Positions 1-64,000 of a DNA stretch of 64,000 nt are shown here, in pieces. The stretch spans positions 372,001-436,000 of the forward strand of contig CALSRJ010000001.1 in NCBI GenBank assembly GCA_943788725.1, given 5' to 3'. The position numbers were made by a program, and so were the translations under genes. This DNA comes from an uncultured Flavobacteriales bacterium. Lineage in GTDB: Bacteria; Bacteroidota; Bacteroidia; Flavobacteriales_G; Salibacteraceae. The notes under the pieces are model-generated. The model had not been told where the DNA came from, searched no databases, and saw only the letters and a program-made list of their open reading frames with translations. How positions within the stretch are numbered: the stretch's first letter is position 1; every line of letters starts with the position of its first letter.

Positions 1-230
1 GCATTTTCGAAGTCTCCAAACCCAAGATCGAAGCTTTCCCAGGGTGCAGCAAGGTAGAGCTGGTACAGGACTTGAATGCACCATGCACGTTGATGACCCA
101 CAGCATATGGGAAGGTCCCGAGGCCTTAGAAGCCTACCGAAATTCAGACTTATTCAAAGCAACATGGGCCAAGACCAAGGTGCTGTTTGACGACAGACCC
201 GAAGCTTGGAGTGTTGAGAAAATCAGATGA
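1..230 (+). CDS. Antibiotic-biosynthesis-monooxygenase-like protein, C-terminal part
   Basis: Only the 3' part is in the window; the frame is open from base 3 to a TGA at 228-230. The 75 visible residues include IEAFPGC, then LMTHSIWEGPEALEAYR, then SDLFKATWAKTK and a PEAWSV tail. This succession (short hydrophobic strand, T-x-S-x-W-x-x-x-x-A-L-x-x-Y-R, then F-x-x-x-W) is typical of the small dimeric ABM/quinol-monooxygenase fold (YgiN-like). The substrate cannot be told from sequence. Its stop overlaps the next start (ATGA), so it probably heads the operon that runs to rlmD. Confidence 0.6.
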   Translation, partial: IFEVSKPKIEAFPGCSKVELVQDLNAPCTLMTHSIWEGPEALEAYRNSDLFKATWAKTKVLFDDRPEAWSVEKIR

Positions 231-763
231 CGATGGAAGAAAAAGGAAAAAGCAAGCGCATCGAAGAAATGATTGCCGATCTGAGGTCAAAGAATGATCG
301 CCGCGTGATTGGGGCACTCAAAAAAGTCCCGCACGAAGGGAGCCCTGAAATGATCGAACCCATGTTTGACCTGTTCAGCGAAATCCAGACCAAGGATGTG
401 AAGATCTTGTTGGAAAAAACATTGAACAACCTAAAAGACACAAACTGCATCATCCCGATGGTAGGCATCTTACGCGATTCCAAGCGCTCCGCCCTGCACA
501 AGGAGGTCCTAAACAGTATTTGGCAATCCGGATTAGACGTGGCAGAAGAGCTTCCACTCCTAATCGACATAGCCGCCTCCAGTGACTTCATGACGACCGT
601 AGAGGTCGTTACCGTGATCGAGAACCTTGAGTTTGACAACGACACCTTACTGACCGATGCCATCGCGAGGATGGATGAAGTTGTAGAGCAGCAAGGTGAT
701 AAGCAAGCCTTGCTCATTAGTCTCCGTCAGCTCCTACTCGACAAACTGTTAGGAGAGCAATGA
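227..763 (+). CDS. HEAT-repeat-like helical protein, function unknown
   Basis: 178 residues, soluble, with no signal peptide. The sequence reads as successive amphipathic helices (KNDRRVIGALKKV, MIEPMFDLFSEI, VKILLEKTLNNL, CIIPMVGILRDS, EVLNSIWQSG), the pattern of HEAT/ARM-type solenoids, which usually mediate protein contacts. ATG 227 overlaps the preceding TGA; a second ATG six bases on (233) is an equally good start. It overlaps the hemerythrin-like gene by four bases, so the two are probably co-translated. I do not recognise a named family. Confidence 0.6.
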   Translation: MTMEEKGKSKRIEEMIADLRSKNDRRVIGALKKVPHEGSPEMIEPMFDLFSEIQTKDVKILLEKTLNNLKDTNCIIPMVGILRDSKRSALHKEVLNSIWQSGLDVAEELPLLIDIAASSDFMTTVEVVTVIENLEFDNDTLLTDAIARMDEVVEQQGDKQALLISLRQLLLDKLLGEQ

Positions 764-1200
764 GCGGTCACGCACATCCACTGATAAAGGATCTCAAGTC
801 GGCAAACAGCGCCATGCAGGCCCTATCTACCCAACTGCAAGCCATAGACATCACTGACCCCGTAACGCTGGCCAGAAGGGCTGTGCAAACCTTTCACGGA
901 CAGTTATTACCCCAATTTCAAATGGAAGAGGAGATCGTACACGCCTTCGTTGCTGGCAGGGACGAGAACCTCGACCAAGTCATGTACATCCTGAAAGATG
1001 ATCACGCAGAAATCGAAGTCCTGTTCAGGAAACTCGAAAGCGAAGTCAATCAATTGAGCTTACTTCGCGCCATTGGGTCACTCTTGGAAGAACATCTTCG
1101 CACAGAAGAAACAGAGTTTTTCAACCTCCTTGAAGCCTCCCTATCTCCTGAAGAATCAATCCTTATCCACCAACAGCTCCGAAGAGCATCCAAGCCATGA
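760..1200 (+). CDS. Hemerythrin HHE domain protein
   Basis: 146 residues forming one four-helix hemerythrin-like domain. Candidate di-iron ligands are spaced as in the family: HPLI near residue 6, FHGQLLPQF and MEEE near 45-58, DDHAEIE near 80, and LEEHLRTEE near 107. Such proteins bind a non-haem di-iron centre and sense or buffer oxygen, nitric oxide or iron; which applies here is not visible. The N-terminal HPLIKDLKS resembles bacterial HHE proteins rather than eukaryotic ones. It overlaps both neighbours by four bases (ATGA) inside the operon ending with rlmD. Confidence 0.8.
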   Translation: MSGHAHPLIKDLKSANSAMQALSTQLQAIDITDPVTLARRAVQTFHGQLLPQFQMEEEIVHAFVAGRDENLDQVMYILKDDHAEIEVLFRKLESEVNQLSLLRAIGSLLEEHLRTEETEFFNLLEASLSPEESILIHQQLRRASKP

Positions 1201-2612
1201 AGAAAGGAACACTTATTGAAGGTATTGAAATCATTGATTTAGGTGCCAAGGGAAAGGTGATTGGCAAGAAGGATGGACAGGCTTTCCTCACCAAAGGCGT
1301 CATTCCAGGAGACATCGTAAGTATTCAAGTTCGTAAGAACAGGAAGGGAATGAAAGAAGGTGTAGCCAAGCGGATTGAGAAACCCTCGCCCGACCGAGTG
1401 GAAGCGCGTTGCGCACATCAGAACTATTGCGGCGGTTGTAGCTGGCAAGAGCTTGACTACGCCAAGCAAATCGAATACAAAGAACGGAACGTGCTACAGC
1501 AGCTTCGACGCATTGGTGGACTTACAGAATTTACGGCAGAACCGATCATGGGTGCCGAAAAAATCTTCGGCTACCGCAATAAGATGGAATTCACCTTTAT
1601 CCAAGAGCGTTGGCTGACTCCAGAGGAAATATCTACAGGAGATGTCATCCCTAAGGATCAAGGCCTCGGATTCCACGTTCCTGGAAGGTTTGACTGGGTC
1701 TTGCACATTGACGAGTGCCACCTGCAAGACAGCGAGCACAACGCCATGCGCAATTTCCTCTTCTCGGAAGCGCGGAAATTAGCACTATCCTTCTATCACC
1801 CAAGGGAAAAAGAAGGCATCCTTCGCAATGTAGTGTTGCGCAACAATCGCAAAGGCGAATGGATGGTCTTGATGATTGTGAAGGAGCAAACGGCTGAGGC
1901 AGATGCCCTCTACAAGAAATTGCTGGAGCAGTTTCCGAACATCATTTCACTGTGGTCTATCATCAATACCAAAGTCAACGATACATTTACAGACTGTCCC
2001 ACAACCTTGATCCACGGCAACGCGAACCTCACGGAAACGTTCACACGCCCTGACGGCGGCACCTTGGATTATTTAATCGGCCCCAAAAGTTTCTTTCAAA
2101 CCAACAGCCACCAAGCAGAGCGCCTTTACAGTCTTGTACACGATTGGGCTGGATTGAGTGGCGATGAGTTGGTCTATGACCTCTATACCGGTACTGGAAG
2201 CATCGCACTTTACCTCGCGCACAAAGCGCGCAAGGTGGTCGGCATAGAGTACGTACCTGAAGCCATCGCCGATGCTGAAGAAAACGCAAGGCTAAACGAT
2301 GTGACCAATTGCGACTTCTACGCTGGTGACATGCGGGAGCTACTGACCGATGCATTTGTCGCTGAACACGGCACGCCTGATGTATTGGTCACTGACCCAC
2401 CAAGGGCGGGTATGCATGCGGATGTAGTGGCGTGCATCCTAGTAGCAGCACCCAAAAAGATCGTCTACGTGAGTTGCGACCCTGCAACCCAAGCACGTGA
2501 CTTAGCCCTTTTGAAAGTGAAGTATGATGTAGTAAAAACAAGGGCTGTAGACATGTTCCCACATACGAGTCACGTAGAAAACGTAGCCCTATTGACCTTG
2601 CGCGGTGAGTAA
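1197..2612 (+). CDS. rlmD: 23S rRNA (uracil-5-)-methyltransferase RlmD/RumA family
   Basis: 471 residues. An N-terminal TRAM-like RNA-binding domain (about 1-60) is followed by four iron-sulfur cysteines (C72, C78, C81, C174; the first three in CAHQNYCGGC). The SAM site is VYDLYTGTGSIALYLA (327-342), then DPPRAG (400-405) and the catalytic nucleophile C427 in YVSCDPATQARDL. This architecture is that of RlmD/RumA-type m5U methyltransferases of 23S rRNA. Which uridine is modified cannot be told, and RlmCD-type enzymes look similar. The start overlaps the hemerythrin-like stop by four bases; the 3' end overlaps coaE on the other strand by 24 bases. Confidence 0.88.
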   Translation: MKKGTLIEGIEIIDLGAKGKVIGKKDGQAFLTKGVIPGDIVSIQVRKNRKGMKEGVAKRIEKPSPDRVEARCAHQNYCGGCSWQELDYAKQIEYKERNVLQQLRRIGGLTEFTAEPIMGAEKIFGYRNKMEFTFIQERWLTPEEISTGDVIPKDQGLGFHVPGRFDWVLHIDECHLQDSEHNAMRNFLFSEARKLALSFYHPREKEGILRNVVLRNNRKGEWMVLMIVKEQTAEADALYKKLLEQFPNIISLWSIINTKVNDTFTDCPTTLIHGNANLTETFTRPDGGTLDYLIGPKSFFQTNSHQAERLYSLVHDWAGLSGDELVYDLYTGTGSIALYLAHKARKVVGIEYVPEAIADAEENARLNDVTNCDFYAGDMRELLTDAFVAEHGTPDVLVTDPPRAGMHADVVACILVAAPKKIVYVSCDPATQARDLALLKVKYDVVKTRAVDMFPHTSHVENVALLTLRGE

Positions 2613-3186
2613 TCGGTGGATGCTGACCACTTGCTGGATCAAGGATTGTTCGCCGCTGTTGTCAACGACGTAATCGCTCAGCGCAGTCACTTTTTCCTGT
2701 GACCATTGGTTCTTCATCCGAACTTCCACCTCTGCATGACTCACACCATCGCGCTCCATGATGCGTTGAATCCGAATAGGCATCCTCTGCACGCACAGCA
2801 ATGACCTGATCACATTGACTGGCTGCCCCGCTTTCAAATAGGATCGCAGCTTCCTTAAGGCAGTATGCGGTGCTTGCCGGAAGCGACATGACCCAAGCCT
2901 GCGTGCTGCGCTTTACAGCTGGATGAATGATGGCATTCAAGTTTTCCAATTGTGCTGGGTCTGCAAACACCTTTGAAGCGATGGCCTTTCGGTCGGCCTT
3001 TCCATCTGAAAGGTAGACCTCCTCACCCAGCAGCTGTTTAACCGCTTCGATTACCCGTGCGTCGTTGTCTAAAACGCGCCTTCCTTCTGCATCGGAATTG
3101 AATACGGGGATCGACATGCTGGCAAACACTCGAGCCACGGTAGTTTTACCGCTACCTATCCCTCCCGTAATCCCTACGACTTTCAT
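2589..3186 (-). CDS. coaE: Dephospho-CoA kinase, reading frame broken by an apparent +1 frameshift
   Basis: The last step of CoA synthesis, ATP-dependent 3' phosphorylation of dephospho-CoA. The first segment starts at 3186 and has the P-loop GITGGIGSGKTT and the CoaE motif IIHPAV, and runs correctly to CDQVIAVRAE. The second, in another frame, continues as MPIRIQRIMERDG and MKNQWSQEKVTALSDYVV to a TAG at 2589, the expected C-terminal half. Removing one C of the CC pair at 2784-2785 (GG on the coding strand) restores VRAEMPIRIQRI with family spacing. The gene is normally essential, so a sequence error is more likely than true loss. The start overlaps the YbbR-like stop by four bases. Confidence 0.85.
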
Positions 3187-4172
3187 TCCTTTCTGCTTAA
3201 CACGATCTCGACCTTTTCAGGTTTTATGGAGACTTTTTCGGAAAATACTGGCCATTTATCAATGGTGATGGGCAACACCATGTACCCCTCTTCCATGTCT
3301 CGGTAATCTACCTGAAGGTGGATATCCTCCGGCGATATTTGATCGTACTTCGACAACGGAATCTGCACCGTGGCCTCGATGCTGTTTGGAAACGTGAGCA
3401 GTTCAAACGAGTCGGGCACGTTGAGCAATTCGGGGGCAAGCATGAAGCTACGCTCGGTCAATTGATCAATGGAAACGACAACCTTGACGCTGTCGACGGA
3501 GGTGTCTGCATCCTTCCCTATGAAGGGACTGGACAGACCTGCCTTGATTGAGCGGGTCTTGTTCAACTCTCCCAACACTACTGGTTCGGTGTATATGGCT
3601 TGCATCGTGTCTAGAATAGACAAGGCGCCAAAGACCTCTACTTCCGAGGGTTCAACTTGGATGGAATCTATCTGAACGAAGCCTTGCTTTACCTGAAACG
3701 AAGCCCTGGCCTTTACAGGAAGCATGCGCGCCACTTTGAGGTCAAACACAAATACAATAGAGTCGCTGAGCACTCGATTGAGCGCTAACGCACCCTTCAA
3801 GCGCTCCTGAAGATCCTTTCCGATGACGGCCTGATCAAGGTAGCCTCTTTGATAGGCACCATAAACGCCCACCTTCAAGTTATCAAGATTGACCAAGAGG
3901 GTGTCTTGGGTTAGCTTCTCGTCAAACTGAAGCAGGTCATAGCCGCTTCCACTCACGCTCACAGCAATCTTGACTGGTACGTCGTTCAACAAGGTCTTGT
4001 TCTCTGGGAAGTTGGTATACTTTACCGGCACTATCAAGGTTGTATTGTAGTTCTTCCCAAGTGAAATCAGGATCCAACTCAACAAGGAAAGTGCAAGGCA
4101 TATCAAGAACACCGTGAGCTTTCTACGGTCTATGAGGATGTCTCGTACGCTGAAGAAGGATTCCCTTGCCAT
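3183..4172 (-). CDS. YbbR-like domain protein (CdaR-like), membrane-anchored
   Basis: About 329 residues: a short cytoplasmic N-terminus, one transmembrane segment (LTVFLICLALSLLSWILISL) and an extracytoplasmic part of beta-rich YbbR-type modules (for example IVPVKYTNFPENKTLLNDVP, and a C-terminal KPEKVEIVLSRKE). The family includes CdaR, a regulator of diadenylate cyclase in Firmicutes; that role is not established in Bacteroidota and no cyclase gene is adjacent. The frame is open up to an ATG at 4208, but that start directly abuts the U-tract of a terminator, so the internal ATG at 4172 (MARESFFSVRD) is preferred. It sits between yajC and coaE, a recurrent Bacteroidota order. Confidence 0.75.
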   Translation of the reverse strand: MARESFFSVRDILIDRRKLTVFLICLALSLLSWILISLGKNYNTTLIVPVKYTNFPENKTLLNDVPVKIAVSVSGSGYDLLQFDEKLTQDTLLVNLDNLKVGVYGAYQRGYLDQAVIGKDLQERLKGALALNRVLSDSIVFVFDLKVARMLPVKARASFQVKQGFVQIDSIQVEPSEVEVFGALSILDTMQAIYTEPVVLGELNKTRSIKAGLSSPFIGKDADTSVDSVKVVVSIDQLTERSFMLAPELLNVPDSFELLTFPNSIEATVQIPLSKYDQISPEDIHLQVDYRDMEEGYMVLPITIDKWPVFSEKVSIKPEKVEIVLSRKE

Positions 4173-4210
4173 GGATGTCAAACCTACGCTAAATGAGAGG
4201 ATGTACAAGC

Positions 4211-4240
4211 AAAAAGCCCCGACCGAAATTCGGACGAGGC
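4211..4240 (-). terminator. Rho-independent terminator between yajC and the YbbR-like gene
   Basis: On the reverse strand an 11-bp stem with one mismatch (GCCTCGTCCGA / TCGGTCGGGGC, short ATT loop) is followed by TTTTT. It lies downstream of yajC and just before the longest possible YbbR-like start, arguing for the shorter start and for partial separation of the YbbR-coaE transcript. Confidence 0.75.
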
Positions 4241-4262
4241 TCTCAAGATAGTGTCGACAGAT

Positions 4263-4595
4263 TTATTTCTTCTGTTGCAATTCGCTTTCACCCGTTCCGG
4301 TGCTCAGCTCAGGGCTGACAGCGGATTTGGAAACCTTGACTTCTACCCCATTTGCGATGGAGAGAACCAAGTATTGATCTTTCACTTCCACTACTTTTCC
4401 GTGGATACCTCCGATGGTGATGACTTTGTCACCCTTGGCCAAGGCCTCACGAAATTTCTTTGCTTCTTTCGCCTTCTTGGTCTGTGGCCGAATCATGAAG
4501 AAATAGAACACCGCCACCAACGCGACGAGCATAAATATTTGCGTCATGCCCCCACCCGGAGCGCCATCGGCTTGTAAAATAATAGTCTGGATCAT
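4263..4595 (-). CDS. yajC: Preprotein translocase accessory subunit YajC
   Basis: 110 residues with one N-terminal membrane segment (MTQIFMLVALVAVFYFFMIRPQ), the family hallmark FFMIRPQxKKxKE, and a basic/beta domain containing ALAKGDKVITIGGIHGKVVEV. YajC associates with SecDF and the Sec translocon in the inner membrane. The length is normal for the family. It lies three bases downstream of the DUF1573 lipoprotein gene and is followed by a strong terminator, so it probably ends the transcript coming from ldh and nusB. Confidence 0.92.
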   Translation of the reverse strand: MIQTIILQADGAPGGGMTQIFMLVALVAVFYFFMIRPQTKKAKEAKKFREALAKGDKVITIGGIHGKVVEVKDQYLVLSIANGVEVKVSKSAVSPELSTGTGESELQQKK

Positions 4596-4598
4596 GTT

Positions 4599-5096
4599 TT
4601 AATTTTCTTCAGAACCTTCTACAGCAGGTTCTTGTACTGGTTCAACTTCTTCCATGCCTTCAGCAATAGGAACGATAACGTCGCCCTTCAATGTGACCGC
4701 AGATGTAGCGGGTTCTGTATTGGCGATGATAGAGACGCGCTTGTGCTGCTTTCCTTTCTTTCCTTCACTGTTGAATACGACTTTGATCTCGCCTTGCTCC
4801 CCAGCGGCGATAGGCTCTTTCGGCCACTCAGGGACCGTGCAACCACAACTTCCTTTAGCAGAAACGATGACCAGGTCAGATTCACCAGTATTGGTAAAGA
4901 AGAAGGAGTGTGTCACCTTTTCACCTTGGGTGATGGACCCGAAATCAAAGACGTCGGTTTCAAACTCGATCGTCGTCGTGGATTCTACATTATCTGTGGT
5001 GATCTCACTCTCTCCACCTTCCGCGGAAGCTCCGCCGCCACAAGCAGCCAAAAACAGAGATGCTGCGATCATGGTGCTCATAAGAATTCTTTTCAT
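4599..5096 (-). CDS. DUF1573 lipoprotein
   Basis: About 165 residues from ATG 5096. The signal peptide MKRILMSTMIAASLFLAAC ends in a lipobox (LAAC), giving a lipidated cysteine followed by a Gly/Glu-rich linker. The body is an Ig-like DUF1573 domain: FDFGSITQGEKVTHSFFFTN, then KGSCGCTVPEWPKEPIAAGE and VVFNSEGKKGKQHKRVSI. The function of DUF1573 is unknown; it is very common in Bacteroidota and often sits beside nusB and yajC as here. The frame is open up to 5156, but only the 5096 start places a normal lipoprotein signal at the N-terminus. Confidence 0.85.
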   Translation of the reverse strand: MKRILMSTMIAASLFLAACGGGASAEGGESEITTDNVESTTTIEFETDVFDFGSITQGEKVTHSFFFTNTGESDLVIVSAKGSCGCTVPEWPKEPIAAGEQGEIKVVFNSEGKKGKQHKRVSIIANTEPATSAVTLKGDVIVPIAEGMEEVEPVQEPAVEGSEEN

Positions 5097-5177
5097 TGCT
5101 CTTTTCTTTAATATGGTTGGCAAAAATAGAAGCTTGAATAGGACATGCCTGCCCAACCTTTGCTTTTAGTTAACAAT

Positions 5178-6149
5178 TCATTCCATCAATCCCCTTCCGC
5201 GCTTATTGATGCGCTCTGATTTTTTCAAATCAGCCACCAATTTATCCAGCACACCGTTGATGAAGACCTTGCTTTTTGGTGTACTGTAAGACTTTGCGAG
5301 TTCGATGTACTCATTCAAGGTAACTTTGATGGGAATGGTCGGGAAATGCTCCAGTTCTACCAAGCCCATCTGCATCATGATCAGATCCAACAATGCGATG
5401 CGCTCGCTCTCCCAATTTTCGGCTTTACTCGCTATCATTTCAGCGTATTCCGGCGCAAACTGAATGGTCTTTCTAAAGAGCTCTTTGGCAAAACGCTGGT
5501 CTTCCTCCTTGTTTTTGTACAAATCCGCGAGTACAGAAGTATGGGTCGTATCGCCCTCAGGAAGTGAGTGGATGGTTTTGATCACCGTAAGCGCGGCGAT
5601 CGGTAGGTCATCTTGCCAGTAGATGTCTTTCTCCTCTAAGGCTGAGTGCACCACTTCATTCACTCCGAGGTATTCGCGAAAAAGGTGCACGATGATTTCT
5701 TTGTCCAACTGCTCATTATTGTCTTCACGGATCATGTAGAGCCGATATTGCTCATCCTCGCGAAAGGCCTTGTAAATTCTTCGGATGTCATCGTGCTCTT
5801 CTTTCCACTGGATTTTTGAGCGCTCCATGAGTTGCTTGAGTTGCACATTATCGCGCAGTTTTGCAAAAACCCGGTTCTCGATGAACCTACGATTCGGATT
5901 CAAATCCTCTGAAGTAGGAAGGTTCTTACGCTTGCTTTGCTCGGTAATCTCTTCAGCCACAGCTCCCACTTGCATCAACAACTTGATCAAATAGAGGTAC
6001 AACGGAAAGAGTCGATTGATGCTTTCAAACATCTCCCTTTCCACCTTGACCATGTCCGGTTCAGAAGTGCGCTGGTATGCGTACACAGCCTGAAACACCT
6101 TGATTCGCAAGTAGCGACGGTTAACCAATACTGGCAATCCTTTATTCAT
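5178..6149 (-). CDS. nusB: Transcription antitermination factor NusB (long Bacteroidota form)
   Basis: 323 residues, much longer than the roughly 140 of E. coli NusB but usual for Bacteroidota. The N-terminus has RRYLRIKVFQAVYAY, matching the family RxxArxxaxQxLYa motif. The C-terminal part has the all-helical NusB core (ALLDLIMMQMGLVELEHFPT, then KVTLNEYIELAKSYSTPKSKVFINGVLDKL). NusB binds boxA with S10 during rRNA antitermination. Its ATG overlaps the stop of the dehydrogenase by one base (TAATG), implying translational coupling. Confidence 0.9.
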   Translation of the reverse strand: MNKGLPVLVNRRYLRIKVFQAVYAYQRTSEPDMVKVEREMFESINRLFPLYLYLIKLLMQVGAVAEEITEQSKRKNLPTSEDLNPNRRFIENRVFAKLRDNVQLKQLMERSKIQWKEEHDDIRRIYKAFREDEQYRLYMIREDNNEQLDKEIIVHLFREYLGVNEVVHSALEEKDIYWQDDLPIAALTVIKTIHSLPEGDTTHTSVLADLYKNKEEDQRFAKELFRKTIQFAPEYAEMIASKAENWESERIALLDLIMMQMGLVELEHFPTIPIKVTLNEYIELAKSYSTPKSKVFINGVLDKLVADLKKSERINKRGRGLME

Positions 6150-7231
6150 TAGAGGCTTCGGTGGATTTGTGCGATACTTTCGATGCGTTGTTCTGCCATC
6201 TCATTGGCGATTTGGTACGTTGGCTTTCCAGAGGCTTGGGAGCTATCCAATACTGTCATGGTGGTTTCGTAGATGTTCTCAGCTTGCTGCAACGCGCGTT
6301 CTCTGTTATAACCTTCCAGTTCGCTATAGCAATTGATCAAGCCACCAGCATTGATGAGGAAGTCCGGTGCGTAAATGATTCCGCGTTCGATCATCATTTT
6401 GCCGTGCTTTTTCTCTTCAGCCAACTGATTGTTTGCCGCTCCGGCTACGATCTGACATTTAAGCTGAGGAATGGTGTCGTCATTAAGCGTCGCCCCTAAG
6501 GCACATGGCGCGTAAATGTCCATTTCTAAAGCAGATACATTCTCCGCCGATACCACTTCTACCTTAGGGTGCCGGTTGGTCACTTCCTTGATCTTGTTCT
6601 CGAAAATATCTGCGATCATCACGTGCGCTCCATCCTTGACCAAATGATCAACGAGGTATCCACCCACGTGTCCAGCGCCTTGCACCAAAACGTGTTTTCC
6701 TTGAAGACTCTCACTTCCATAAGCCTTCTTCGCCGAAGCCTTCATCCCCATGTACACGCCATAGGCTGTTACTGGGGAGGGATCTCCTCCACCCCCCAAA
6801 GATTCAGGAATCCCCACCACATGTTCTGTCTCCATGTGAATGTACTCCATGTCTTTTGTGGTCATCCCCACATCTTCCGCTGTAATGTACTTACCTCCTA
6901 GTGAATCCACGAAGGTTCCGAAGCGTCGCATGAGCGCCTCGTTCTTGATCTTTCTAGAATCTCCAATGATGACGGCTTTCCCTCCTCCGAGGTTCAGTCC
7001 TGAGATGGCAGCCTTGTACGACATGCCTCTCGATAAGCGAAGCACATCCGTCAATGCGTCGTCTTCAGAAGCGTACATCCACATGCGGGTTCCTCCCAAG
7101 GCGGGCCCGAGCACTGTATTGTGAATGCCTATGATAGCTTTTAGTCCGGTAGAAGGGTCACTGCAGAACACAATTTGCTCGTGTCCCATTTTGTCCATCT
7201 GGACCAGTGGTGCGTTTGCTTGAATATCCAC
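6149..7231 (-). CDS. Leucine/valine-type amino-acid dehydrogenase (Glu/Leu/Phe/Val family)
   Basis: 360 residues. The N-terminal catalytic domain has GPALGGTRMW, LSRGMSYKAAISGLNLGGGKAV (with the family catalytic lysine in LGGGKAV) and ITAEDVGMTTKDM. The C-terminal Rossmann domain has VQGAGHVGGYLVDHL. The length and the short spacing fit NAD-dependent leucine/valine dehydrogenases, which reversibly deaminate branched-chain amino acids, rather than the longer glutamate dehydrogenases. The exact substrate is inferred. It is the first gene of the reverse-strand operon continuing into nusB, and a good Bacteroidota promoter lies about 75 bases upstream. Confidence 0.85.
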   Translation of the reverse strand: MDIQANAPLVQMDKMGHEQIVFCSDPSTGLKAIIGIHNTVLGPALGGTRMWMYASEDDALTDVLRLSRGMSYKAAISGLNLGGGKAVIIGDSRKIKNEALMRRFGTFVDSLGGKYITAEDVGMTTKDMEYIHMETEHVVGIPESLGGGGDPSPVTAYGVYMGMKASAKKAYGSESLQGKHVLVQGAGHVGGYLVDHLVKDGAHVMIADIFENKIKEVTNRHPKVEVVSAENVSALEMDIYAPCALGATLNDDTIPQLKCQIVAGAANNQLAEEKKHGKMMIERGIIYAPDFLINAGGLINCYSELEGYNRERALQQAENIYETTMTVLDSSQASGKPTYQIANEMAEQRIESIAQIHRSL

Positions 7232-7283
7232 GTCAACTAAATTTTAAAGAACTTGTTATAAAAGGTCTCCTTGCTGTTCGATT

Positions 7284-7312
7284 ACATTTGCCGACCACGG
7301 CGCGGCAAATGT
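7284..7312. repeat. 10-bp perfect inverted repeat in the divergent promoter region
   Basis: ACATTTGCCG (7284-7293) and its exact complement CGGCAAATGT (7303-7312) are separated by nine bases. Each arm overlaps a TACATTTG -7 type box, one per strand, so a factor binding the repeat would cover both possible promoters. It is seen directly; a regulatory role is inferred. Confidence 0.5.
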
Positions 7313-7335
7313 ATATTTATTCGGAAAGCGCACAA
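7307..7335 (-). promoter_or_regulatory. Candidate Bacteroidota promoter for the dehydrogenase-nusB operon
   Basis: On the reverse strand TTG (7335-7333) is followed after 18 bases by TACATTTG (7314-7307), matching the Bacteroidota primary-sigma consensus TTG ... TAnnTTTG. Transcription would begin near 7300 and reach the dehydrogenase ATG at 7231. Confidence 0.45.
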
Positions 7336-7356
7336 GGGAAACAGAGGGAAGGATAG

Positions 7357-9153
7357 ATGAAGGAATTAGCACACATCAACAAATATTTTAAGCGCTACAA
7401 GTGGCACCTTTTGGGTGGAATTTTGTTCGTAATCATATCGAACCTCTTTGCGATTTTTCCCGCTCAGGTCATACGCTACGCCATTGATTTTGTGCAGGAT
7501 ACCATTGCGGTTTATCCTGCATTTGACGCGGATGGATTGTCTGAGGGCTACATTTCAATTTTAACTCAGGCCGTTTTCCTCTTTGCTGGTCTGGTGATTG
7601 GACTTTCGATTGTCAAGGGTTTTTTCCTGTATTTGATGCGTCAAACCATCATCGTCATGAGTCGCCTCATAGAGTACGACCTCAAAAACGAAGTATTTGA
7701 CAAGTATCAGCGCCTCCACATGGCCTTTTACAAGCGCAACAACACGGGCGATCTTATGAACAGGATCAGTGAGGACGTCAGCAGGGTGCGCATGTACATT
7801 GGCCCTGCCATCATGTATACGATCAACCTTATTGTACTCTTCGTAATGGTCATCTTTACCATGGTGAGCGTAAATCCAACGCTTACATTGTATGTGCTTA
7901 CTCCCCTACCCATTCTTTCGGTGCTCATCTATTGGGTGAGTCGGGAGATCAATCAGCGCAGTGAAATAGTGCAAGAAAAACTGAGCGATCTCTCTTCTTT
8001 TGTGCAAGAGGCATTCAGTGGAATACGCGTCATCAAGGCTTACAATCGGTTAGGTGAGCGCGAGCATGAATTCACTGAGCAGTGCAATACGTATAAAGAG
8101 TCCAACCTTGATTTGGTGCGGATCAACGCCCTCTTCTTACCCGCCATGATTTTGTTGATCGGCATTTCTACCATTCTTACCATCTACATTGGAGGAAAAC
8201 TCACGCTGGAGGGGAAAATCTCAGCGGGCAACATTGCGGAGTTTGTCATTTATGTCAACATGCTCACGTGGCCCGTTGCTTCTGTTGGGTGGGTAACGTC
8301 ATTGGTGCAGCGCGCAGCAGCCAGCCAGAAACGCATCAATGAATTCTTGACCGCTGAGGAAGACATCATCAATCCATCCTGTGACGAAGGCACGATCAAC
8401 GGAAAGATCGAATTCAAAGAGGTAACATTCGATTACCCCGATAGTGGTGTGAGGGCACTGAACAACGTATCCTTCGAGGTACATCCAGGAGAAAGTCTTG
8501 CGATTATTGGGCACACCGGTTCGGGGAAATCCACCATCGCCAATCTCATCTGCAGGCTTTATGATGCAAGTAATGGAACCATATTGATCGATGACGAGGA
8601 TATCAAAACCATCAATCTCGACACATTTAGAAGCAGCATCGGCTATGTACCTCAGGAGGTCTTTTTATTCTCTGACACGATCAATAACAACATTGCTTTC
8701 AGCACGAGTATTTCAAATGATGACAGCAGCGCCGTGCTCAAGGCGGCAGAAGAAGCGCAGGTCAAGCATAATATCGCTGACTTCCCGAATGGTTTTGACA
8801 CCCGCGTAGGCGAACGTGGCATTACCCTTTCTGGAGGGCAGAAACAGCGCATATCCATTGCCCGGGCCATCATCAAAGAACCCAAGGTGCTCATCTTTGA
8901 CGACTGCCTCTCTGCGGTGGATACAGAAACAGAAGAGCGCATTCTGAGAAATCTAAAAGACTTGATGGATGGAAAGACAACGGTGATTATCAGTCATCGG
9001 GTTTCCTCTGTAAAGCATTGCGACCAGATCATTGTATTGGAAGATGGCCGAATCATTGAGCAGGGTAAACATCAGGAACTGATTGAAAAACAAGGCGTTT
9101 ACTTTGATATTCACGAGCAGCAGCAGCTCGAAACCATGCAATCTGAGGACTAG
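7357..9153 (+). CDS. ABC exporter, fused permease-ATPase (MsbA/multidrug-like)
   Basis: 598 residues: a six-helix exporter membrane domain (about 15-320), then an ATPase. Walker A is GHTGSGKST (385-393), signature LSGGQKQR (491-498), Walker B VLIFDD (511-516), H-loop H547. It would work as a dimer in the inner membrane exporting lipid or hydrophobic compounds; the substrate is unknown. The residue after the Walker B aspartate, usually the catalytic glutamate, is aspartate (D516). The ATG is preceded by a purine-rich GGGAAGGA ribosome-binding sequence. It appears to be a single-gene unit, divergent from the dehydrogenase operon. Confidence 0.9.
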   Translation: MKELAHINKYFKRYKWHLLGGILFVIISNLFAIFPAQVIRYAIDFVQDTIAVYPAFDADGLSEGYISILTQAVFLFAGLVIGLSIVKGFFLYLMRQTIIVMSRLIEYDLKNEVFDKYQRLHMAFYKRNNTGDLMNRISEDVSRVRMYIGPAIMYTINLIVLFVMVIFTMVSVNPTLTLYVLTPLPILSVLIYWVSREINQRSEIVQEKLSDLSSFVQEAFSGIRVIKAYNRLGEREHEFTEQCNTYKESNLDLVRINALFLPAMILLIGISTILTIYIGGKLTLEGKISAGNIAEFVIYVNMLTWPVASVGWVTSLVQRAAASQKRINEFLTAEEDIINPSCDEGTINGKIEFKEVTFDYPDSGVRALNNVSFEVHPGESLAIIGHTGSGKSTIANLICRLYDASNGTILIDDEDIKTINLDTFRSSIGYVPQEVFLFSDTINNNIAFSTSISNDDSSAVLKAAEEAQVKHNIADFPNGFDTRVGERGITLSGGQKQRISIARAIIKEPKVLIFDDCLSAVDTETEERILRNLKDLMDGKTTVIISHRVSSVKHCDQIIVLEDGRIIEQGKHQELIEKQGVYFDIHEQQQLETMQSED

Positions 9154-9175
9154 GTGCCTCCAATCAATATTTTTT

Positions 9176-9183
9176 TAGATTTG
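9176..9183 (+). promoter_or_regulatory. Candidate -7 box upstream of the DUF3276 gene
   Basis: TAGATTTG fits TAnnTTTG and lies about 40 bases upstream of the ATG at 9224, just after the ABC transporter stop. No well-spaced TTG -33 element is visible, so support is partial. Confidence 0.3.
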
Positions 9184-9223
9184 TCTAGGTCCGTACGGGG
9201 ATTGAGAAATAATTGAACGAGGC

Positions 9224-9583
9224 ATGGAAGATAATGGCGCAAACGAGCGAGACGAGATCTACGCGAATGCAGTAAGAGCAGGCAAACGGACTTACTTCTT
9301 CGACATTCGAGCGACGAAGAACAACGATTATTACCTGACCATTACCGAAAGCAAGAAACGCTTCAACGATGACGGAAGCGTCAGTTATCAAAAACACAAG
9401 ATATTCCTCTATAAAGAGGATTTTGAGAAATTCTCTGACGCTTTGGGTGATTCGTTTAAGAAGATCATCGAGTTGAACAAAGAGCAGAGCAATGAACTTG
9501 AGTCAAAGTTGACCAATCAGTTCACAGACATCAGCTTTGATGAATTAGGTGAAAGCGGCAAGAACGACGAAGAAGCTTCCTGA
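9224..9583 (+). CDS. DUF3276 / PUR-alpha-like nucleic-acid-binding protein
   Basis: 119 residues. The core RAGKRTYFFDIRATKNNDYY, then LTITESKKRFNDDGS and KHKIFLYKEDFEKFSDAL, is the single PUR repeat of the Bacteroidota/Spirochaete DUF3276 family (beta-beta-beta-beta-alpha), whose studied members bind single-stranded DNA or RNA. The C-terminus is acidic and probably disordered. It is a stand-alone gene ending next to the convergent rimM stop, with no space between them. Confidence 0.82.
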   Translation: MEDNGANERDEIYANAVRAGKRTYFFDIRATKNNDYYLTITESKKRFNDDGSVSYQKHKIFLYKEDFEKFSDALGDSFKKIIELNKEQSNELESKLTNQFTDISFDELGESGKNDEEAS

Positions 9584-10082
9584 TCAGAGCTCCAACAAAC
9601 CTTCTGGTAAATCGAGGGTTATGGTTTTCGCCTTCACATCCATGCTCACTAGGTAATCCTCAACGAGCGGGACGTAATGTTCCTCGTCATCGGCAGAGAC
9701 AATTACCAAGAGCAATTGGGCTTTGTTTTCAAGGGTGTCTACCACCTCACCTATCCGCGTTCCATCCTTGGAATACACTTCCATACCCACTAAGTCCACC
9801 TCGTCGCTGAACGTAAGGAGCTTGTTCTCTTGAAATATCTCTACCCCCCCTCAGCGCATCGGCCTGTTGTACCGTATCCACTCCGCGCATTGTGATTTTA
9901 AACGTAGATGTACTCAAAACGGCCACATCCAAGATCGCGTAGGGAACCTTCGAGTTGAATTGACTCAAGTAGAGTTGCTCGAATCCTCTGTATTGGGAAA
10001 CATAAGCAGCCTCTGCCTTAACCACCACGGCTCCTTTGAGTCCGTGCGGCTTTACGATGACACCTATTTCTGTAAATTCCAT
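9584..10082 (-). CDS. rimM: Ribosome maturation factor RimM, broken by a homopolymer frameshift
   Basis: RimM binds S19 and helps mature the 30S head. The N-terminal half begins MEFTEIGVIVKPHGLKG, the family's G-x-I-x-K-x-H-G-L-K-G motif, and runs to QQADALRGG. The PRC-barrel half is in another frame: DLVGMEVYSKDGTRIGEV to the stop at 9584. The frame changes at a run of seven C (9844-9850). With six C the product reads ADALRGVEIFQENKLLTFSD into VDLVGM, exactly the family's linker. A one-base homopolymer error is the simplest explanation; slippage is possible. It follows rpsP, as in most bacteria. Confidence 0.85.
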
Positions 10083-10087
10083 GGCAT

Positions 10088-10115
10088 AAAAAACCCCGAC
10101 TCGAAGGTCGGGGTT
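10088..10115 (-). terminator. Terminator between rpsP and rimM
   Basis: On the reverse strand AACCCCGAC and GTCGGGGTT form a 9-bp stem around a six-base loop, followed by six T. It should make rimM expression partly dependent on readthrough from rpsP. Confidence 0.75.
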
Positions 10116-10136
10116 CGTTTATAATATAGGGCTGTT

Positions 10137-10850
10137 TTAGCCTTCTTTCTTATCCTCTTCTTTCGCTTCTTCAGCAGCAGGAGCTTCTTCTTTCGCTTCT
10201 TCAGCAGCAGGAGCTTCTTCCTTCGCTTCTTCAGCAGCAGGAGCTTCAGCAACTTCCTCAACTGCTTCTGCAACAGCCTCTACTACCTCTGCCACGTTCT
10301 CTTCTACAGCTTCGGCAACTTCGGCCACGGCTTCACCTGCACTTTCCACAGCATCAGCAGCAACTTCAGCCGCTTCTTCCACTACTTCTTCCACTTGTTG
10401 GGCAGCAGTCTGAGCAGCGATACGCGCCTCATTGGCCTCTTTCTCTGCGGCAAATCTTGCTTTGCGCTGATCTTCAGCTGACATAGCAAGGTGATCGCGT
10501 TTCTTTTGGATATTTCCTTCCTTCTCCTCTAGCCACTTATCGAATTTCGCCTTGGCTTGATCTTCTGTAAGTGCTCCTTTGGCAACACCCCTCAGGAGGT
10601 GGTCCATCATTAACACACCGCGATAAGACAAGATTGCTCTCGCTGTATCGCTCGGTTGAGCGCCTTTTTGAATCCAATCTACGCTCTTATCGAAGTCTAG
10701 ATCGATGGAAGCAGGATTGGTGTTAGGATTGTAGGTTCCGATCTTCTCGATGAAACGTCCGTCTCTCTTTGATCGTTGGTCAGCTACGACGATGTGGAAA
10801 AATGGTTTTCCTTTCTTACCGTGGCGCTGAAGTCTAATACGTGTTGACAT
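10137..10850 (-). CDS. rpsP: 30S ribosomal protein S16 with long acidic C-terminal extension
   Basis: 237 residues against about 80-90 for a minimal S16. The first ~85 are canonical: MSTRIRLQRHGKKGKPFFHI, VADQRSKRDGRFIEKIGTYN, then GAQPSDTARAILSYRGV. After a charged coiled-coil-like segment (KFDKWLEEKEGNIQKKRD) comes about 110 residues of Ala/Glu/Val-rich sequence ending in three 10-residue repeats (APAAEEAKEE type). Extended S16 proteins are common in Bacteroidota; the tail's role is unknown. A palindrome, GCCGATTAAATCGGC (10886-10900), lies in the leader and could form a hairpin in the mRNA. Confidence 0.93.
   Translation of the reverse strand: MSTRIRLQRHGKKGKPFFHIVVADQRSKRDGRFIEKIGTYNPNTNPASIDLDFDKSVDWIQKGAQPSDTARAILSYRGVLMMDHLLRGVAKGALTEDQAKAKFDKWLEEKEGNIQKKRDHLAMSAEDQRKARFAAEKEANEARIAAQTAAQQVEEVVEEAAEVAADAVESAGEAVAEVAEAVEENVAEVVEAVAEAVEEVAEAPAAEEAKEEAPAAEEAKEEAPAAEEAKEEDKKEG
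10161..10250 (-). repeat. Three tandem 30-bp repeats inside rpsP
   Basis: Three consecutive 30-base units (10161-10190, 10191-10220, 10221-10250) are nearly identical and encode the APAAEEAKEE repeats at the end of the S16 extension. In-frame length makes copy-number change harmless to the reading frame. Confidence 0.85.
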
Positions 10851-11120
10851 CTATATATGGTGTAATCTATTCGTTGCGAAAACTGGCCGATTAAATCGGC
10901 TGCAAATATCTGATTAATATCTGACTCGCAATACAAAATGATAAATTTTTAAGCATGGCTCGAATTTGTCTTATTCAATTTCTGTTTCATCTTTCTAAAT
11001 CCAATCTTAATCGAGAATAATTTGTCATTCAGCATCCTTGGGACTACGGAATACGTCTAGAACAATATATTCGATAGTTTTTTATAAACAAGCTATTTTT
11101 TAACTAACCTAACTAACCGA

Positions 11121-14100
11121 ATGGCACGACTTCTACGCTACGCTATCGCCGTTGTTCTATTCACATTTGGGTACACCATTAAAGGTGTGCTCGCACAGTG
11201 TGATTCTACATTTTCAAACTTCCAGATTGAGGAAACCTGGGAACAACAGACCTTCACACTGTGGAACAATGTGTCTGGGAATGACTACGACTGGATAATC
11301 AATTCAGGAGGCACTCCAACCAACAATTCTGGGCCATCTGGAGCCTATGCTGGCTCCTATTATATCTACACCGAGACATCCGGAACCGGAACGAACGAGG
11401 TAGGTATCATGGAATCAGAGTGCTTGGCATTTCCTACGAACAGCGCACCCTACCTTTCGTTTAGGTTGCACATGTACGAGAACGTTTCAGCAACCACGGC
11501 TCAATCAATGGGCTACTTGCAAGTTCAGGTAAACACGAATCCTAGCGGAAACAGCTGGTCTACACTGGCAACCTATAACACTAGTTCGAATTCTTGGTTA
11601 GAAAAGTTTGTCGACCTCTCTGCATATGCCGGATCTACCATAAAATTAAGGTTCAGAGCGGTTACAGGAACGCTGGGTGGGTTCAATCAATGGTATGCGT
11701 ACGGCGACAGGGCGTTGGACAACATTATCGTTTCAACAGGAGTCAACACAACGAACGTCAGCTGTTCTGGTGGATCCAATGGTTCAGCGACGGCCGTAGG
11801 TGCTTTTAATGGCGTTGGAAGCACGCTCTACACCTACCTGTGGAGTACAGGAGGAACTACTCAAACGATTACTGGCTTATCTGCGGGAAGTTATGCTTGT
11901 ACCATTACCGACACTAGTTCTAATTCTGAAGTAGTATCCTTCAGTATCACCGAACCAACATTACCAGCACCACAGAACCTTTCAGCAACTTCCACCTCCA
12001 TCTGTGAAACGGAAAATGAAGTGGTGACACTTAGCATTGATTTCGCCTCAGGAGATTACACATTTTCGACGCTGACAAGCGACTCTTCAGATCTAGGAAG
12101 TCAAAATACTGCGGGTACATCCCAAATCTTCAACATCTTCGATGCTCCTGCGTTTGCCACGGGCGACGCCACGCTCACCATGTATTATCGCGGTGATATG
12201 GAAGCCGCTGCTGAATATGTCACAACTTATTCGGAAAACGGGACATCGCTCGGTTCATCTACCCCCGCAAGCGGTCAATGCAGTGGCTCTTATAATTCCG
12301 TGAGCTTCTCAATTGATCCTGACTCAATCAACGACTGGGCCAGCGATGGAGTGATTAGCCTCCAAGGAATACCAACGGGTATGACGCGCTATTGCAATGC
12401 TGGTAGTGGGAATTATTATTCATGGAACGCTTATTATACTTTATCCTATCCGGTTGCTCAGAGCACCCCATACTGGTTTACCAACAATTGTGACAGCGTC
12501 CTTGCCAATGCGGTCGACTCAGGGTATACAATCGATGTGACTCCAACGACTACTACCACGTATTATGTTCGATTTTATGACACTACATGCGACCAATGGG
12601 GTACGTGCGACTCCGTTACCGTAACAGTTAATGGACCTCCTACCGTGGCGATTTCACCCACCTCCCCCTACTATTGCGGCACCCCGATTTCAATCACAGC
12701 CAGCGGAGGTTCGTTCTATTCCTGGTCTCCAGGTACAGGCCTGAACCAAACTTCAGGGCCAACGGTCATTGCAAGCCCATCTATAACCACCGCCTATGAG
12801 GTGGTTGGAATCGATGGAAATGGCTGTACCGACACTGCAGCGTTCAGCATAACAGTGACCACAGGACCGAGTGCCAGTGTTACAGGCACGAATGTGACTT
12901 GTAACGGCGGATCAAATGGAACGGCTTCGGTCACTGCATCAGGAGGTACAAGTTCTTATACCTATCTATGGTCCAATGGCAGCACATCTACTTCACTATC
13001 AGGTTTGTCTGCAGGAACTTACACCGTAACCGTTGACGATGGTACGACATGCCAAGCGGTTCAATCCATTGTTATCACAGAACCTACCGCCCTCAGCATC
13101 ACCATTGCCGGCAACAACATCGGTTGTTCTGGATTTTCAACTGGTAGCGCTTTTGCTTTTGTAACAGGTGGCACCGCCTCATACTCCTATTCTTGGAGCA
13201 ATGGCTCAACGAGCAACGTTGCCTTTGCTTTGGCCGCAGGAACCTACACCTTGACCGTCACCGACGCCAACAGCTGTACAGCGACACAATCGGTTACCAT
13301 AACACAGCCTTCCAGCGCCCTCAGCACAACTATTTCTTCCACTACAAATGTCAGTTGCAACGGAGGCAACGACGGATCTGCAACAGTAACCGCGAGTGGC
13401 GGAACCCCTACATATGGCTATTCTTGGAGTTCTGGAGCGACCTCAGCGACTGCCTCTAACCTGAGTGCAGGCACGTACATCGTTACCGTTACCGACGCGA
13501 ACGGCTGCGTTTCTGTAGCAGTAGCCAGCATTACCCAACCCGCCACCGCAGTGAGCGTTTCAATCGGAAGTCCTACGAACGTCACGTGCAACGGAGGCAG
13601 TAATGGCAGCGCAACGGCTTCCGGATCCGGCGGAACGGGCACCATTACCTACGCTTGGTCTTCAGGTTCGACCTCAGCTACCGCGGGTAGCTTAAGTGCT
13701 GGCACCTACACTGTAACCGCCACGGATGCCAACGGCTGTACCGATACGGAAAGCATTACCATTACAGAACCGACTGCCGTCACCGCTGGTTTATCGGTCA
13801 CCAATGTACTTTGCAATGGCGGTAGCAATGGTTCTATCACCGCTGCGGGATCTGGTGGCAACGGCGGAGCTTATAGCTACGTATGGAGTACTGGAGGAAC
13901 TTCTGGAACCGTTTCTGGATTGTCTGCAGGTACTTATACATTGACCATTACCGACAATGCTGGGTGTACCGGAACAGAAACTACCACCGTCACAGAACCG
14001 AGTGTACTGACTGCATCCACAACCTTAGGCAATAATGTAAGCTGTAACGGTGGCAACAATGGCTCTGCAACAGCATCTGCCACTGGTGGAACAACTGGAT

Positions 14101-17100
14101 ACGCTTATAACTGGTCCTCTGGATCGACAGCGGCAACTGCATCTTCTTTATCTGCCGGCACTTACACCGTGACCGTAACCGACGCAAATGGTTGCACCGA
14201 TACAGAGACCATCACCATCACAGAACCGGCCACGGCTGTATCTACCTCAATCGGATCTCCAACAAATGTCAGCTGTAACGGCGGCAACGACGGCGCAGCG
14301 ACCGCTTCTGGCGCAGGAGGAACGCCAGGATATTCCTACAGCTGGTCTTCGGGCGCAACTTCTGCAGCGGCATCTTCGCTTTCTGCAGGGACGTATACAG
14401 TTACAGTTACAGACGCTAATGGTTGTACAGACACCGAGACCGTAATCATCACCGAGCCCGCAACGGCGGTAACCGCTTCGATCTCGTTGGGCAGTAACGT
14501 CAGTTGTAATGGAGGCAGCAGCGGATCCGCAACTGCTTCTGCCACAGGCGGTACACCTGGTTACTCTTACACTTGGTCTTCTGGATCAAGCACCGCCTCT
14601 GCCTCTGGTCTTGCCGCTGGAACCTATACCGTCACGGTCACAGATGCCAATGGATGTACCGATACCGAAACGATAACCATTACTCAACCTGCTGCGCTTG
14701 TCGCTTCCACAACACTCGGCAGCAATGTCAGTTGCAACGGAGGAAATAACGGTACCGCCTCAGCATCCGCTTCAGGCGGAACACCTGGATATTCGTACGC
14801 TTGGTCTTCTGGATCTACTTCTGCTTCTGCGTCGAGTCTATCTGCAGGAACCTACACGGTTACGGTTACAGACGCACAGGGCTGTACCGATACGGAGACA
14901 ATCACCATTACGGAGCCTTCAGTGTTAGTAGCATCTACAACACTCGGCAGCAATGTTAGTTGCAACGGTGGCAACGATGGTTCTGCTACTGCATCTGCTT
15001 CGGGCGGAACGTCGGCATATTCTTACGCTTGGTCTTCTGGATCTAACGTGGCAACGGCCTCTTCCCTTTCGGCCGGCACCTATACCGTGACCATAACAGA
15101 CGCCAATGGATGCACCGACACGGAGACCATCACCATCACCGAGCCAGTAACTGCACTAACCGCTTCGATCGGATCGCCAACCAACGTAAGTTGTAATGGA
15201 GGTAACGACGGTTCGGCCACAGCCTCTGGTGCCGGTGGAACGTCTCCCTACTCTTACAGTTGGTCTTCTGGGTCAACGGCTGCAACGGCATCTAGCCTTT
15301 CCGCTGGAACCTACACGGTAACCGTTACCGATGCCAATGGTTGTACCGATACCGAGACTGTCACCATTACAGAGCCTGCAACAAGTGTCACAGCTTCTAT
15401 TGGATCTCCTACCAACGTAAGTTGTAATGGAGGCGGCAATGGGTCTGCCACAGCTTCCGGTTCTGGTGGAACACCGGGCTACTCCTTTAGCTGGTCCTCA
15501 GGTTCGACTACTGCAACAGCTTCATCCCTCTCAGCGGGAACCTACACGGTTACCGTGACCGATGCCAATGGATGTACCGATACTGAATCAGTTACCATTA
15601 CACAACCAACTGTTTTGATCGCTTCGACGGCGTTGGGTAGTAACGCGAGTTGCAACGGTGCTAACGATGGGTCCGCTTCTGCTTCTGCTGCTGGAGGTAC
15701 TCCAGGCTATTCCTACAACTGGTCTTCTGGATCTACTTCAACTTCTGCAACAGGTCTCTCCGCTGGCACATACACTGTAACGGTCACAGATGCCAATGGA
15801 TGTACCGATACGGAAACGATCACGATTACGGAACCTGCCATACTGGTAGCTTCTACAACACTCGGCAGCAATGTTAGTTGCAACGGTGGCAACGATGGTT
15901 CTGCTACTGCATCTGCTTCGGGCGGAACGTCGGCATATTCTTACGCTTGGTCTTCTGGATCTAACGTGGCAACGGCCTCTTCCCTTTCGGCCGGCACCTA
16001 TACCGTGACCATAACAGACGCCAATGGATGCACCGACACGGAGACCATCACCATCACCGAGCCAGTAACTGCACTAACCGCTTCGATCGGATCGCCAACC
16101 AACGTAAGTTGTAATGGAGGTAACGACGGTTCGGCCACAGCCTCTGGTGCCGGTGGAACGTCTCCCTACTCTTACAGTTGGTCTTCTGGGTCAACGGCTG
16201 CAACGGCATCTAGCCTTTCCGCTGGAACCTACACGGTAACCGTTACCGATGCCAATGGTTGTACCGATACCGAGACTGTCACCATTACAGAGCCTGCAAC
16301 AAGTGTCACAGCTTCTATTGGATCTCCTACCAACGTAAGTTGTAATGGAGGCGGCAATGGGTCTGCCACAGCTTCCGGTTCTGGTGGAACACCGGGCTAC
16401 TCCTTTAGCTGGTCCTCAGGTTCGACTACTGCAACAGCTTCATCCCTCTCAGCGGGAACCTACACGGTTACCGTGACCGATGCCAATGGATGTACCGATA
16501 CTGAATCAGTTACCATTACACAACCAACTGTTTTGATCGCTTCGACGGCGTTGGGTAGTAACGCGAGTTGCAACGGTGCTAACGATGGGTCCGCTTCTGC
16601 TTCTGCTGCTGGAGGTACTCCAGGCTATTCCTACAACTGGTCTTCTGGATCTACTTCAACTTCTGCAACAGGTCTCTCCGCTGGCACATACACTGTAACG
16701 GTCACAGATGCCAATGGATGTACCGATACGGAAACGATCACCATTACGGAGCCTGCAGTATTGGTAGCTTCTACAACACTCGGCAGCAATGTTAGTTGCA
16801 ACGGTGGCAACGATGGTTCTGCTACTGCATCTGCTTCGGGCGGAACGTCGGCATATTCTTACGCTTGGTCTTCTGGATCTAACGTGGCAACGGCCTCTTC
16901 CCTTTCGGCCGGCACCTATACCGTGACCATAACAGACGCCAATGGATGCACCGACACGGAGACCATCACCATCACCGAGCCAGTAACTGCACTAACCGCT
17001 TCGATCGGATCGCCAACCAACGTAAGTTGTAATGGAGGTAACGACGGTTCGGCCACAGCCTCTGGTGCCGGTGGAACGTCTCCCTACTCTTACAGTTGGT

Positions 17101-20100
17101 CTTCTGGGTCAACGGCTGCAACGGCATCTAGCCTTTCCGCTGGAACCTACACGGTGACCGTTACCGATGCCAATGGTTGTACCGATACCGAGAATGTCAC
17201 CATTACAGAGCCTGCAACCGCTGTTTCGGCTTCTATCACCCTAGTGAGTAACGTCAGTTGCAATGGTGGAAATGATGGTTCTGCAACAGCCTCAGGTAGC
17301 GGAGGAACAGCTGGTTATACCTACAGCTGGTCATCCGGCGCAAGTACTGCGACGGCCTCCTCTCTTTCAGCGGGAACCCATACGGTTACTGTGACCGACG
17401 CAAACGGATGTACCGATACGGAGACAATCACCATTACGGAGCCTGCAGTGTTAGTAGCATCTACAACACTCGGCAGCAATGTTAGTTGCAACGGTGGCAG
17501 CGATGGTTCCGCCTCTGCTTCTGCTGCTGGAGGTACTTCACCTTACGGCTTCAGTTGGTCTTCCGGTTCGACAACATCATCGGCAACTAGTCTTTCAGCA
17601 GGAACTTACACGGTGACGGTTACGGATGCGAACGGTTGCAGCGACACAGAAACCATCACCATTACCGAGCCTGCAGTATTGGTGGCCTCGACTACACTTG
17701 GAAACAACGTCAGCTGCAACGGTGGAAACGATGGCTCAGCTACCGCTTCTGCGGTTGGCGGGACCTCACCTTACTCATACAGTTGGACTTCTGGTTCGAC
17801 CTCAGCAAGTGCTTCTTCCCTTTCCGCTGGAACCTATACGGTAACAGTAACAGATGCGAATGGATGTACTGATACAGAAACTATCACCATAACGGAGCCA
17901 ACACTTCTTGTCGCTGCCATAGATTCTTCATCGAATATTTCGTGCTTCGGGTTGTTTGATGGGGTAGCCCACAGCAGTGCCTCTGGAGGTACGTCTCCTT
18001 ACAGCTTCGCTTGGAGCTCAGGCGCCGCCACTTCTACTGCTTCTGGCCTTGGCGCAGGTACCTTCACAGTCACTGTGACCGATGCTAACGGTTGTACAGA
18101 TACGGAAAGCGTTACCATCTCCCAACCGACCCTTTTGGTCGCTTCGGCTAGTGTAGACAATGATGTGTCTTGCAATGGTGGAAACGATGGACAAGCCACC
18201 GCCTCTGGGTCGGGCGGAACTCCTGGATATAGCTATTCATGGTCTTCCGGAGCTGCCACTGCCGTCGCTTCTAGCCTTTCCGCAGGTAACTACACCGTGA
18301 CGATAACCGATCTCAATGGTTGCAGTGATACCGCAAGTGTGACAATATCAGAGCCAACGCTTCTTGTCGCCTCGACTTCTCTTGGCAACAATGTAGACTG
18401 CAATGGTGGCAACAATGGCGCTGCGACCGCCTCTGCGGCTGGGGGAACGTCACCTTATTCCTATAGCTGGTCTTCAGGGTCAACTTCGGTTTCTGCTACA
18501 GGTCTTTCCGCTGGAACCTATACGGTAACCATCACCGATGCCAATGGATGTAGTGATACGAGTAACATTACGATAACTGAACCTACGCTTCTTGTTTCGA
18601 CCGGATCAGGCGTAAATGTCTCCTGTAATGGTACGGCAGATGGACAAGCGTCGGTTGCTGCCTCTGGTGGCACTTCACCTTATACCTATCTCTGGTCTAC
18701 TGGATCAACGCTGAGCTCAGCAACGAATTTGGGCCCTGGGACTTATGGCGTGACTGTGACCGACGACAACGGATGCACGGCAACCGCCTCCATTAGCATT
18801 ACCCAACCTTCCGTGTTGATTGCAAGCATTTCTCTTGATAGCAATGTGAGCTGCAACGGCGGCAACGACGGGTCTGCAACGGCATCAGCTGTCGGCGGTA
18901 CATCTGGATACACATACGCATGGTCATCTGGTGCATCAAGCTCGACAGCTTCCTCCCTTGCCTCGGGCACCTATACCGTGACAGTAACAGATGCAAATGG
19001 ATGCACGGATACGGAAACGATTACCATCTCTGAACCAACGCTACTTTCTACCACAACCACTGTGCTCAACAACGTGAGTTGTTACGGAGGATTCAATGGA
19101 AATGCAAGTATTAGCGCTTCGGGTGCCACGTCTCCGCACAGCTACGCTTGGTCATCGGGAGCAACAACGACGAATGCTACAAACCTTACTGCAGGAACAT
19201 ACTATGTGACTGTAACTGACGCCATGGGCTGTGAGGCCATCGACAGCGTATCGATCACCGAGCCTGACACATTGATCGCAACAGCGAGTATGGTAAATGG
19301 GGTGAGTTGCAATGGCGGCAATGATGGGTCTGTTACAGTATCGACTACAGGCGGTACAACTGCCTATGGCATTCTGTGGTCCAATGGCTCTACGTCAACC
19401 ACTGTAACAGGATTATCGGCAGGAACGTACACGGTAACCGTTACAGACGCAAATGGATGCGTTGATACTTCTTCAGCCGAAGTCACTCAACCGGATAGCT
19501 TGGTAGCGGGCATTACGCTAGGTAGTAATGTAAGCTGCAACGGGGGGAACGACGGTTCTGTTACTGCATCAGGAACTGGAGGTGCTTCCCCGTATGCATT
19601 CTTATGGTCTACTTCATCTACAAGTGCGTCAATCAGTGGATTGACAGCCGGCACGTACACAGTAACCATTACCGACGCTAACAACTGTACGAGCATCGCT
19701 TCGATTTCGATCACTGAACCCGCTACTCTGGCAGCCAGTGCAGTGGCTGTGAACAACGTGCTTTGCAGTGGACAGAGTTCGGGAACAGTCGCAGGATCTG
19801 CTTCAGGCGGTACGAGTCCGTTTTCATTCCTATGGAGCACTTCGAATACTACTGATACGGTTTCAGGTCTCGTGGCTGGAACTTACACTTTGACGATTAC
19901 CGATGCCAATGGGTGCACCGATACGGCATCGGCGACGATCATCGAGCCATCTGCCGTAAGTGCTCAAGCACTTTGGATCATGGACGCCGCTTGCAATGGC
20001 AGCTCCACTGGATCTGCCTATGCTGTGGCCGCTGGAGGAACCACCCCCTACTCATACGCTTGGGTAACGGGAAGTACCAATGATTCGATATTCAACCTCT

Positions 20101-23100
20101 CAGCCGGCACCTATACGGTTACGATTACGGATGCCAATGGCTGTTCCGACTCTGATACAGTCTCCATTTTGGAACCTGCTGCACTTGGATTGAACTTTGC
20201 GTTGGCAGATCCTTTGTGTAATGGATCAAGCGACGGTTCGATTACTTCAATCGTTACCGGCGGAACAACCCCATACACTTACTCTTGGTCGACTTCTGCT
20301 TCCTCTGCTGGACTTTCTGGACTTAGCGCTGGTTCGTATACGCTGACTGTCACCGATGCCAATGGATGTACAACGGCACTCAACGGTCAATTGAACAATC
20401 CGACTTCTATTGTCGCGAGCATTACTTCTCAAAATAATTCCTGCTTCGGTGATTCCACAGGATTTGCCGTTGCGAACGGGTCTGGAGGAGCAGGTAATTT
20501 CAGTTTCACTTGGAGCACTGGATCCACGAACGACACTCTTGCGTCTGCAGTGGCAGGAACTTACACCGTTACCGTCACTGACAGCAATGGTTGCTTCGCC
20601 ACGGCCTCCGTCACCTTGACGCAGCCTACTGCTCTGACAGCTTCGATTTCATTCACTGACAGCGTCGCCTGCTTCGGTGATTCTTCGGGATTGGCAGTTG
20701 CAGCCGCTACCGGTGGCACATCACCATACTCTTATAGCTGGCCAGCCTCTTGGACAAGTAGTAATGACTCCCTATTGAATGTACCTGTGGGAGGATATAC
20801 TGTTACTATCACGGACGACAATGGCTGTACTGATACCGCGGTTGCCGTGATTGATCAATATCCGGCCTTGGTTCTGATGATTGATTCTACCCAAGACGTG
20901 ACTTGTTTCAACGGGATGGACGGATATGCATCTGTCCTAGCTTCTGGCGGTGCGGGTGGATATACTTACGCTTGGCCAAACGGTTCAACATCTGCGATCA
21001 ATGATTCATTGAGCGGAGGCGTACACTGTGTGACAGTTACAGACGCAAATGGATGCTCTGATACCGCTTGTGTGGATCTATCAGAGTTGAATCCTTTACC
21101 GCCCGTAAATATTGGGAATGATACCGCAATCTGTGACACATTGTTCACCCTGGATGCCGGAAGTGCCGTTGGATATAGCTGGAGTACGGGTGCGACATCA
21201 CAGACCATCCAAATAGACTCAACAGACGATTACTCCGTTACCATCACCAACGCAATCGGCTGTCAAAACAGCGATACCATTTCGGTGACCTTCAATCCAT
21301 TGATTTCTTTCGATGTTGAAACGGAGAGTACAAGTTGTGGAGGGTCCACAGGTACTGCACTAGTAACCAACCTTGTTGGTGGTGGTGGTTATACCCTTCT
21401 TTGGAGCAGCGGTCAGCTGAACACTCTGAATGTAAGTTCACTGACTTATGGCGCCTACAGCGTAACCGTAAACGACGCCAATGGATGTTCGGCAGAGCAA
21501 TCATTCTTCATCTATGACGATACCGATCTTTCATTTGACTTGTTTGCAACCGACGCAAGTTGCTACGGTCTGTCAGATGGCAGCGCTTGGGCCGCAGTCA
21601 CTTCAGGAACTTCGCCTTTTTCGTTCAACTGGTCGAATGGTGCGGTGACCGATTCAATTTTGAATATCACTGCCAACACATATGCTCTTACGGTTACAGA
21701 TAGTGCTGGATGCATTCTGGAAGATTCGATTGCGGTCAATCAACCTGATAACATTCTACTTTCTGTAGTGAGTACTGGCGCGACCTGCGGAGACTCTAAT
21801 GGTACGGCTGCTGTGAATGTGTTTCCAAATGCGACCTATTCATTTGCATGGAATGATCCATTTACACAAACCACAGACACAGCCTCTAACTTACCTGCTG
21901 GCACGTATCAAGTCATTGTAACGGCTGCAAATGGATGTCAGGATTCAGCGTTTGCCATTGTGAGCAATGACGGTGCGCCAGTGCTTGCATTGACTGCCAT
22001 GAACGAATACTGTGAAGGAAGTGGTGACGGTTATACAGCGGTTTCCGCGACGAGCCTCTCGCCTCTTACGTATCTATGGAGTGATGCTTTAGGGCAAACT
22101 ACCGATACCGCCTTCAGCATAGGGTCTGGCTTGTATTTTGTCTCTGTGACAGACACGAGTGGATGCATCGCAATCGACAGTATTTCAGTGGGTGCCGATG
22201 GTTCAAACCCGGTCTTTACGCTTGGCAATGACACAAGCGTTTGCAGCAGCTCCATCACCTTGTATGCTCCAATGGGAATGTCTTCGTACGCCTGGAGTAC
22301 AGGCTCGACCAGTGATTCTATTCTTGTTACTGCAACGGGACAATACTGGGTGAATGTGACGAATGCGTCTGGTTGCTCAAGTACAGACTCCATCCAGATG
22401 GACCTTTACAATGCGATTACGTATACCTCTGCCGTCAACAATTCTAGTTGTTCGCAGAATACAGGCGCCATTGACATTACAGTTACTGCTGGCAATGGCG
22501 GCTATACCTTCCTATGGAACACGGGTGACACAACTGCACTCATAAGCGGGCTCGGCAGTGGAACTTACGCCGTAACCATTGCGGACAGCGCGGGATGCTC
22601 CATAGAAGCCTCCTTCAACGTGGACAACATCAACGCTCCTGCAGTGTCGGTTGACGTTACTGACGCGAATTGTAACGCTGAAGCGAGTGGATCTGCCACA
22701 GCTACGGTAACCAATGGAACCTCTCCATTCATTTATGCTTGGAGTAATGGAGGAATCGGAACCAATCAAAGCGGGTTGTTGGCAGGTAATTACGACTTGA
22801 CCGTGACGGACGACAGTGGCTGTGTAGTCACTGTTCCTTTCAACGTTCTTGAACCAACCGCAATCACCATATCCATCGCAGGTATTCAACCTGATTGTGG
22901 AGACTCAAACGGAAGTGCATTGGCTTCGGTGTCGAATACCCAAGGACCAGTAGCAAGCTACCTATGGAATGATTCATCTGCAACCCCCTTGCCTTTCGTG
23001 AACAACCTCCCTGCGGGATATTACACGGTATCTATTACAGATTCTGCAGGATGCTCGGCCTCTGAGAGTATCGCCTTGAGTAATTTGGGCGCCGCGTCAC

Positions 23101-24044
23101 TGGCCATTTACAGCACGACGAATAATTGTTCCAATGAGAACATTGCGTATGCTTATGTGGATGCCTTTGGAAGTGGTCCGTTCACTTATGCTTGGAACGA
23201 TGATCTGTCACAGCAAAATGACACGGCCTTTAGCCTTTACAACGGCACGTATGCCATATCTGTAACGGATACGAACGGTTGCATTGCAGTAGGTGATGTT
23301 GAGGTGACATCCATATTTACAGCACCTTCCATCAGCTTGGGCGGTGATGTTACGAGCTGCATAGGCAATGAAGTAATACTCACCCCGGGAAACGGCTTCG
23401 TCACTTACCTATGGAACACCGGAAATACCTCACCATCCATTACGGTAACAGCGGGGCAATCCTATTCAGTAACCGTAAGTAACGCAGTCGGCTGTGCAGC
23501 GGCCGACACCGCTTTAGTAGCCTTCGTCGCACCTCCAGTAGTAGCCCTCGGAAATGACACGATTGTGTGTGTAGACGACTTCAGCCCAGTAGTGACTTTG
23601 GACGCTGGTGAAGGATTCAACAATTATTTGTGGTCTACCAGTGACACCACACAATCGATTGATGTATTCACTGGAGGCCTCTACAAGGTGAGCGTGAGTG
23701 ATGTGCCTGGATGCATCGGCACCGATCAAGTAATCGTAGCTTATGACACATGTATCAACGTAACAACGGCGGATTTGGGCAATGGATCTAACGCTTCTCT
23801 ACGCATCTACCCGAATCCGAACAGAGGAAGGTTCATGGTTGAAATGGAGCGTTTTGAAGCTGGGAACTACGATGTTCAAGTGCTGAACGCCGCAGGTCAA
23901 CATGTGCTCATTACAACGGTTCGTACCGGCAGCAGTGGCGTCACCATCGCCGAACTTGACCTCTCAGAGGCGCCGCGTGGTATCTACTTGATGACGATAA
24001 AAGGATTAAATATAAGAATAGACCAGCGAGTGATCATTCAGTAA
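11121..24044 (+). CDS. Giant SprB-repeat cell-surface adhesin with type IX secretion sorting domain
   Basis: 4,307 residues. Signal peptide 1-25 (cleavage before Q26); a MAM-like domain about 27-205; one SprB repeat; an unclassified domain about 282-480; about 45 SprB-type repeats (each roughly CNGGNDGSA ... SWSSGST ... LSAGTYTVTVTDANGC, two cysteines per unit), diverging toward the C-terminus and mixed with Ig-like modules starting LGNDT; and a type A C-terminal sorting domain from about 4227 (LRIYPNPNRGRF to IDQRVIIQ). SprB of Flavobacterium johnsoniae is a mobile gliding adhesin exported by the type IX system; a surface adhesin role is inferred here. No Lys or Arg was found between residues 484 and 4189. 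No PorP/SprF partner gene is adjacent. The gene ends at a strong terminator. Confidence 0.9.
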   Translation: MARLLRYAIAVVLFTFGYTIKGVLAQCDSTFSNFQIEETWEQQTFTLWNNVSGNDYDWIINSGGTPTNNSGPSGAYAGSYYIYTETSGTGTNEVGIMESECLAFPTNSAPYLSFRLHMYENVSATTAQSMGYLQVQVNTNPSGNSWSTLATYNTSSNSWLEKFVDLSAYAGSTIKLRFRAVTGTLGGFNQWYAYGDRALDNIIVSTGVNTTNVSCSGGSNGSATAVGAFNGVGSTLYTYLWSTGGTTQTITGLSAGSYACTITDTSSNSEVVSFSITEPTLPAPQNLSATSTSICETENEVVTLSIDFASGDYTFSTLTSDSSDLGSQNTAGTSQIFNIFDAPAFATGDATLTMYYRGDMEAAAEYVTTYSENGTSLGSSTPASGQCSGSYNSVSFSIDPDSINDWASDGVISLQGIPTGMTRYCNAGSGNYYSWNAYYTLSYPVAQSTPYWFTNNCDSVLANAVDSGYTIDVTPTTTTTYYVRFYDTTCDQWGTCDSVTVTVNGPPTVAISPTSPYYCGTPISITASGGSFYSWSPGTGLNQTSGPTVIASPSITTAYEVVGIDGNGCTDTAAFSITVTTGPSASVTGTNVTCNGGSNGTASVTASGGTSSYTYLWSNGSTSTSLSGLSAGTYTVTVDDGTTCQAVQSIVITEPTALSITIAGNNIGCSGFSTGSAFAFVTGGTASYSYSWSNGSTSNVAFALAAGTYTLTVTDANSCTATQSVTITQPSSALSTTISSTTNVSCNGGNDGSATVTASGGTPTYGYSWSSGATSATASNLSAGTYIVTVTDANGCVSVAVASITQPATAVSVSIGSPTNVTCNGGSNGSATASGSGGTGTITYAWSSGSTSATAGSLSAGTYTVTATDANGCTDTESITITEPTAVTAGLSVTNVLCNGGSNGSITAAGSGGNGGAYSYVWSTGGTSGTVSGLSAGTYTLTITDNAGCTGTETTTVTEPSVLTASTTLGNNVSCNGGNNGSATASATGGTTGYAYNWSSGSTAATASSLSAGTYTVTVTDANGCTDTETITITEPATAVSTSIGSPTNVSCNGGNDGAATASGAGGTPGYSYSWSSGATSAAASSLSAGTYTVTVTDANGCTDTETVIITEPATAVTASISLGSNVSCNGGSSGSATASATGGTPGYSYTWSSGSSTASASGLAAGTYTVTVTDANGCTDTETITITQPAALVASTTLGSNVSCNGGNNGTASASASGGTPGYSYAWSSGSTSASASSLSAGTYTVTVTDAQGCTDTETITITEPSVLVASTTLGSNVSCNGGNDGSATASASGGTSAYSYAWSSGSNVATASSLSAGTYTVTITDANGCTDTETITITEPVTALTASIGSPTNVSCNGGNDGSATASGAGGTSPYSYSWSSGSTAATASSLSAGTYTVTVTDANGCTDTETVTITEPATSVTASIGSPTNVSCNGGGNGSATASGSGGTPGYSFSWSSGSTTATASSLSAGTYTVTVTDANGCTDTESVTITQPTVLIASTALGSNASCNGANDGSASASAAGGTPGYSYNWSSGSTSTSATGLSAGTYTVTVTDANGCTDTETITITEPAILVASTTLGSNVSCNGGNDGSATASASGGTSAYSYAWSSGSNVATASSLSAGTYTVTITDANGCTDTETITITEPVTALTASIGSPTNVSCNGGNDGSATASGAGGTSPYSYSWSSGSTAATASSLSAGTYTVTVTDANGCTDTETVTITEPATSVTASIGSPTNVSCNGGGNGSATASGSGGTPGYSFSWSSGSTTATASSLSAGTYTVTVTDANGCTDTESVTITQPTVLIASTALGSNASCNGANDGSASASAAGGTPGYSYNWSSGSTSTSATGLSAGTYTVTVTDANGCTDTETITITEPAVLVASTTLGSNVSCNGGNDGSATASASGGTSAYSYAWSSGSNVATASSLSAGTYTVTITDANGCTDTETITITEPVTALTASIGSPTNVSCNGGNDGSATASGAGGTSPYSYSWSSGSTAATASSLSAGTYTVTVTDANGCTDTENVTITEPATAVSASITLVSNVSCNGGNDGSATASGSGGTAGYTYSWSSGASTATASSLSAGTHTVTVTDANGCTDTETITITEPAVLVASTTLGSNVSCNGGSDGSASASAAGGTSPYGFSWSSGSTTSSATSLSAGTYTVTVTDANGCSDTETITITEPAVLVASTTLGNNVSCNGGNDGSATASAVGGTSPYSYSWTSGSTSASASSLSAGTYTVTVTDANGCTDTETITITEPTLLVAAIDSSSNISCFGLFDGVAHSSASGGTSPYSFAWSSGAATSTASGLGAGTFTVTVTDANGCTDTESVTISQPTLLVASASVDNDVSCNGGNDGQATASGSGGTPGYSYSWSSGAATAVASSLSAGNYTVTITDLNGCSDTASVTISEPTLLVASTSLGNNVDCNGGNNGAATASAAGGTSPYSYSWSSGSTSVSATGLSAGTYTVTITDANGCSDTSNITITEPTLLVSTGSGVNVSCNGTADGQASVAASGGTSPYTYLWSTGSTLSSATNLGPGTYGVTVTDDNGCTATASISITQPSVLIASISLDSNVSCNGGNDGSATASAVGGTSGYTYAWSSGASSSTASSLASGTYTVTVTDANGCTDTETITISEPTLLSTTTTVLNNVSCYGGFNGNASISASGATSPHSYAWSSGATTTNATNLTAGTYYVTVTDAMGCEAIDSVSITEPDTLIATASMVNGVSCNGGNDGSVTVSTTGGTTAYGILWSNGSTSTTVTGLSAGTYTVTVTDANGCVDTSSAEVTQPDSLVAGITLGSNVSCNGGNDGSVTASGTGGASPYAFLWSTSSTSASISGLTAGTYTVTITDANNCTSIASISITEPATLAASAVAVNNVLCSGQSSGTVAGSASGGTSPFSFLWSTSNTTDTVSGLVAGTYTLTITDANGCTDTASATIIEPSAVSAQALWIMDAACNGSSTGSAYAVAAGGTTPYSYAWVTGSTNDSIFNLSAGTYTVTITDANGCSDSDTVSILEPAALGLNFALADPLCNGSSDGSITSIVTGGTTPYTYSWSTSASSAGLSGLSAGSYTLTVTDANGCTTALNGQLNNPTSIVASITSQNNSCFGDSTGFAVANGSGGAGNFSFTWSTGSTNDTLASAVAGTYTVTVTDSNGCFATASVTLTQPTALTASISFTDSVACFGDSSGLAVAAATGGTSPYSYSWPASWTSSNDSLLNVPVGGYTVTITDDNGCTDTAVAVIDQYPALVLMIDSTQDVTCFNGMDGYASVLASGGAGGYTYAWPNGSTSAINDSLSGGVHCVTVTDANGCSDTACVDLSELNPLPPVNIGNDTAICDTLFTLDAGSAVGYSWSTGATSQTIQIDSTDDYSVTITNAIGCQNSDTISVTFNPLISFDVETESTSCGGSTGTALVTNLVGGGGYTLLWSSGQLNTLNVSSLTYGAYSVTVNDANGCSAEQSFFIYDDTDLSFDLFATDASCYGLSDGSAWAAVTSGTSPFSFNWSNGAVTDSILNITANTYALTVTDSAGCILEDSIAVNQPDNILLSVVSTGATCGDSNGTAAVNVFPNATYSFAWNDPFTQTTDTASNLPAGTYQVIVTAANGCQDSAFAIVSNDGAPVLALTAMNEYCEGSGDGYTAVSATSLSPLTYLWSDALGQTTDTAFSIGSGLYFVSVTDTSGCIAIDSISVGADGSNPVFTLGNDTSVCSSSITLYAPMGMSSYAWSTGSTSDSILVTATGQYWVNVTNASGCSSTDSIQMDLYNAITYTSAVNNSSCSQNTGAIDITVTAGNGGYTFLWNTGDTTALISGLGSGTYAVTIADSAGCSIEASFNVDNINAPAVSVDVTDANCNAEASGSATATVTNGTSPFIYAWSNGGIGTNQSGLLAGNYDLTVTDDSGCVVTVPFNVLEPTAITISIAGIQPDCGDSNGSALASVSNTQGPVASYLWNDSSATPLPFVNNLPAGYYTVSITDSAGCSASESIALSNLGAASLAIYSTTNNCSNENIAYAYVDAFGSGPFTYAWNDDLSQQNDTAFSLYNGTYAISVTDTNGCIAVGDVEVTSIFTAPSISLGGDVTSCIGNEVILTPGNGFVTYLWNTGNTSPSITVTAGQSYSVTVSNAVGCAAADTALVAFVAPPVVALGNDTIVCVDDFSPVVTLDAGEGFNNYLWSTSDTTQSIDVFTGGLYKVSVSDVPGCIGTDQVIVAYDTCINVTTADLGNGSNASLRIYPNPNRGRFMVEMERFEAGNYDVQVLNAAGQHVLITTVRTGSSGVTIAELDLSEAPRGIYLMTIKGLNIRIDQRVIIQ
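14935..17215 (+). repeat. 918-bp tandem repeat, about 2.5 near-identical copies
   Basis: Copies begin at 14935, 15853 and 16771, each 918 bases (306 codons, four SprB units) apart. The first two copies looked identical by eye except for about the last 25 bases; the third is near-identical for about 440 bases, then diverges. Other SprB units in the gene share protein sequence but differ at many silent sites, so this block was duplicated very recently or was misassembled. Confidence 0.9.
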
Positions 24045-24062
24045 GAGAACGACGAACATATG

Positions 24063-24090
24063 AAAAGGCTGGATCGACATCCAGCCTTTT
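24063..24090. terminator. Bidirectional terminator between the adhesin gene and tamB
   Basis: A perfect 12-bp stem (AAAAGGCTGGAT / ATCCAGCCTTTT) with a CGAC loop. It has a T-run on each strand and lies between two convergent genes, so it can serve both. The tamB stop codon overlaps its last base. Confidence 0.88.
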
Positions 24091-27000
24091 CATTTGGTAA
24101 TATCTCGTCGCTTGTCTTTCTTAAAGAAGTCTTTTAAAAAGGAGTCGAATTCCCTGCGATAGAAAACACCCACACCCTGCGTATAAGGAGATTGGTTCAA
24201 GTTGGTTGGGTTATAGTTGTTCGCCTCATTGTATACACGCGCCCGGAGCGACTTATTGATCCTGTATTCAATATTGAATTCACCTGCCACGTTGTTCGCA
24301 TCCTGAGAAGATCCGTTGTTGCCTTGCACGCTTCCGTTCACCTCGACCAAGACTTTATCGTTGAACAGTTCTGTTGAGAGGTTCACTTCCGTCTGATTGG
24401 CAGCATTTTCATCTCCTGGACGATAGTTGACACCGAAATCAATGTTATCGAAGTATTGCGACACCCAGTTGCTGAACTGATTGCTCATCATTTCATAGGT
24501 GGTAGTTTGACCTGCAACGCCCAACGCAGAAACCCCGCTTCCTTGCGCAAAGAAGTGATTCGTCAAAAGCAGTGCAAACGCCTGTTCATTCATATCCTGC
24601 TTGCTGGTCGTTCTTACATCCAAGAGTTGATTGGCAATGTCCGTTTCAGGTAGACTTGGGAGGTCAACGTCAAAAGAAATATCTGGCTCAAGGAGTTTTC
24701 CTTCCATTTTCAATTTGACATCTACGGGCATCCTTCGCTTGTACACCTCTGAAGTATCTCCCACTGAAGCGGTCAAGTTGATGGGAGCGGCCCTGAGGTT
24801 ATAATTTGCGGTGAGGTTAACATTCGCATCCAAAGGCGATCCTGACCATGAAATTTTACTTCCAGGAAGCACTGTAAATCGTTTATTGACAACATTTTGA
24901 AGTGTGAACAAGTAATCACCACCCGTCATGGTATAATCTCCATACATGTTGAACGTACCCCGGTTATCGATCCGCATAAGCATGTCTCCATTTCCACGCA
25001 CCTTGATGATGTCACCAATCTTCTCATCAAAGATGATTTGGATTTCTGCATCGTCATTTACGGCCAATTGAAAATCAAGGTTGAGACTGTTTCTCTCTTC
25101 CTCTAGTGTAACCGCTTCTGTGATGCGTCGCTTGTTTTTCTCTTTGGGCTGAACGAAACGGATATAATCGATCGATCCTATTTCGCCGCCATCATCCAGA
25201 GGAATGGAAAGCTTGGTGTCTTTGTTCGTGAATGCATCCACGGAAATCTCTGTAAATCCAGGTACACCACTAACGGTAACATCTCCAGTAATATTTGCGA
25301 CTCCATAATAGGCCTCGTTGTCTGCAATCGTGGTATTCAACGCCATGAAATTCTCGGCGCTCAGGAAGATTTCGTAGTTTAGGTTTCTGAACTGCTCATG
25401 GTAGACAGAAGCATTCAGTCTAGCGACGCTCCCCTTCGGATCAAGTACCTTGATCCAGTCAGCCGTAATCATATCATCATCAATACTAACAGTCGCTTCT
25501 GGCACCTTATAGTAGGTTTTCAAATAATCAACCTGCACAGCGCCATCCTTCAGCTTCATAGCGCCGACCAGTTTAGGCGCGGAGATGTTGCCGGAGACGC
25601 TTACCGAGCCGTTGATCACACCTTCCAATTGCTGGGCGTAATTGCTCACAAAGGGTTCAATGATCGAAGCGCGAAACTGATTCAGTGCCACCTCTAAGTC
25701 CAATTGATCCTGATCGCGCAAGGGATAGTACTCCCCCATCACACGAACATTCCGTTGTTCCTTGTAGCTCAGCTCCAGGTTGAGTTCAACCGCCTTTCGC
25801 TCTGAGCTGTATTTGGAAGTTCCGGTGATGCTCCCAATGTCAAAATCGTCAACGATGAGCGAGTCAATGGTGAGGTCTGTTTCCGCCACAATCGATTCCT
25901 GAAGCTTATACACGTTGACCTCTCCATTGAAATAGCCATGAACGTCGTTACTTACAAGACCAAATCGACTGATGTATGCCATGTTGAAATGACGAACATC
26001 AAAATAGAGGTCAGCATCCTTGCGTGCAGAGACTTCACCATTGCAGGTAATTTGTCCTAATCCGCTTTGAATGTCTAGGTTTTGGATTAAAAGTCGCGTG
26101 CTGTCTGAACGCAGAATTGCTTGCTTTTCAGATATCCATGTAGCATCAGCGATGCGCGCAAAGAACTGATTCAACTCTATATTCATGGGGAAGTCTTCTG
26201 AGCGATACGCGAGCAAGCTGACCGCCCCACTGTCAGATCGAGAAGTATTATTATCCCAATAGATATCACTTTCCAAGGTGTCGCTGTAAAGCAATGAACG
26301 AGAGCTTAGGTTCTCAAGGAAGAAACTATTGGTTAAAGCCATAGCACTGGCATTCACATCAAACCGCAGCCCTTTTCCACCGGGAGACACAACAGCGGTC
26401 TGGTTGCTCATCGCCAAATCTCCATACCTCCAAGATATCGTGTCTAAATGCACATCCATGAAGGCATCTCGCGTTCGCAGGTTACCAGTGATGTGCACTT
26501 GTCCACCCAAGTGAAAGTCGGGTGAAATGAACTTCTCCAATTGTCGACTATCGTAAACCAAAAGGTCGTAATCCACTACCTGGGTTGTGTCTACCTTGCC
26601 CAATTCTATTCCTTCAACTGCAGCAGGAGCATACTCCTGCGCAATGAGCAAAAAGGCATATGGTAAGTCGAAAAGACTTGTCTTTCCAGCGAAACGTGCG
26701 CGTCCAACATCGCTCATCAATTCTATGCGATGACCTTCGTTTAAAAGCTCATCCAGCAATACAACACTGTCCAGTTTAATCTTCTGATCTTTTGAGGAAT
26801 ACTCAAAATCACGCACCGTTAGAGCACCGTGAAGGTTGCTTTTGTTCAGGCCTTGCATATTCAAGGTCATGCGTCCCGAAACCACGCCGAACGTATCCTC
26901 AGGAACGAGGCCGAGTGGACCTAGTTTTAATTGAGTGACCCTGCTGACGCAATTCACAATCGGCACCTCAGGTTTCGCATCGATTTTCCCTACGAAATCA

Positions 27001-28526
27001 AACGCCGCATTGGGGTCTGCCATGGAAAGGCTTCCTTCAAACACTTGTTTCAGAACAGACCCGTCTACGGTAATATTTTGGAAGGAGTACCCATTGAAAT
27101 CAAAGCGATCTATTCGTCCTTCTGCTTGGATTTTCATTGTTTTAGCATCCACGCCCACTCCTGAGGCCTTTATATCCAGTGCGGTCAATCCAAACAGAGG
27201 GTCATTGACCAGTTTCCTCAAGTCAAACGACTTGGTCTTTAGTTCGCCAGAATATGCGAGCTGATCTCCTCCCGTCTTGATGTTCATATCGGCCTCCATA
27301 TTTCCTAGGGCCGTAGTGAGGTGTCCGAACGTTACAAAATCACTGATGAAGCCCATGAACTTCCCTTGAAACCCTATCGTACCCAGACGGTCTAGCTCTT
27401 CAGGCAGCGAATACATCTGAAAACCGCTCGGAGTGGGGATTCGAAGACGCTCGATGTCGGATGCACGCACTTCTAGGTGATCGATGTCTGCGTTGATGTT
27501 GAATTCATCCATGTTCGGAAGTCCCCTTAACCGAACCTTTCCGGAGAGAAAGCCGTGGTCAGCAAAGTACAAGGAGTCGATTTCACCTCGCAAGTCGCTC
27601 AAGGTTCCCGATGCCCTTCCCTTGAATTGCATGGGCGTGAGCATATTTCGGACACTCTCACTGAAAAAACCTACATCGTAATAATGGATGCGTGCCTTAG
27701 ACAGGGATGCCTCGAGGCGCACATCGGTGAAAAAGGATTTAAAGGATTGGAAATCATCAAAATACATGGAGTAACTTCCTTCCAAAACCGAGAGGTTGGC
27801 TACCACTTGTAAGTCCTTACACTCAACCCTGTCAGTCGCGAAGACAACATTGGAGTTAAGGCATCTCACACGAAACCCGCTTTGCTCCGCGAGGTGCAAT
27901 CCATGTATTGAAGCCATGATTGAATCTCCAATTTCTATGTCGCTGATTCGCCCAGAAAGCGACCGAACGGCGAGGTGATTAAAGTCTACCCTATTTCCAC
28001 CGAGAGGTTCGACCCTATTATCGTTGAAATCAAAGCGCAAGCCATCCAACGTAAGATTATCGCATGCGATTCCAAACTTCACCCGATGGGTATCGGGCGC
28101 ATCCGTCTTAAAAACATCGATCAAGAATTGCATGTTGGTTACCGAGTCGCCTTCTGGTATGTATAGGTTGTAGTAGGGATGCACCAATGTCACTTCATCC
28201 AGCGCCAAGAAGTTAGACTCCCTGTCGAATCGAGTTAGGTCGACCTTCAGGGCTTCCACATAAAGGAGCGTATCGTGCTGCTGATCTCGAATCAGCAATT
28301 CATCCAAACGCAGTGTTCGAAACGGTTCGATGTAGACTCCTCCCAATCGGATTTCAGTGTGCAATGCTTGACTGCCGAAATGAACCGCCTTTTGCACAAC
28401 AAAGTTTTGGATAGACGGAATGAAAAGCAGCAGGGCTGCTACGATCGGAATCATCAGCAACGTTGCGATGATCATCGCCAATAGCCTCAGTACCTTTTTG
28501 GTAGTTTTGTGTCGCTGTTTATTCAC
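24090..28526 (-). CDS. tamB: TamB/AsmA-like translocation and assembly protein
   Basis: About 1,478 residues. One N-terminal membrane anchor (VLRLLAMIIATLLMIPIVAA), then the family's IPSIQNFVVQKAVHF start, a very long beta-rich region of repeated short strands, and a C-terminal DUF490/TamB domain (for example LPSLPETDIANQLLDVRTTS and the final FYRREFDSF). TamB-type proteins span the periplasm as a hydrophobic groove, moving phospholipids or helping assemble outer-membrane proteins. The frame is open to 28643 and overlaps tsaD; the GTG at 28526 (VNKQRHKTTKKVLRLL) avoids overlap, with ATG 28568 as alternative. It is divergent from tsaD. No TamA/BamA gene is adjacent. Confidence 0.85.
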   Translation of the reverse strand: MNKQRHKTTKKVLRLLAMIIATLLMIPIVAALLLFIPSIQNFVVQKAVHFGSQALHTEIRLGGVYIEPFRTLRLDELLIRDQQHDTLLYVEALKVDLTRFDRESNFLALDEVTLVHPYYNLYIPEGDSVTNMQFLIDVFKTDAPDTHRVKFGIACDNLTLDGLRFDFNDNRVEPLGGNRVDFNHLAVRSLSGRISDIEIGDSIMASIHGLHLAEQSGFRVRCLNSNVVFATDRVECKDLQVVANLSVLEGSYSMYFDDFQSFKSFFTDVRLEASLSKARIHYYDVGFFSESVRNMLTPMQFKGRASGTLSDLRGEIDSLYFADHGFLSGKVRLRGLPNMDEFNINADIDHLEVRASDIERLRIPTPSGFQMYSLPEELDRLGTIGFQGKFMGFISDFVTFGHLTTALGNMEADMNIKTGGDQLAYSGELKTKSFDLRKLVNDPLFGLTALDIKASGVGVDAKTMKIQAEGRIDRFDFNGYSFQNITVDGSVLKQVFEGSLSMADPNAAFDFVGKIDAKPEVPIVNCVSRVTQLKLGPLGLVPEDTFGVVSGRMTLNMQGLNKSNLHGALTVRDFEYSSKDQKIKLDSVVLLDELLNEGHRIELMSDVGRARFAGKTSLFDLPYAFLLIAQEYAPAAVEGIELGKVDTTQVVDYDLLVYDSRQLEKFISPDFHLGGQVHITGNLRTRDAFMDVHLDTISWRYGDLAMSNQTAVVSPGGKGLRFDVNASAMALTNSFFLENLSSRSLLYSDTLESDIYWDNNTSRSDSGAVSLLAYRSEDFPMNIELNQFFARIADATWISEKQAILRSDSTRLLIQNLDIQSGLGQITCNGEVSARKDADLYFDVRHFNMAYISRFGLVSNDVHGYFNGEVNVYKLQESIVAETDLTIDSLIVDDFDIGSITGTSKYSSERKAVELNLELSYKEQRNVRVMGEYYPLRDQDQLDLEVALNQFRASIIEPFVSNYAQQLEGVINGSVSVSGNISAPKLVGAMKLKDGAVQVDYLKTYYKVPEATVSIDDDMITADWIKVLDPKGSVARLNASVYHEQFRNLNYEIFLSAENFMALNTTIADNEAYYGVANITGDVTVSGVPGFTEISVDAFTNKDTKLSIPLDDGGEIGSIDYIRFVQPKEKNKRRITEAVTLEEERNSLNLDFQLAVNDDAEIQIIFDEKIGDIIKVRGNGDMLMRIDNRGTFNMYGDYTMTGGDYLFTLQNVVNKRFTVLPGSKISWSGSPLDANVNLTANYNLRAAPINLTASVGDTSEVYKRRMPVDVKLKMEGKLLEPDISFDVDLPSLPETDIANQLLDVRTTSKQDMNEQAFALLLTNHFFAQGSGVSALGVAGQTTTYEMMSNQFSNWVSQYFDNIDFGVNYRPGDENAANQTEVNLSTELFNDKVLVEVNGSVQGNNGSSQDANNVAGEFNIEYRINKSLRARVYNEANNYNPTNLNQSPYTQGVGVFYRREFDSFLKDFFKKDKRRDITK

Positions 28527-28557
28527 CTTAGTCAAGTCATCAAAATTACGCGAAAGC

Positions 28558-29571
28558 TTGGAGCACATCACGATACTCGGTATTGAGTCCTCATGCGATG
28601 AAACGTCTGCATCGGTGCTACGCGACCGTCGCGTTTTGAGCAATTACATTGCCAATCAAGACGTGCACGAACAATACGGCGGAGTTGTACCTGAGCTCGC
28701 TTCTCGGGCCCATCAGAGCAATATTTTACCGGTGATTGATCGGGCACTTAAGGATGCTGGAATTACCCTCAAAGAAATCGATGCAATTGCCTATACCGTG
28801 GGTCCGGGGTTGATTGGAGCATTGATGGTAGGGAGCAGTTTTGCTAAGGGGCTCTCGATCAGTACTGGCAAGCCATTGATTGAAGCGCATCATATGCAAT
28901 CACACGTGCTCGCGCATTTCATTCAATCGCCCGAACAGCGCGAACCTCCTCTTCCCTTCCTTTGTTTGACGGTGAGTGGGGGTCATACGCAGATAGTGCA
29001 GGTTGACAATCCTTTAGAACAATCCGTTATCGGGAGAACACTTGATGATGCCGCCGGCGAAGCATTTGACAAAGCCGCCAAAATAATAGGCCTTCCCTAC
29101 CCCGGCGGGCCGCTAATCGATGCCCATGCAAAAGCCGGAGATCCTCACCGATTTGTGTTTCCAATTTCGGATACACCCTCCTTAAACTACAGCTTTAGTG
29201 GACTCAAAACAGCCGTACTTTACTTCGTTAGAGATCACGTAAAGAAAGATCCGGCATTTGTAGAAGAAAACCTCGCTGATATTTGCGCATCTGTCCAGCA
29301 CACCATCGTAGAAACTTTACTCCAAAAACTGCGGCTCGCCATAGCGCAAACGGGGATTCAGCACATCGGAATTGCCGGCGGTGTCTCGGCCAATAGTTTA
29401 TTAAGGCATCGTTTGTTGGAATTTGAAGACGAAGGGTGTTCGGTATACCTTCCTAAGTTCGAGTTTTGTACAGACAATGCGGCTATGATCGCAACCTATG
29501 GACACTACAAGTACATTCAACAAGCATTTGGCTCCCTTGCCACTGCTCCGAAAGCACGCATGCCTTATTAG
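28558..29571 (+). CDS. tsaD: tRNA N6-adenosine threonylcarbamoyltransferase TsaD
   Basis: About 337 residues. TsaD transfers threonylcarbamoyl to A37 of ANN-decoding tRNAs. Motifs: ILGIESSCDETSASVL, VVPELASRAHQ, the metal-binding EAHHMQSH, TVSGGHTQIV, DDAAGEAFDKAAK, IAGGVSANSLLR and FCTDNAAMIA. The frame is open from ATG 28420, but the extra 46 residues are unlike the family; a TTG at 28558 gives MEHITILGIESSCDE, the usual N-terminus. The gene starts 31 bases from the tamB GTG on the other strand, so promoters must overlap coding sequence. Confidence 0.9.
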   Translation: MEHITILGIESSCDETSASVLRDRRVLSNYIANQDVHEQYGGVVPELASRAHQSNILPVIDRALKDAGITLKEIDAIAYTVGPGLIGALMVGSSFAKGLSISTGKPLIEAHHMQSHVLAHFIQSPEQREPPLPFLCLTVSGGHTQIVQVDNPLEQSVIGRTLDDAAGEAFDKAAKIIGLPYPGGPLIDAHAKAGDPHRFVFPISDTPSLNYSFSGLKTAVLYFVRDHVKKDPAFVEENLADICASVQHTIVETLLQKLRLAIAQTGIQHIGIAGGVSANSLLRHRLLEFEDEGCSVYLPKFEFCTDNAAMIATYGHYKYIQQAFGSLATAPKARMPY

Positions 29572-30283
29572 GTGTTGGGGACTCGCTGTACTCGTATTGC
29601 TTTCGACCGCGACGCTTTCCTTTGCGCAATCAAATCCTCCAAGACCTACTCTTATCTCAAAGGAGCCCGTGATAGAGGCGAAACGCTTCTACGCTAAATT
29701 CAATCCCATCCCTATCCTTCACGGCCCGATTCCCAATACTTCGGAATACAGACTCGGCTTTGAGGTCGTAGGTGGCGAGCGATTTTCTTACCAAGTAGTA
29801 GGGAGCTACCTAAACCGGTCGTTGCTCATCAATGCCCTCGCCGACGACAGCATCAAGGCACAAGCGAGTCAGTATGAATTTCCTGGATACCGCTTTCAAT
29901 TGCAAGCTCGCTACTATTTGATCAAGATGAGCGATGGGAAATCGATGAAGGAATTGATGACGCCCAGTGGCATCTACGTTGCCATACATACATCCTACGC
30001 CGCGGCAACTTGGAAACCAAAAGATCAAAATTTCCCGCGTCAGGAATGGACCAATTTCACTTTGAACGGATTGGTCGGAGTTCAGCTGATGGCTGACGAC
30101 GATTTTGGATTAGATATGTTCTTCGGACTCGGCTATAAGGAAAACAGATCCTACCTTACAGATTATCGGCAAAGGACTACTGCCGTTGACCTAAAGGAAG
30201 CATTCGGAGGCGCCCTCGGTGAATACATCGCCTCCCCGATTAAGGTCAGCTGCGGTTTTCATTTGGTTTTCGGAATCTTATAG
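29498..30283 (+). CDS. Exported protein of unknown function, possibly outer-membrane
   Basis: Up to 261 residues. A hydrophobic signal (GLAVLVLLSTATLSFA, cleavage before Q) is followed by alternating strands such as EYRLGFEVVGGERFSYQVVG, FQLQARYYLI and GIYVAIHTSYAAATW, consistent with a small beta-barrel (DUF3575-like in general shape, not demonstrated). ATG 29498 lies inside the end of tsaD; TTG codons at 29528 and 29537 are alternative starts, so the N-terminus is uncertain. It follows tsaD on the same strand and precedes the Hpt gene by about 20 bases. Confidence 0.55.
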   Translation: MDTTSTFNKHLAPLPLLRKHACLIRCWGLAVLVLLSTATLSFAQSNPPRPTLISKEPVIEAKRFYAKFNPIPILHGPIPNTSEYRLGFEVVGGERFSYQVVGSYLNRSLLINALADDSIKAQASQYEFPGYRFQLQARYYLIKMSDGKSMKELMTPSGIYVAIHTSYAAATWKPKDQNFPRQEWTNFTLNGLVGVQLMADDDFGLDMFFGLGYKENRSYLTDYRQRTTAVDLKEAFGGALGEYIASPIKVSCGFHLVFGIL

Positions 30284-30305
30284 GAAAGCCGTTAAGTTTG
30301 CACGC

Positions 30306-30644
30306 ATGGCGCATTTGAACCTCACCTACATCAAAGAAAATGTTTCAGACGACCCTGAATTTATCGGGCAGGTTTTGGATGTGTTTCTTCTGGGGCTTGA
30401 GCAAGACGTACCCGTGCTCGAGCAGGCGGTAAATTCAGTCGATCACGACGCCATTCGTAAAGCGTCGCACAAAGTAAAGTCCGGATTCAGAAGCTTGGGA
30501 ATGACGCGAATGACCGCGTTCCTGCAGGGACTGGAAGACATGGGAAAGGATGAAAAGCCCAGTTCAGAGATCCGTGAAAAATTTGAAGCCTTCCTATCCT
30601 TGCTTCCCGAAGTAAAAAGTGAGATTGCTGACTATCAACTGTAA
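30306..30644 (+). CDS. Histidine phosphotransfer (Hpt) domain protein
   Basis: 112 residues from ATG 30306; an upstream ATG at 30219 would overlap the preceding gene and add unlike sequence. A single four-helix Hpt domain: DPEFIGQVLDVFLLGLEQDV, then KASHKVKSGFRSLGM, whose H55 is the expected phospho-acceptor (family HxxKGxxxxxG; here HKVKSGFRSLG), then LQGLEDMGKDE. Hpt proteins relay phosphate between hybrid kinases and response regulators. No kinase or regulator gene is nearby, so its partner is elsewhere. Confidence 0.8.
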   Translation: MAHLNLTYIKENVSDDPEFIGQVLDVFLLGLEQDVPVLEQAVNSVDHDAIRKASHKVKSGFRSLGMTRMTAFLQGLEDMGKDEKPSSEIREKFEAFLSLLPEVKSEIADYQL

Positions 30645-30658
30645 TCTTCATTCGGAAA

Positions 30659-31465
30659 TCACTGTTTGACTGATATGGCCTCCACCAAGTTGTTCGTAAA
30701 CCTAGCAGCAAGGTCAAGGTCTTCGGCGTTATCGGCAGTGTGGGTAATATTCTCCGCTCGAATATCGATGCCTTCATCGCCTTGGTAAAAAACCTTCTCC
30801 CAATCCAATTGGAGCACCACTTCTGACTCCGAATCCATTTCAGCTGAGAAGAGAACCTTGCGCTCAATATTAGGGCGATACAATTGGTCCAAACCCGAAT
30901 GGAAGATCACATCGTGGTCAAAATTATCCCCACCAGTTGTATCCATCTTGGCCTCTAAAATCACAAAACGATACATCGACGCCCATGACCAGTACATGTT
31001 GCTGTAGATGCTCAAAGCCTCATCATTGTCATAAGTGGCAGGGTCAATACCATTGAGGTCACCGGGCACACCTAGGCCAAACTCAATGGCCGAATAGGTT
31101 CCTTTTGGTAAGGCGTAGCTGTACACATTTGGCCATTGTGGGGTAGTGATTGCTGCGTCTATGGGTTTATGGTCAAACAGCTCAATTTCTGAGACGGCCG
31201 CTCGACCTCCATTATCATCGATGAACGTAATGTCAGCCAAATAGAATTTGAGGGCGACTAACTTCACTCGATTTCCCTCTGCATCCGTAAACTCATCATC
31301 AATGCTATAGACCGAACCTTGGCTAACGAGTTCAGACCGAATGGAAACGATCGGATCCTTTTCTACGGGTTGCGGCGCTGGCGGATCTTCTTTGCAAGCC
31401 CCAAAATTCAACAGAATTGAAAGTGCGAAGAGTCCTAATAAGCTATGAACGAAACGTTTAATCAA
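30659..31465 (-). CDS. MbnP-like lipoprotein, second of a pair
   Basis: 268 residues. A lipoprotein signal with cysteine near residue 24 (LLNFGACKED). The body matches MbnP-type proteins: LVALKFYLADITFID, then AIEFGLGVPGDLNG, then NMYWSWASMYRFVILEAK and DHDVIFHSG. In the methanobactin/CorA-MopE group such proteins bind copper, and a tryptophan of the conserved region can be oxidised by the partner di-haem enzyme MbnH. No MbnH gene is in the window. The start overlaps the end of the upstream paralogue by eight bases, so the pair is one operon. Copper function here is inferred. Confidence 0.72.
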   Translation of the reverse strand: MIKRFVHSLLGLFALSILLNFGACKEDPPAPQPVEKDPIVSIRSELVSQGSVYSIDDEFTDAEGNRVKLVALKFYLADITFIDDNGGRAAVSEIELFDHKPIDAAITTPQWPNVYSYALPKGTYSAIEFGLGVPGDLNGIDPATYDNDEALSIYSNMYWSWASMYRFVILEAKMDTTGGDNFDHDVIFHSGLDQLYRPNIERKVLFSAEMDSESEVVLQLDWEKVFYQGDEGIDIRAENITHTADNAEDLDLAARFTNNLVEAISVKQ

Positions 31466-32285
31466 GAGTAAAAGCTTCTTTGGTGTTCTCTGTAATCTTC
31501 ATTGCAAGCGGCATATTATCCATGGTATGCGTGACCAATTCAGCCGTGAAATCAACATTGGATAGCACTTGCTTGAAATCAAGGTTGAGGTGGACGATGA
31601 CCTTCCCATCTTCCACCGTCAATTCTTCCATGGGGATCTCAACGGTTCTTAAAAGAGCATTCATACCAGTGTGGTATTCAAATTTTTGAAGATCAGACCC
31701 ATCCGCGGATGCAGAAGCATCTACCATGCCCTCGATGGTCACAAAACGATAGCCTGACGCCCATGACCAATACATGGTCGGCGACTTAGGAGCGAACGGT
31801 CCGCTCAACTTTGTACTAGGATCCAATCCTACGTTCCTGCACGAGTCTACGCCTACGTTGAAGCGAATGGCCGTGACGTTTGCGTCTGCATTGGGAAGAA
31901 AGGATCCCGTATACGTTCGATCTGATTCTAACATCAAATGTGCGTCTTGCTCCCGCTCCACACAATCATTCGTGCCGTTCCCTAATAGACCAGCCTTACC
32001 ATCCACCACAAAGGCCATTTCCGTTAAGTAGACGCCGAAATAGTCGATTTGTAGAGAGCGGCCGTCATCCGTGGTCAACCGTGTAGGGTTTGCTCCAGAC
32101 GTCACAGCGACATCACCATAACTAGTAGTGAAGGAAACTTCAACAGGAACAGGTTCCCAGACACAAGCTTCTACCGAAGTTCCCTCGGGATCATAATTAA
32201 AGGCTAAGGGATCATTGCACCCGTCCTTTTTACATCCTTGCGCGGACATTAAGACAACCACAGCGAAATAGAAGAGTCTGTCCAT
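31458..32285 (-). CDS. MbnP-like lipoprotein, first of a pair
   Basis: 275 residues. Short signal with lipobox cysteine near residue 18 (LMSAQGCKKDG), followed by CNDPLAFNYDPEGT, which resembles a small Cys-containing motif often seen at the N-terminus of Bacteroidota surface lipoproteins. The core keeps the MbnP pattern: IDYFGVYLTEMAFVVDG, AIRFNVGVDSCRN, TMYWSWASGYRFVTIEG and KFEYHTGMN. It overlaps its downstream paralogue by eight bases; the two are clearly related but well diverged. The copper or oxidised-Trp role is known only from other members. Confidence 0.72.
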   Translation of the reverse strand: MDRLFYFAVVVLMSAQGCKKDGCNDPLAFNYDPEGTSVEACVWEPVPVEVSFTTSYGDVAVTSGANPTRLTTDDGRSLQIDYFGVYLTEMAFVVDGKAGLLGNGTNDCVEREQDAHLMLESDRTYTGSFLPNADANVTAIRFNVGVDSCRNVGLDPSTKLSGPFAPKSPTMYWSWASGYRFVTIEGMVDASASADGSDLQKFEYHTGMNALLRTVEIPMEELTVEDGKVIVHLNLDFKQVLSNVDFTAELVTHTMDNMPLAMKITENTKEAFTLD

Positions 32286-32427
32286 ATAGAAGATTGTTTA
32301 TTCGTAAGACGCAGCGTGCAAACATAGGTCACATAAACATCACAAATATCTTCCTGTTAAACCAACGTTAAAAGGACTTTTATCACAGAGCAATTTTGAA
32401 TTGCTTTGAAGCATATTACAAATCATC

Positions 32428-33897
32428 ATGAGACACCTCTTCCTCGCTACCCTCATCACCCTCTCTTCGGCTTCGTTATTTGGTCAAGAGCCCATTCGGA
32501 ATTACGATTTCACCTTCAAAATCTCCGGATTGAGCGACAGCACTGACAGCGTGGTGTACATGGCCAATTACTACGGAGGAAAACAGTATTATTTTGACAC
32601 GGGATTGGTCGAGAATGGCAATACCGTCCACTTCACAGGAGACGAGATCGGCGGGGGCATCTACTCGATCATCATGTCAGACCGTAAGTCTTATTTCGAA
32701 TTCGTGGTGAACGAGCCAAAGATTGAAATGGAGACCCGAGCAGGCGATTATGTGAAGAACATGAAGGTGAAGACATCCGTTGAAAATCAGAGTTTTTACG
32801 AATACCTCCTATTCATCAACGACAAGTCAAAGCGCGTGCAAGACTTACGCGAAAAATTAGAGAATACAGAAGGCACGGAAAAGGAAAAGGTAAAAGAGGA
32901 ACTCCAAAAGATTGACGCAGAGGTAGTGACGTTTAAAACCGGGTTTATTCAAGGTCACCCTGACCTGTTCATCTCCAAGGTTTTTGCCGCTTCCGAAGAG
33001 CCAAACATTCCGGATTATAAGGAGATTGAAGACGAAAAGGAAAGAAGCCGAAGGCGATACGTCGAGTTCAAGAAAGGCTACTTGTCTACCATGGACTTCA
33101 GCGATGAGCGCTTGCTGAGAACGCCCGTATTCCATAATAAGCTCAACTACTACATTGCCAAGCTCACCCCTCAGCTTCCAGATAGCATCATCGCTGCCGC
33201 TGATATGTTGGTGGGAATGACCAATGGAAATAAAGAGACCAAGAAGTACATTGTACACACCATCACCAGTAAGTACGAAGATTCAAAGGTCATGGGCATG
33301 GACGCGATTCTCGTGCACATGGGGCAGACGTACTATTGTCCCGATAAAGCTTGGTGGTTGAGTGAGGATAAACTCGAGAAATTTTGTGAACGTGTCGATG
33401 CGATGGAACCTCTTCTGATCGGCAAAATCGCCCCCAACCTGATCCTTCAAGACACGGCTGAAGAGTGGGTAAACATGTATGAGCTCAAGGCTAATTATAC
33501 CATTCTGTACTTCTGGGATTCTGGCTGTGGACATTGTAAGAAAGTGACCCCGAAGCTGCTCGATTTTTATGCTGAATACAAGGATAAAGGTGTTGAAGTA
33601 TATGCGATTGGAACCGAATTTGAAACAGAGGATTGGAAAAAGTACGTACGTAAGAACGGCCTCGTATGGCTCAACGTTTCAGACACCCCAGAAGCCAATG
33701 AGAATGCACATGACTTGATCTTCAAGGGAGTAACGACCCTAGAGAGTATGAATTTTCGTGATACCTACGACATCTTCAGCACACCGAAGGTGTTTGTGCT
33801 CGACGTAGACAAGCGCATCATTGCAACCAAGCTTTCACCCGAGCAAATCGGAGAGTTCATTGAGAACCACTCAAAAGAACAGGCGGATAAGGGATGA
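32428..33897 (+). CDS. Exported thioredoxin-fold protein (TlpA-like, DUF4369/DUF5106-like)
   Basis: 489 residues. Signal peptide MRHLFLATLITLSSASLFG, a beta-rich DUF4369-like N-terminal domain (KISGLSDSTDSVVYMANYYG), a charged helical middle (about 130-330) resembling DUF5106, and a C-terminal thioredoxin domain with the CxxC active site in YFWDSGCGHCKKVTPKLLDF and cis-Pro region STPKVFVLD. It should act as a periplasmic thiol-disulfide oxidoreductase; substrate unknown. Its 3' end overlaps the convergent methyltransferase gene by 27 bases. Confidence 0.85.
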   Translation: MRHLFLATLITLSSASLFGQEPIRNYDFTFKISGLSDSTDSVVYMANYYGGKQYYFDTGLVENGNTVHFTGDEIGGGIYSIIMSDRKSYFEFVVNEPKIEMETRAGDYVKNMKVKTSVENQSFYEYLLFINDKSKRVQDLREKLENTEGTEKEKVKEELQKIDAEVVTFKTGFIQGHPDLFISKVFAASEEPNIPDYKEIEDEKERSRRRYVEFKKGYLSTMDFSDERLLRTPVFHNKLNYYIAKLTPQLPDSIIAAADMLVGMTNGNKETKKYIVHTITSKYEDSKVMGMDAILVHMGQTYYCPDKAWWLSEDKLEKFCERVDAMEPLLIGKIAPNLILQDTAEEWVNMYELKANYTILYFWDSGCGHCKKVTPKLLDFYAEYKDKGVEVYAIGTEFETEDWKKYVRKNGLVWLNVSDTPEANENAHDLIFKGVTTLESMNFRDTYDIFSTPKVFVLDVDKRIIATKLSPEQIGEFIENHSKEQADKG

Positions 33898-34650
33898 TGG
33901 AAAGCGAATACTAAAATCTTCCTTTGCCTGAGGTTTTCCCATCCAGGCTATACCTAAAAAGAAAAGATCGATCGTCACGGTGACGTTTCGGTCTTTTTTG
34001 ATTTCAGCCCATGCTCGCTTCATTCCGGGAGACCAGTAGATGTCGTGAAAAATGATCGCCCCCCCCCCATTCATCTTACTTTTAACCAACTCGAAATACC
34101 TCAAGGTTGGTTCGTAGCGATGGTCGCCGTCAACGAACACCACATCATAGCCTCCTTGATCGCTCGATAAGTATGCTTCGAATGAGGCATTCACCACGCG
34201 TGCATTATCCAGTCCCAAGGCGGACATGGCCTTTTGTGCATAAGCCGCTAATCCATGGTTGCCCTCCACTCCAATGCATTCCGCTGAAGGCGCACCTGAG
34301 GCCATGCAAGCTAGTGACTTTCCCAGATTGGTTCCCAGTTCCAGCACCTTCTTGGGCTGACTTCGATGCACGAAGCGATGCAATAAAGCGGCTTGCACAT
34401 CTATAATTGCCGCTGTTCGGGCGTATTGCGCAACAGAAACTTCCGTGTGAGCATCCTTTCCTAGGTCCTCCCCTTTGATCAAGCGTAGGTCCTTCTTTGC
34501 CGCGGCATAGTGATCAAGAATGGCTTTCGAAACTTCTGGTTGATCCGCATAGATGCACGTATCGATCAACGCATATACGGAGGGGGAATGCACTCCGTGC
34601 CTGGTTTTAGATCGGATACGATGGATCAAATAATCGATGAATGTTTGCAT
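33871..34650 (-). CDS. Class I SAM-dependent methyltransferase
   Basis: 259 residues from ATG 34650 (MQTFIDYLIHRIRS). SAM motif I is KVLELGTNLGKSLACMA, followed by CIGVEGN, a DVVFVDGDHRYE motif and GAIIFHDIYWSPGMK, resembling O-methyltransferase-like members of the class. Substrate unknown. The open frame extends upstream to 34911, but that part is the translation of a repeat-bearing intergenic region and is not protein-like. The glycine stretch before AIIFHD is encoded by ten consecutive G (C at 34059-34068), a potentially unstable tract. Confidence 0.82.
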   Translation of the reverse strand: MQTFIDYLIHRIRSKTRHGVHSPSVYALIDTCIYADQPEVSKAILDHYAAAKKDLRLIKGEDLGKDAHTEVSVAQYARTAAIIDVQAALLHRFVHRSQPKKVLELGTNLGKSLACMASGAPSAECIGVEGNHGLAAYAQKAMSALGLDNARVVNASFEAYLSSDQGGYDVVFVDGDHRYEPTLRYFELVKSKMNGGGAIIFHDIYWSPGMKRAWAEIKKDRNVTVTIDLFFLGIAWMGKPQAKEDFSIRFPSSLIRLFF

Positions 34651-34712
34651 GTTGCTCACGCGGCAAAGATGTGAGATTTGTCTTTGCTTATGGAAGAACA
34701 ATCTGCCGTTAC

Positions 34713-34757
34713 TGGTCGCTGGACCAGGTTTGGCCGTGAAGGGAATGCAGGCCTTGC
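34713..34757. repeat. 45-bp direct repeat, copy A
   Basis: This 45-base stretch, from TGGTCGCTGGACCAGG to AGGCCTTGC, is repeated exactly at 34851-34895, 138 bases further on. It lies in the non-coding region upstream of the methyltransferase. It looks like a copy of a dispersed intergenic repeat, but only these two copies were found here. Confidence 0.8.
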
Positions 34758-34850
34758 GCGCTTTGCTTGCTGAGGCCTTTTTCTTATTGCCTTCGCTCGA
34801 GCAAGCTCGGCTTGTCAAACCTTCATCCCTCAGACTGGAGTAGCTCCCGT

Positions 34851-34895
34851 TGGTCGCTGGACCAGGTTTGGCCGTGAAGGGAATGCAGGCCTTGC
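34851..34895. repeat. 45-bp direct repeat, copy B, abutting the tRNA-like att core
   Basis: Exact second copy of the repeat at 34713-34757. Its last five bases (CTTGC) are also the first five of the 26-bp tRNA-derived core at 34891, so the two repeats are fused without a gap. Confidence 0.8.
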
Positions 34896-34916
34896 AACAC
34901 ACGCCCCTCAAGCGTG
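34891..34916. other. Distal att core (26 bp, tRNA-Leu anticodon-arm fragment)
   Basis: Identical to bases 35991-36016 inside the tRNA gene. Outside the core, the expected displaced 3' half of the tRNA is absent; the 45-bp repeat takes its place. Confidence 0.7.
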
Positions 34917-35027
34917 ATATTGTTGTTACCTGGTACTATTCTTTTCGTTGCTATTAGTCACTTTGTTGAGTATTTAAAGGGCTTAGGAGTTGCCTAAATT
35001 TATGGTTATTTAGCTTAATCTACTATT

Positions 35028-35052
35028 TTTGTATGCAAATAGTATGCAAATG
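35028..35052. promoter_or_regulatory. Putative integrase arm-type site, left copy
   Basis: A 25-base motif: TTT, then GTATGCAAATA and GTATGCAAATG in tandem. It is repeated exactly at 35877-35901. It overlaps the start codon of the integrase fragment. The arm-site role is inferred from its symmetrical placement relative to the two cores. Confidence 0.6.
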
Positions 35053-35175
35053 AGAAAAGCATCGGTTTCAATTGTCCTAGATAAAAGAAGAATGAAAGCA
35101 AGCGGGCTTTACCCCGTAAAACTGAGAGTATTTACCTCCAATCCGAGAAGACAAAAGCTATATCCTGAATCTTAG
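35050..35175 (+). pseudogene. Tyrosine integrase, N-terminal fragment only
   Basis: 41 codons followed by TAG at 35173. The product reads KASVSIVLDKRRMKASGLYP, then VKLRVFTSNPRRQKLYPES, the N-terminal arm-DNA-binding segment typical of Bacteroidota phage and conjugative-element integrases (VSIxLDKRRxKxxGxYPVKLRV ... YPTGI). The core-binding and catalytic domains, about 350 residues, are missing. Matching sequence stops near 35165, where the 3' end of the opposite-strand orphan gene begins, which marks a deletion junction. It cannot be an active recombinase. Confidence 0.75.
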
Positions 35176-35710
35176 AAGTCTTGATTAGCGAATCTAGATC
35201 ATCTAGAATTGATAACACAAGGCGATAGTACTGAAGGTAATTACTTATGTCATGATCTTGTTTGATTGCCAGTTCTGTGCCTGACGTATTTAGCCCAATA
35301 GAGTATCTATAGTACGTATATACCTTTTCTCCTGGTGGCGCCCCCATGTATATCAACTCACCTTCCTCCTCGCACTTCAATAACCTTTTCAGACTAGAAA
35401 CGGTCAATCCAAAAACATCATTGACAAAGTCAGTATTGGCCGCATAAAGGAATCTCCTCTTGTAAGTTTTGTGAAGGTCTTTTACTATATCATTGAAAAG
35501 GGGGATTTCAATGATCTTGAGAAACTGAATACTTTGAGTGTACTCTAAACGGTAATTGTCCATGAATGGATCTGTCTCCTTGAACTCTAACCATCGGTGC
35601 AAGGCTTCAATCTCCTCAGTGGAGGTTTTAGTATATTCCTTAATCACTGAATTTGTGCCGATAATAAATTTATTAGCAAAGAGATTATGGGATCCTAGTG
35701 TATCAATCAT
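35132..35710 (-). CDS. Orphan protein of unknown function carried by the element
   Basis: 192 residues, no signal peptide, mostly helical (EEIEALHRWLEFKETDPFM, IPLFNDIVKDLHKTYKRRFL, YLQYYRLVLSILDDLDSLI). I recognise no family. It is more AT-rich than the flanking housekeeping genes, consistent with transfer. Its last ~11 codons are antisense to the integrase fragment, so the C-terminus may have been created by the deletion that removed the integrase. It is the only sizeable gene in the element. Confidence 0.55.
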   Translation of the reverse strand: MIDTLGSHNLFANKFIIGTNSVIKEYTKTSTEEIEALHRWLEFKETDPFMDNYRLEYTQSIQFLKIIEIPLFNDIVKDLHKTYKRRFLYAANTDFVNDVFGLTVSSLKRLLKCEEEGELIYMGAPPGEKVYTYYRYSIGLNTSGTELAIKQDHDISNYLQYYRLVLSILDDLDSLIKTSKIQDIAFVFSDWR

Positions 35711-35876
35711 GGACTAATTTGAATTTTGCTAAATCGTCTTACTTATCGTAAGTAGTTCTTAAGAGATAATCAGCTGCCCAAGATCTGAATTTGCTGAGCC
35801 AACAGAGCAACTTCCAATTGTATGTCGGCCCAATCCTAGTAAACCAACAATTGTAAAGCCAATGTTTTGAGCATAC

Positions 35877-35901
35877 TTTGTATGCAAATAGTATGCAAAT
35901 G
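35877..35901. promoter_or_regulatory. Putative integrase arm-type site, right copy
   Basis: Exact copy of the 25-base tandem GTATGCAAAT motif at 35028-35052, in the same orientation, between the orphan gene and the tRNA. Confidence 0.6.
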
Positions 35902-35910
35902 CCTTTAACT

Positions 35911-35949
35911 AAAAAAGGGTCTCAAGAATTAATTATCCTGAAACCCTTT
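35911..35949 (-). terminator. Terminator of tRNA-Leu
   Basis: On the reverse strand a 14-bp stem (AAAGGGTTTCAGGA / TCTTGAGACCCTTT, two G-T pairs, TAATTAAT loop) ends in six T, starting 13 bases after the tRNA 3' end. It lies inside the integrative element. Confidence 0.8.
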
Positions 35950-35961
35950 ATATAAATGGTG

Positions 35962-36043
35962 TGCCCAGGACTGGACTCGAACCAGCACGTCTTGCAACAC
36001 ACGCCCCTCAAGCGTGCGCGTCTACCAATTTCGCCACCTGGGC
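35962..36043 (-). tRNA. tRNA-Leu (anticodon GAG)
   Basis: 82 bases on the reverse strand. The acceptor stem is GCCCAGG/CCTGGGC with discriminator A; the D-loop has AAATTGGTAGACGC; the anticodon arm is CACGC-TTGAGGG-GCGTG, giving GAG at 34-36; a long class II variable arm follows (TGTTGCAAGACGT); the T-loop is TTCGAGT. CCA is not encoded directly after the discriminator. The gene's anticodon-to-variable region (35991-36016) is the att core of the adjacent element; the tRNA appears intact. Confidence 0.93.
35991..36016. other. Proximal att core inside tRNA-Leu
   Basis: 26 bases spanning the anticodon arm and part of the variable arm, duplicated exactly at 34891-34916. Integrases commonly use such symmetrical tRNA anticodon-arm sites. 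Confidence 0.7.
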
Positions 36044-36163
36044 AATTAAAACTTGTCATTCAGCCACTTTCTACCTACACCAGACTGATTAAGAACGGGC
36101 GGCGAAAATAAAACTTCTTCATGAATTCCAACACCTACTCTTTTACTGTTTCTTACTGACCAC

Positions 36164-37702
36164 TTATGCGTCCGTCAACACCTTGTAACTTGGGTCTTCG
36201 ATGATATTGACATCGATCAATTTATCAGCATTACTCAGTAATCTTCTACAATCTTGACTCAAATGTTTGAGGTGAATTTTCTTTCCTGAATTCATGTAAC
36301 GTTCCGTCAACTTGTTCAAGGCTTCTATACCCGACATATCAGCCACCCGGCTCTCGGCAAAATCAATGATCACTTCATCAGGGTCGCCTTTCACATCAAA
36401 CTTGTCGTTAAACGTGGATACTGAACCGAAGAACAGCGGTCCGTAAATCTCATAGTGCTTTACCCCTGCTGCATCGGTGTGCTTTCTAGCTCGTATGCGC
36501 GTCGCGTTCTCCCATGCGAATACCAGCGCACTGATGACGACACCGATCAGGACTGCCAATGCCAGGTTGTGCAGGAATACGGTGATCAGGGCCACGAGCA
36601 CCATTACCAACACATCACTGAATGGCATTTTTCCGAAGGTTTTGATACTCGCCCACTCGAAGGTTCCGATACTTACCATGATCATCAGCCCCGTCAAAGC
36701 TGCCATGGGGACTTGCTCAATCAAATCCGCTCCAAACATGATAAACACCAAGAGCATAACCGAGGCTACGATGCCCGACAATCGTGCCCGTGCACCGGAG
36801 GATATGTTGATCAGGCTCTGCCCAATCATCGCACAGCCGCCCATTCCAGAGAAGAATCCTGTAACCGTATTGGCCAAGCCTTGCGCTACGGCTTCCTTGT
36901 TGCCCCAACCTCGGGTTTGTGTGATTTCATCGATCAAGTTTAATGTCAGCAGACTCTCAATTAAGCCAACACCCGCAACGATCAAGGCATAGGGAAAGAT
37001 GATCGTCAGCGTTTCCCAAGCTATCGGAAGCGCCGGAATATGGAAGGGCGGAAATCCTCCCTCAATGCTCGCGATGTCTCCTACAGTCTTTGTGTCAATA
37101 CCAAAGCTGAACACTACAGCTATCACCACTAGAATAGCGGTAAGGGAAGCGGGTATTTGCTTGGTCAGCTTAGGCAGTCCCCAAATGATCAGCATCGTCA
37201 ATATTACCAACCCCAGCATGACGTACAATTGCATTCCGCTCATCCATTCCATCGCGCCATCAACAGAAGGCACCTTGAACTGATCGAGCTGGGACAAAAA
37301 GATTACGATGGCCAGTCCATTGACAAAGCCAAACATCACAGGATGCGGCACCAGTCGAATGAACTTACCGAGTCGCAGCAAGCCCGCAGTCATTTGAATA
37401 AGACCTGCCAGTACCACCGTTGCGAAAACATACTCCACTCCATGGCTGACCGCCAGACTGACAATCACTACGGCCACAGCACCCGTAGCTCCAGAAATCA
37501 TTCCTGGTCTACCGCCAAAAATCGAAGTGATCAATCCCATAGAGAAGGCGGCGTACAAACCCGTCAATGGAGACAAGCCTGCGATCATGGCAAATGCAAT
37601 GGCCTCTGGCACCAGCGCCAATGCAACCGTAAGTCCAGAGAGGACCTCAATTTTGTAGTCTACTTTTTGCGAAAAGTCAAAGAGATTGATGTACTTGCGC
37701 AT
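36164..37702 (-). CDS. SulP-family inorganic anion transporter with STAS domain
   Basis: 512 residues. A membrane domain of about 10-14 helices begins with the family pattern [20 protein letters not shown] (start of the transport core). Later [15 protein letters not shown] and [20 protein letters not shown] correspond to SulP signature regions. A cytoplasmic STAS domain occupies about 420-505 ([20 protein letters not shown]). Members carry sulfate, bicarbonate or other anions with protons or sodium; the ion here is unknown. No carbonic anhydrase or sulfate-assimilation gene is adjacent. Apparently monocistronic. Confidence 0.88.
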
Positions 37703-37883
37703 GTCGTTGGGCCTTGGTGAAAAAGGGCGCGAAGGTATCGCTATGGATTGAGTATTGCTTCAATCTGCCCCTTTTTGCATTGCGCTTCGAAATTCTTGTT
37801 CACAAACTATCAACATCAGCCCTCTGCTCAAGTAGGTCTGCTAATTTTATAGCCTTCAGCAAATCTTGTTTTTATAGCGCTTT

Positions 37884-40800
37884 ATGTACCTGATATTCGA
37901 TACCGAAACCACTGGCCGTATTGAGAACTGGAAGGCTCCTGTCAGTGAATTCGAGTCCTTTCCCCGCGTCGTTCAACTCGCATGGCAACTCCATGACTAT
38001 AAGGGAGAACTCATCGAGGTCAAGAACTACATCATCAAGCCCGATGGATATACCATCCCTTTTAATGCGGAAAAGATCCACGGAATCAGCACGGAGCGCG
38101 CTCAAAAAATGGGAGTTCCCATCGCGTTTGTCATGGACGAGTTCAAGAAGGCGCTGGCGGAGACAGATTTTGCGGTAGGTCATAACATTGAATTCGATAC
38201 GAAGGTTATGGGTGCCGAATACGCGCGGGCAGAGCGCGATGACGGTCTCTTGGCCAAGCGCACGCTGGACACCATGCAACTCAGCACCAATTACTGTCAA
38301 CTTCCCGGCGGGCGTGGAAAAAGCTTCAAATACCCTACCCTTTCTGAACTGAATCAGAAGTTGTTTGGAGAAGTTGTTGACAATGCACACAACGCTTCTG
38401 CGGACGTTGAAGCTACGGCCAGGTGCTTCCTCGAATTGATCCGTACTGGTGTCATTGGCGTTAAGGAACTAGAATCGAACAAGGAGTACATCGACACCTT
38501 CAAAGAGCACAATCCATCCACGATCCAACTGATAGGTCTGAATATTGAGCCTTATGCCCCAGACGACCTGGTTGAAACAGAAGAGACGGAGAAAACAGAA
38601 GATGCGCCTTCCAAAACGGCACTGAAAGAAAATGAGCAACGCTTGAGCGACTACCCCTTCGTTCACTTGCACAACCACACGCAGTTTTCCATCCTACAAT
38701 CCACCTCGGATGTCAAATCCATCGTGCGTCAAGCTGCGGCTTTCGAGATGCCCGCAATTGCCATCACAGACCTCGGAAACATGATGGGCGTATTCCACTT
38801 CGTCAAGGAATGCGAAATGAACGGCATCAAGGCCATCGTAGGCTGTGAGTTCTTTGTCGCAGGCGAATACAAGCGCCATCAGTTTACCAAAGACGATCCG
38901 GATCGTCGCTTCAGACAGGTGCTCATCGCCAAGAACGAAAATGGCTATCACAACCTGTCCAAACTCTGTTCTGTTGGTTTCATTGACGGCTTTTATGCAG
39001 GACTCCCTCGCGTTGGTCGCGACGTCATTGAGGAGTTCAAAGAAGACCTTATCTGCACTACGGGTGGATTGGAAGGTGAGATTCCGAATTTAATCCTGAA
39101 TATAGGCGAACAGCAAGCGGAAGAAGCATTTCAGTATTGGCACAACCTGTTTGGTGAAGATTTCTACGTCCAGCTGATGCGCCACGATCTGGAGGAAGAA
39201 GTACGTGTGAACGAGGTGCTCCTGCGATTCTGCGAAAAGTACGGCGTGAAGTATTTCGCAGCGAACGATGTCTATTACCAGTCCAAGGAAGACGCCAATG
39301 CACATGACATCCTACTCTGTGTGAAAGATGGTGTGCAGCAGGACATGCCGATCGGACGTGGTCGCGGCTTTCGTTTCGGCATGCCGAACCAAGAATTCTA
39401 CTTCAAATCCCAAAAGGAGATGAAGGAAAAATTCAAAGACCTGCCAGATGCCATCACCACCGTATCTGAGATCGTCGACAAAGTGGAAGAATACAAGCTC
39501 GGTCGAGACATCCTGCTTCCTAAGTTTGAGATACCTGTAGAATTTGAAGATGAGAATGCATTCCTAGCGCACCTAACTTACGAGGGAGCCAAAAAGAAGT
39601 ACGGCGAAATCACGGACGAAATCAAGAACCGACTCGATTTTGAGCTGAAGGTCATCAAGGACATGGGCTTTCCCGGTTACTTCCTGATTGTTCAAGACTT
39701 TACTACGGAAGCGAGAAATCGAGGAGTCTGGGTAGGTCCAGGGCGTGGATCGGCTGCAGGGTCAGCCGTCGCGTATTGCGTGGGCATTACCAACATCGAT
39801 CCGATCAAGTACAAGTTGCTCTTTGAGCGATTCTTGAATCCAGAACGGGTAACGATGCCCGATATTGATATTGACTTTGACGACGAAGGGCGTGATCGCA
39901 TCATCGACTACGTGGTTAAAAAATATGGCCAAACCCAGGTAGCGCAGATCATTACCTACGGCACCATGGCAGCTAAATCGAGCATTCGAGATGTCGCTCG
40001 GGTAATGGACCTGCCGCTGGGCGACGCTGACCGCATTGCGAAGTTGGTTCCCGACCTGAAAAAATTCAAGCACATCTTCGGTCGCGCAAAAGAAGACCTG
40101 AAGAAAGACTTCAACGGAGACGACCTCACGAACGTACAGCAACTCATCGCGATCAGTGAGCAAGAAAATGAAGAGGGAAGGATTCTGAATCAAGCCCGAA
40201 AACTAGAAGGTTCGGTGCGTAATACGGGTATCCACGCGTGTGGAGTCATCATTACTCCACAAGACATTCGAGAGTTCATACCCGTTGCCACCGCGAAGGA
40301 TTCTGACTTGCTTCTCACCCAATTTGACAACAGCGTGGTGGAAAGCGCTGGGCTGCTCAAAATGGACTTCCTCGGTTTGAAAACCTTGACCGTGATGAAG
40401 GATGCGATCAAGTTGGCGAAACAACGACACAATGTCGACATCGACCCAGACACGATTCCGCTGGACGATCCAAAGACCTTTGAGTTGTACCAGCGCGGTG
40501 AGACGAACGGAACATTCCAGTTTGAATCCGTCGGCATGCAGAAAAACCTGCGACTACTGAAGCCGACAGGCATTGAAGATCTCATTGCCATGAACGCATT
40601 GTATCGTCCTGGTCCAGTGCAGTTCATAGACCTGTTCATCAACCGAAAGCACGGCCGTGAGAAGGTGGAATACCCCCACGAAAAGTTGGAACCCATCCTG
40701 AAGGATACCTATGGGATCATGGTCTACCAAGAGCAGATCATGCAAACGGCACAGATACTCGCAGGCTATTCGCTTGGTACTGCAGACATCTTGCGCCGTG

Positions 40801-42185
40801 CTATGGGTAAGAAAAAAATGGATGTCATGGAAGAGCAGCGCGTCATCTTCCGCGATGGATGTGCCAAGCACAATGACATCGATGGAGAGACCGCCGATAA
40901 AATCTTCGACGTGATGATGAAGTTTGCTGAGTACGGATTCAACCGTTCACACTCGGCTGCTTATAGTGTGGTCGCTTTTCAGACGGCCTACCTCAAGGCA
41001 AACTATCCAGCAGAATACATGGCCTCCGTGCTCACCCACAACATGGGCGACATCAAGAAGGTCACTTTCTTCATGGAAGAATGCAAGCGCATGGGATTAG
41101 CCGTACTCGGACCAGATGTGAACGAAAGTGCTTACAAGTTTGCGGTCAACAGCCAAGGAGAAATCCGCTTCGGAATGGGTGCGATCAAGGGCGTTGGCGA
41201 AGCGGCGGTAGAGGCCATTGTGGCCGAACAGCTCGAGAATGGACCCTATCGTTCCATCTTCGACTTTGCTTCTAGGCTCGACTTGCGAACGGTGAACAAG
41301 AAAAATTTCGAAGGCCTTGCCATTGCTGGCTCTTTTGACTGTTTTGAGGGGGTGCATCGCGCGCAATATTTCGCAGAGGATGAGAAGGGCTCTACCCTGA
41401 TTGAAAAGGCGGTACGCTATGGAAATGCCTTCCAGGAAGCAAAGAATTCTTCCCAGGCTTCCCTTTTTGGGGATACGGAAGATGCTGAAATTCCTGAACC
41501 GCAAATACCGGAAGCCCCAGAGTGGACAACCTTGGATCAGCTGAACCGGGAGAAAGAGGTGGTTGGTGTGTACATCTCTGGGCATCCCTTAGACGATTTT
41601 CGTTTTGAGCAGGAGCAGTTTGCGAATGCAGCAACGGTTGACCTTCAAGACATCGAAGCGATGAAGCAACGCCGTGACATCAAGGTTGCGGGCATCATCA
41701 CAAAAGCAGAGCACCTCACCTCCAAGACGGGCAATCCGTATGGGAAATTCACTCTTGAAGATTACGAAGGGACCCATGAATTCATGCTGTTCAAGGACGA
41801 TTACATTAGATTCAAGAACTACCTCACGGAAAACTGGTTCGTATTGGTAAGCGTTGGTATCCAGAGCTGGTTCAACAAACGAGAACAACGCGAGACCTTA
41901 CGGCTTTCAGTCACCAAAATAGATTTGCTGGCAGAATTGCGCGAGAAAATGGTGAAGCAAGTGGTCTTGGATGTGGAAGTGCAATCGATCTCCGACAAGT
42001 TGATCGACCGAATCAAAGGAATGTGCTCCAAAAACAAGGGTAGCATTCCAATCCAAATCAACGTACATGACAATGGCACCATCATTGAAATGCCTAGCAG
42101 ATCGATGAAGGTCAACTTGACACGCGAAGTGACAGAACAACTTGAGTCTTTGGAAAACATCGTGTGGAGTATTAAAAAGGCATGA
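37884..42185 (+). CDS. dnaE: DNA polymerase III alpha subunit with N-terminal proofreading exonuclease
   Basis: 1,433 residues. An N-terminal DEDDh exonuclease (about 1-195) has FDTETTG (D6, E8), GHNIEFD and DNAHNASADVEA. A PHP domain starts near 254 (FVHLHNHTQFSILQS). The C-family polymerase core includes GPGRGSAAGSAVAY and MPDIDIDFDD, where D660, D662 and D664 are metal-binding; then MVYQEQIMQ, the helix-hairpin-helix region and an OB-fold near the C-terminus (KVAGIITKAEHLTSKTGNPY). The fused exonuclease is characteristic of Bacteroidota replicases, unlike E. coli, which uses a separate DnaQ. It is followed by trxA. Confidence 0.95.
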   Translation: MYLIFDTETTGRIENWKAPVSEFESFPRVVQLAWQLHDYKGELIEVKNYIIKPDGYTIPFNAEKIHGISTERAQKMGVPIAFVMDEFKKALAETDFAVGHNIEFDTKVMGAEYARAERDDGLLAKRTLDTMQLSTNYCQLPGGRGKSFKYPTLSELNQKLFGEVVDNAHNASADVEATARCFLELIRTGVIGVKELESNKEYIDTFKEHNPSTIQLIGLNIEPYAPDDLVETEETEKTEDAPSKTALKENEQRLSDYPFVHLHNHTQFSILQSTSDVKSIVRQAAAFEMPAIAITDLGNMMGVFHFVKECEMNGIKAIVGCEFFVAGEYKRHQFTKDDPDRRFRQVLIAKNENGYHNLSKLCSVGFIDGFYAGLPRVGRDVIEEFKEDLICTTGGLEGEIPNLILNIGEQQAEEAFQYWHNLFGEDFYVQLMRHDLEEEVRVNEVLLRFCEKYGVKYFAANDVYYQSKEDANAHDILLCVKDGVQQDMPIGRGRGFRFGMPNQEFYFKSQKEMKEKFKDLPDAITTVSEIVDKVEEYKLGRDILLPKFEIPVEFEDENAFLAHLTYEGAKKKYGEITDEIKNRLDFELKVIKDMGFPGYFLIVQDFTTEARNRGVWVGPGRGSAAGSAVAYCVGITNIDPIKYKLLFERFLNPERVTMPDIDIDFDDEGRDRIIDYVVKKYGQTQVAQIITYGTMAAKSSIRDVARVMDLPLGDADRIAKLVPDLKKFKHIFGRAKEDLKKDFNGDDLTNVQQLIAISEQENEEGRILNQARKLEGSVRNTGIHACGVIITPQDIREFIPVATAKDSDLLLTQFDNSVVESAGLLKMDFLGLKTLTVMKDAIKLAKQRHNVDIDPDTIPLDDPKTFELYQRGETNGTFQFESVGMQKNLRLLKPTGIEDLIAMNALYRPGPVQFIDLFINRKHGREKVEYPHEKLEPILKDTYGIMVYQEQIMQTAQILAGYSLGTADILRRAMGKKKMDVMEEQRVIFRDGCAKHNDIDGETADKIFDVMMKFAEYGFNRSHSAAYSVVAFQTAYLKANYPAEYMASVLTHNMGDIKKVTFFMEECKRMGLAVLGPDVNESAYKFAVNSQGEIRFGMGAIKGVGEAAVEAIVAEQLENGPYRSIFDFASRLDLRTVNKKNFEGLAIAGSFDCFEGVHRAQYFAEDEKGSTLIEKAVRYGNAFQEAKNSSQASLFGDTEDAEIPEPQIPEAPEWTTLDQLNREKEVVGVYISGHPLDDFRFEQEQFANAATVDLQDIEAMKQRRDIKVAGIITKAEHLTSKTGNPYGKFTLEDYEGTHEFMLFKDDYIRFKNYLTENWFVLVSVGIQSWFNKREQRETLRLSVTKIDLLAELREKMVKQVVLDVEVQSISDKLIDRIKGMCSKNKGSIPIQINVHDNGTIIEMPSRSMKVNLTREVTEQLESLENIVWSIKKA

Positions 42186-42227
42186 CAGATTGACCCAATT
42201 GAACAAATGGTGAAGGATTTGTTTTCA

Positions 42228-42235
42228 TAGTTTTG
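42228..42235 (+). promoter_or_regulatory. Candidate -7 box of trxA
   Basis: TAGTTTTG fits TAnnTTTG and lies 34 bases upstream of the trxA ATG. The nearest upstream TTG elements are not at standard spacing, so this is a weak call. Confidence 0.3.
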
Positions 42236-42269
42236 TTCATCTAATAGAAAACATCAATAGAATCAAAAA

Positions 42270-42587
42270 ATGGCATTAGAACTAACAGACAGCAACTTCG
42301 AAGTAGAAGCGTTGAATTCAGACAAGCCAGTTATGGTCGATTTTTGGGCCGAGTGGTGCGGACCTTGCCGCATGGTGGGCCCGATCGTCGAAGAAGTGGC
42401 GAATGAATACGCTGACAAAGCGGTTGTAGGGAAACTCAATGTTGACAACAACCCAGGAGTTGCTCAGAAGTATGGTATTAGAAGCATTCCAACCATCCTT
42501 TTCTTCAAGAATGGAGAGATCGTGGATCGCCAAGTAGGTGCGGTTCCTAAGGCTGCGTTGGTAAAGAAGCTGGAAGCACACATGTAA
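42270..42587 (+). CDS. trxA: Thioredoxin
   Basis: 105 residues, the normal size for a cytoplasmic thioredoxin. The active site is FWAEWCGPCRMVGP with C30 and C33, followed by KLNVDNNPGVAQKYGIRSIP (cis-Pro) and the C-terminal helix. No signal peptide. It reduces protein disulfides using thioredoxin reductase. It lies 84 bases after dnaE with its own possible promoter and a strong downstream terminator, so it is probably transcribed alone. Confidence 0.96.
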   Translation: MALELTDSNFEVEALNSDKPVMVDFWAEWCGPCRMVGPIVEEVANEYADKAVVGKLNVDNNPGVAQKYGIRSIPTILFFKNGEIVDRQVGAVPKAALVKKLEAHM

Positions 42588-42612
42588 TTCCGGCAACCTA
42601 ACTAAACGGTTG

Positions 42613-42643
42613 AAAGCCTCGGGTAACCCCTGAGGCTTTTTTT
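42613..42643 (+). terminator. Terminator of trxA
   Basis: AAAGCCTC-GGG and CCC-C-TGAGGCTTT pair around a TAA loop, followed by a run of seven T. Confidence 0.85.
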
Positions 42644-42744
42644 ATGCTCCATAAATTCCAAGCCCTGTGGAGGATTAGACTGACCACATTAATCCAATTA
42701 AAAATGAAGACCCAATCGCCCATCGGTCTAACTTTATCCCTTCA

Positions 42745-43950
42745 GTGACATCCCCTCTTTCATACTACATCGACTCCTACAAAGGTTTCCGAAAGGAAGT
42801 ATGGATCATCACCTTGGTAAGCCTGATCAACCGTGCGGGCACCATGGTGATTCCATTCCTCTCTTTATACCTAACCGGTGAGATGGGGCTGAGCTTTCAA
42901 CAAGTAGGCTGGGTCATGTCTGCCTTCGGATTGGGCTCTTTGGTGGGGTCTTGGGCTGGAGGTAAACTGAGCGACAAGATTGGCTTCTACCCTACCATGC
43001 TGTGGAGCATGATCACACCCGGACTCCTCTTCTTTTTACTTCAATTTGTCGATTCGTTCATGGGTTTTTGCATCGCCATTTTCCTAGTCATGTCCGTGGC
43101 CGACATGTTCCGACCGGCCATGTTTGTGTCGTTGCGCGCCTACAGCAAACCTGAAAACCGAACACGTTCTGTCACCCTCGTGAGGCTTGCTGTTAATTTG
43201 GGTTTTAGCGTGGGACCTGCCGCGGGTGGACTCATCATAGCTAAGCTGGGCTACCTTTCTTTGTTTTGGGTGGATGGTCTCACTTGTTTTCTTGCTGGCA
43301 TGGTGATCTTGCTCTTCCTTCCCAAACCCGCATCAGAGCCACCCCCGGCTGTGGATGCGCCACCGAAAGCAGTTTTGAAAGATCCTCTGAAAGACGGCCC
43401 TTACCTCCTTTTCTTGTTTGCGGTATTCCTTACAGGCTTCGTTTTTCTTCAATGCTTCAGCTCCATCCCATTGTACTATCGAGACGTTCATGGACTCGCG
43501 GAGCAACCCATTGGCCTGTTGTTAGGCTTGAACGGCTTTCTGATTTTTCTTTTTGAAATGCCGCTGATTAAATTCACGGAAGACAGGAAATGGAAACTGC
43601 CCAGAATTCTCATCGTTAGCGCGCTCATGATTGGATTCAGCTATGCCGTTTTGAATGTCTGGCAAACCGCTTTCATCCTTGTCGTCAGCGTCCTGTTTCT
43701 CACCCTTGGTGAAATGCTCAATTTTCCCATCGCAAATCGAATCGCAATGGATCGGGCCGAAGGAGGTAAGATAGGTGGGTACATGGGGTTATATACCATT
43801 GCCTTTAGCCTGGCCCACATCTTCGGTCACAATGGAGGCTTGATGTTGATCCAAGCCTTTGGATATGCCATTACGTGGAATGTTATGGCTGGTGTAATGC
43901 TCTTGGCTACAATAGTGATTTACTTCTCGACCAAACGTTTGATCGCTTAG
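42745..43950 (+). CDS. Major facilitator superfamily transporter
   Basis: 401 residues with about 12 transmembrane helices. After helix 2 is GSWAGGKLSDKIGFYPTML, the MFS G-x-x-x-D-x-x-G loop, and helix 5 has NLGFSVGPAAGGLI, an antiporter-type GP-rich motif. This suggests a drug or metabolite exporter of the DHA1 kind; the substrate is unknown. The start is GTG at 42745, the only plausible one before the first helix. It sits between the trxA terminator and the DUF58 gene. Confidence 0.85.
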   Translation: MTSPLSYYIDSYKGFRKEVWIITLVSLINRAGTMVIPFLSLYLTGEMGLSFQQVGWVMSAFGLGSLVGSWAGGKLSDKIGFYPTMLWSMITPGLLFFLLQFVDSFMGFCIAIFLVMSVADMFRPAMFVSLRAYSKPENRTRSVTLVRLAVNLGFSVGPAAGGLIIAKLGYLSLFWVDGLTCFLAGMVILLFLPKPASEPPPAVDAPPKAVLKDPLKDGPYLLFLFAVFLTGFVFLQCFSSIPLYYRDVHGLAEQPIGLLLGLNGFLIFLFEMPLIKFTEDRKWKLPRILIVSALMIGFSYAVLNVWQTAFILVVSVLFLTLGEMLNFPIANRIAMDRAEGGKIGGYMGLYTIAFSLAHIFGHNGGLMLIQAFGYAITWNVMAGVMLLATIVIYFSTKRLIA

Positions 43951-44019
43951 ACACATCAATCTGATTACTTAAGTGCATCCTACAGAGAAAAGCACCGTCA
44001 TAAATCGTAAACTCGCAGT

Positions 44020-44949
44020 ATGCCGATTGATCATTTCAGAGCGCAACAATTTGGAAGACTTGAATTACTCGCCAGACAGGCGGTAGAGGGATTCATTACG
44101 GGTCTGCACAAAAGCCCATACCACGGATTTTCGGTAGAGTTCGCTGAACATCGCGCGTACAATACAGGTGAGAGTACTCGGCACATAGATTGGAAGCTCT
44201 ACGGCCGAACGGATAAGATGTTCGTGAAGCGCTTTGAGGAAGAAACCAACTTGAGGTGCTTCATCTGCATCGACCGCTCCGGGTCCATGTTTTATCCCAA
44301 ACGTTCAGAGGGAGACGCGCCTAACAAAATCCGATTCTCTATTCAATCGGCTGCATCCCTGATCTATTTGATGCGCACCCAGCGCGATGCGGTAGGACTG
44401 TCGTTTATCGGAAAAGGATTGGAGCAAACTACCCCCGCCAAAAGCTCATCGGTACACCATAGCTACTTGTTCACCTTATTGGAACAGGAGTACGCCCAAT
44501 TGGAAGGCGCCGATCAGTCAGACATCGTCGCATCCTTGCACAATTTAGCAGAGCAAGTACACAAGCGCTCATTGATCGTCATTTTCAGCGACTTTGTAGA
44601 TTCGACCATGCGGGGTGAAGCAGATCAGCAGCAGCTCTTTGAGGCGCTTCAGCACCTGCGTTACAACAAGCACGAAGTAGTGTTATTCCACGTAATGGAC
44701 AAGTCGACAGAGGTAGACCTGGAGTTGGATAACCGTCCGCACACCTTCATTGACATGGAAACGGGAGAGCGCGTGAAAGCACAACCACACGAATTGAAAA
44801 AGGCTTATAAGCAGGCCAGGGAAAAACGGATCAATGAGATCAAACTCAAGTGCCGCCAGTTCCACATCGATTGGGTAGAAACGGATATTCAAGAAGGTGT
44901 TAACCGTGTACTGGAGCGATTCCTCGCCAAGCGATCAAGGTTGCACTAA
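44020..44949 (+). CDS. DUF58 protein with von Willebrand A-like fold
   Basis: 309 residues, soluble. It begins with the DUF58 pattern (SPYHGFSVEFAEHRAYNTGE, then DIRHIDWK-like STRHIDWKLYGRTDKMFVKRF) and contains a vWA-type metal site, CIDRSGSM, then SLIVIFSDFVD. DUF58 proteins usually work with MoxR AAA+ ATPases in cofactor insertion or stress responses, but no moxR gene is adjacent here. The 3' end overlaps the convergent aroQ gene by four bases. Confidence 0.85.
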   Translation: MPIDHFRAQQFGRLELLARQAVEGFITGLHKSPYHGFSVEFAEHRAYNTGESTRHIDWKLYGRTDKMFVKRFEEETNLRCFICIDRSGSMFYPKRSEGDAPNKIRFSIQSAASLIYLMRTQRDAVGLSFIGKGLEQTTPAKSSSVHHSYLFTLLEQEYAQLEGADQSDIVASLHNLAEQVHKRSLIVIFSDFVDSTMRGEADQQQLFEALQHLRYNKHEVVLFHVMDKSTEVDLELDNRPHTFIDMETGERVKAQPHELKKAYKQAREKRINEIKLKCRQFHIDWVETDIQEGVNRVLERFLAKRSRLH

Positions 44950-45374
44950 CCTTGGTTGAGCAGCTTTAATATTCCCAATAAGTAGCTTTCCATTCCGAAG
45001 CCCGCTATCGATCCAATGGCGTGTTTTCCGATGAAAGATACATGGCGAAAATCTTCTCGCGCAAAGATGTTGCTCATATGCACTTCAATCACGGGTAGAT
45101 CTATAGCAGCGACAGCATCGCCAATGGCTACTGAGGTATGGGTGTATCCACCGGCATTCAAAAGGATACCTTTTACCGATTTATCTTTTTCCAATGCGTG
45201 CAAGTGATCGATCAGCTCGCCTTCAATATTGCTTTGGAAATAGTCGAACTCGATTTGCGGAAAGCCTTTCTTCATCTCTGCAATGAATCCATCAAAGGAC
45301 TTATCTCCATAAATATCCTTCTCGCGCTTACCAGTCAGGTTGAGGTTGGAGCCGTTGACGATTGCGATCTTCAT
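44946..45374 (-). CDS. aroQ: Type II 3-dehydroquinate dehydratase
   Basis: 142 residues, typical for the dodecameric type II enzyme of the shikimate pathway. Motifs: NGSNLNLTGKREKDIYG with the catalytic Tyr (Y22), LNAGGYTHTSVAIGDAV, the catalytic His in IEVHMSN, and FRHVSFIGKHAIGSIAGFG. Small differences from the common sequence are NGS for NGP and IGDA for IRDA (a substrate-contacting arginine is commonly there), so it is slightly divergent. It is convergent with the DUF58 gene and divergent from xerD. Confidence 0.9.
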   Translation of the reverse strand: MKIAIVNGSNLNLTGKREKDIYGDKSFDGFIAEMKKGFPQIEFDYFQSNIEGELIDHLHALEKDKSVKGILLNAGGYTHTSVAIGDAVAAIDLPVIEVHMSNIFAREDFRHVSFIGKHAIGSIAGFGMESYLLGILKLLNQG

Positions 45375-45470
45375 GCTACGAAACTAAGCACTGCATCAAC
45401 ACATGCCGTTTGAAAGGACGGCAAGAAGTGTCAGAGGAGCTACGGATTAATTGTTGAACTTTCCATCGCA

Positions 45471-46385
45471 ATGTGGGAGAGTTATAAGAAAGGGTTCAAG
45501 TCTTACCTGCGCATGGAGCGCTCGCTGTCAGAGAACAGCATCACGGCCTATATGGAAGACGTGCACAAGCTCACCTCCTACTTCGAAGGATTAGAACAAT
45601 CGCCCCAGCCCAAAGATGTCAGTCGCAAAGATTTGGAGCAGTTCGTCAAATGGGTGGTTGATTTGGGCCTTGCACCGCATACCCAAGCACGCATCATCAG
45701 TGGCATCAAGGCATTTTTTCGGTTTTTAGAAATCGATGAAGTGATCAGCGACGACCCTACTGCTATGCTGGAAGGACCTAAGTTGGGAAGGAAATTACCC
45801 GACACCTTGAACAACGCAGAAATCGAGGAAATGCTCGATCAGATCGACCGTTCTTCACCGGAAGGAGAACGCAACCGTGCAATTATTGAAACCTTGTACG
45901 CCTGCGGGCTGCGCGTGTCAGAGCTCGTCACCCTTCGGATCAGTAACCTCTTCTTCCAAGATGGCTTCCTCCGCGTCATTGGCAAAGGAGACAAAGAACG
46001 TCTGGTACCAATCCACGATTTCGCTGCGAAGAGCATTGACCTATACCTAAAAGAAGTGCGCGTTCACATCCAGCCCAAACCAGGAGAAGAAGACTACGTC
46101 TTTCTCAATCGCCGTGGAAGCCATCTGAGTCGGGTCATGATCTTCTACATCATCCGAGACCTCGCTGCCAAGGCCGGCATACGCAAGACCATCAGTCCGC
46201 ATACGCTCCGCCACAGTTTTGCAACAGAGTTGGTAGAGAATGGAGCCGACTTGCGTGCCGTGCAGGAAATGCTGGGACACGCGTCCATCACCACCACGGA
46301 GATTTACACGCATCTAGACCGGAAATTCCTCAAGAAAACAATCCTTGAACATCATCCGATGTACAATGGAAAGATGAAGTCGTAA
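45471..46385 (+). CDS. xerD: Tyrosine recombinase XerD (chromosome dimer resolution)
   Basis: 304 residues. The N-terminal SAM-like DNA-binding domain has RMERSLSENSITAYMEDVHK. All catalytic residues are present: R148 (ACGLRVSEL), K172 (GKGDKERL), H244 and R247 (SPHTLRHSF), H270 (LGHASITTT) and nucleophile Y279 (IYTHLD). Length and motifs fit XerC/XerD acting at dif with FtsK; there are no signs of mobile-element origin. It starts near the divergent aroQ gene and is followed closely by the TMTC-like gene. Confidence 0.9.
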   Translation: MWESYKKGFKSYLRMERSLSENSITAYMEDVHKLTSYFEGLEQSPQPKDVSRKDLEQFVKWVVDLGLAPHTQARIISGIKAFFRFLEIDEVISDDPTAMLEGPKLGRKLPDTLNNAEIEEMLDQIDRSSPEGERNRAIIETLYACGLRVSELVTLRISNLFFQDGFLRVIGKGDKERLVPIHDFAAKSIDLYLKEVRVHIQPKPGEEDYVFLNRRGSHLSRVMIFYIIRDLAAKAGIRKTISPHTLRHSFATELVENGADLRAVQEMLGHASITTTEIYTHLDRKFLKKTILEHHPMYNGKMKS

Positions 46386-46395
46386 GTTTGACTCC

Positions 46396-48342
46396 ATGGT
46401 CAAGAAAGCTGTAGACAATGCAGGTCAAATGGATCCACGCTGGATGTGGCTTCCGGTTGTGCTGGGCATCCTCCTTTATTCCATGGCCGTTGGGCACGGG
46501 TTCGTGCTGGACGACAACTTGGTCATTACCCAAAACCGGCACGTTCAAGATGGGTTTTCGGGCATCCCTGACCTACTCACTTCGAATTACACCCACGGAC
46601 ACCTCGACTTTAACGATGGACTCTACCGTCCGCTTTCGCTGATCACTTTTGCCATTGAATCGGCCATCACCGATTTGAATCCGAGCGTGAGTCACTTCAT
46701 TCAGGCGTTGCTATATGGCCTATTGCTGCTGATTCTAGGAAAGTTATTGATGCTTCTTTTCCACAGCCGCCCTTGGAGCGCATTTTGGATCTTGTTACTC
46801 TTTGCCTTGCACCCAATCCACACAGAAGTAGTTGCAAACCTCAAGAGTCGCGATGAAATCATGGCACTGCTCTTCTTTGCATGGTCTGCGTGGGTATTTG
46901 TGCGATACTTGAATAGCAACAACAAGAGATTGCTAGCAGGTGCCGTAGGATTGTACTTTTTGGCCCTGTTTAGTAAAGAAAGTGCGATTACGTTTCTGGT
47001 AGCGTTCCCACTTCTCCACTATTTCTATCGCCCTGATGCTTGGCAGAAAGTGTTGAAGATTGGTGCGCTATTCGCTATTCCGGCGGCCATTTTTCTAGCC
47101 GTCAGGGCGTGGGTTTTGCATTCAATGGGGCCAGTAGACTCCGGCGTGAGCGACCTGCTTCAAAATATTCTCTCGGGCTCAGAGAGCTGGGTTGAACGCA
47201 TTGCTACCGCCACTGTGGTGCAGGGATTTTACCTCTGGAAATTGCTCATTCCCTTTCCGCTTTCGCACGACTACTCGTATCACGTCATCCCCATCTACAA
47301 CCTGACCTCTCCACTGTTCTTGGTATCCTTGGTCTCGATGCTCGGTGTTGTATTCCTCGCCTATCGAGGTTGGAAAGGCAAGCAATGGTACGCGTTCGGC
47401 ATCGCCTTCTACTTCATCGCCATTTCGGTTGTATCGAATACCGTGATCTTAATCGGAGCGCTGATGGCAGAGCGTTTCGTTTTCGCTCCTTCGCTTGGAT
47501 GGACCATTGCTCTAGTGGGCGGAATCGGTGCCGTTCCATTCTTAGGCAAACGGCAAACGTGGATATTCGCTGGGATGGCAGGTGTTTTCTTACTCCTCTC
47601 GGCGCAGCGCATTCCGGATTGGAAAGACAACTACACGCTCTTCAATGCAGATGTGGACAAAGTGCCGAGCAGTGCGCGGGCGCATTACAATGTAGGCACG
47701 GCCAACAACGACCGGGCAAAGGTTGAGCCTCAAGAACGACAGCAACTCCGGAATTCGGCGATCCAACACCTCCGTAGGGCCATCGAAATATGGCCTGAAT
47801 ATAAAGACGCCTACAACAACCTCGGGGTGGTGTACATCGACATGGGGAAGCTGCCGGAGGCCTACGCTGTATATCAAGAGACCCATAGGCGCTTTCCCTC
47901 CTATTCAAAAGGCTTGTACAATTTGGGCATTACCACCTATAAGCTTGGGAAGTTTGCGGAGGCGGAAAGCTATTTTGAGGCTTACCTAGACCAATCTTCA
48001 AACAACGATGTCCTTTTCCTCACGGCGGAGAGCGAGGGCTACCAGTCTAAATTTGAGGAGGCGAAGGAGCACTTACTGCTGCTGATAGAACGCGAAACCA
48101 CACGAGCTCGCGGCCCACTCAAACTAGGAATGGCCTATGGCATATCAGGAGACCAAGCCAAGGCAGAAGAGTACTTCACCTTGGCGATTCGACTGGAGCC
48201 TCGGAATGCGGAAGCCCATTTGAACCTTGGCTTGCTCTACCTAAACACCCAACGACCAGGATTGGCTAGCGAAAGTCTTCGAAATGCATTGGCCTTGGAC
48301 CCGAACTTAGAACAAGCACGTCAATTGCTCGATCGTTTATGA
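46396..48342 (+). CDS. TMTC-like membrane protein with C-terminal TPR repeats
   Basis: 648 residues. The N-terminal ~400 residues contain about 9-10 helices and the PMT/TMTC glycosyltransferase-like signature: VLDDNLVITQNRHVQDGFSG, LYRPLSLITFAIE, then HPIHTEVVANLKSRDEIMAL. The C-terminal ~230 residues are TPR units (EYKDAYNNLGVVYIDMGKLP, KGLYNLGITTYKLGKFAEAE, AEAHLNLGLLYLN). In eukaryotes TMTC proteins O-mannosylate cadherins; bacterial relatives are uncharacterised. It begins 10 bases after xerD and overlaps the next gene by four bases. Confidence 0.8.
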   Translation: MVKKAVDNAGQMDPRWMWLPVVLGILLYSMAVGHGFVLDDNLVITQNRHVQDGFSGIPDLLTSNYTHGHLDFNDGLYRPLSLITFAIESAITDLNPSVSHFIQALLYGLLLLILGKLLMLLFHSRPWSAFWILLLFALHPIHTEVVANLKSRDEIMALLFFAWSAWVFVRYLNSNNKRLLAGAVGLYFLALFSKESAITFLVAFPLLHYFYRPDAWQKVLKIGALFAIPAAIFLAVRAWVLHSMGPVDSGVSDLLQNILSGSESWVERIATATVVQGFYLWKLLIPFPLSHDYSYHVIPIYNLTSPLFLVSLVSMLGVVFLAYRGWKGKQWYAFGIAFYFIAISVVSNTVILIGALMAERFVFAPSLGWTIALVGGIGAVPFLGKRQTWIFAGMAGVFLLLSAQRIPDWKDNYTLFNADVDKVPSSARAHYNVGTANNDRAKVEPQERQQLRNSAIQHLRRAIEIWPEYKDAYNNLGVVYIDMGKLPEAYAVYQETHRRFPSYSKGLYNLGITTYKLGKFAEAESYFEAYLDQSSNNDVLFLTAESEGYQSKFEEAKEHLLLLIERETTRARGPLKLGMAYGISGDQAKAEEYFTLAIRLEPRNAEAHLNLGLLYLNTQRPGLASESLRNALALDPNLEQARQLLDRL

Positions 48343-49007
48343 TTTGGTTGCTGACCTGCGAGCACTATAGCATTGGTGTACCGCTTCAATACGCGCACCT
48401 TTTTACAAAGGCCGTAGATGTGTTGGAAAGTCATCGCGGCTACGACGTTCGTGTTGCTCCTATGTATCTCCGGCTTGAACCCTTGTTTGACGAAGCCCGC
48501 TTCTTTCGCTACTCCCGATTGCTGATCGAACCCAATCGCCAGATCCAAGACAAACACCTCTTCTCCCCTTTTACCGCCCAACTTTCCACTTCAGAAAAAG
48601 CAGACATCACCAGCAAGTATTATCATCCTTACCGAACGGGCATTGAACGGTTCATCGAACAATACATTGACGAAGGAGTGTTTCACATCTCGGTGCATTC
48701 GTTCCACCCAGGGTTGGGCAGCCAAACTCGCGAAACCCCGATTGGTATATCCTTCGATTCAAAACGACAAGGCGAGCGAGAAGTGGCCATGATTTGGCGG
48801 CGTGCGCTTCAAGTGCTTTCACCAAGCCATAGCGTACGCTTCAATTACCCTTATAGAGGAAGTCAAAATGGATTCACGACCTATTTGCGCAATTGCTTCC
48901 CTGAGCAGTACACGGCATTAGAGCTGGAGGTGAGAAACGATGTCATATTAGACATGAGGCAGACCATTTACGAGAGCCTTGCCAACTTGAGGGGAGTGAT
49001 GGGCTGA
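48339..49007 (+). CDS. N-formylglutamate amidohydrolase family protein
   Basis: 222 residues. Family features: TCEHYSIGVPLQYAHLF, ESHRGYDVRVAPMYLRL, RYSRLLIEPNRQ, KYYHPYRTGIERFI, HISVHSFHPGLGSQTRE and IGISFDSKRQGEREVA, with metal-binding E, H and H residues conserved. The classical enzyme (HutG) hydrolyses N-formyl-glutamate in histidine degradation, but no hut genes are nearby, so the substrate may differ. It is coupled to the TMTC-like gene by an ATGA overlap. Confidence 0.82.
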   Translation: MIWLLTCEHYSIGVPLQYAHLFTKAVDVLESHRGYDVRVAPMYLRLEPLFDEARFFRYSRLLIEPNRQIQDKHLFSPFTAQLSTSEKADITSKYYHPYRTGIERFIEQYIDEGVFHISVHSFHPGLGSQTRETPIGISFDSKRQGEREVAMIWRRALQVLSPSHSVRFNYPYRGSQNGFTTYLRNCFPEQYTALELEVRNDVILDMRQTIYESLANLRGVMG

Positions 49008-49010
49008 CGC

Positions 49011-49391
49011 TCATCGCTCAGAGCGTCCCTTTGAACGCCCTTTTCTATCGTTTCCGCTGAGCACGTCTAAAACGGAAGTTACGACGGTTAGTAGCAAACT
49101 GAAGAAGAGCGCCCACAAAAAACTATCCACTTCAAACCCATCGCGGATGATCCAATCGGCCAACTCAATGATTACGGCATTGATCACCAAGAGAAACAAG
49201 CCCAGCGTAAGGATGGTAGCGGGGATGGTGAGTATGACCAACAGCGGTTTTACAAACTGATTCAAGAATGCAATAGAAAGGGCCACCAAGAATGCATCCA
49301 CGAAACCTCCTAGGTATATTCCTGGAAGCAGGTATGCGCAAATCACAACAGCCAGCGATGAGATGATAATATTTAGAAGGAACTTACTCAC
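49011..49391 (-). CDS. Small four-helix membrane protein, YvlD/phage_holin_4_2 family
   Basis: 126 residues with four hydrophobic helices and a basic tail (NDRKGRSKGRSER). The loop VALSIAFLNQFVKPLLVILT and the helix TILTLGLFLLVINAVIIELA are typical of the YvlD-like family. Despite the Pfam name it is common in bacterial chromosomes and is not evidence of a prophage. Function unknown. Convergent with the amidohydrolase gene, with only three bases between them. Confidence 0.82.
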   Translation of the reverse strand: MSKFLLNIIISSLAVVICAYLLPGIYLGGFVDAFLVALSIAFLNQFVKPLLVILTIPATILTLGLFLLVINAVIIELADWIIRDGFEVDSFLWALFFSLLLTVVTSVLDVLSGNDRKGRSKGRSER

Positions 49392-49401
49392 TACTGCTCA
49401 A

Positions 49402-50184
49402 CTAGGCTGACGCAAGAATCAGGAAGATGAAAACCACCACTAGAATTAGCAATAGCAATCCTATGGCCGCAAGGATCAAGTAGATCAGACCCAAAATGAA
49501 ACCGACCATCCCCATATCACTTTCATTTTTGCTCCTCTTACCGAACACAACCGCCATGATGGCAAGCACAAGGGCTAGCATAGAAAATATGACACCTAAC
49601 CCTGGAACGATAAAGTTGGTGACAACCCCAAAGATTGAAAACACCCACGTCAATACTCCAGTGATCAAGGCAAAGTTACCGTCGTGTGTGGTTTTATCAT
49701 TCAACTCTTCATCTTCCTCTGGGAGTATCGACTCCACTGAGCCTATTCGCGCACCAGCCCCTTCATTTAGGTCGTGATTAGATCGCGGTTTGAACCAAGA
49801 TATCGCATGGAGCTTCGGCCCCTTCTGAAACGATGCTTTCGTGATATCCGAGAGCGCCCTTTTGGTAGCAGCAAGTTTACTGTGTGTCCCCTTTTGATTT
49901 TGACTACGAGAAGCTTGCGTTTCTTTGCCTTTCTGAGTTTCAGAACTTGCTCTCTCGATCACGCTAGGTTGACTCACCGATGCTGGAATCCGCTGGCTCA
50001 ACGCATTGGGACTTTTGCTGGTACCCAGGTTTAGATGATAACCGTTGCGGTGCTTCCTTTTTTGGATGATGTTAGAAGACACTACATCGCTGCTCGTACT
50101 ACAGGACGAGAGAACGATGGAAAGCACCAAGGAGAAAGACAGGATTACGTACCGCACGGATTGATTTGACTTCATTGCTTTCAT
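49402..50184 (-). CDS. Lipoprotein with C-terminal DUF4190-like membrane hairpin
   Basis: 260 residues. A lipoprotein signal ends in VLSSC near residue 28; a long basic, Ser/Thr/Gln-rich linker (about 30-150) follows; then acidic ILPEEDEELNDKTTHD and several hydrophobic segments (NFALITGVLTWVFSIFGVVT, IFSMLALVLAIMAVVFG, GFILGLIYLILAAIGLLLLI) resembling DUF4190. A protein both lipidated and multi-spanning is unusual. ATG 50175 is an alternative start. It lies directly upstream of the four-helix protein and may share its transcript. Confidence 0.65.
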   Translation of the reverse strand: MKAMKSNQSVRYVILSFSLVLSIVLSSCSTSSDVVSSNIIQKRKHRNGYHLNLGTSKSPNALSQRIPASVSQPSVIERASSETQKGKETQASRSQNQKGTHSKLAATKRALSDITKASFQKGPKLHAISWFKPRSNHDLNEGAGARIGSVESILPEEDEELNDKTTHDGNFALITGVLTWVFSIFGVVTNFIVPGLGVIFSMLALVLAIMAVVFGKRSKNESDMGMVGFILGLIYLILAAIGLLLLILVVVFIFLILASA

Positions 50185-50241
50185 GTTCTAGGCAAACAAG
50201 ATAAATCAAAGAATATTTACGTGCCGATGAATAATGCCATA

Positions 50242-50272
50242 CAAAAAAAAGACCCGCCGAAGCAGGTCTTTC
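50242..50272 (-). terminator. UUCG-type terminator, orphan copy
   Basis: On the reverse strand AAGACCTGC and GCGGGTCTT pair around TTCG (one G-T pair), followed by eight T. The 31 bases are identical to 53521-53551. No reverse-strand gene lies directly upstream of it, so what it terminates is unclear. Confidence 0.7.
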
Positions 50273-50380
50273 ATTCTCACACAATCGAAGAACAATGCAT
50301 TCCTGTCTAGCCTCATTGTCTCGGTCATTTGCGACTAATCCAACCATCTAAAAAACTCATGGCTCTTTCGCTGAATCCGT

Positions 50381-50388
50381 TATATTTG
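50381..50388 (+). promoter_or_regulatory. Candidate -7 box for the exported-protein/YidD operon
   Basis: TATATTTG matches TAnnTTTG exactly and lies 19 bases upstream of the ATG at 50408, implying a short leader. No clear TTG -33 element is seen at standard spacing. Confidence 0.4.
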
Positions 50389-50407
50389 ACTTCAAACCTA
50401 AAGCACC

Positions 50408-50794
50408 ATGAAGAAAATACTCCTATTTATCACCTTGCTGACTCTTATTAGCAGCAACACATCATTCGCTCTTTCCTCCGCAGATTTTGAGAAAGATGCA
50501 ACATTTGATAGCCAGGCCATTGCTGATCTGCAAGCCATGGAGTCAACCGTGAAAGCTTTTGATCAGAATTTGAGTTACTCAGAACTGATTGCAGAAAAGC
50601 CGGAAGCCGTTAAGTTTTTGTCCCTTGCTGGCGATGAAGGTTCAGGTGGTTTTTCGATAGACCAGATGGACTGGGGTGCTTGCGCTTGGGGCTTCTGTTG
50701 CTGCCCTGTCGGCTTTTTTGTCGTTGCCGTCAACAAGAATAAATCCTCAGAAAGTAAAATCAGCTACTGGATTGGATGGGCTGCGGGATTGTAG
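50408..50794 (+). CDS. Small exported protein with Cys-rich hydrophobic C-terminus, function unknown
   Basis: 128 residues. Signal peptide MKKILLFITLLTLISSNTSFA; an acidic helical middle (SADFEKDATFDSQAIADLQ); then a Gly-rich turn and WGACAWGFCCCPVGFFVVAV, NKNKSSESKISYWIGWAAG. The tail recalls a widespread Bacteroidota small-protein pattern (WGFCxxPVGxxxV ... K), whose function is not known to me. It heads the cluster that continues with the LolA-like and YidD-like genes, but a strong hairpin follows it, so its mRNA may be mainly separate. Confidence 0.65.
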   Translation: MKKILLFITLLTLISSNTSFALSSADFEKDATFDSQAIADLQAMESTVKAFDQNLSYSELIAEKPEAVKFLSLAGDEGSGGFSIDQMDWGACAWGFCCCPVGFFVVAVNKNKSSESKISYWIGWAAGL

Positions 50795-50831
50795 TGAATT
50801 CAATATCCACTGTATTGTACTATGCATCGCT

Positions 50832-51509
50832 TTGACCATTTTTCACTTTAATCATAAACCTCTCCAATGGAGAGGTTTATTTGTTTTCGGCCTGTATTTT
50901 TTTATTGGGTCGCCGTTTTGCGTTCAAGCTCAGCAAAGAACGAGAGGAGTTTCCTCAGATTACTCCATCATGGAGGTGTTGCCCAATGGAGAAAAGCGTT
51001 TAAGTATGGGCACGATTCGCTTTGATGCGGAGTCTCTAACCCTACAATACGACAATCACTTTCCTTCTAAATACGAAATGCTCATCAACGATACGGCACT
51101 CCACTTTATCCGAGAAGGAGTAGTAGAAAGAAAAGAACCCGCTGGACAAATCGCCGAGTTCAGTGTTTTTAATCTCATATTGAAGGCTCAGCTTGGTACA
51201 TTTGGTTTAAGAAACTCTCCTTTCGAGATGACCGAATCGACCAATGATGGAGAAATGATTCTCTCACGATGGGAATCTAAAAGAGCTTTAAAAGGTCCTC
51301 TTACAGCTTATGAAATCGCGCTGAAAGACAATAAACTCTTTGGCATCATCACCCGAGGAAAAAATGATGAGGTCCTCGGAAAACAATTCTTCTCTGAATA
51401 CCTTGAGGTTGAAGGTCTCCTTTTCCCAACTAAATGTGAAGAAGTACGCTACGAAAAAGAGGGCACGCACACAAAAGTTACTACTTATTCCAACATTTAT
51501 CTACTATGA
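50832..51509 (+). CDS. Exported LolA-like protein (tentative)
   Basis: About 225 residues. A hydrophobic signal (LFVFGLYFFIGSPFCVQA) precedes a beta-rich body: MGTIRFDAESLTLQYDNHFP, SKYEMLINDTALHFIREG and LEVEGLLFPTKCEEVRYEKE. The pattern G-x-I-x-F-x-x-x-x-L-x-L-x-Y, then P and a short-strand/turn, resembles LolA-type lipoprotein carriers, but similarity is weak. There is no ATG before the signal; TTG 50832 is the best start, yet it lies upstream of a 12-bp hairpin, so the N-terminus is doubtful. It overlaps the YidD-like gene by four bases. Confidence 0.5.
   Translation: MTIFHFNHKPLQWRGLFVFGLYFFIGSPFCVQAQQRTRGVSSDYSIMEVLPNGEKRLSMGTIRFDAESLTLQYDNHFPSKYEMLINDTALHFIREGVVERKEPAGQIAEFSVFNLILKAQLGTFGLRNSPFEMTESTNDGEMILSRWESKRALKGPLTAYEIALKDNKLFGIITRGKNDEVLGKQFFSEYLEVEGLLFPTKCEEVRYEKEGTHTKVTTYSNIYLL
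50854..50880 (+). terminator. Hairpin between the small exported gene and the LolA-like gene
   Basis: A perfect 12-bp stem (ATAAACCTCTCC / GGAGAGGTTTAT, AAT loop), followed by TTGTTTT. It is probably a terminator or attenuator that lowers expression of the downstream envelope genes. It also covers the start region of the LolA-like frame. Confidence 0.6.
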
Positions 51510-51904
51510 TGAAGTTGACCCTGAATTACCTCGTTCTAATAGCGGTTGCGCTTAGCGTCAATTCTACATTAGCCCAAAGCATCAGTCATGCTGACCTTAA
51601 TCTGTTACGTTTTCATCATGAAGGCCCAATGAGCTTCGAAAAAGAAACTAAAGGCTCTAGTGGAAGTGTAAAACAGCTATTCCTTTTTTACAAACACTTT
51701 ATATCTTCCCAAGACGCAAGTTCGTGCAGTTTTCATCCCAGTTGTTCAGTTTACTTCGTGCACGCTGTGAAGCGTGGAGGATTTATTCACGGCACCTTGC
51801 TCTTTGGCGATCGATTTTTGAGGTGTAACTCCTTGAGCAAAGAAAACTACCCTGTATATGAACCTCTTCAGTTGCTGTATGACCCGGTACCTGCTGATTT
51901 TTAA
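51506..51904 (+). CDS. YidD-like protein with a secretion signal
   Basis: 132 residues: a cleavable-looking signal (LNYLVLIAVALSVNSTLA), a linker, and a YidD (DUF37) domain with LFLFYKHFISSQDASSCSFH, PSCSVYFVHAVKRGGFIHGT and DRFLRCNSLS. The three cysteines (SC..P.CS and RC) fit the family. Normal YidD is about 85 residues, cytoplasmic-side, encoded beside rnpA and yidC, and assists membrane protein insertion. Here it has a signal peptide, loses part of the usual C-terminal motif and sits in an envelope operon, so it probably acts in the periplasm. It overlaps the LolA-like stop by four bases. Confidence 0.72.
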   Translation: MMKLTLNYLVLIAVALSVNSTLAQSISHADLNLLRFHHEGPMSFEKETKGSSGSVKQLFLFYKHFISSQDASSCSFHPSCSVYFVHAVKRGGFIHGTLLFGDRFLRCNSLSKENYPVYEPLQLLYDPVPADF

Positions 51905-52700
51905 ACTCGTATTCTTGACATTCCTGACATATGGCCAGGACGTTTTCTCTGAACAAGAGAGCAGAAGGTATGCTCATTATTTGATAGATCAGGGGAAATA
52001 CGATAAAGCACTGGATGAATTTGAAAGAATATTTTTTCTCGGTGGACTCGCTGTCAATGACATTCAATCTGCCATGCATTCCTCGCTTTGCGCTGACTCT
52101 TATGAAGATGGATTAACCTTTTACGAGCTTACGCGATCGGAAGCATCGTTCAACCCAATGCTTCATTCAACATTTTTAGACTTACTGCTGTACGACCGTC
52201 AACTATCCAAATTCATTGAAAATTTCAATGATATGAACCAACCTGAAGATCCTGCACGGAACTTGCATTATCATGTCCTAACAAATAACTGGAATGCATA
52301 CGATGCAGCCCTTCAAGACTATCACTTCAACGCCGTCAGTTTGGACCCATTTTATGATAGATTATCTGCAGAACATGACCAATTGAGATTCAAATCGACG
52401 TTTTTGGCTGCTTCATTTTCCACTTTAATTCCGGGGACAGGCAAAATCTATACTGGAGAATGGAAAGACGGCATCTTCAGCATGCTCGCAATTGGCATTA
52501 TTAGTTGGCAGACGTATAGAATTTTCAAAAAAGATGGTCAGGGAAGCATCATTTCTTGGGCAGGAGTTGGCTTGGGTGGTGTTTTTTACCTGTCTAACAT
52601 ATATGGCTCGGCTCGATCTGCCATCACTGTAAATCAAAAGATATACCAACAGCTACATGAAAAGGTGGATCGTCATCGCCTTCCTTGTCCTAGCCTATAG
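51879..52700 (+). CDS. TPR-like membrane protein of the YidD cluster, first paralogue
   Basis: 273 residues from ATG 51879 (an upstream ATG at 51858 adds seven). Signal YLLIFKLVFLTFLTYG; TPR-like helices (YAHYLIDQGKYDKALDEFER); then a membrane part with TLIPGTGKIYTGEWKDGIFS and further helices (VGLGGVFYLSNIY). The motif L-[IL]-P-G-x-G-[KQ]-x-Y is shared with the next gene. I infer an envelope assembly or anchoring role from context only. It overlaps its neighbours on both sides. Confidence 0.65.
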   Translation: MTRYLLIFKLVFLTFLTYGQDVFSEQESRRYAHYLIDQGKYDKALDEFERIFFLGGLAVNDIQSAMHSSLCADSYEDGLTFYELTRSEASFNPMLHSTFLDLLLYDRQLSKFIENFNDMNQPEDPARNLHYHVLTNNWNAYDAALQDYHFNAVSLDPFYDRLSAEHDQLRFKSTFLAASFSTLIPGTGKIYTGEWKDGIFSMLAIGIISWQTYRIFKKDGQGSIISWAGVGLGGVFYLSNIYGSARSAITVNQKIYQQLHEKVDRHRLPCPSL

Positions 52701-53496
52701 TCTTCGCATCCAAGCTCAAACTGCTGAAGATTGTTTGGCTGCTGGTCTCAAAGCATACAGCGCCGGATCGATGAACACAGCCATCGATCTAATCGAGCGT
52801 GCAATGTGGTTTGACCCTAATCTCCGATCCTTAGAAAGTGATCTAACACTATCGGCAGCCTATGGCAAGCTATTCGAATATCAAAAGGCTTCCATGGTAC
52901 TTGATAACAGGCTCACACATGCAAACCTGAGTGATTCATCCAGAATTGAACTCTTGATTCAATACGCATCGGTAGCCCTGGTGAATGATCGTCTACCCGA
53001 ATTGAAATACTGGATGCTTCAAGCAGATACAACCTATTCGGACTTACAGGAGCAGAATCTAGCGTTGATGAAAGGTGGTGCCTACTTTTTGAACGGAGAA
53101 TTCTATCAGGCACGAACGTACTTTACGCGTCTCGACGGCCTTCAATCCATCACCAGGAGACAAGACCTTGATGGAATTATTTCAAGAACCGAGGCTTACT
53201 ACAAGAAAAAGCCCATCACAGCGATGTTGCTAAGCGCGCTTTTGCCAGGCCTTGGACAACTATACGCTCGAGAACCGCGTGAATCGCTGAACTCATTTTT
53301 ACTAAATGCTGGAACCCTCTCACTGTATATACTGACGTTGAGCAATTTCGGATACGTCGAAGCCACAGTTTTAGTCTATCCCTGGTTTATCAGATACTAC
53401 AAGGGAGGCTTTGATCGGTCTCGAGAACTAGTAAAGAAGAGAAAGAAGAAAGCTGTAATCGATGGACTTGAGCGGATACTCGACCTAAACCCATAG
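52657..53496 (+). CDS. TPR-like membrane protein of the YidD cluster, second paralogue
   Basis: 279 residues. Signal peptide MKRWIVIAFLVLAYSLRIQA; TPR-like repeats (AGLKAYSAGSMNTAIDLIER, AYGKLFEYQKASMVLDNRL, GGAYFLNGEFYQARTYF); then LLSALLPGLGQLYAREPRES and two or more membrane helices, ending with a very basic segment (ELVKKRKKKAV). It is the same layout as the preceding gene (TPR, P-G-x-G-x-x-Y, helices) with little sequence identity. It overlaps the preceding gene by 44 bases. Function unknown. Confidence 0.65.
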   Translation: MKRWIVIAFLVLAYSLRIQAQTAEDCLAAGLKAYSAGSMNTAIDLIERAMWFDPNLRSLESDLTLSAAYGKLFEYQKASMVLDNRLTHANLSDSSRIELLIQYASVALVNDRLPELKYWMLQADTTYSDLQEQNLALMKGGAYFLNGEFYQARTYFTRLDGLQSITRRQDLDGIISRTEAYYKKKPITAMLLSALLPGLGQLYAREPRESLNSFLLNAGTLSLYILTLSNFGYVEATVLVYPWFIRYYKGGFDRSRELVKKRKKKAVIDGLERILDLNP

Positions 53497-53520
53497 CATC
53501 CAGAACAGTTTTGGAATCAG

Positions 53521-53551
53521 CAAAAAAAAGACCCGCCGAAGCAGGTCTTTC
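53521..53551 (-). terminator. UUCG-type terminator of the TRL-like lipoprotein genes
   Basis: The same 31 bases as 50242-50272 (9-bp stem, TTCG loop, eight T on the reverse strand). Here it lies 22 bases downstream of the last TRL-like gene. Confidence 0.8.
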
Positions 53552-53573
53552 CTTGTTGTGTTCACGAATGAGA

Positions 53574-53861
53574 TTACTCTCCAGTTACGCGTGTAGTGTA
53601 CTTGGCCTGGATTCCAAGAAGCTTACTCTCAACTAAAAAGTCAACAGTTGCGATTTTCTTGATACCACCGTTTTCGGCAGCAGTCTTCAAACTCAGGTCC
53701 ATGTTCATTGGAGGAATGCCAAACCAAACGCTTTGGCTAACGGTTCCTTCCTTGATTGATTTGTTATTTGTAACAGCGATAGGATAACTCACTGCACAAC
53801 TTGTCATGGCTGAAACCAAACCTACGGCAACGGCCAAATTGAATACTTTTTTAAGATTCAT
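53574..53861 (-). CDS. TRL-like lipoprotein, third of three
   Basis: 95 residues from ATG 53861 (upstream ATG 53888 is possible). Signal MNLKKVFNLAVAVGLVSAM followed by the lipobox TSC. The mature part shows SYPIAVTNNKSIKEGTVSQS, TAAENGGIKKIATVDF and a TRVTGE end, the TRL-like (PF13146) pattern K-x-G ... A-A-x-x-G-G-I-x-x-I-x-T-V ... V-T-G. Function unknown. Last of three tandem paralogues, followed by the UUCG terminator. Confidence 0.75.
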   Translation of the reverse strand: MNLKKVFNLAVAVGLVSAMTSCAVSYPIAVTNNKSIKEGTVSQSVWFGIPPMNMDLSLKTAAENGGIKKIATVDFLVESKLLGIQAKYTTRVTGE

Positions 53862-53880
53862 GTTCAAAGTTTTAAATGGG

Positions 53881-54210
53881 TTATTCACCTGTTACGATAA
53901 GTTCATACTTGAAGAAGAACAAATAACTTGTCTCCTTGAGGTCAACAGTAGCGATTCGAGAGATACCTCCGTCTTTCGCTGCGTCTGCCAAGCTATACGC
54001 CTTGTCGTTAAAGCAAAGACCACCACTAACTGGGAAAAAGTCTTGACCCATAGCCACAGTACCAGGAGGCAATTGTCCGAGACAGCTGTTAGACGCAACA
54101 CCCACTTTAGAACCAATTGAATTATTGGTAACTGTAAGAGGCATGGTAACAGAACAGGAACTCAATGCTATCGCAAAAGCTCCAAAAAATACATTTCTAA
54201 GTGTTTTCAT
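53881..54210 (-). CDS. TRL-like lipoprotein, second of three
   Basis: 109 residues. Signal MKTLRNVFFGAFAIALSSC with lipobox. The mature part has PLTVTNNSIGSKVGVASNSC, a longer middle with two cysteines (SCLG, LCFN) and then ADAAKDGGISRIATVDL and ELIVTGE. It is the longest of the three paralogues and the only one with the inserted Cys-containing loop. Function unknown. Confidence 0.78.
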   Translation of the reverse strand: MKTLRNVFFGAFAIALSSCSVTMPLTVTNNSIGSKVGVASNSCLGQLPPGTVAMGQDFFPVSGGLCFNDKAYSLADAAKDGGISRIATVDLKETSYLFFFKYELIVTGE

Positions 54211-54221
54211 GTCTTTAGCGA

Positions 54222-54458
54222 TTAGTTACCGGTTACAATTATTACTGATTTTGCACCTTTCCATTGGTACTTAACTGTTCCGATTTCGGTAATTCCGCCG
54301 TTCTTGGCAGCATTGCCGATGGTGGACTGCTTGAGACCGGACACCTTGCCTTCCTTGCTACCGACTGGATTGTCAGTCACTGCCACGTAAATGGAGCTGC
54401 AAGAAGTCAAAGCAGCCGTGCAAATAAGCGCACCAGCCAACAATAGATTCTTCGTCAT
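54222..54458 (-). CDS. TRL-like lipoprotein, first of three
   Basis: 78 residues, the shortest of the set. Signal MTKNLLLAGALICTAALTSC; mature YVAVTDNPVGSKEGKVSGL, GNAAKNGGITEIGTVKYQWK and VIIVTGN. The same core as its neighbours without the insert. Eleven bases separate it from the next paralogue, so the three form one transcript ending at 53521. Confidence 0.75.
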   Translation of the reverse strand: MTKNLLLAGALICTAALTSCSSIYVAVTDNPVGSKEGKVSGLKQSTIGNAAKNGGITEIGTVKYQWKGAKSVIIVTGN

Positions 54459-54644
54459 ACTTTGATGTTTTTGGTTTTAAGTGGGCGCAAAATAAGACTA
54501 ATTTGACAATCTAAAAGTGGACTAGGGAAATCCAGCACTCCAAGCGTTTTATTATACCCGTTTATCGCGTGCTTACATCTGAAAACCAATGCCTTACACG
54601 GAATCCATTTCTGAATCTATATTGTTAACGCGAGACTGAGCCCA

Positions 54645-56888
54645 TCACCGGTGCACCTTGTTGATCAGTACTGGCAACACGAATAAATCTGCAATCACCG
54701 CCACGGCTAAGGTGATGCTCACCAATAAACCGACGTAAAACGTACTGGTAAAGTCAGACGAGATCAACGTGAAGAATCCTGCGCACAGGATAAGACTGGT
54801 AAGAATGATCGCCTTACCAGTGGAAACGCTTGTACGGCGAAGCGCCCAAACATGAGAGCGCCCCTTCCCTCTTTCGAGACGGTACTTGCTTAAGTAGTGA
54901 ATGGAGTCGTCTACGGCGATGCCAAAGGCAATTCCAAAGATGATCGAGGTGGAGACTTTCATATCGATGCCAGCTATTCCCATCACCGCTCCAATCGCCA
55001 GCAAAGGCAAGACATTTGGAATCAGCGTTACCAAGGCCATTTTCACAGATCTAAAAAGCAATCCCATGATTACCGCCACTACGCCCAAAGCGAAGAGCAG
55101 TCCGAACATCATGTTCAACGACAACGTCTCGTTGTTCTTGTCGATCAACACAGCCATTCCAGTAAGCCTGAAATCAATCGTGTGCAACGGATCATCGTTG
55201 GCAAAATGATCACTCAAAGCCATCCCAAGGGCTTTGGCTTTTTTTCCTCCCATATCACCCGTCTTTCCAGAGAACCGCGCTTCACGGCCATCGACTGTGA
55301 CCAAGGCTTCGAATTCCGGGCGTTTCCTAAACATTTGCACCACCTTCAACGCCTTGTTCAATTCCTCGGTTGATTCGGGAATCCGAAACTCCGAATCGCG
55401 TCCACCATTGAGCGCTTGATGCGCGCTTCTAATCATGGTAAGCGGAGAAATCACATCTCCCACCCCAAAGTTCTCTTGCAGGTACTTATCCACCCGTTCC
55501 AATTCCCGAACAACCGCTGGATCAAAGACATCCAGCGTACTGTCTTTAACAGACACCGCCAACTCAAACGGTCGGGCACCCGCAAAATAGCGCTCGAAAT
55601 ATTCAAAACTGTAGCGCATAGGGTCATCTTTCCCCACATCTTCCAGAAGGTAATTGTTGACTTCGATGCGAGAGATCGACCAGAGGGAAACAACAATCAC
55701 CACCAATGTGGCACCGAGTATTTTCCACTGATTGCGCATTGAAAAGAAGAAGATGATCCTGACCAATTTATTCCAGAAAAGATCGGAAGGTTCTTTGTAG
55801 GCGAGCTTTGGAACTTTCGTCAATACAAGTATGGCTGGGAGTAAACTGAACGAGAGGAAAAAGGCAATAAAAACTCCAGCCGCAGCATAGATGCCCAATT
55901 CCCTGACAGGCTGTATACCACTGCTCAACAACGTCAGGAATCCCAAGGCAGTTGTAAATGAGGTAAGGAAGGTTGCCATTCCCACCTGTTTGTAAGCAAC
56001 CATGATGGCCTCAAGCTTTGCCTTCCCGTTTCGAATCTCTTCGAAATATCGGCTGAGCAGGTGGATGACATCACTTACTCCTACTACAAAGATGACCAAG
56101 GGCAAGAGTGCGGTCATGATGTCGATTTGTTTTCCGACTACCCCCATGAGGCCCAAAAGCCAAATGGCCGAAAGCATCACGACAAGCAAGGGCACAATCA
56201 CACCCCAAATGCTGCGGTAAACCAACGAGAGTATGAATACTACCAATAAGATGGCGATGGAAAAGAAGAGCGCAAATTCAAATTGAATCTGCTCAATATA
56301 ATACGCCTGTCCGATGACCTTTCCAGCTACGTGCATTTCGTCAAAGGCAAAGCGATTCATAACTTCCTTCATCTCGAAATAAACCGTATCCGTTTCCTGT
56401 TTCGAGAGATTCGGCTCGATCTTTACCAAAATGGCAATGCTTTGGGCATCTTCTGAAAATAAGGTCCCAACACCTTTAGAATAGGCGTAGATTTTCGCAC
56501 TATCTGCTGCGTAGAGATCAGGCTTATCCCAATGCAAATAAGGAATATCGATGGGGCCGAAGGGACCCAATGACAAGGAGCGGGCATCGAAAGGCGAGCG
56601 AATTCTCTCTACCTCGTCTAGTGCTTGTAAGGCATCACACATGGACTTGGCCTTTGAAAGAAAGGCTTCATCGAAGATGCCTTCTTCATTCCGTAAAGCG
56701 ATAAGAACAAAATCTACATCCGTGGCGAACTTATCCAAGAATTCATAATAGAAATCGAGGTCGTCATCCTCACTAGGAAAAAAATGTTCGAACTCATAAT
56801 CGAAGCCCAAGGTGGAAATCTGATAGCCCGCACCTAGGGTGATCAGCACTACGGCCGCTATAATCCATTTAGCAATGCGAGTATTCAT
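54645..56888 (-). CDS. MMPL/RND-family transporter (HAE3-like)
   Basis: 747 residues. Twelve helices in two halves: an N-terminal anchor, a periplasmic domain starting FDYEFEHFFPSEDDDLDFYY, five helices including LLPLVIFVVGVSDVIHLLSR, and a second half with STSIIFGIAFGIAVDDSIHY. GVSDVIH and GIAVDDSIHYLSKYR are the proton-relay Asp/His helices of MMPL/SSD transporters. Related proteins export lipids or hopanoids; the substrate here is unknown. No membrane-fusion or TolC partner is adjacent. Confidence 0.88.
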   Translation of the reverse strand: MNTRIAKWIIAAVVLITLGAGYQISTLGFDYEFEHFFPSEDDDLDFYYEFLDKFATDVDFVLIALRNEEGIFDEAFLSKAKSMCDALQALDEVERIRSPFDARSLSLGPFGPIDIPYLHWDKPDLYAADSAKIYAYSKGVGTLFSEDAQSIAILVKIEPNLSKQETDTVYFEMKEVMNRFAFDEMHVAGKVIGQAYYIEQIQFEFALFFSIAILLVVFILSLVYRSIWGVIVPLLVVMLSAIWLLGLMGVVGKQIDIMTALLPLVIFVVGVSDVIHLLSRYFEEIRNGKAKLEAIMVAYKQVGMATFLTSFTTALGFLTLLSSGIQPVRELGIYAAAGVFIAFFLSFSLLPAILVLTKVPKLAYKEPSDLFWNKLVRIIFFFSMRNQWKILGATLVVIVVSLWSISRIEVNNYLLEDVGKDDPMRYSFEYFERYFAGARPFELAVSVKDSTLDVFDPAVVRELERVDKYLQENFGVGDVISPLTMIRSAHQALNGGRDSEFRIPESTEELNKALKVVQMFRKRPEFEALVTVDGREARFSGKTGDMGGKKAKALGMALSDHFANDDPLHTIDFRLTGMAVLIDKNNETLSLNMMFGLLFALGVVAVIMGLLFRSVKMALVTLIPNVLPLLAIGAVMGIAGIDMKVSTSIIFGIAFGIAVDDSIHYLSKYRLERGKGRSHVWALRRTSVSTGKAIILTSLILCAGFFTLISSDFTSTFYVGLLVSITLAVAVIADLFVLPVLINKVHR

Positions 56889-56954
56889 CGGTTTTCAGGC
56901 TGCAAAGTACAGCTACCATACTAACACACAAGTGCTCCTTTTGCTCACGGGTAC

Positions 56955-56987
56955 AAAAAAAGAAAGGGCTGATTGCTCAGCCCTTTC
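56955..56987 (-). terminator. Terminator of dnaK
   Basis: On the reverse strand an 11-bp perfect stem (GAAAGGGCTGA / TCAGCCCTTTC with a four-base loop) is followed by seven T. It lies 45 bases downstream of the dnaK stop. Confidence 0.88.
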
Positions 56988-57031
56988 CATGCCGCGCTCC
57001 TTTGCGCGACTCATCCCTACTACCTAACCTA

Positions 57032-58942
57032 CTACTTATCGTCCTTCACTTCTTCAAAGTCAACATCAGTGACCTCCTCGTCTGAGCTTGACTCATCGGT
57101 TGGAGCTCCTTCTGCGCCTCCGGCCTGCTGCTCTGCCTCTTGCGACGCCGCGTACATTTCCTGAGATGCTGCTTGGAACACCGTGTTCAATTTTTCCATG
57201 GAAGCGTCGATCGCCTCGAGGTTCTTTTCTTCATGCGCCTTTTTCAATTCTGTCAAGGCCTCTTCGATTGGTTGCTTCTTGTCTTCTGGCAACTTCTCTC
57301 CGAACTCCTTCAACTGCTTCTCCGTTTGGAAAATCATGTTGTCGGCTGCATTGAGTTTATCGATCGACTCCTTCGCTTGCTTATCCGTTTCGGCGTTCGC
57401 CTCGGCTTCTCGCTTCATCTTATCGATTTCCTCTTGGCTCAAGCCTGAAGATGCTTCGATACGAATGCTCTGCTCCTTGTTGGTAGCCTTGTCCTTCGCA
57501 GACACGTGGAGGATACCATTGGCGTCAATGTCAAAGGTCACCTCAACCTGAGGAACACCTCTTGGCGCTGGTGGAATACCATCCAAGTGGAATCGCCCGA
57601 TCGTGCGGTTGTCCGTGGCCATTGGACGCTCACCCTGCAACACATGAATCTCAACGGATGGTTGATTATCACTTGCTGTAGAGAAGGTCTCAGACTTCTT
57701 GGTTGGAATGGTGGTGTTCGATTCGATGAGTTTGGTGAAGACACCACCCATGGTTTCGATACCGAGTGAGAGTGGCGTTACGTCCAAAAGAAGAACATCC
57801 TTCACGTCACCGCTCAACACGCCTCCTTGAATTGCAGCTCCTACGGCTACTACTTCATCAGGATTCACTCCCTTACTCGGCTCCTTGCCAAAGAACTTTT
57901 TCACCGCATCCTGAACGGCAGGAATCCGAGTTGATCCACCGACCAAAATGACATGATCAATCTCATCAGCGCTCAATCCACTCTGCTTAAGTGCAGTCTT
58001 ACACGGCTCGATAGTGCGTTGGATCAATGCGTCAGTCAACTGCTCAAACTTAGAGCGGCTGAGGGTTCGTACTAAGTGCTTTGGCACTCCGTCTACTGGC
58101 ATGATGTAAGGAAGGTTGATCTCCGTACTAGCAGAGCTAGAGAGTTCAATCTTCGCTTTCTCAGCAGCTTCCTTCAAGCGCTGAAGCGCCATTGGGTCCT
58201 TGCTGAGGTCTGCTCCTTCATCGCTCTTAAATTCTGCCACTAACCAATCAATGATTTCTTGGTCGAAGTCATCTCCACCAAGGTGGGTATCGCCATCGGT
58301 CGCTTTTACTTCAAAAACACCTTCTCCTAATTCAAGGATAGACACGTCGTGTGTACCTCCACCGCAGTCAAAGACCACGATTTTCATGTCCTCTCCTTTC
58401 TTGTCGAGGCCGTATGCTAAAGATGCAGCGGTAGGCTCATTGATGATCCTGCGCACCTTAAGTCCAGCAATTTCTCCTGCCTCTTTGGTCGCTTGACGCT
58501 GAGCGTCATTGAAATACGCTGGAACGGTTATTACCGCCTCTGTCACTTCTTGACCCAGGTAATCCTCTGCCGTCTTCTTCATCTTCTGAAGCACCATAGC
58601 AGACAATTCCTGTGGTGTATACAAGCGGTCATCGATGCGAACGCGTGGTGTATTGTTGTCCCCTTTCTCCACTTTATATGGAACGCGCGAGATTTCACGG
58701 CTACACTCATCGTAGCTCGATCCCATGAAGCGCTTGATGCTGTAAATTGTCTTTGTGGGGTTTGTGATCGCTTGACGCTTTGCGGGGTCTCCGATCTTTC
58801 GTTCACCACCTTCCGTGAATCCGATCACTGAAGGAGTGGTTCGTTTTCCTTCGCTGTTTGGTATCACCACTGGCTCGTTGCCTTCCATTACGGCAACGCA
58901 ACTGTTTGTGGTTCCCAAGTCAATTCCTATAATTTTTCCCAT
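57032..58942 (-). CDS. dnaK: Molecular chaperone DnaK (Hsp70)
   Basis: 636 residues from ATG 58942 ([15 protein letters not shown]). The longer frame to 58996 adds 18 residues unlike the family. Nucleotide-binding domain signatures: [37 protein letters not shown] (GGGT loop; His instead of the commoner Phe after GGGT) and [20 protein letters not shown]. Then the [11 protein letters not shown] linker, the substrate-binding domain and an acidic tail ending EEVKDDK. Monocistronic, with its own terminator. No dnaJ, grpE or CIRCE element is visible. Confidence 0.96.
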
Positions 58943-59081
58943 CCTAAGTAGTTTTTCTTTTTGCTGGAACGGGAAGGTCAAAGCATGTGCCAGCACACCC
59001 TCATCAGAGAATCGTGCAGGATTGTCAGCATTTTACTAAAAAAGGGGAAGGACAACTGTCACGAACTGTGACATCATGTCA

Positions 59082-60263
59082 CTAACGACATGATTTTGTA
59101 GCGTCGTTGCAACGACCTGGCCGCGTAAACCCTTTTACGCTTGTATTGTAGCTAACGTCAGAGGCTACTTGATTGGAATAGAGTAACTCTTCAAGCGTGG
59201 CCGACTTGAATACTCGTCCACTTTCATACTCTTTATCCTTCTTTCGAGTAGAGGTAATCAATCGACTCGCAAAGACACCTATACCATTGGTGACATTGGT
59301 ATACTCAGGTTGTTCTTGTAATATCTCCGTCGCAGGCTGGTTCACTTCAATGTAAGTGGCCAATGTGTTGTCTGCCACTTCTAAGAAGAATTGAAGGGTA
59401 TCACTCGCCACGCGGTCAAATACCGCGTTGTCGAAATCATAGTCGTCAATACTCTGATTGATGCGGATGAAAAATTCCTCTGGGTTCATGGAAAATGAAA
59501 TCTCACCACCCTGATCCGGATTCACACGCTTGCTACCTATGGTGAACAACAAGCTATCCCTTGAGCGCTCACCCGTATTCTGATCTACCTCTGTATAGTA
59601 GAAACGATAGTAACAAGTATATGCAACACCACCAGCTGCTTTTAGCCAGGTGACGGTTTGACTTTGACGGTATTCACCATTTGCAAGAAAGTCAACTTCA
59701 GCTCGGTCAGCCTGTGACGGATCGCTGCTGCTACCGATCAAGTTTGGCTTGATCAGTCGAACTTCTTCGATCCCTCCAGAAGAGGCTTTATTGCCAATCA
59801 CAGAAGATTCAGCAGAAACAATCTTCGTCTCCTCGCCTTCTACGTTTACCGTGCATTCTATCCTGTAATGTTTATCTACATCCAACGTCGCATCAAAATA
59901 GTAGACCTTGTTGCTATCACTGAAGAAATTGCCTTCTTCTTTTGAGGTGATGTACGCTGATTGCAGTTGCCAAGTGCGCGAAATGTTATTGTTCTGTGGG
60001 TTGAACTCGTAAATAAACGTCGTGAGTTCTTCATCCATGTACTCCGTAATCCCAGGTTCATTGGCAAGTATACTCGCTGCCTCCTCCCCGATGAACGCCC
60101 GATTGATACGTATGTAATGGCGCGTTTGATTCGGCTCTAATAAGCCGTAAATCACGGTTACGTCTCTCTTTGGAGCAATAATGTCAATATCGGTCTCACA
60201 ACCCATGATCGATACGATGCTCAAAAGCAGGAATAGAAAAGAAAGCAACCGCAGCCTTGACAT
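59082..60263 (-). CDS. DUF4249 lipoprotein
   Basis: 393 residues. Signal MSRLRLLSFLFLLLSIVSIM followed by a lipidated Cys at about 22 (MGCETD). The start of the domain, VTVIYGLLEPNQTRHYIRIN, then RAFIGEEAA, is characteristic of DUF4249. The remainder is beta-rich (CYYRFYYTEVDQNTGERSRD) and ends near a Cys-containing RCNDATKSC. DUF4249 proteins are Bacteroidota-specific and often partner TonB-dependent receptors, but no such receptor is in this window. It is divergent from panB. Confidence 0.8.
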   Translation of the reverse strand: MSRLRLLSFLFLLLSIVSIMGCETDIDIIAPKRDVTVIYGLLEPNQTRHYIRINRAFIGEEAASILANEPGITEYMDEELTTFIYEFNPQNNNISRTWQLQSAYITSKEEGNFFSDSNKVYYFDATLDVDKHYRIECTVNVEGEETKIVSAESSVIGNKASSGGIEEVRLIKPNLIGSSSDPSQADRAEVDFLANGEYRQSQTVTWLKAAGGVAYTCYYRFYYTEVDQNTGERSRDSLLFTIGSKRVNPDQGGEISFSMNPEEFFIRINQSIDDYDFDNAVFDRVASDTLQFFLEVADNTLATYIEVNQPATEILQEQPEYTNVTNGIGVFASRLITSTRKKDKEYESGRVFKSATLEELLYSNQVASDVSYNTSVKGFTRPGRCNDATKSCR

Positions 60264-60372
60264 AAAAATCTTTTACGTTTGCGTAAACAGGCGCCAAAAA
60301 TACATTCCTCACAGACTCTGGAGTGATGAAATTGATTTTCGGTAGATATTCACCCTTCAACGGCGATTTATT

Positions 60373-61212
60373 ATGAGTCATATAGACGAACAGCTTTCTC
60401 CTGTGGGAGGTTCGGTAAAGAAAATTACCACCAACGTTTTGCTTCAAATGAAGCAAAACGGAGAAAAGATCAGTATGCTTACAGCTTACGACTACAGCTT
60501 AGCGCGCTTGGTTGACCTTGCTGGAATCGACGTTATCCTGGTGGGTGATTCTGCGAGTAACGTCATGGCGGGTCATGAGACCACGCTGCCCATCACCTTG
60601 GATCAAATGATCTATCACGCGGCGTCGGTCATTCGCGCCACCTCCCGCTCACTAGTAGTGGTAGATCTTCCATTTGGCAGTTATCAAGGAAATTCAAAAG
60701 AAGCCCTGACCTCCTCCATCCGCATCATGAAAGAAGCCGGCGCCCACGCTGTAAAGCTCGAAGGCGGTCGTGAGGTGAAAGAGTCCATCGATCGTATATT
60801 GACGGCTGGAATCCCAGTAATGGGTCACCTCGGACTCACTCCACAATCGATCTACAAGTTTGGGACTTACGCTGTCCGTGCGCGGGAGGAAGAGGAACGT
60901 GACCGCCTGCTAGAGGACGCGAAAATATTAGAGGAAACTGGCGTATTCGGAATCGTGCTCGAAAAGATACCTGCGGAACTCGCTGGTGAGGTTGCTCGTT
61001 CCATTTCCATCCCGGTAATCGGTATTGGGGCTGGAAATCAAGTGGACGGGCAAGTATTGGTTTTACACGACATGCTCGGCATCAACAAGGAGTTTTCTCC
61101 GCGCTTCCTCCGCAGATATGCCGACCTCCATGACGCCATCATCGATTCGATATCAAACTACATCACCGATGTTAAGCTCAAAGAGTTTCCAAATGAAAAA
61201 GAGCAATACTAA
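60373..61212 (+). CDS. panB: 3-methyl-2-oxobutanoate hydroxymethyltransferase
   Basis: 279 residues. First committed step of pantothenate synthesis: ketoisovalerate plus methylene-THF gives ketopantoate. Motifs: [39 protein letters not shown], the VKLEGG lysine/glycine region, [29 protein letters not shown] (as [13 protein letters not shown]) and a YADL tail. The TIM-barrel metal ligands D (GDS) and E (LEGG) are present. An inverted repeat, TTTACG-TTTG-CGTAAA (60272-60287), lies about 90 bases upstream and contains TACGTTTG, a possible -7 box. It precedes the RluA-type gene by three bases. Confidence 0.94.
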
Positions 61213-61215
61213 AAG

Positions 61216-61911
61216 GTGAGCAGTCTTAGCGATCGCATCTTGTACGAAGACAATCACTTGATCGTCGTGAACAAACTTGCAGGGGAATTGGTGCAAGGCG
61301 ACAAGACGGGTGATGCACCATTGATCGACCTGCTCAAGGATTTGATCAAGGTTAGAGATAACAAACCAGGCAATGTGTTTTTAGGCTCTCCTCACCGACT
61401 AGACCGTCCGGTAAGCGGTATTGTCATCTTTACGAAAACGAGCAAGGCATTGGCTCGTATGAACAAGCTCTTTCACGACAAGGAAATTGAAAAGACGTAT
61501 TGGGCGATCGTTTATGAAGCGCCAAAAGAGCAGTCAGGTCGACTGCAAGGCTGGATGATCAAGCATTCGAAACAGAACAAGAGTTACGTTTCGGATGAAG
61601 AAAAAAAGGATCACAAGCATGCGGTTTTGAGTTATACCACAAAATCCAGCAGTGACCGTTATCATCTACTCGAAGTAAAACTAGAAACCGGAAGGCACCA
61701 CCAAATCCGAGCCCAGCTCGCGCACATGGGATGCATCATCAAGGGGGATCTGAAATATGGAGCCAGTCGCTCCAACCCCGATGCCAGTATTGGGTTGCAC
61801 GCTCGGCGAGCTGAGTTCACCCATCCCGTTACGCTTGCATATCTTTCCATCGAAGCGCCTGTGCCATCTGACGCGTTGTGGCGTTTTTTTGAAGAATCAG
61901 TTGCGAAATAG
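61216..61911 (+). CDS. RluA-family pseudouridine synthase
   Basis: 231 residues. Converts uridine to pseudouridine in rRNA or tRNA. The catalytic motif is PHRLDRPVSGIVIFTKT, with the active-site Asp in HRLD, followed by LHARRAEFTHPVT near the C-terminus. There is no S4 domain in front, and the length is that of small RluA/TruC-like members, so the target site cannot be assigned. The start is GTG 61216, the only choice that fits after the panB stop, and the two genes are probably co-transcribed. Confidence 0.87.
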   Translation: MSSLSDRILYEDNHLIVVNKLAGELVQGDKTGDAPLIDLLKDLIKVRDNKPGNVFLGSPHRLDRPVSGIVIFTKTSKALARMNKLFHDKEIEKTYWAIVYEAPKEQSGRLQGWMIKHSKQNKSYVSDEEKKDHKHAVLSYTTKSSSDRYHLLEVKLETGRHHQIRAQLAHMGCIIKGDLKYGASRSNPDASIGLHARRAEFTHPVTLAYLSIEAPVPSDALWRFFEESVAK

Positions 61912-61955
61912 AAATCAATTCTGCCAGACGTGGCGATTGATGATGAGGGGGTAAC

Positions 61956-64000
61956 CTATAGGGGATCGACGTCGATCTGAAATTTGGCCTTTCGATAGCT
62001 TTCGTGTCCTTCGAGTAAGTCGATGCATTCCCACACAGCTTTTCTCGATTGTTTGAGGGATAGCGTCCCTTCCATTTTCAAAAATATCTGGCGAATGAAT
62101 CTCCCTCGAATCCTCGGAATCGTCGGCTCCTCAGGGCCTAGAATACGTTTACCAAAGCGCTCGCGCAGTAAACCTGCAAAATAAACCGCTGCCTCTTTGG
62201 TGAATTTAGCGTCGGTGTGCATGAGCTTGAACTGCATGATACGGGTGTACGGCGGATAGGCGAACTGCTGGCGCTCGGAGATCTGATGTTGATACATCCC
62301 TTCGTAGCTGTGGTTGATTACGTATTCTAAGACCGGGTGGTCTACTCGAAAGGTCTGAATCAGGACCCTGCCCCTTCTCCCCTTTCTTCCGGCGCGACCC
62401 GAAACTTGGGTGAGCATTTGATAGGCGCGTTCGAAAGCCCTGAAATCAGGTCGATTCCACAGCGAGTCTGCGCTCAAAACCCCTACCAATCCCACGTTTT
62501 CAAAGTCAAGGCCTTTGGAAACCATTTGCGTTCCAACCAAAATATCAATGGATCCTTCTTCAAATGCCGTGATCAGGTTTTGAAATGCATTCTTCTTACG
62601 CGTAGTATCCAGGTCCATGCGTGCAATTCTTGCTTCTGGAAAGATTGTTTCCAGCTGGTTCTCGATTTTCTCGGTTCCAAACCCCTTCACCTTGAGCTTG
62701 GCAGAGTTACACTGCGGACAGTTCTTTGGAAGCTTATAGTTGTATCCACAGTAGTGGCAAAGCATTTTTTCGAAGTGCTTGTGGAACGTCAAGTTGACAT
62801 CGCAATTCACACATTCAGCACTCCATCCACAACTCTCGCACATCAGGAAGGGCGCATACCCTCTCCGATTTTGAAAGAGGATCACCTGCTGCTTCTGCAC
62901 CATGGCCGCTTTGATGCCTTCCACCAACTCTGCGCTTAGGCTCGCATCCATGACGTCAGCTCGTTTCGACTTGGTCATGTCTACGATATGTACGCTAGGC
63001 AATTGGATGTCAGCAAAGCGTTTCTTCAATTCGGCAAATCCGAACTTCCCCTTTCGTGCGCTGTAAGTAGATTCTACCGATGGCGTAGCCGATCCAATCA
63101 ACACCTTGGCCCCCAGCGCATGCGCCATCCAGATGGCAGCATCCCGTGCACTGTAGTGAGGAGATGCCTCGTGCTGTTTGAATGAAGATTCATGTTCTTC
63201 ATCCACGATGATCAATCCTAAGGCATGCAAAGGCAGGAAGAGTGCCGAGCGCGCCCCGATCACCAATTCCGGATTGGCAGAATCTAGAAGACGCAGCCAG
63301 GTAGTCAGTCTTTCCCTATCGGTAAACCGAGAGTGGTACACCTGCACCTCTTGCTGCACAAGGTGCTTCATGCGCTGCACCAATTGAGTCGTGAGGGCAA
63401 TTTCAGGAACCAAGTAAAGCACCTGCTTTCCGGCAGCGAGCGTCTCTCGGATCAATTCAGCGTATACCAAGGTCTTTCCGGACCCAGTGACCCCATGGAG
63501 CAAACAGCAAACTTTAGTGTCAAACTGTTCCTTCAGCGAGCCCACCACTTGCGACTGTTCTTCATTCAATTCAAAACCCTCGACTGGATGTGCTTCTTCG
63601 CTTTCTGCAAACACTTCCATCAGATGAAATACGCCCTTGTCTATCAAGCTGCGCAAAATGGCAGAGGTTGCATTTGAGCGCTGAAGCAGCAGCGGCCTGT
63701 TCACTCCGTCCAGCGGATCACCACCCGTTATCTCTAGAAAGCGCATAACGAGCTCGAATTGCTTGGGCGCATTGCTCAAGCTTTCGACGAGTCCGTTTAA
63801 GGCCTCTTCCGTTTGAAAGTCAGTCGTGAGCTCCACTCGCTCTACCGTGCGAGGTTTGGTTTGCGGCTTCATCTCCTCCGAGGTCAACACCACGCCTTTT
63901 TTCAATAGCGAGGAAATGGCTTTCTGAATGGATTTCTTAGATGATAAGGCCTCCAGTTGACTCACTTCCATCTGCTCATGTGTCGATAGCTGTGCGATGA
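61956..64000 (-). CDS. priA: Primosomal protein N' (replication restart helicase PriA), 5' end outside window
   Basis: The frame is open through the right edge of the window, so 682 codons are visible and the N-terminal DNA-binding region is cut off; the ATG at 63971 is internal. Helicase motif I is LHGVTGSGKTLVYAEL and motif II is IIVDEEHE. Eight zinc-binding cysteines occur in CESCGWSAECVNC and LCHYCGYNYKLPKNCPQC. Then GTEKIENQLETIFPEARIAR and QVSGRAGRKGRRGRVLIQT. PriA reloads the replisome at stalled forks. It is convergent with the RluA-type gene. Confidence 0.94.
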   Translation of the reverse strand, partial: IAQLSTHEQMEVSQLEALSSKKSIQKAISSLLKKGVVLTSEEMKPQTKPRTVERVELTTDFQTEEALNGLVESLSNAPKQFELVMRFLEITGGDPLDGVNRPLLLQRSNATSAILRSLIDKGVFHLMEVFAESEEAHPVEGFELNEEQSQVVGSLKEQFDTKVCCLLHGVTGSGKTLVYAELIRETLAAGKQVLYLVPEIALTTQLVQRMKHLVQQEVQVYHSRFTDRERLTTWLRLLDSANPELVIGARSALFLPLHALGLIIVDEEHESSFKQHEASPHYSARDAAIWMAHALGAKVLIGSATPSVESTYSARKGKFGFAELKKRFADIQLPSVHIVDMTKSKRADVMDASLSAELVEGIKAAMVQKQQVILFQNRRGYAPFLMCESCGWSAECVNCDVNLTFHKHFEKMLCHYCGYNYKLPKNCPQCNSAKLKVKGFGTEKIENQLETIFPEARIARMDLDTTRKKNAFQNLITAFEEGSIDILVGTQMVSKGLDFENVGLVGVLSADSLWNRPDFRAFERAYQMLTQVSGRAGRKGRRGRVLIQTFRVDHPVLEYVINHSYEGMYQHQISERQQFAYPPYTRIMQFKLMHTDAKFTKEAAVYFAGLLRERFGKRILGPEEPTIPRIRGRFIRQIFLKMEGTLSLKQSRKAVWECIDLLEGHESYRKAKFQIDVDPL

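Follow-up and report, generated by a model that had tools for sequence, protein, structure and literature searches.

When one genome carries tandem copies that are nearly identical, it is tempting to read them as the product of a recent expansion, and the repeat array of a giant surface adhesin gene in the window (the whole stretch of 64,000 nucleotides analysed, from an uncultured Flavobacteriales bacterium) raises the question of whether such an expansion took place here. Comparison with one sister genome shows here that the same picture is possible without a change in length, so the identity of copies is not by itself enough to date an amplification. We consider it probable, at roughly 0.7, that the array holds an old higher-order repeat of four SprB domains (306 aa, 918 bp) which was recently homogenised by exchange between neighbouring blocks, with its length kept.

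The adhesin gene and its near-identical blocks

Domain searches of the adhesin (Table 1) matched the SprB repeat PF13573 at 991.7 bits in 39 stretches, together with PF18962 and the type A sorting domain TIGR04183 (138.6 bits, cut-off 23), and from this sorting domain the protein is presumably exported by the T9SS. The type B sorting domain TIGR04131 had no match at the adhesin gene, and the 37 type B domains above cut-off genome-wide all lie elsewhere. SprA is present in the genome, and the best GldJ match scored 378.8, below the curated cut-off of 458.2. None of the six Pfam families matched is, to our knowledge, an adhesive domain that binds a ligand. Structure prediction for five units gave an all-beta model (mean pLDDT 87.3, pTM 0.48).

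Table 1. Features of the adhesin locus, with positions in the window.
Feature	Position	Strand	Evidence
Ribosomal protein S16 with long tail, left neighbour; same in sister species	10137..10850	-	
Giant SprB-repeat surface adhesin gene, 4307 aa	11121..24044	+	Pfam/TIGRFAM domain matches
48-unit repeat array, most units 75-77 aa, later ones diverged	12900..23800 (right end approximate)	+	
Block A, approximately units 9-12; units 11-12 likely the overwritten side	14934..15851	+	
Five A/B differences at right end of A; counterpart in B 16742-16761	15824..15843	+	
Block B, approximately units 13-16; matches A exactly over 890 bp	15852..16769	+	
Partial block C (unit 17 plus part of 18); sequence identical to the beginning of A and B	16770..17155	+	
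T9SS type A sorting domain, residues 4229-4307 of adhesin	23805..24041	+	TIGR04183
TamB-family gene, right neighbour; anchor for ortholog finding	24090..28643	-	

Self-comparison of the window at fixed shifts delimited 2.42 copies of a four-domain 918-bp block at 14934-17155 (2222 bp), with unit lengths of 77, 77, 76 and 76 aa (306 aa). At a shift of 918, positions 14934-15823 were exactly identical to the next copy (890 bp), the five mismatches followed, and 15844-16237 then equalled 16762-17155 with no mismatch (394 bp); at a shift of 1836, 14934-15319 equalled 16770-17155, again with no mismatch (386 bp). Beyond 17155 there were two single mismatches before identity was lost at about 17219. 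At the protein level, a single residue (I/V) differs between blocks A and B.

The identity extends to silent positions, with 0 of 214 fourfold sites differing between A and B and 0 of 93 between A and C, against a median fourfold difference of 0.68 across 208 equal-length pairs of 76- or 77-aa units located by motif, the near-identical pairs counted in. Where residues match, A and B agreed in 294 of 294 codons, compared with 992 of 2406 among equal-length unit pairs from residues 975-2275 at lags that are not multiples of four; with synonymous codons drawn at the gene's own usage, a match over 295 codons has a log10 P of about -158. Because none of the 214 fourfold sites differs, the near-identity of the blocks is judged to be recent. 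These results bear out the preliminary description, which had reported two and a half near-identical copies lacking the silent-site differences of the other repeats and had placed them at 14935-17215, the left end being right to one base and the right end to a few bases.

Comparison with the sister species and the origin of block identity

The ortholog in the sister species is also 4307 aa long and aligned globally to the window adhesin with no gap, at 90.2% amino acid and 82.1% nucleotide identity, with 48 units at the same coordinates. Its own four-unit blocks differ from one another by 19-27%, and it contains no exact internal repeat of at least 40 bp. Since the sister has both the same length and its own diverged block copies, the four-unit repeat is, on this comparison of one genome per species, old, and the net length change since the split of the two species is, by the same alignment, zero; the tract therefore looks like existing blocks that have been overwritten. 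The recent event appears to be homogenisation with no net change of length, through gene conversion or balanced unequal exchange. A scan of genome contigs for the adhesin matched the sister and one distant locus (the window's own species was possibly absent).

In the lineage that led to this genome, neighbouring blocks probably underwent recent homologous exchange in the 918-bp register that overwrote at least one of them, which would leave the copies nearly base-identical and the gene length unchanged. The likely route would be gene conversion of the RecA type, with blocks pairing out of alignment either within a single chromosome or between sister chromosomes, and at least two tracts would be needed, of about 890 bp (A-B) and about 390 bp (B-C). 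We infer this gene conversion route, as we do the enzymes involved and any consequence for how the fibre functions. At 19-27% divergence, homologous exchange is usually rare; with the sister's blocks this far apart, an unseen, more similar intermediate must therefore be assumed.

In a tree built from units 5-20 of the two species (W, window; G, sister), the flanking units paired across species, namely W5-G5 (0.98), W6-G6 (0.99), W7-G7 (0.97), W8-G8 (0.95) and W20-G20 (0.99), and the units of the tract grouped within the window as W9/13/17, W10/14, W11/15 and W12/16. W12/W16 clustered with G16 (0.90) and W11/W15 with G15 (0.78), which makes block B the more probable source for these units. Among informative sites in units 10-12, 82 favoured the sister's second block and 52 the first, a ratio weaker than those of untouched blocks for their own counterpart over the other (133:64 and 98:37), and the direction of donation is only partly clear. 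The first unit of the block pointed in the opposite direction (18:14), and W10/14/18 clustered with G18 (0.86) and not with G14. Additionally, W19 clustered with W8/G8 (0.85), and an exact 54-bp match has a spacing of 2526 bp, or 11 units; both suggest that exchange is not always at a lag of four.

The alternative that survives best is turnover by unequal crossing-over, in which one block was gained and another lost so that the array came back to 48 units and the identity reflects duplication. Such a gain and loss could leave the same mosaic, and nearly the same sequence, as conversion, and the unit counts of other species do differ by multiples of four; it demands, however, one or more events beyond those that conversion needs, together with an exact return to 48 units, and the flanking units 5-8 and 20 retain their orthologous partners. 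We therefore regard turnover as unlikely. Recent net amplification by 306 residues, as put forward in the preliminary description, would account for the near-identity of the copies and for the steps of four in which array length varies in other species. The sister, however, matches the window adhesin in length and in the coordinates of its units, and every block has a diverged counterpart there, so that the ancestor would have to be one block shorter and the sister would have to have gained a block independently at the same place, which makes this reading highly improbable. What stands of the earlier proposal is the recent identity and the four-unit, 306-residue register; the amplification itself does not. 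An assembly artefact, whether a collapse of near-identical copies or a false expansion, is just as improbable, for although the 890-bp exact repeats exceed short-read length and the tract is known from the assembly alone, the assembly has only 7 contigs and the one that contains the window is longer than 1 Mb, five bases still distinguish the copies, and the sister has the same number of units although its copies, being diverged, would not be expected to collapse. A collapse of additional identical copies is conceivable.

Array length and the four-unit period across orthologs

If homogenisation proceeds in the 918-bp register, an occasional crossover in the same pairing register would add or remove whole four-domain blocks, and differences between orthologs would therefore come in steps of four. 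The unit counts of seven orthologs were 48, 48, 44, 44, 44, 36 and 52, every one divisible by four; intact genes gave 48, 48, 44, 44 and 36, and two frame-broken genes gave 52 and 44. Three further orthologs (G010, G013 and G018) end at contig ends and are outside this count. In a shift scan for block repeats, a match at 950 bp in G009 was left uncounted, a spacing that is not a multiple of three. Between G012 (44 units) and G011 (36 units), which belong to one genus, there were two gaps of exactly four units each in an overlapping part of the array. The four-unit gaps between the window and G012 (units 5, 6, 8 and 9) and between the window and G030 (units 6, 27, 30 and 32) were scattered and formed no single block. 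By these counts, array length does change over longer times.

Unit similarity in the window was highest at lag 4 (p=0.003, with 0 of 300 local shuffles reaching the value), and the sister also had its best lag at 4, weakly (p=0.037, one of 37 tests). The intact genes of G011 and G030 had the same best lag at values that were not significant (p=0.22 and 0.21), and other adhesins of the family again show similarity at lag 4. Outside the family, no significant lag was found in the testable genes (7 tested, including L122 of G001, itself a member of the family); in 8 further frames the runs were too short for the test. The adhesin adjoins tamB in 9 of 13 genomes of the same genus (G000, G010-G015, G018 and G021) and also in G030. 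In G017 there were fewer than three unit matches per frame in either tamB flank examined, the tamB matches of G016 and G019 were truncated, and G020 had no tamB match; among 15 fetched regions, mostly covering one side of tamB, only G021 had at least three unit matches in a frame.

A further proposal is that adhesin length is quantised, with only whole four-domain blocks gained or lost, four SprB domains forming a single period, structural or mechanical, of the fibre, in-register conversion keeping the blocks alike and selection holding their count; we consider this proposal doubtful. If it is true that length goes in steps of four domains, the fibre would be expected to have a structural period. 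Misfolding between adjacent domains, which would keep neighbours different, was considered as a reason for the number four and found insufficient alone, as neighbouring units inside the block reach up to 86% amino acid identity (units at 1281 and 1358). The locus lends itself to testing whether bacterial adhesins exchange sequence in blocks of several domains.

Relation to known repeat proteins

SprB is a gliding adhesin that travels over the cell surface and powers gliding. SprB itself carries SprB-repeat domains (PF13573), and the adhesin resembles it in these domains, in its very large size and in its presumed T9SS export. The available parts of two papers describe SprB of Flavobacterium johnsoniae as a type B substrate carried by SprF (PMC12635249, PMC9143113). 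The adhesin differs in its type A sorting domain, and no PorP/SprF protein was present among the near neighbours tested at this locus (ABC transporter, S16, TamB and TsaD). Because of its type A domain the adhesin is, judged by sequence features, a SprB-repeat protein yet not SprB itself, and the earlier label "SprB-like" is apt for the repeat and misleading for the sorting domain. The best solved match of a five-unit piece of the repeat, by sequence (E 1.8e-8) as well as by fold, was the grappling hook protein GhpA of Aureispira (PDB 9flp, 9flw). This likeness of sequence and fold concerns the repeat alone, and identity in the fold search was just 22-24%.

Within the accessible portion of the open-licence PMC literature, we found no report of a four-domain higher-order repeat or of gene conversion in SprB-repeat genes. 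In the text available, the terms "bacteroid" and "sprb" are absent from the main text of PMC8201768, and "bacteroid" and "gene conversion" from PMC9704523.

Nebulin, a vertebrate muscle protein, has exons, whereas in the bacterial adhesin studied here the unit consists of four SprB domains and has apparently been refreshed by homogenisation. Multi-domain duplication units are described for repeat proteins, nebulin in sevens being an example, in the available part of Bjorklund et al. (2006, PMC1553488); as in those proteins, several domains move together here, and the same kind of lag analysis (autocorrelation of domain similarity) applies. Periscope Proteins, in the accessible text of Whelan et al. 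(2021, PMC8201768) and of a review (PMC9704523), are long surface proteins with tandem folded domains and highly identical DNA, features also seen here, and this identity is regarded as a driver of recombination within the gene and of changes in its length. Their repeat number differs from one strain to another, and their stalk carries a ligand-binding domain outward at the N-terminus. Between species, with one genome for each, the adhesin array spans 36-52 units. In contrast to Periscope Proteins, it is the four-domain blocks that are identical here, adjacent units differing more, and the recent event appears to have left the length unchanged relative to the sister.

Age of the blocks and of their identity

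Repeat boundaries were taken from self-comparison of the window at fixed shifts of 918 and 1836 bp. At the shift of 918 bp, 14934-15823 is exactly identical to its counterpart (890 bp), five mismatches all fall within 15824-15843, and a second exact stretch covers 15844-16237 (394 bp); at 1836 bp the match is exact over 386 bp. The repeated stretch totals 2222 bp, or 2.42 copies, and no fourfold site differs between blocks A and B (0/214) or between A and partial copy C (0/93), against a median difference of 0.68 for 208 equal-length pairs of motif-detected units of 76 or 77 aa. The four-unit block is thus confirmed to occur in two and a half nearly identical copies, as reported in the preliminary description. 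Where A and B share a residue the codon is always identical (294/294), whereas equal-length unit pairs at other lags in the same region agree at 992 of 2406 codons, so protein constraint does not account for the A/B identity.

The ortholog in the sister species (G014) lies between the same S16 and TamB-family genes, encodes a protein of the same length (4307 aa) with coinciding repeat-unit coordinates, and aligns without gaps at 90.2% amino acid and 82.1% nucleotide identity. Its blocks likewise comprise 77, 77, 76, and 76 aa, with units differing by 19-27% between blocks, and no exact internal repeat of at least 40 bp was found in this adhesin. Across the repeated stretch, 257 of 469 fourfold sites differ between the species. 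In a tree of units 5-20 from both, units 5, 6, 7, 8, and 20 each pair with their sister ortholog (support 0.95-0.99) and the tract units pair among themselves within the window; unit 18 groups with units 10 and 14 at a weak support of 0.44. Taken together, these sequence comparisons indicate a block structure that predates the split of the two species, with an equal number of units in both, while the identity of A, B, and C arose well after it. Recent amplification, proposed earlier to add 306 residues per step, is not borne out, given the sister protein's equal length, matching unit coordinates, and own diverged blocks.

A gap-free alignment is in itself nothing unusual here, since the neighboring ABC transporter shows no gap either and TamB differs only by five residues at its first end, where the start is uncertain and the sister's frame is interrupted by a stop. 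S16, unlike the adhesin, varies in length (237 aa in the window, 303 aa in the sister), with three gaps in its tail.

Features of the window and of related loci
Feature	Location	Strand	Description
S16 gene	window 10137-10850	-	long low-complexity tail; 30-bp tandem repeat at 10156-10247
Giant SprB-repeat adhesin	window 11121-24044	+	4307 aa
Block A	window 14934-15851		about units 9-12
Block B	window 15852-16769		about units 13-16
Partial copy C	window 16770-17155		unit 17 and part of unit 18
Unit 19	window 17259-17486
TamB-family gene	window 24090-28643	-
Second SprB-repeat adhesin (L051)	window's genome, C3, ~54-65 kb		924-bp four-unit block; copies 96.7% identical over 2162 bp
L053	window's genome, C3 240001-250000		1122-bp stretch (4415-5536) again 2611 bp onward, 96% identity
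Four open frames	window's genome, C3 552-560 kb		828-856 aa; type B sorting domains; spacing ~2.5 kb
SprB-repeat gene (L052)	window's genome, C2, ~405-417.5 kb		4194 aa; type B sorting domain
G021 ortholog (L110)	G021, C3 214001-233900		915-bp blocks, 98% identity over 2182 bp
Four-unit spacing, this locus	window; orthologs of G012, G011 (~200 bp only), G015, G021
Four-unit spacing, other genes	second adhesin (924 bp); G004; G020; G010 (~210-280 bp)

Proposed exchange between neighboring blocks

The best reading is that the identity stems from homologous exchange between neighboring blocks, resolved as conversion with occasional crossovers. Neighboring blocks would pair in the 918-bp register; resolution as conversion would renew identity and leave length unchanged, and an occasional crossover in the same register would add or remove whole blocks. 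We infer conversion as the route; gain of one block balanced by loss of another would yield a nearly indistinguishable sequence. An assembly error is improbable, since the unit count matches the sister's and the sister copies are so diverged that they should not collapse. Further identical copies in the window could nevertheless have collapsed.

Of the two full blocks, B is the likelier donor for units 11-12 of block A. Over units 10-12 the second G014 block is favored by 82 informative sites and the first by 52, and in the tree window units 12 and 16 join sister unit 16 (0.90) and units 11 and 15 join sister unit 15 (0.78). The site counts give a weaker signal than untouched blocks do (own versus other, 133:64 and 98:37). 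Informative sites of unit 9/13/17 run 18:14 in the opposite sense, and units 10, 14, and 18 join sister unit 18 (0.86), so the history is a mosaic. At least two tracts are required, A-B and B-C. In the same tree unit 19 falls with unit 8 (0.85) and not with its sister ortholog, suggesting that units 11 positions apart exchanged sequence at an earlier time, off the lag of four.

Four-unit register in orthologs and other adhesins

Counted from a first array unit set by comparison of N-terminal layouts, intact genes hold 48 (window), 48 (G014), 44 (G012), 44 (G030, another genus), and 36 units (G011). Two orthologs are broken by frame shifts and were counted from merged domain positions: G021 has 52 units, and G015 reaches 44 only when five units are inferred, one of them terminal and four placed in wide gaps. 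All seven counts are divisible by four. A minimum of three length changes is needed, so the chance of this is about 1 in 64 with every step free, in a test devised after the pattern was seen. Between G012 and G011 the alignment has two gaps, each of exactly four units, in an overlapping part of the array. In the more distant pairs, no single four-unit gap separates the window from G012 (missing units placed at 5, 6, 8, and 9) or from G030 (6, 27, 30, and 32). The frame shifts of L110 stem from sequencing error or from decay.

Near-identical stretches were sought in 56 loci, some of which overlap: the window together with L041-L095. Among the matches listed, basic spacing is about four units in at least nine genes, one or two units in genes of G001, G009, G030, and G005, and three units in one G018 gene. 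A lag test gave p<0.05, uncorrected for 37 tests, in 14 of 37 genes, with the best lag four in nine, eight in one (G012, whose profile peaks at four), and 2, 5, 5, and 10 in the others. Four of the ten genes with a lag of four or eight are orthologs at the window adhesin locus and so are not independent. The lag was not significant in the intact G011 and G030 orthologs, nor in any of seven testable genes of a second batch (six from two other families of the order, one from G001). The four-unit register is thus common within the family and not universal. The likely G014 ortholog of the second adhesin is truncated within its array by the start of contig C40. The L053 pair is a possible recent duplication.

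Relation to known repeat proteins

Pfam assigns the adhesin a Por_Secre_tail domain and 39 stretches of SprB repeats, and NCBIfam identifies its end as a T9SS sorting domain of type A (TIGR04183). A predicted five-unit model is all-beta (mean pLDDT 87.3, pTM 0.48). Among solved structures, the best matches by sequence (E 1.8e-8) and by fold come from fragments of GhpA, the grappling hook protein of Aureispira, taken as relatedness of the repeat fold and no more. F. johnsoniae SprB is described as a type B substrate whose carrier is SprF (PMC12635249, PMC9143113); the adhesin therefore has SprB's repeat but not its sorting domain, and the L052 protein is the better SprB candidate. The four open frames on C3 are possibly tandem paralogs.

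Periscope Proteins are described as surface proteins with tandem domains so alike that recombination between them is presumed to alter length (PMC8201768); in the adhesin the near-identity is between four-domain blocks and appears to be renewed without length change. Duplication of several domains at once is likewise already reported, as in nebulin (PMC1553488), which repeats in sevens where the adhesin repeats in fours. This T9SS adhesin locus unites Periscope-type identity with multi-domain duplication, and provides an example of identity renewed at constant length.
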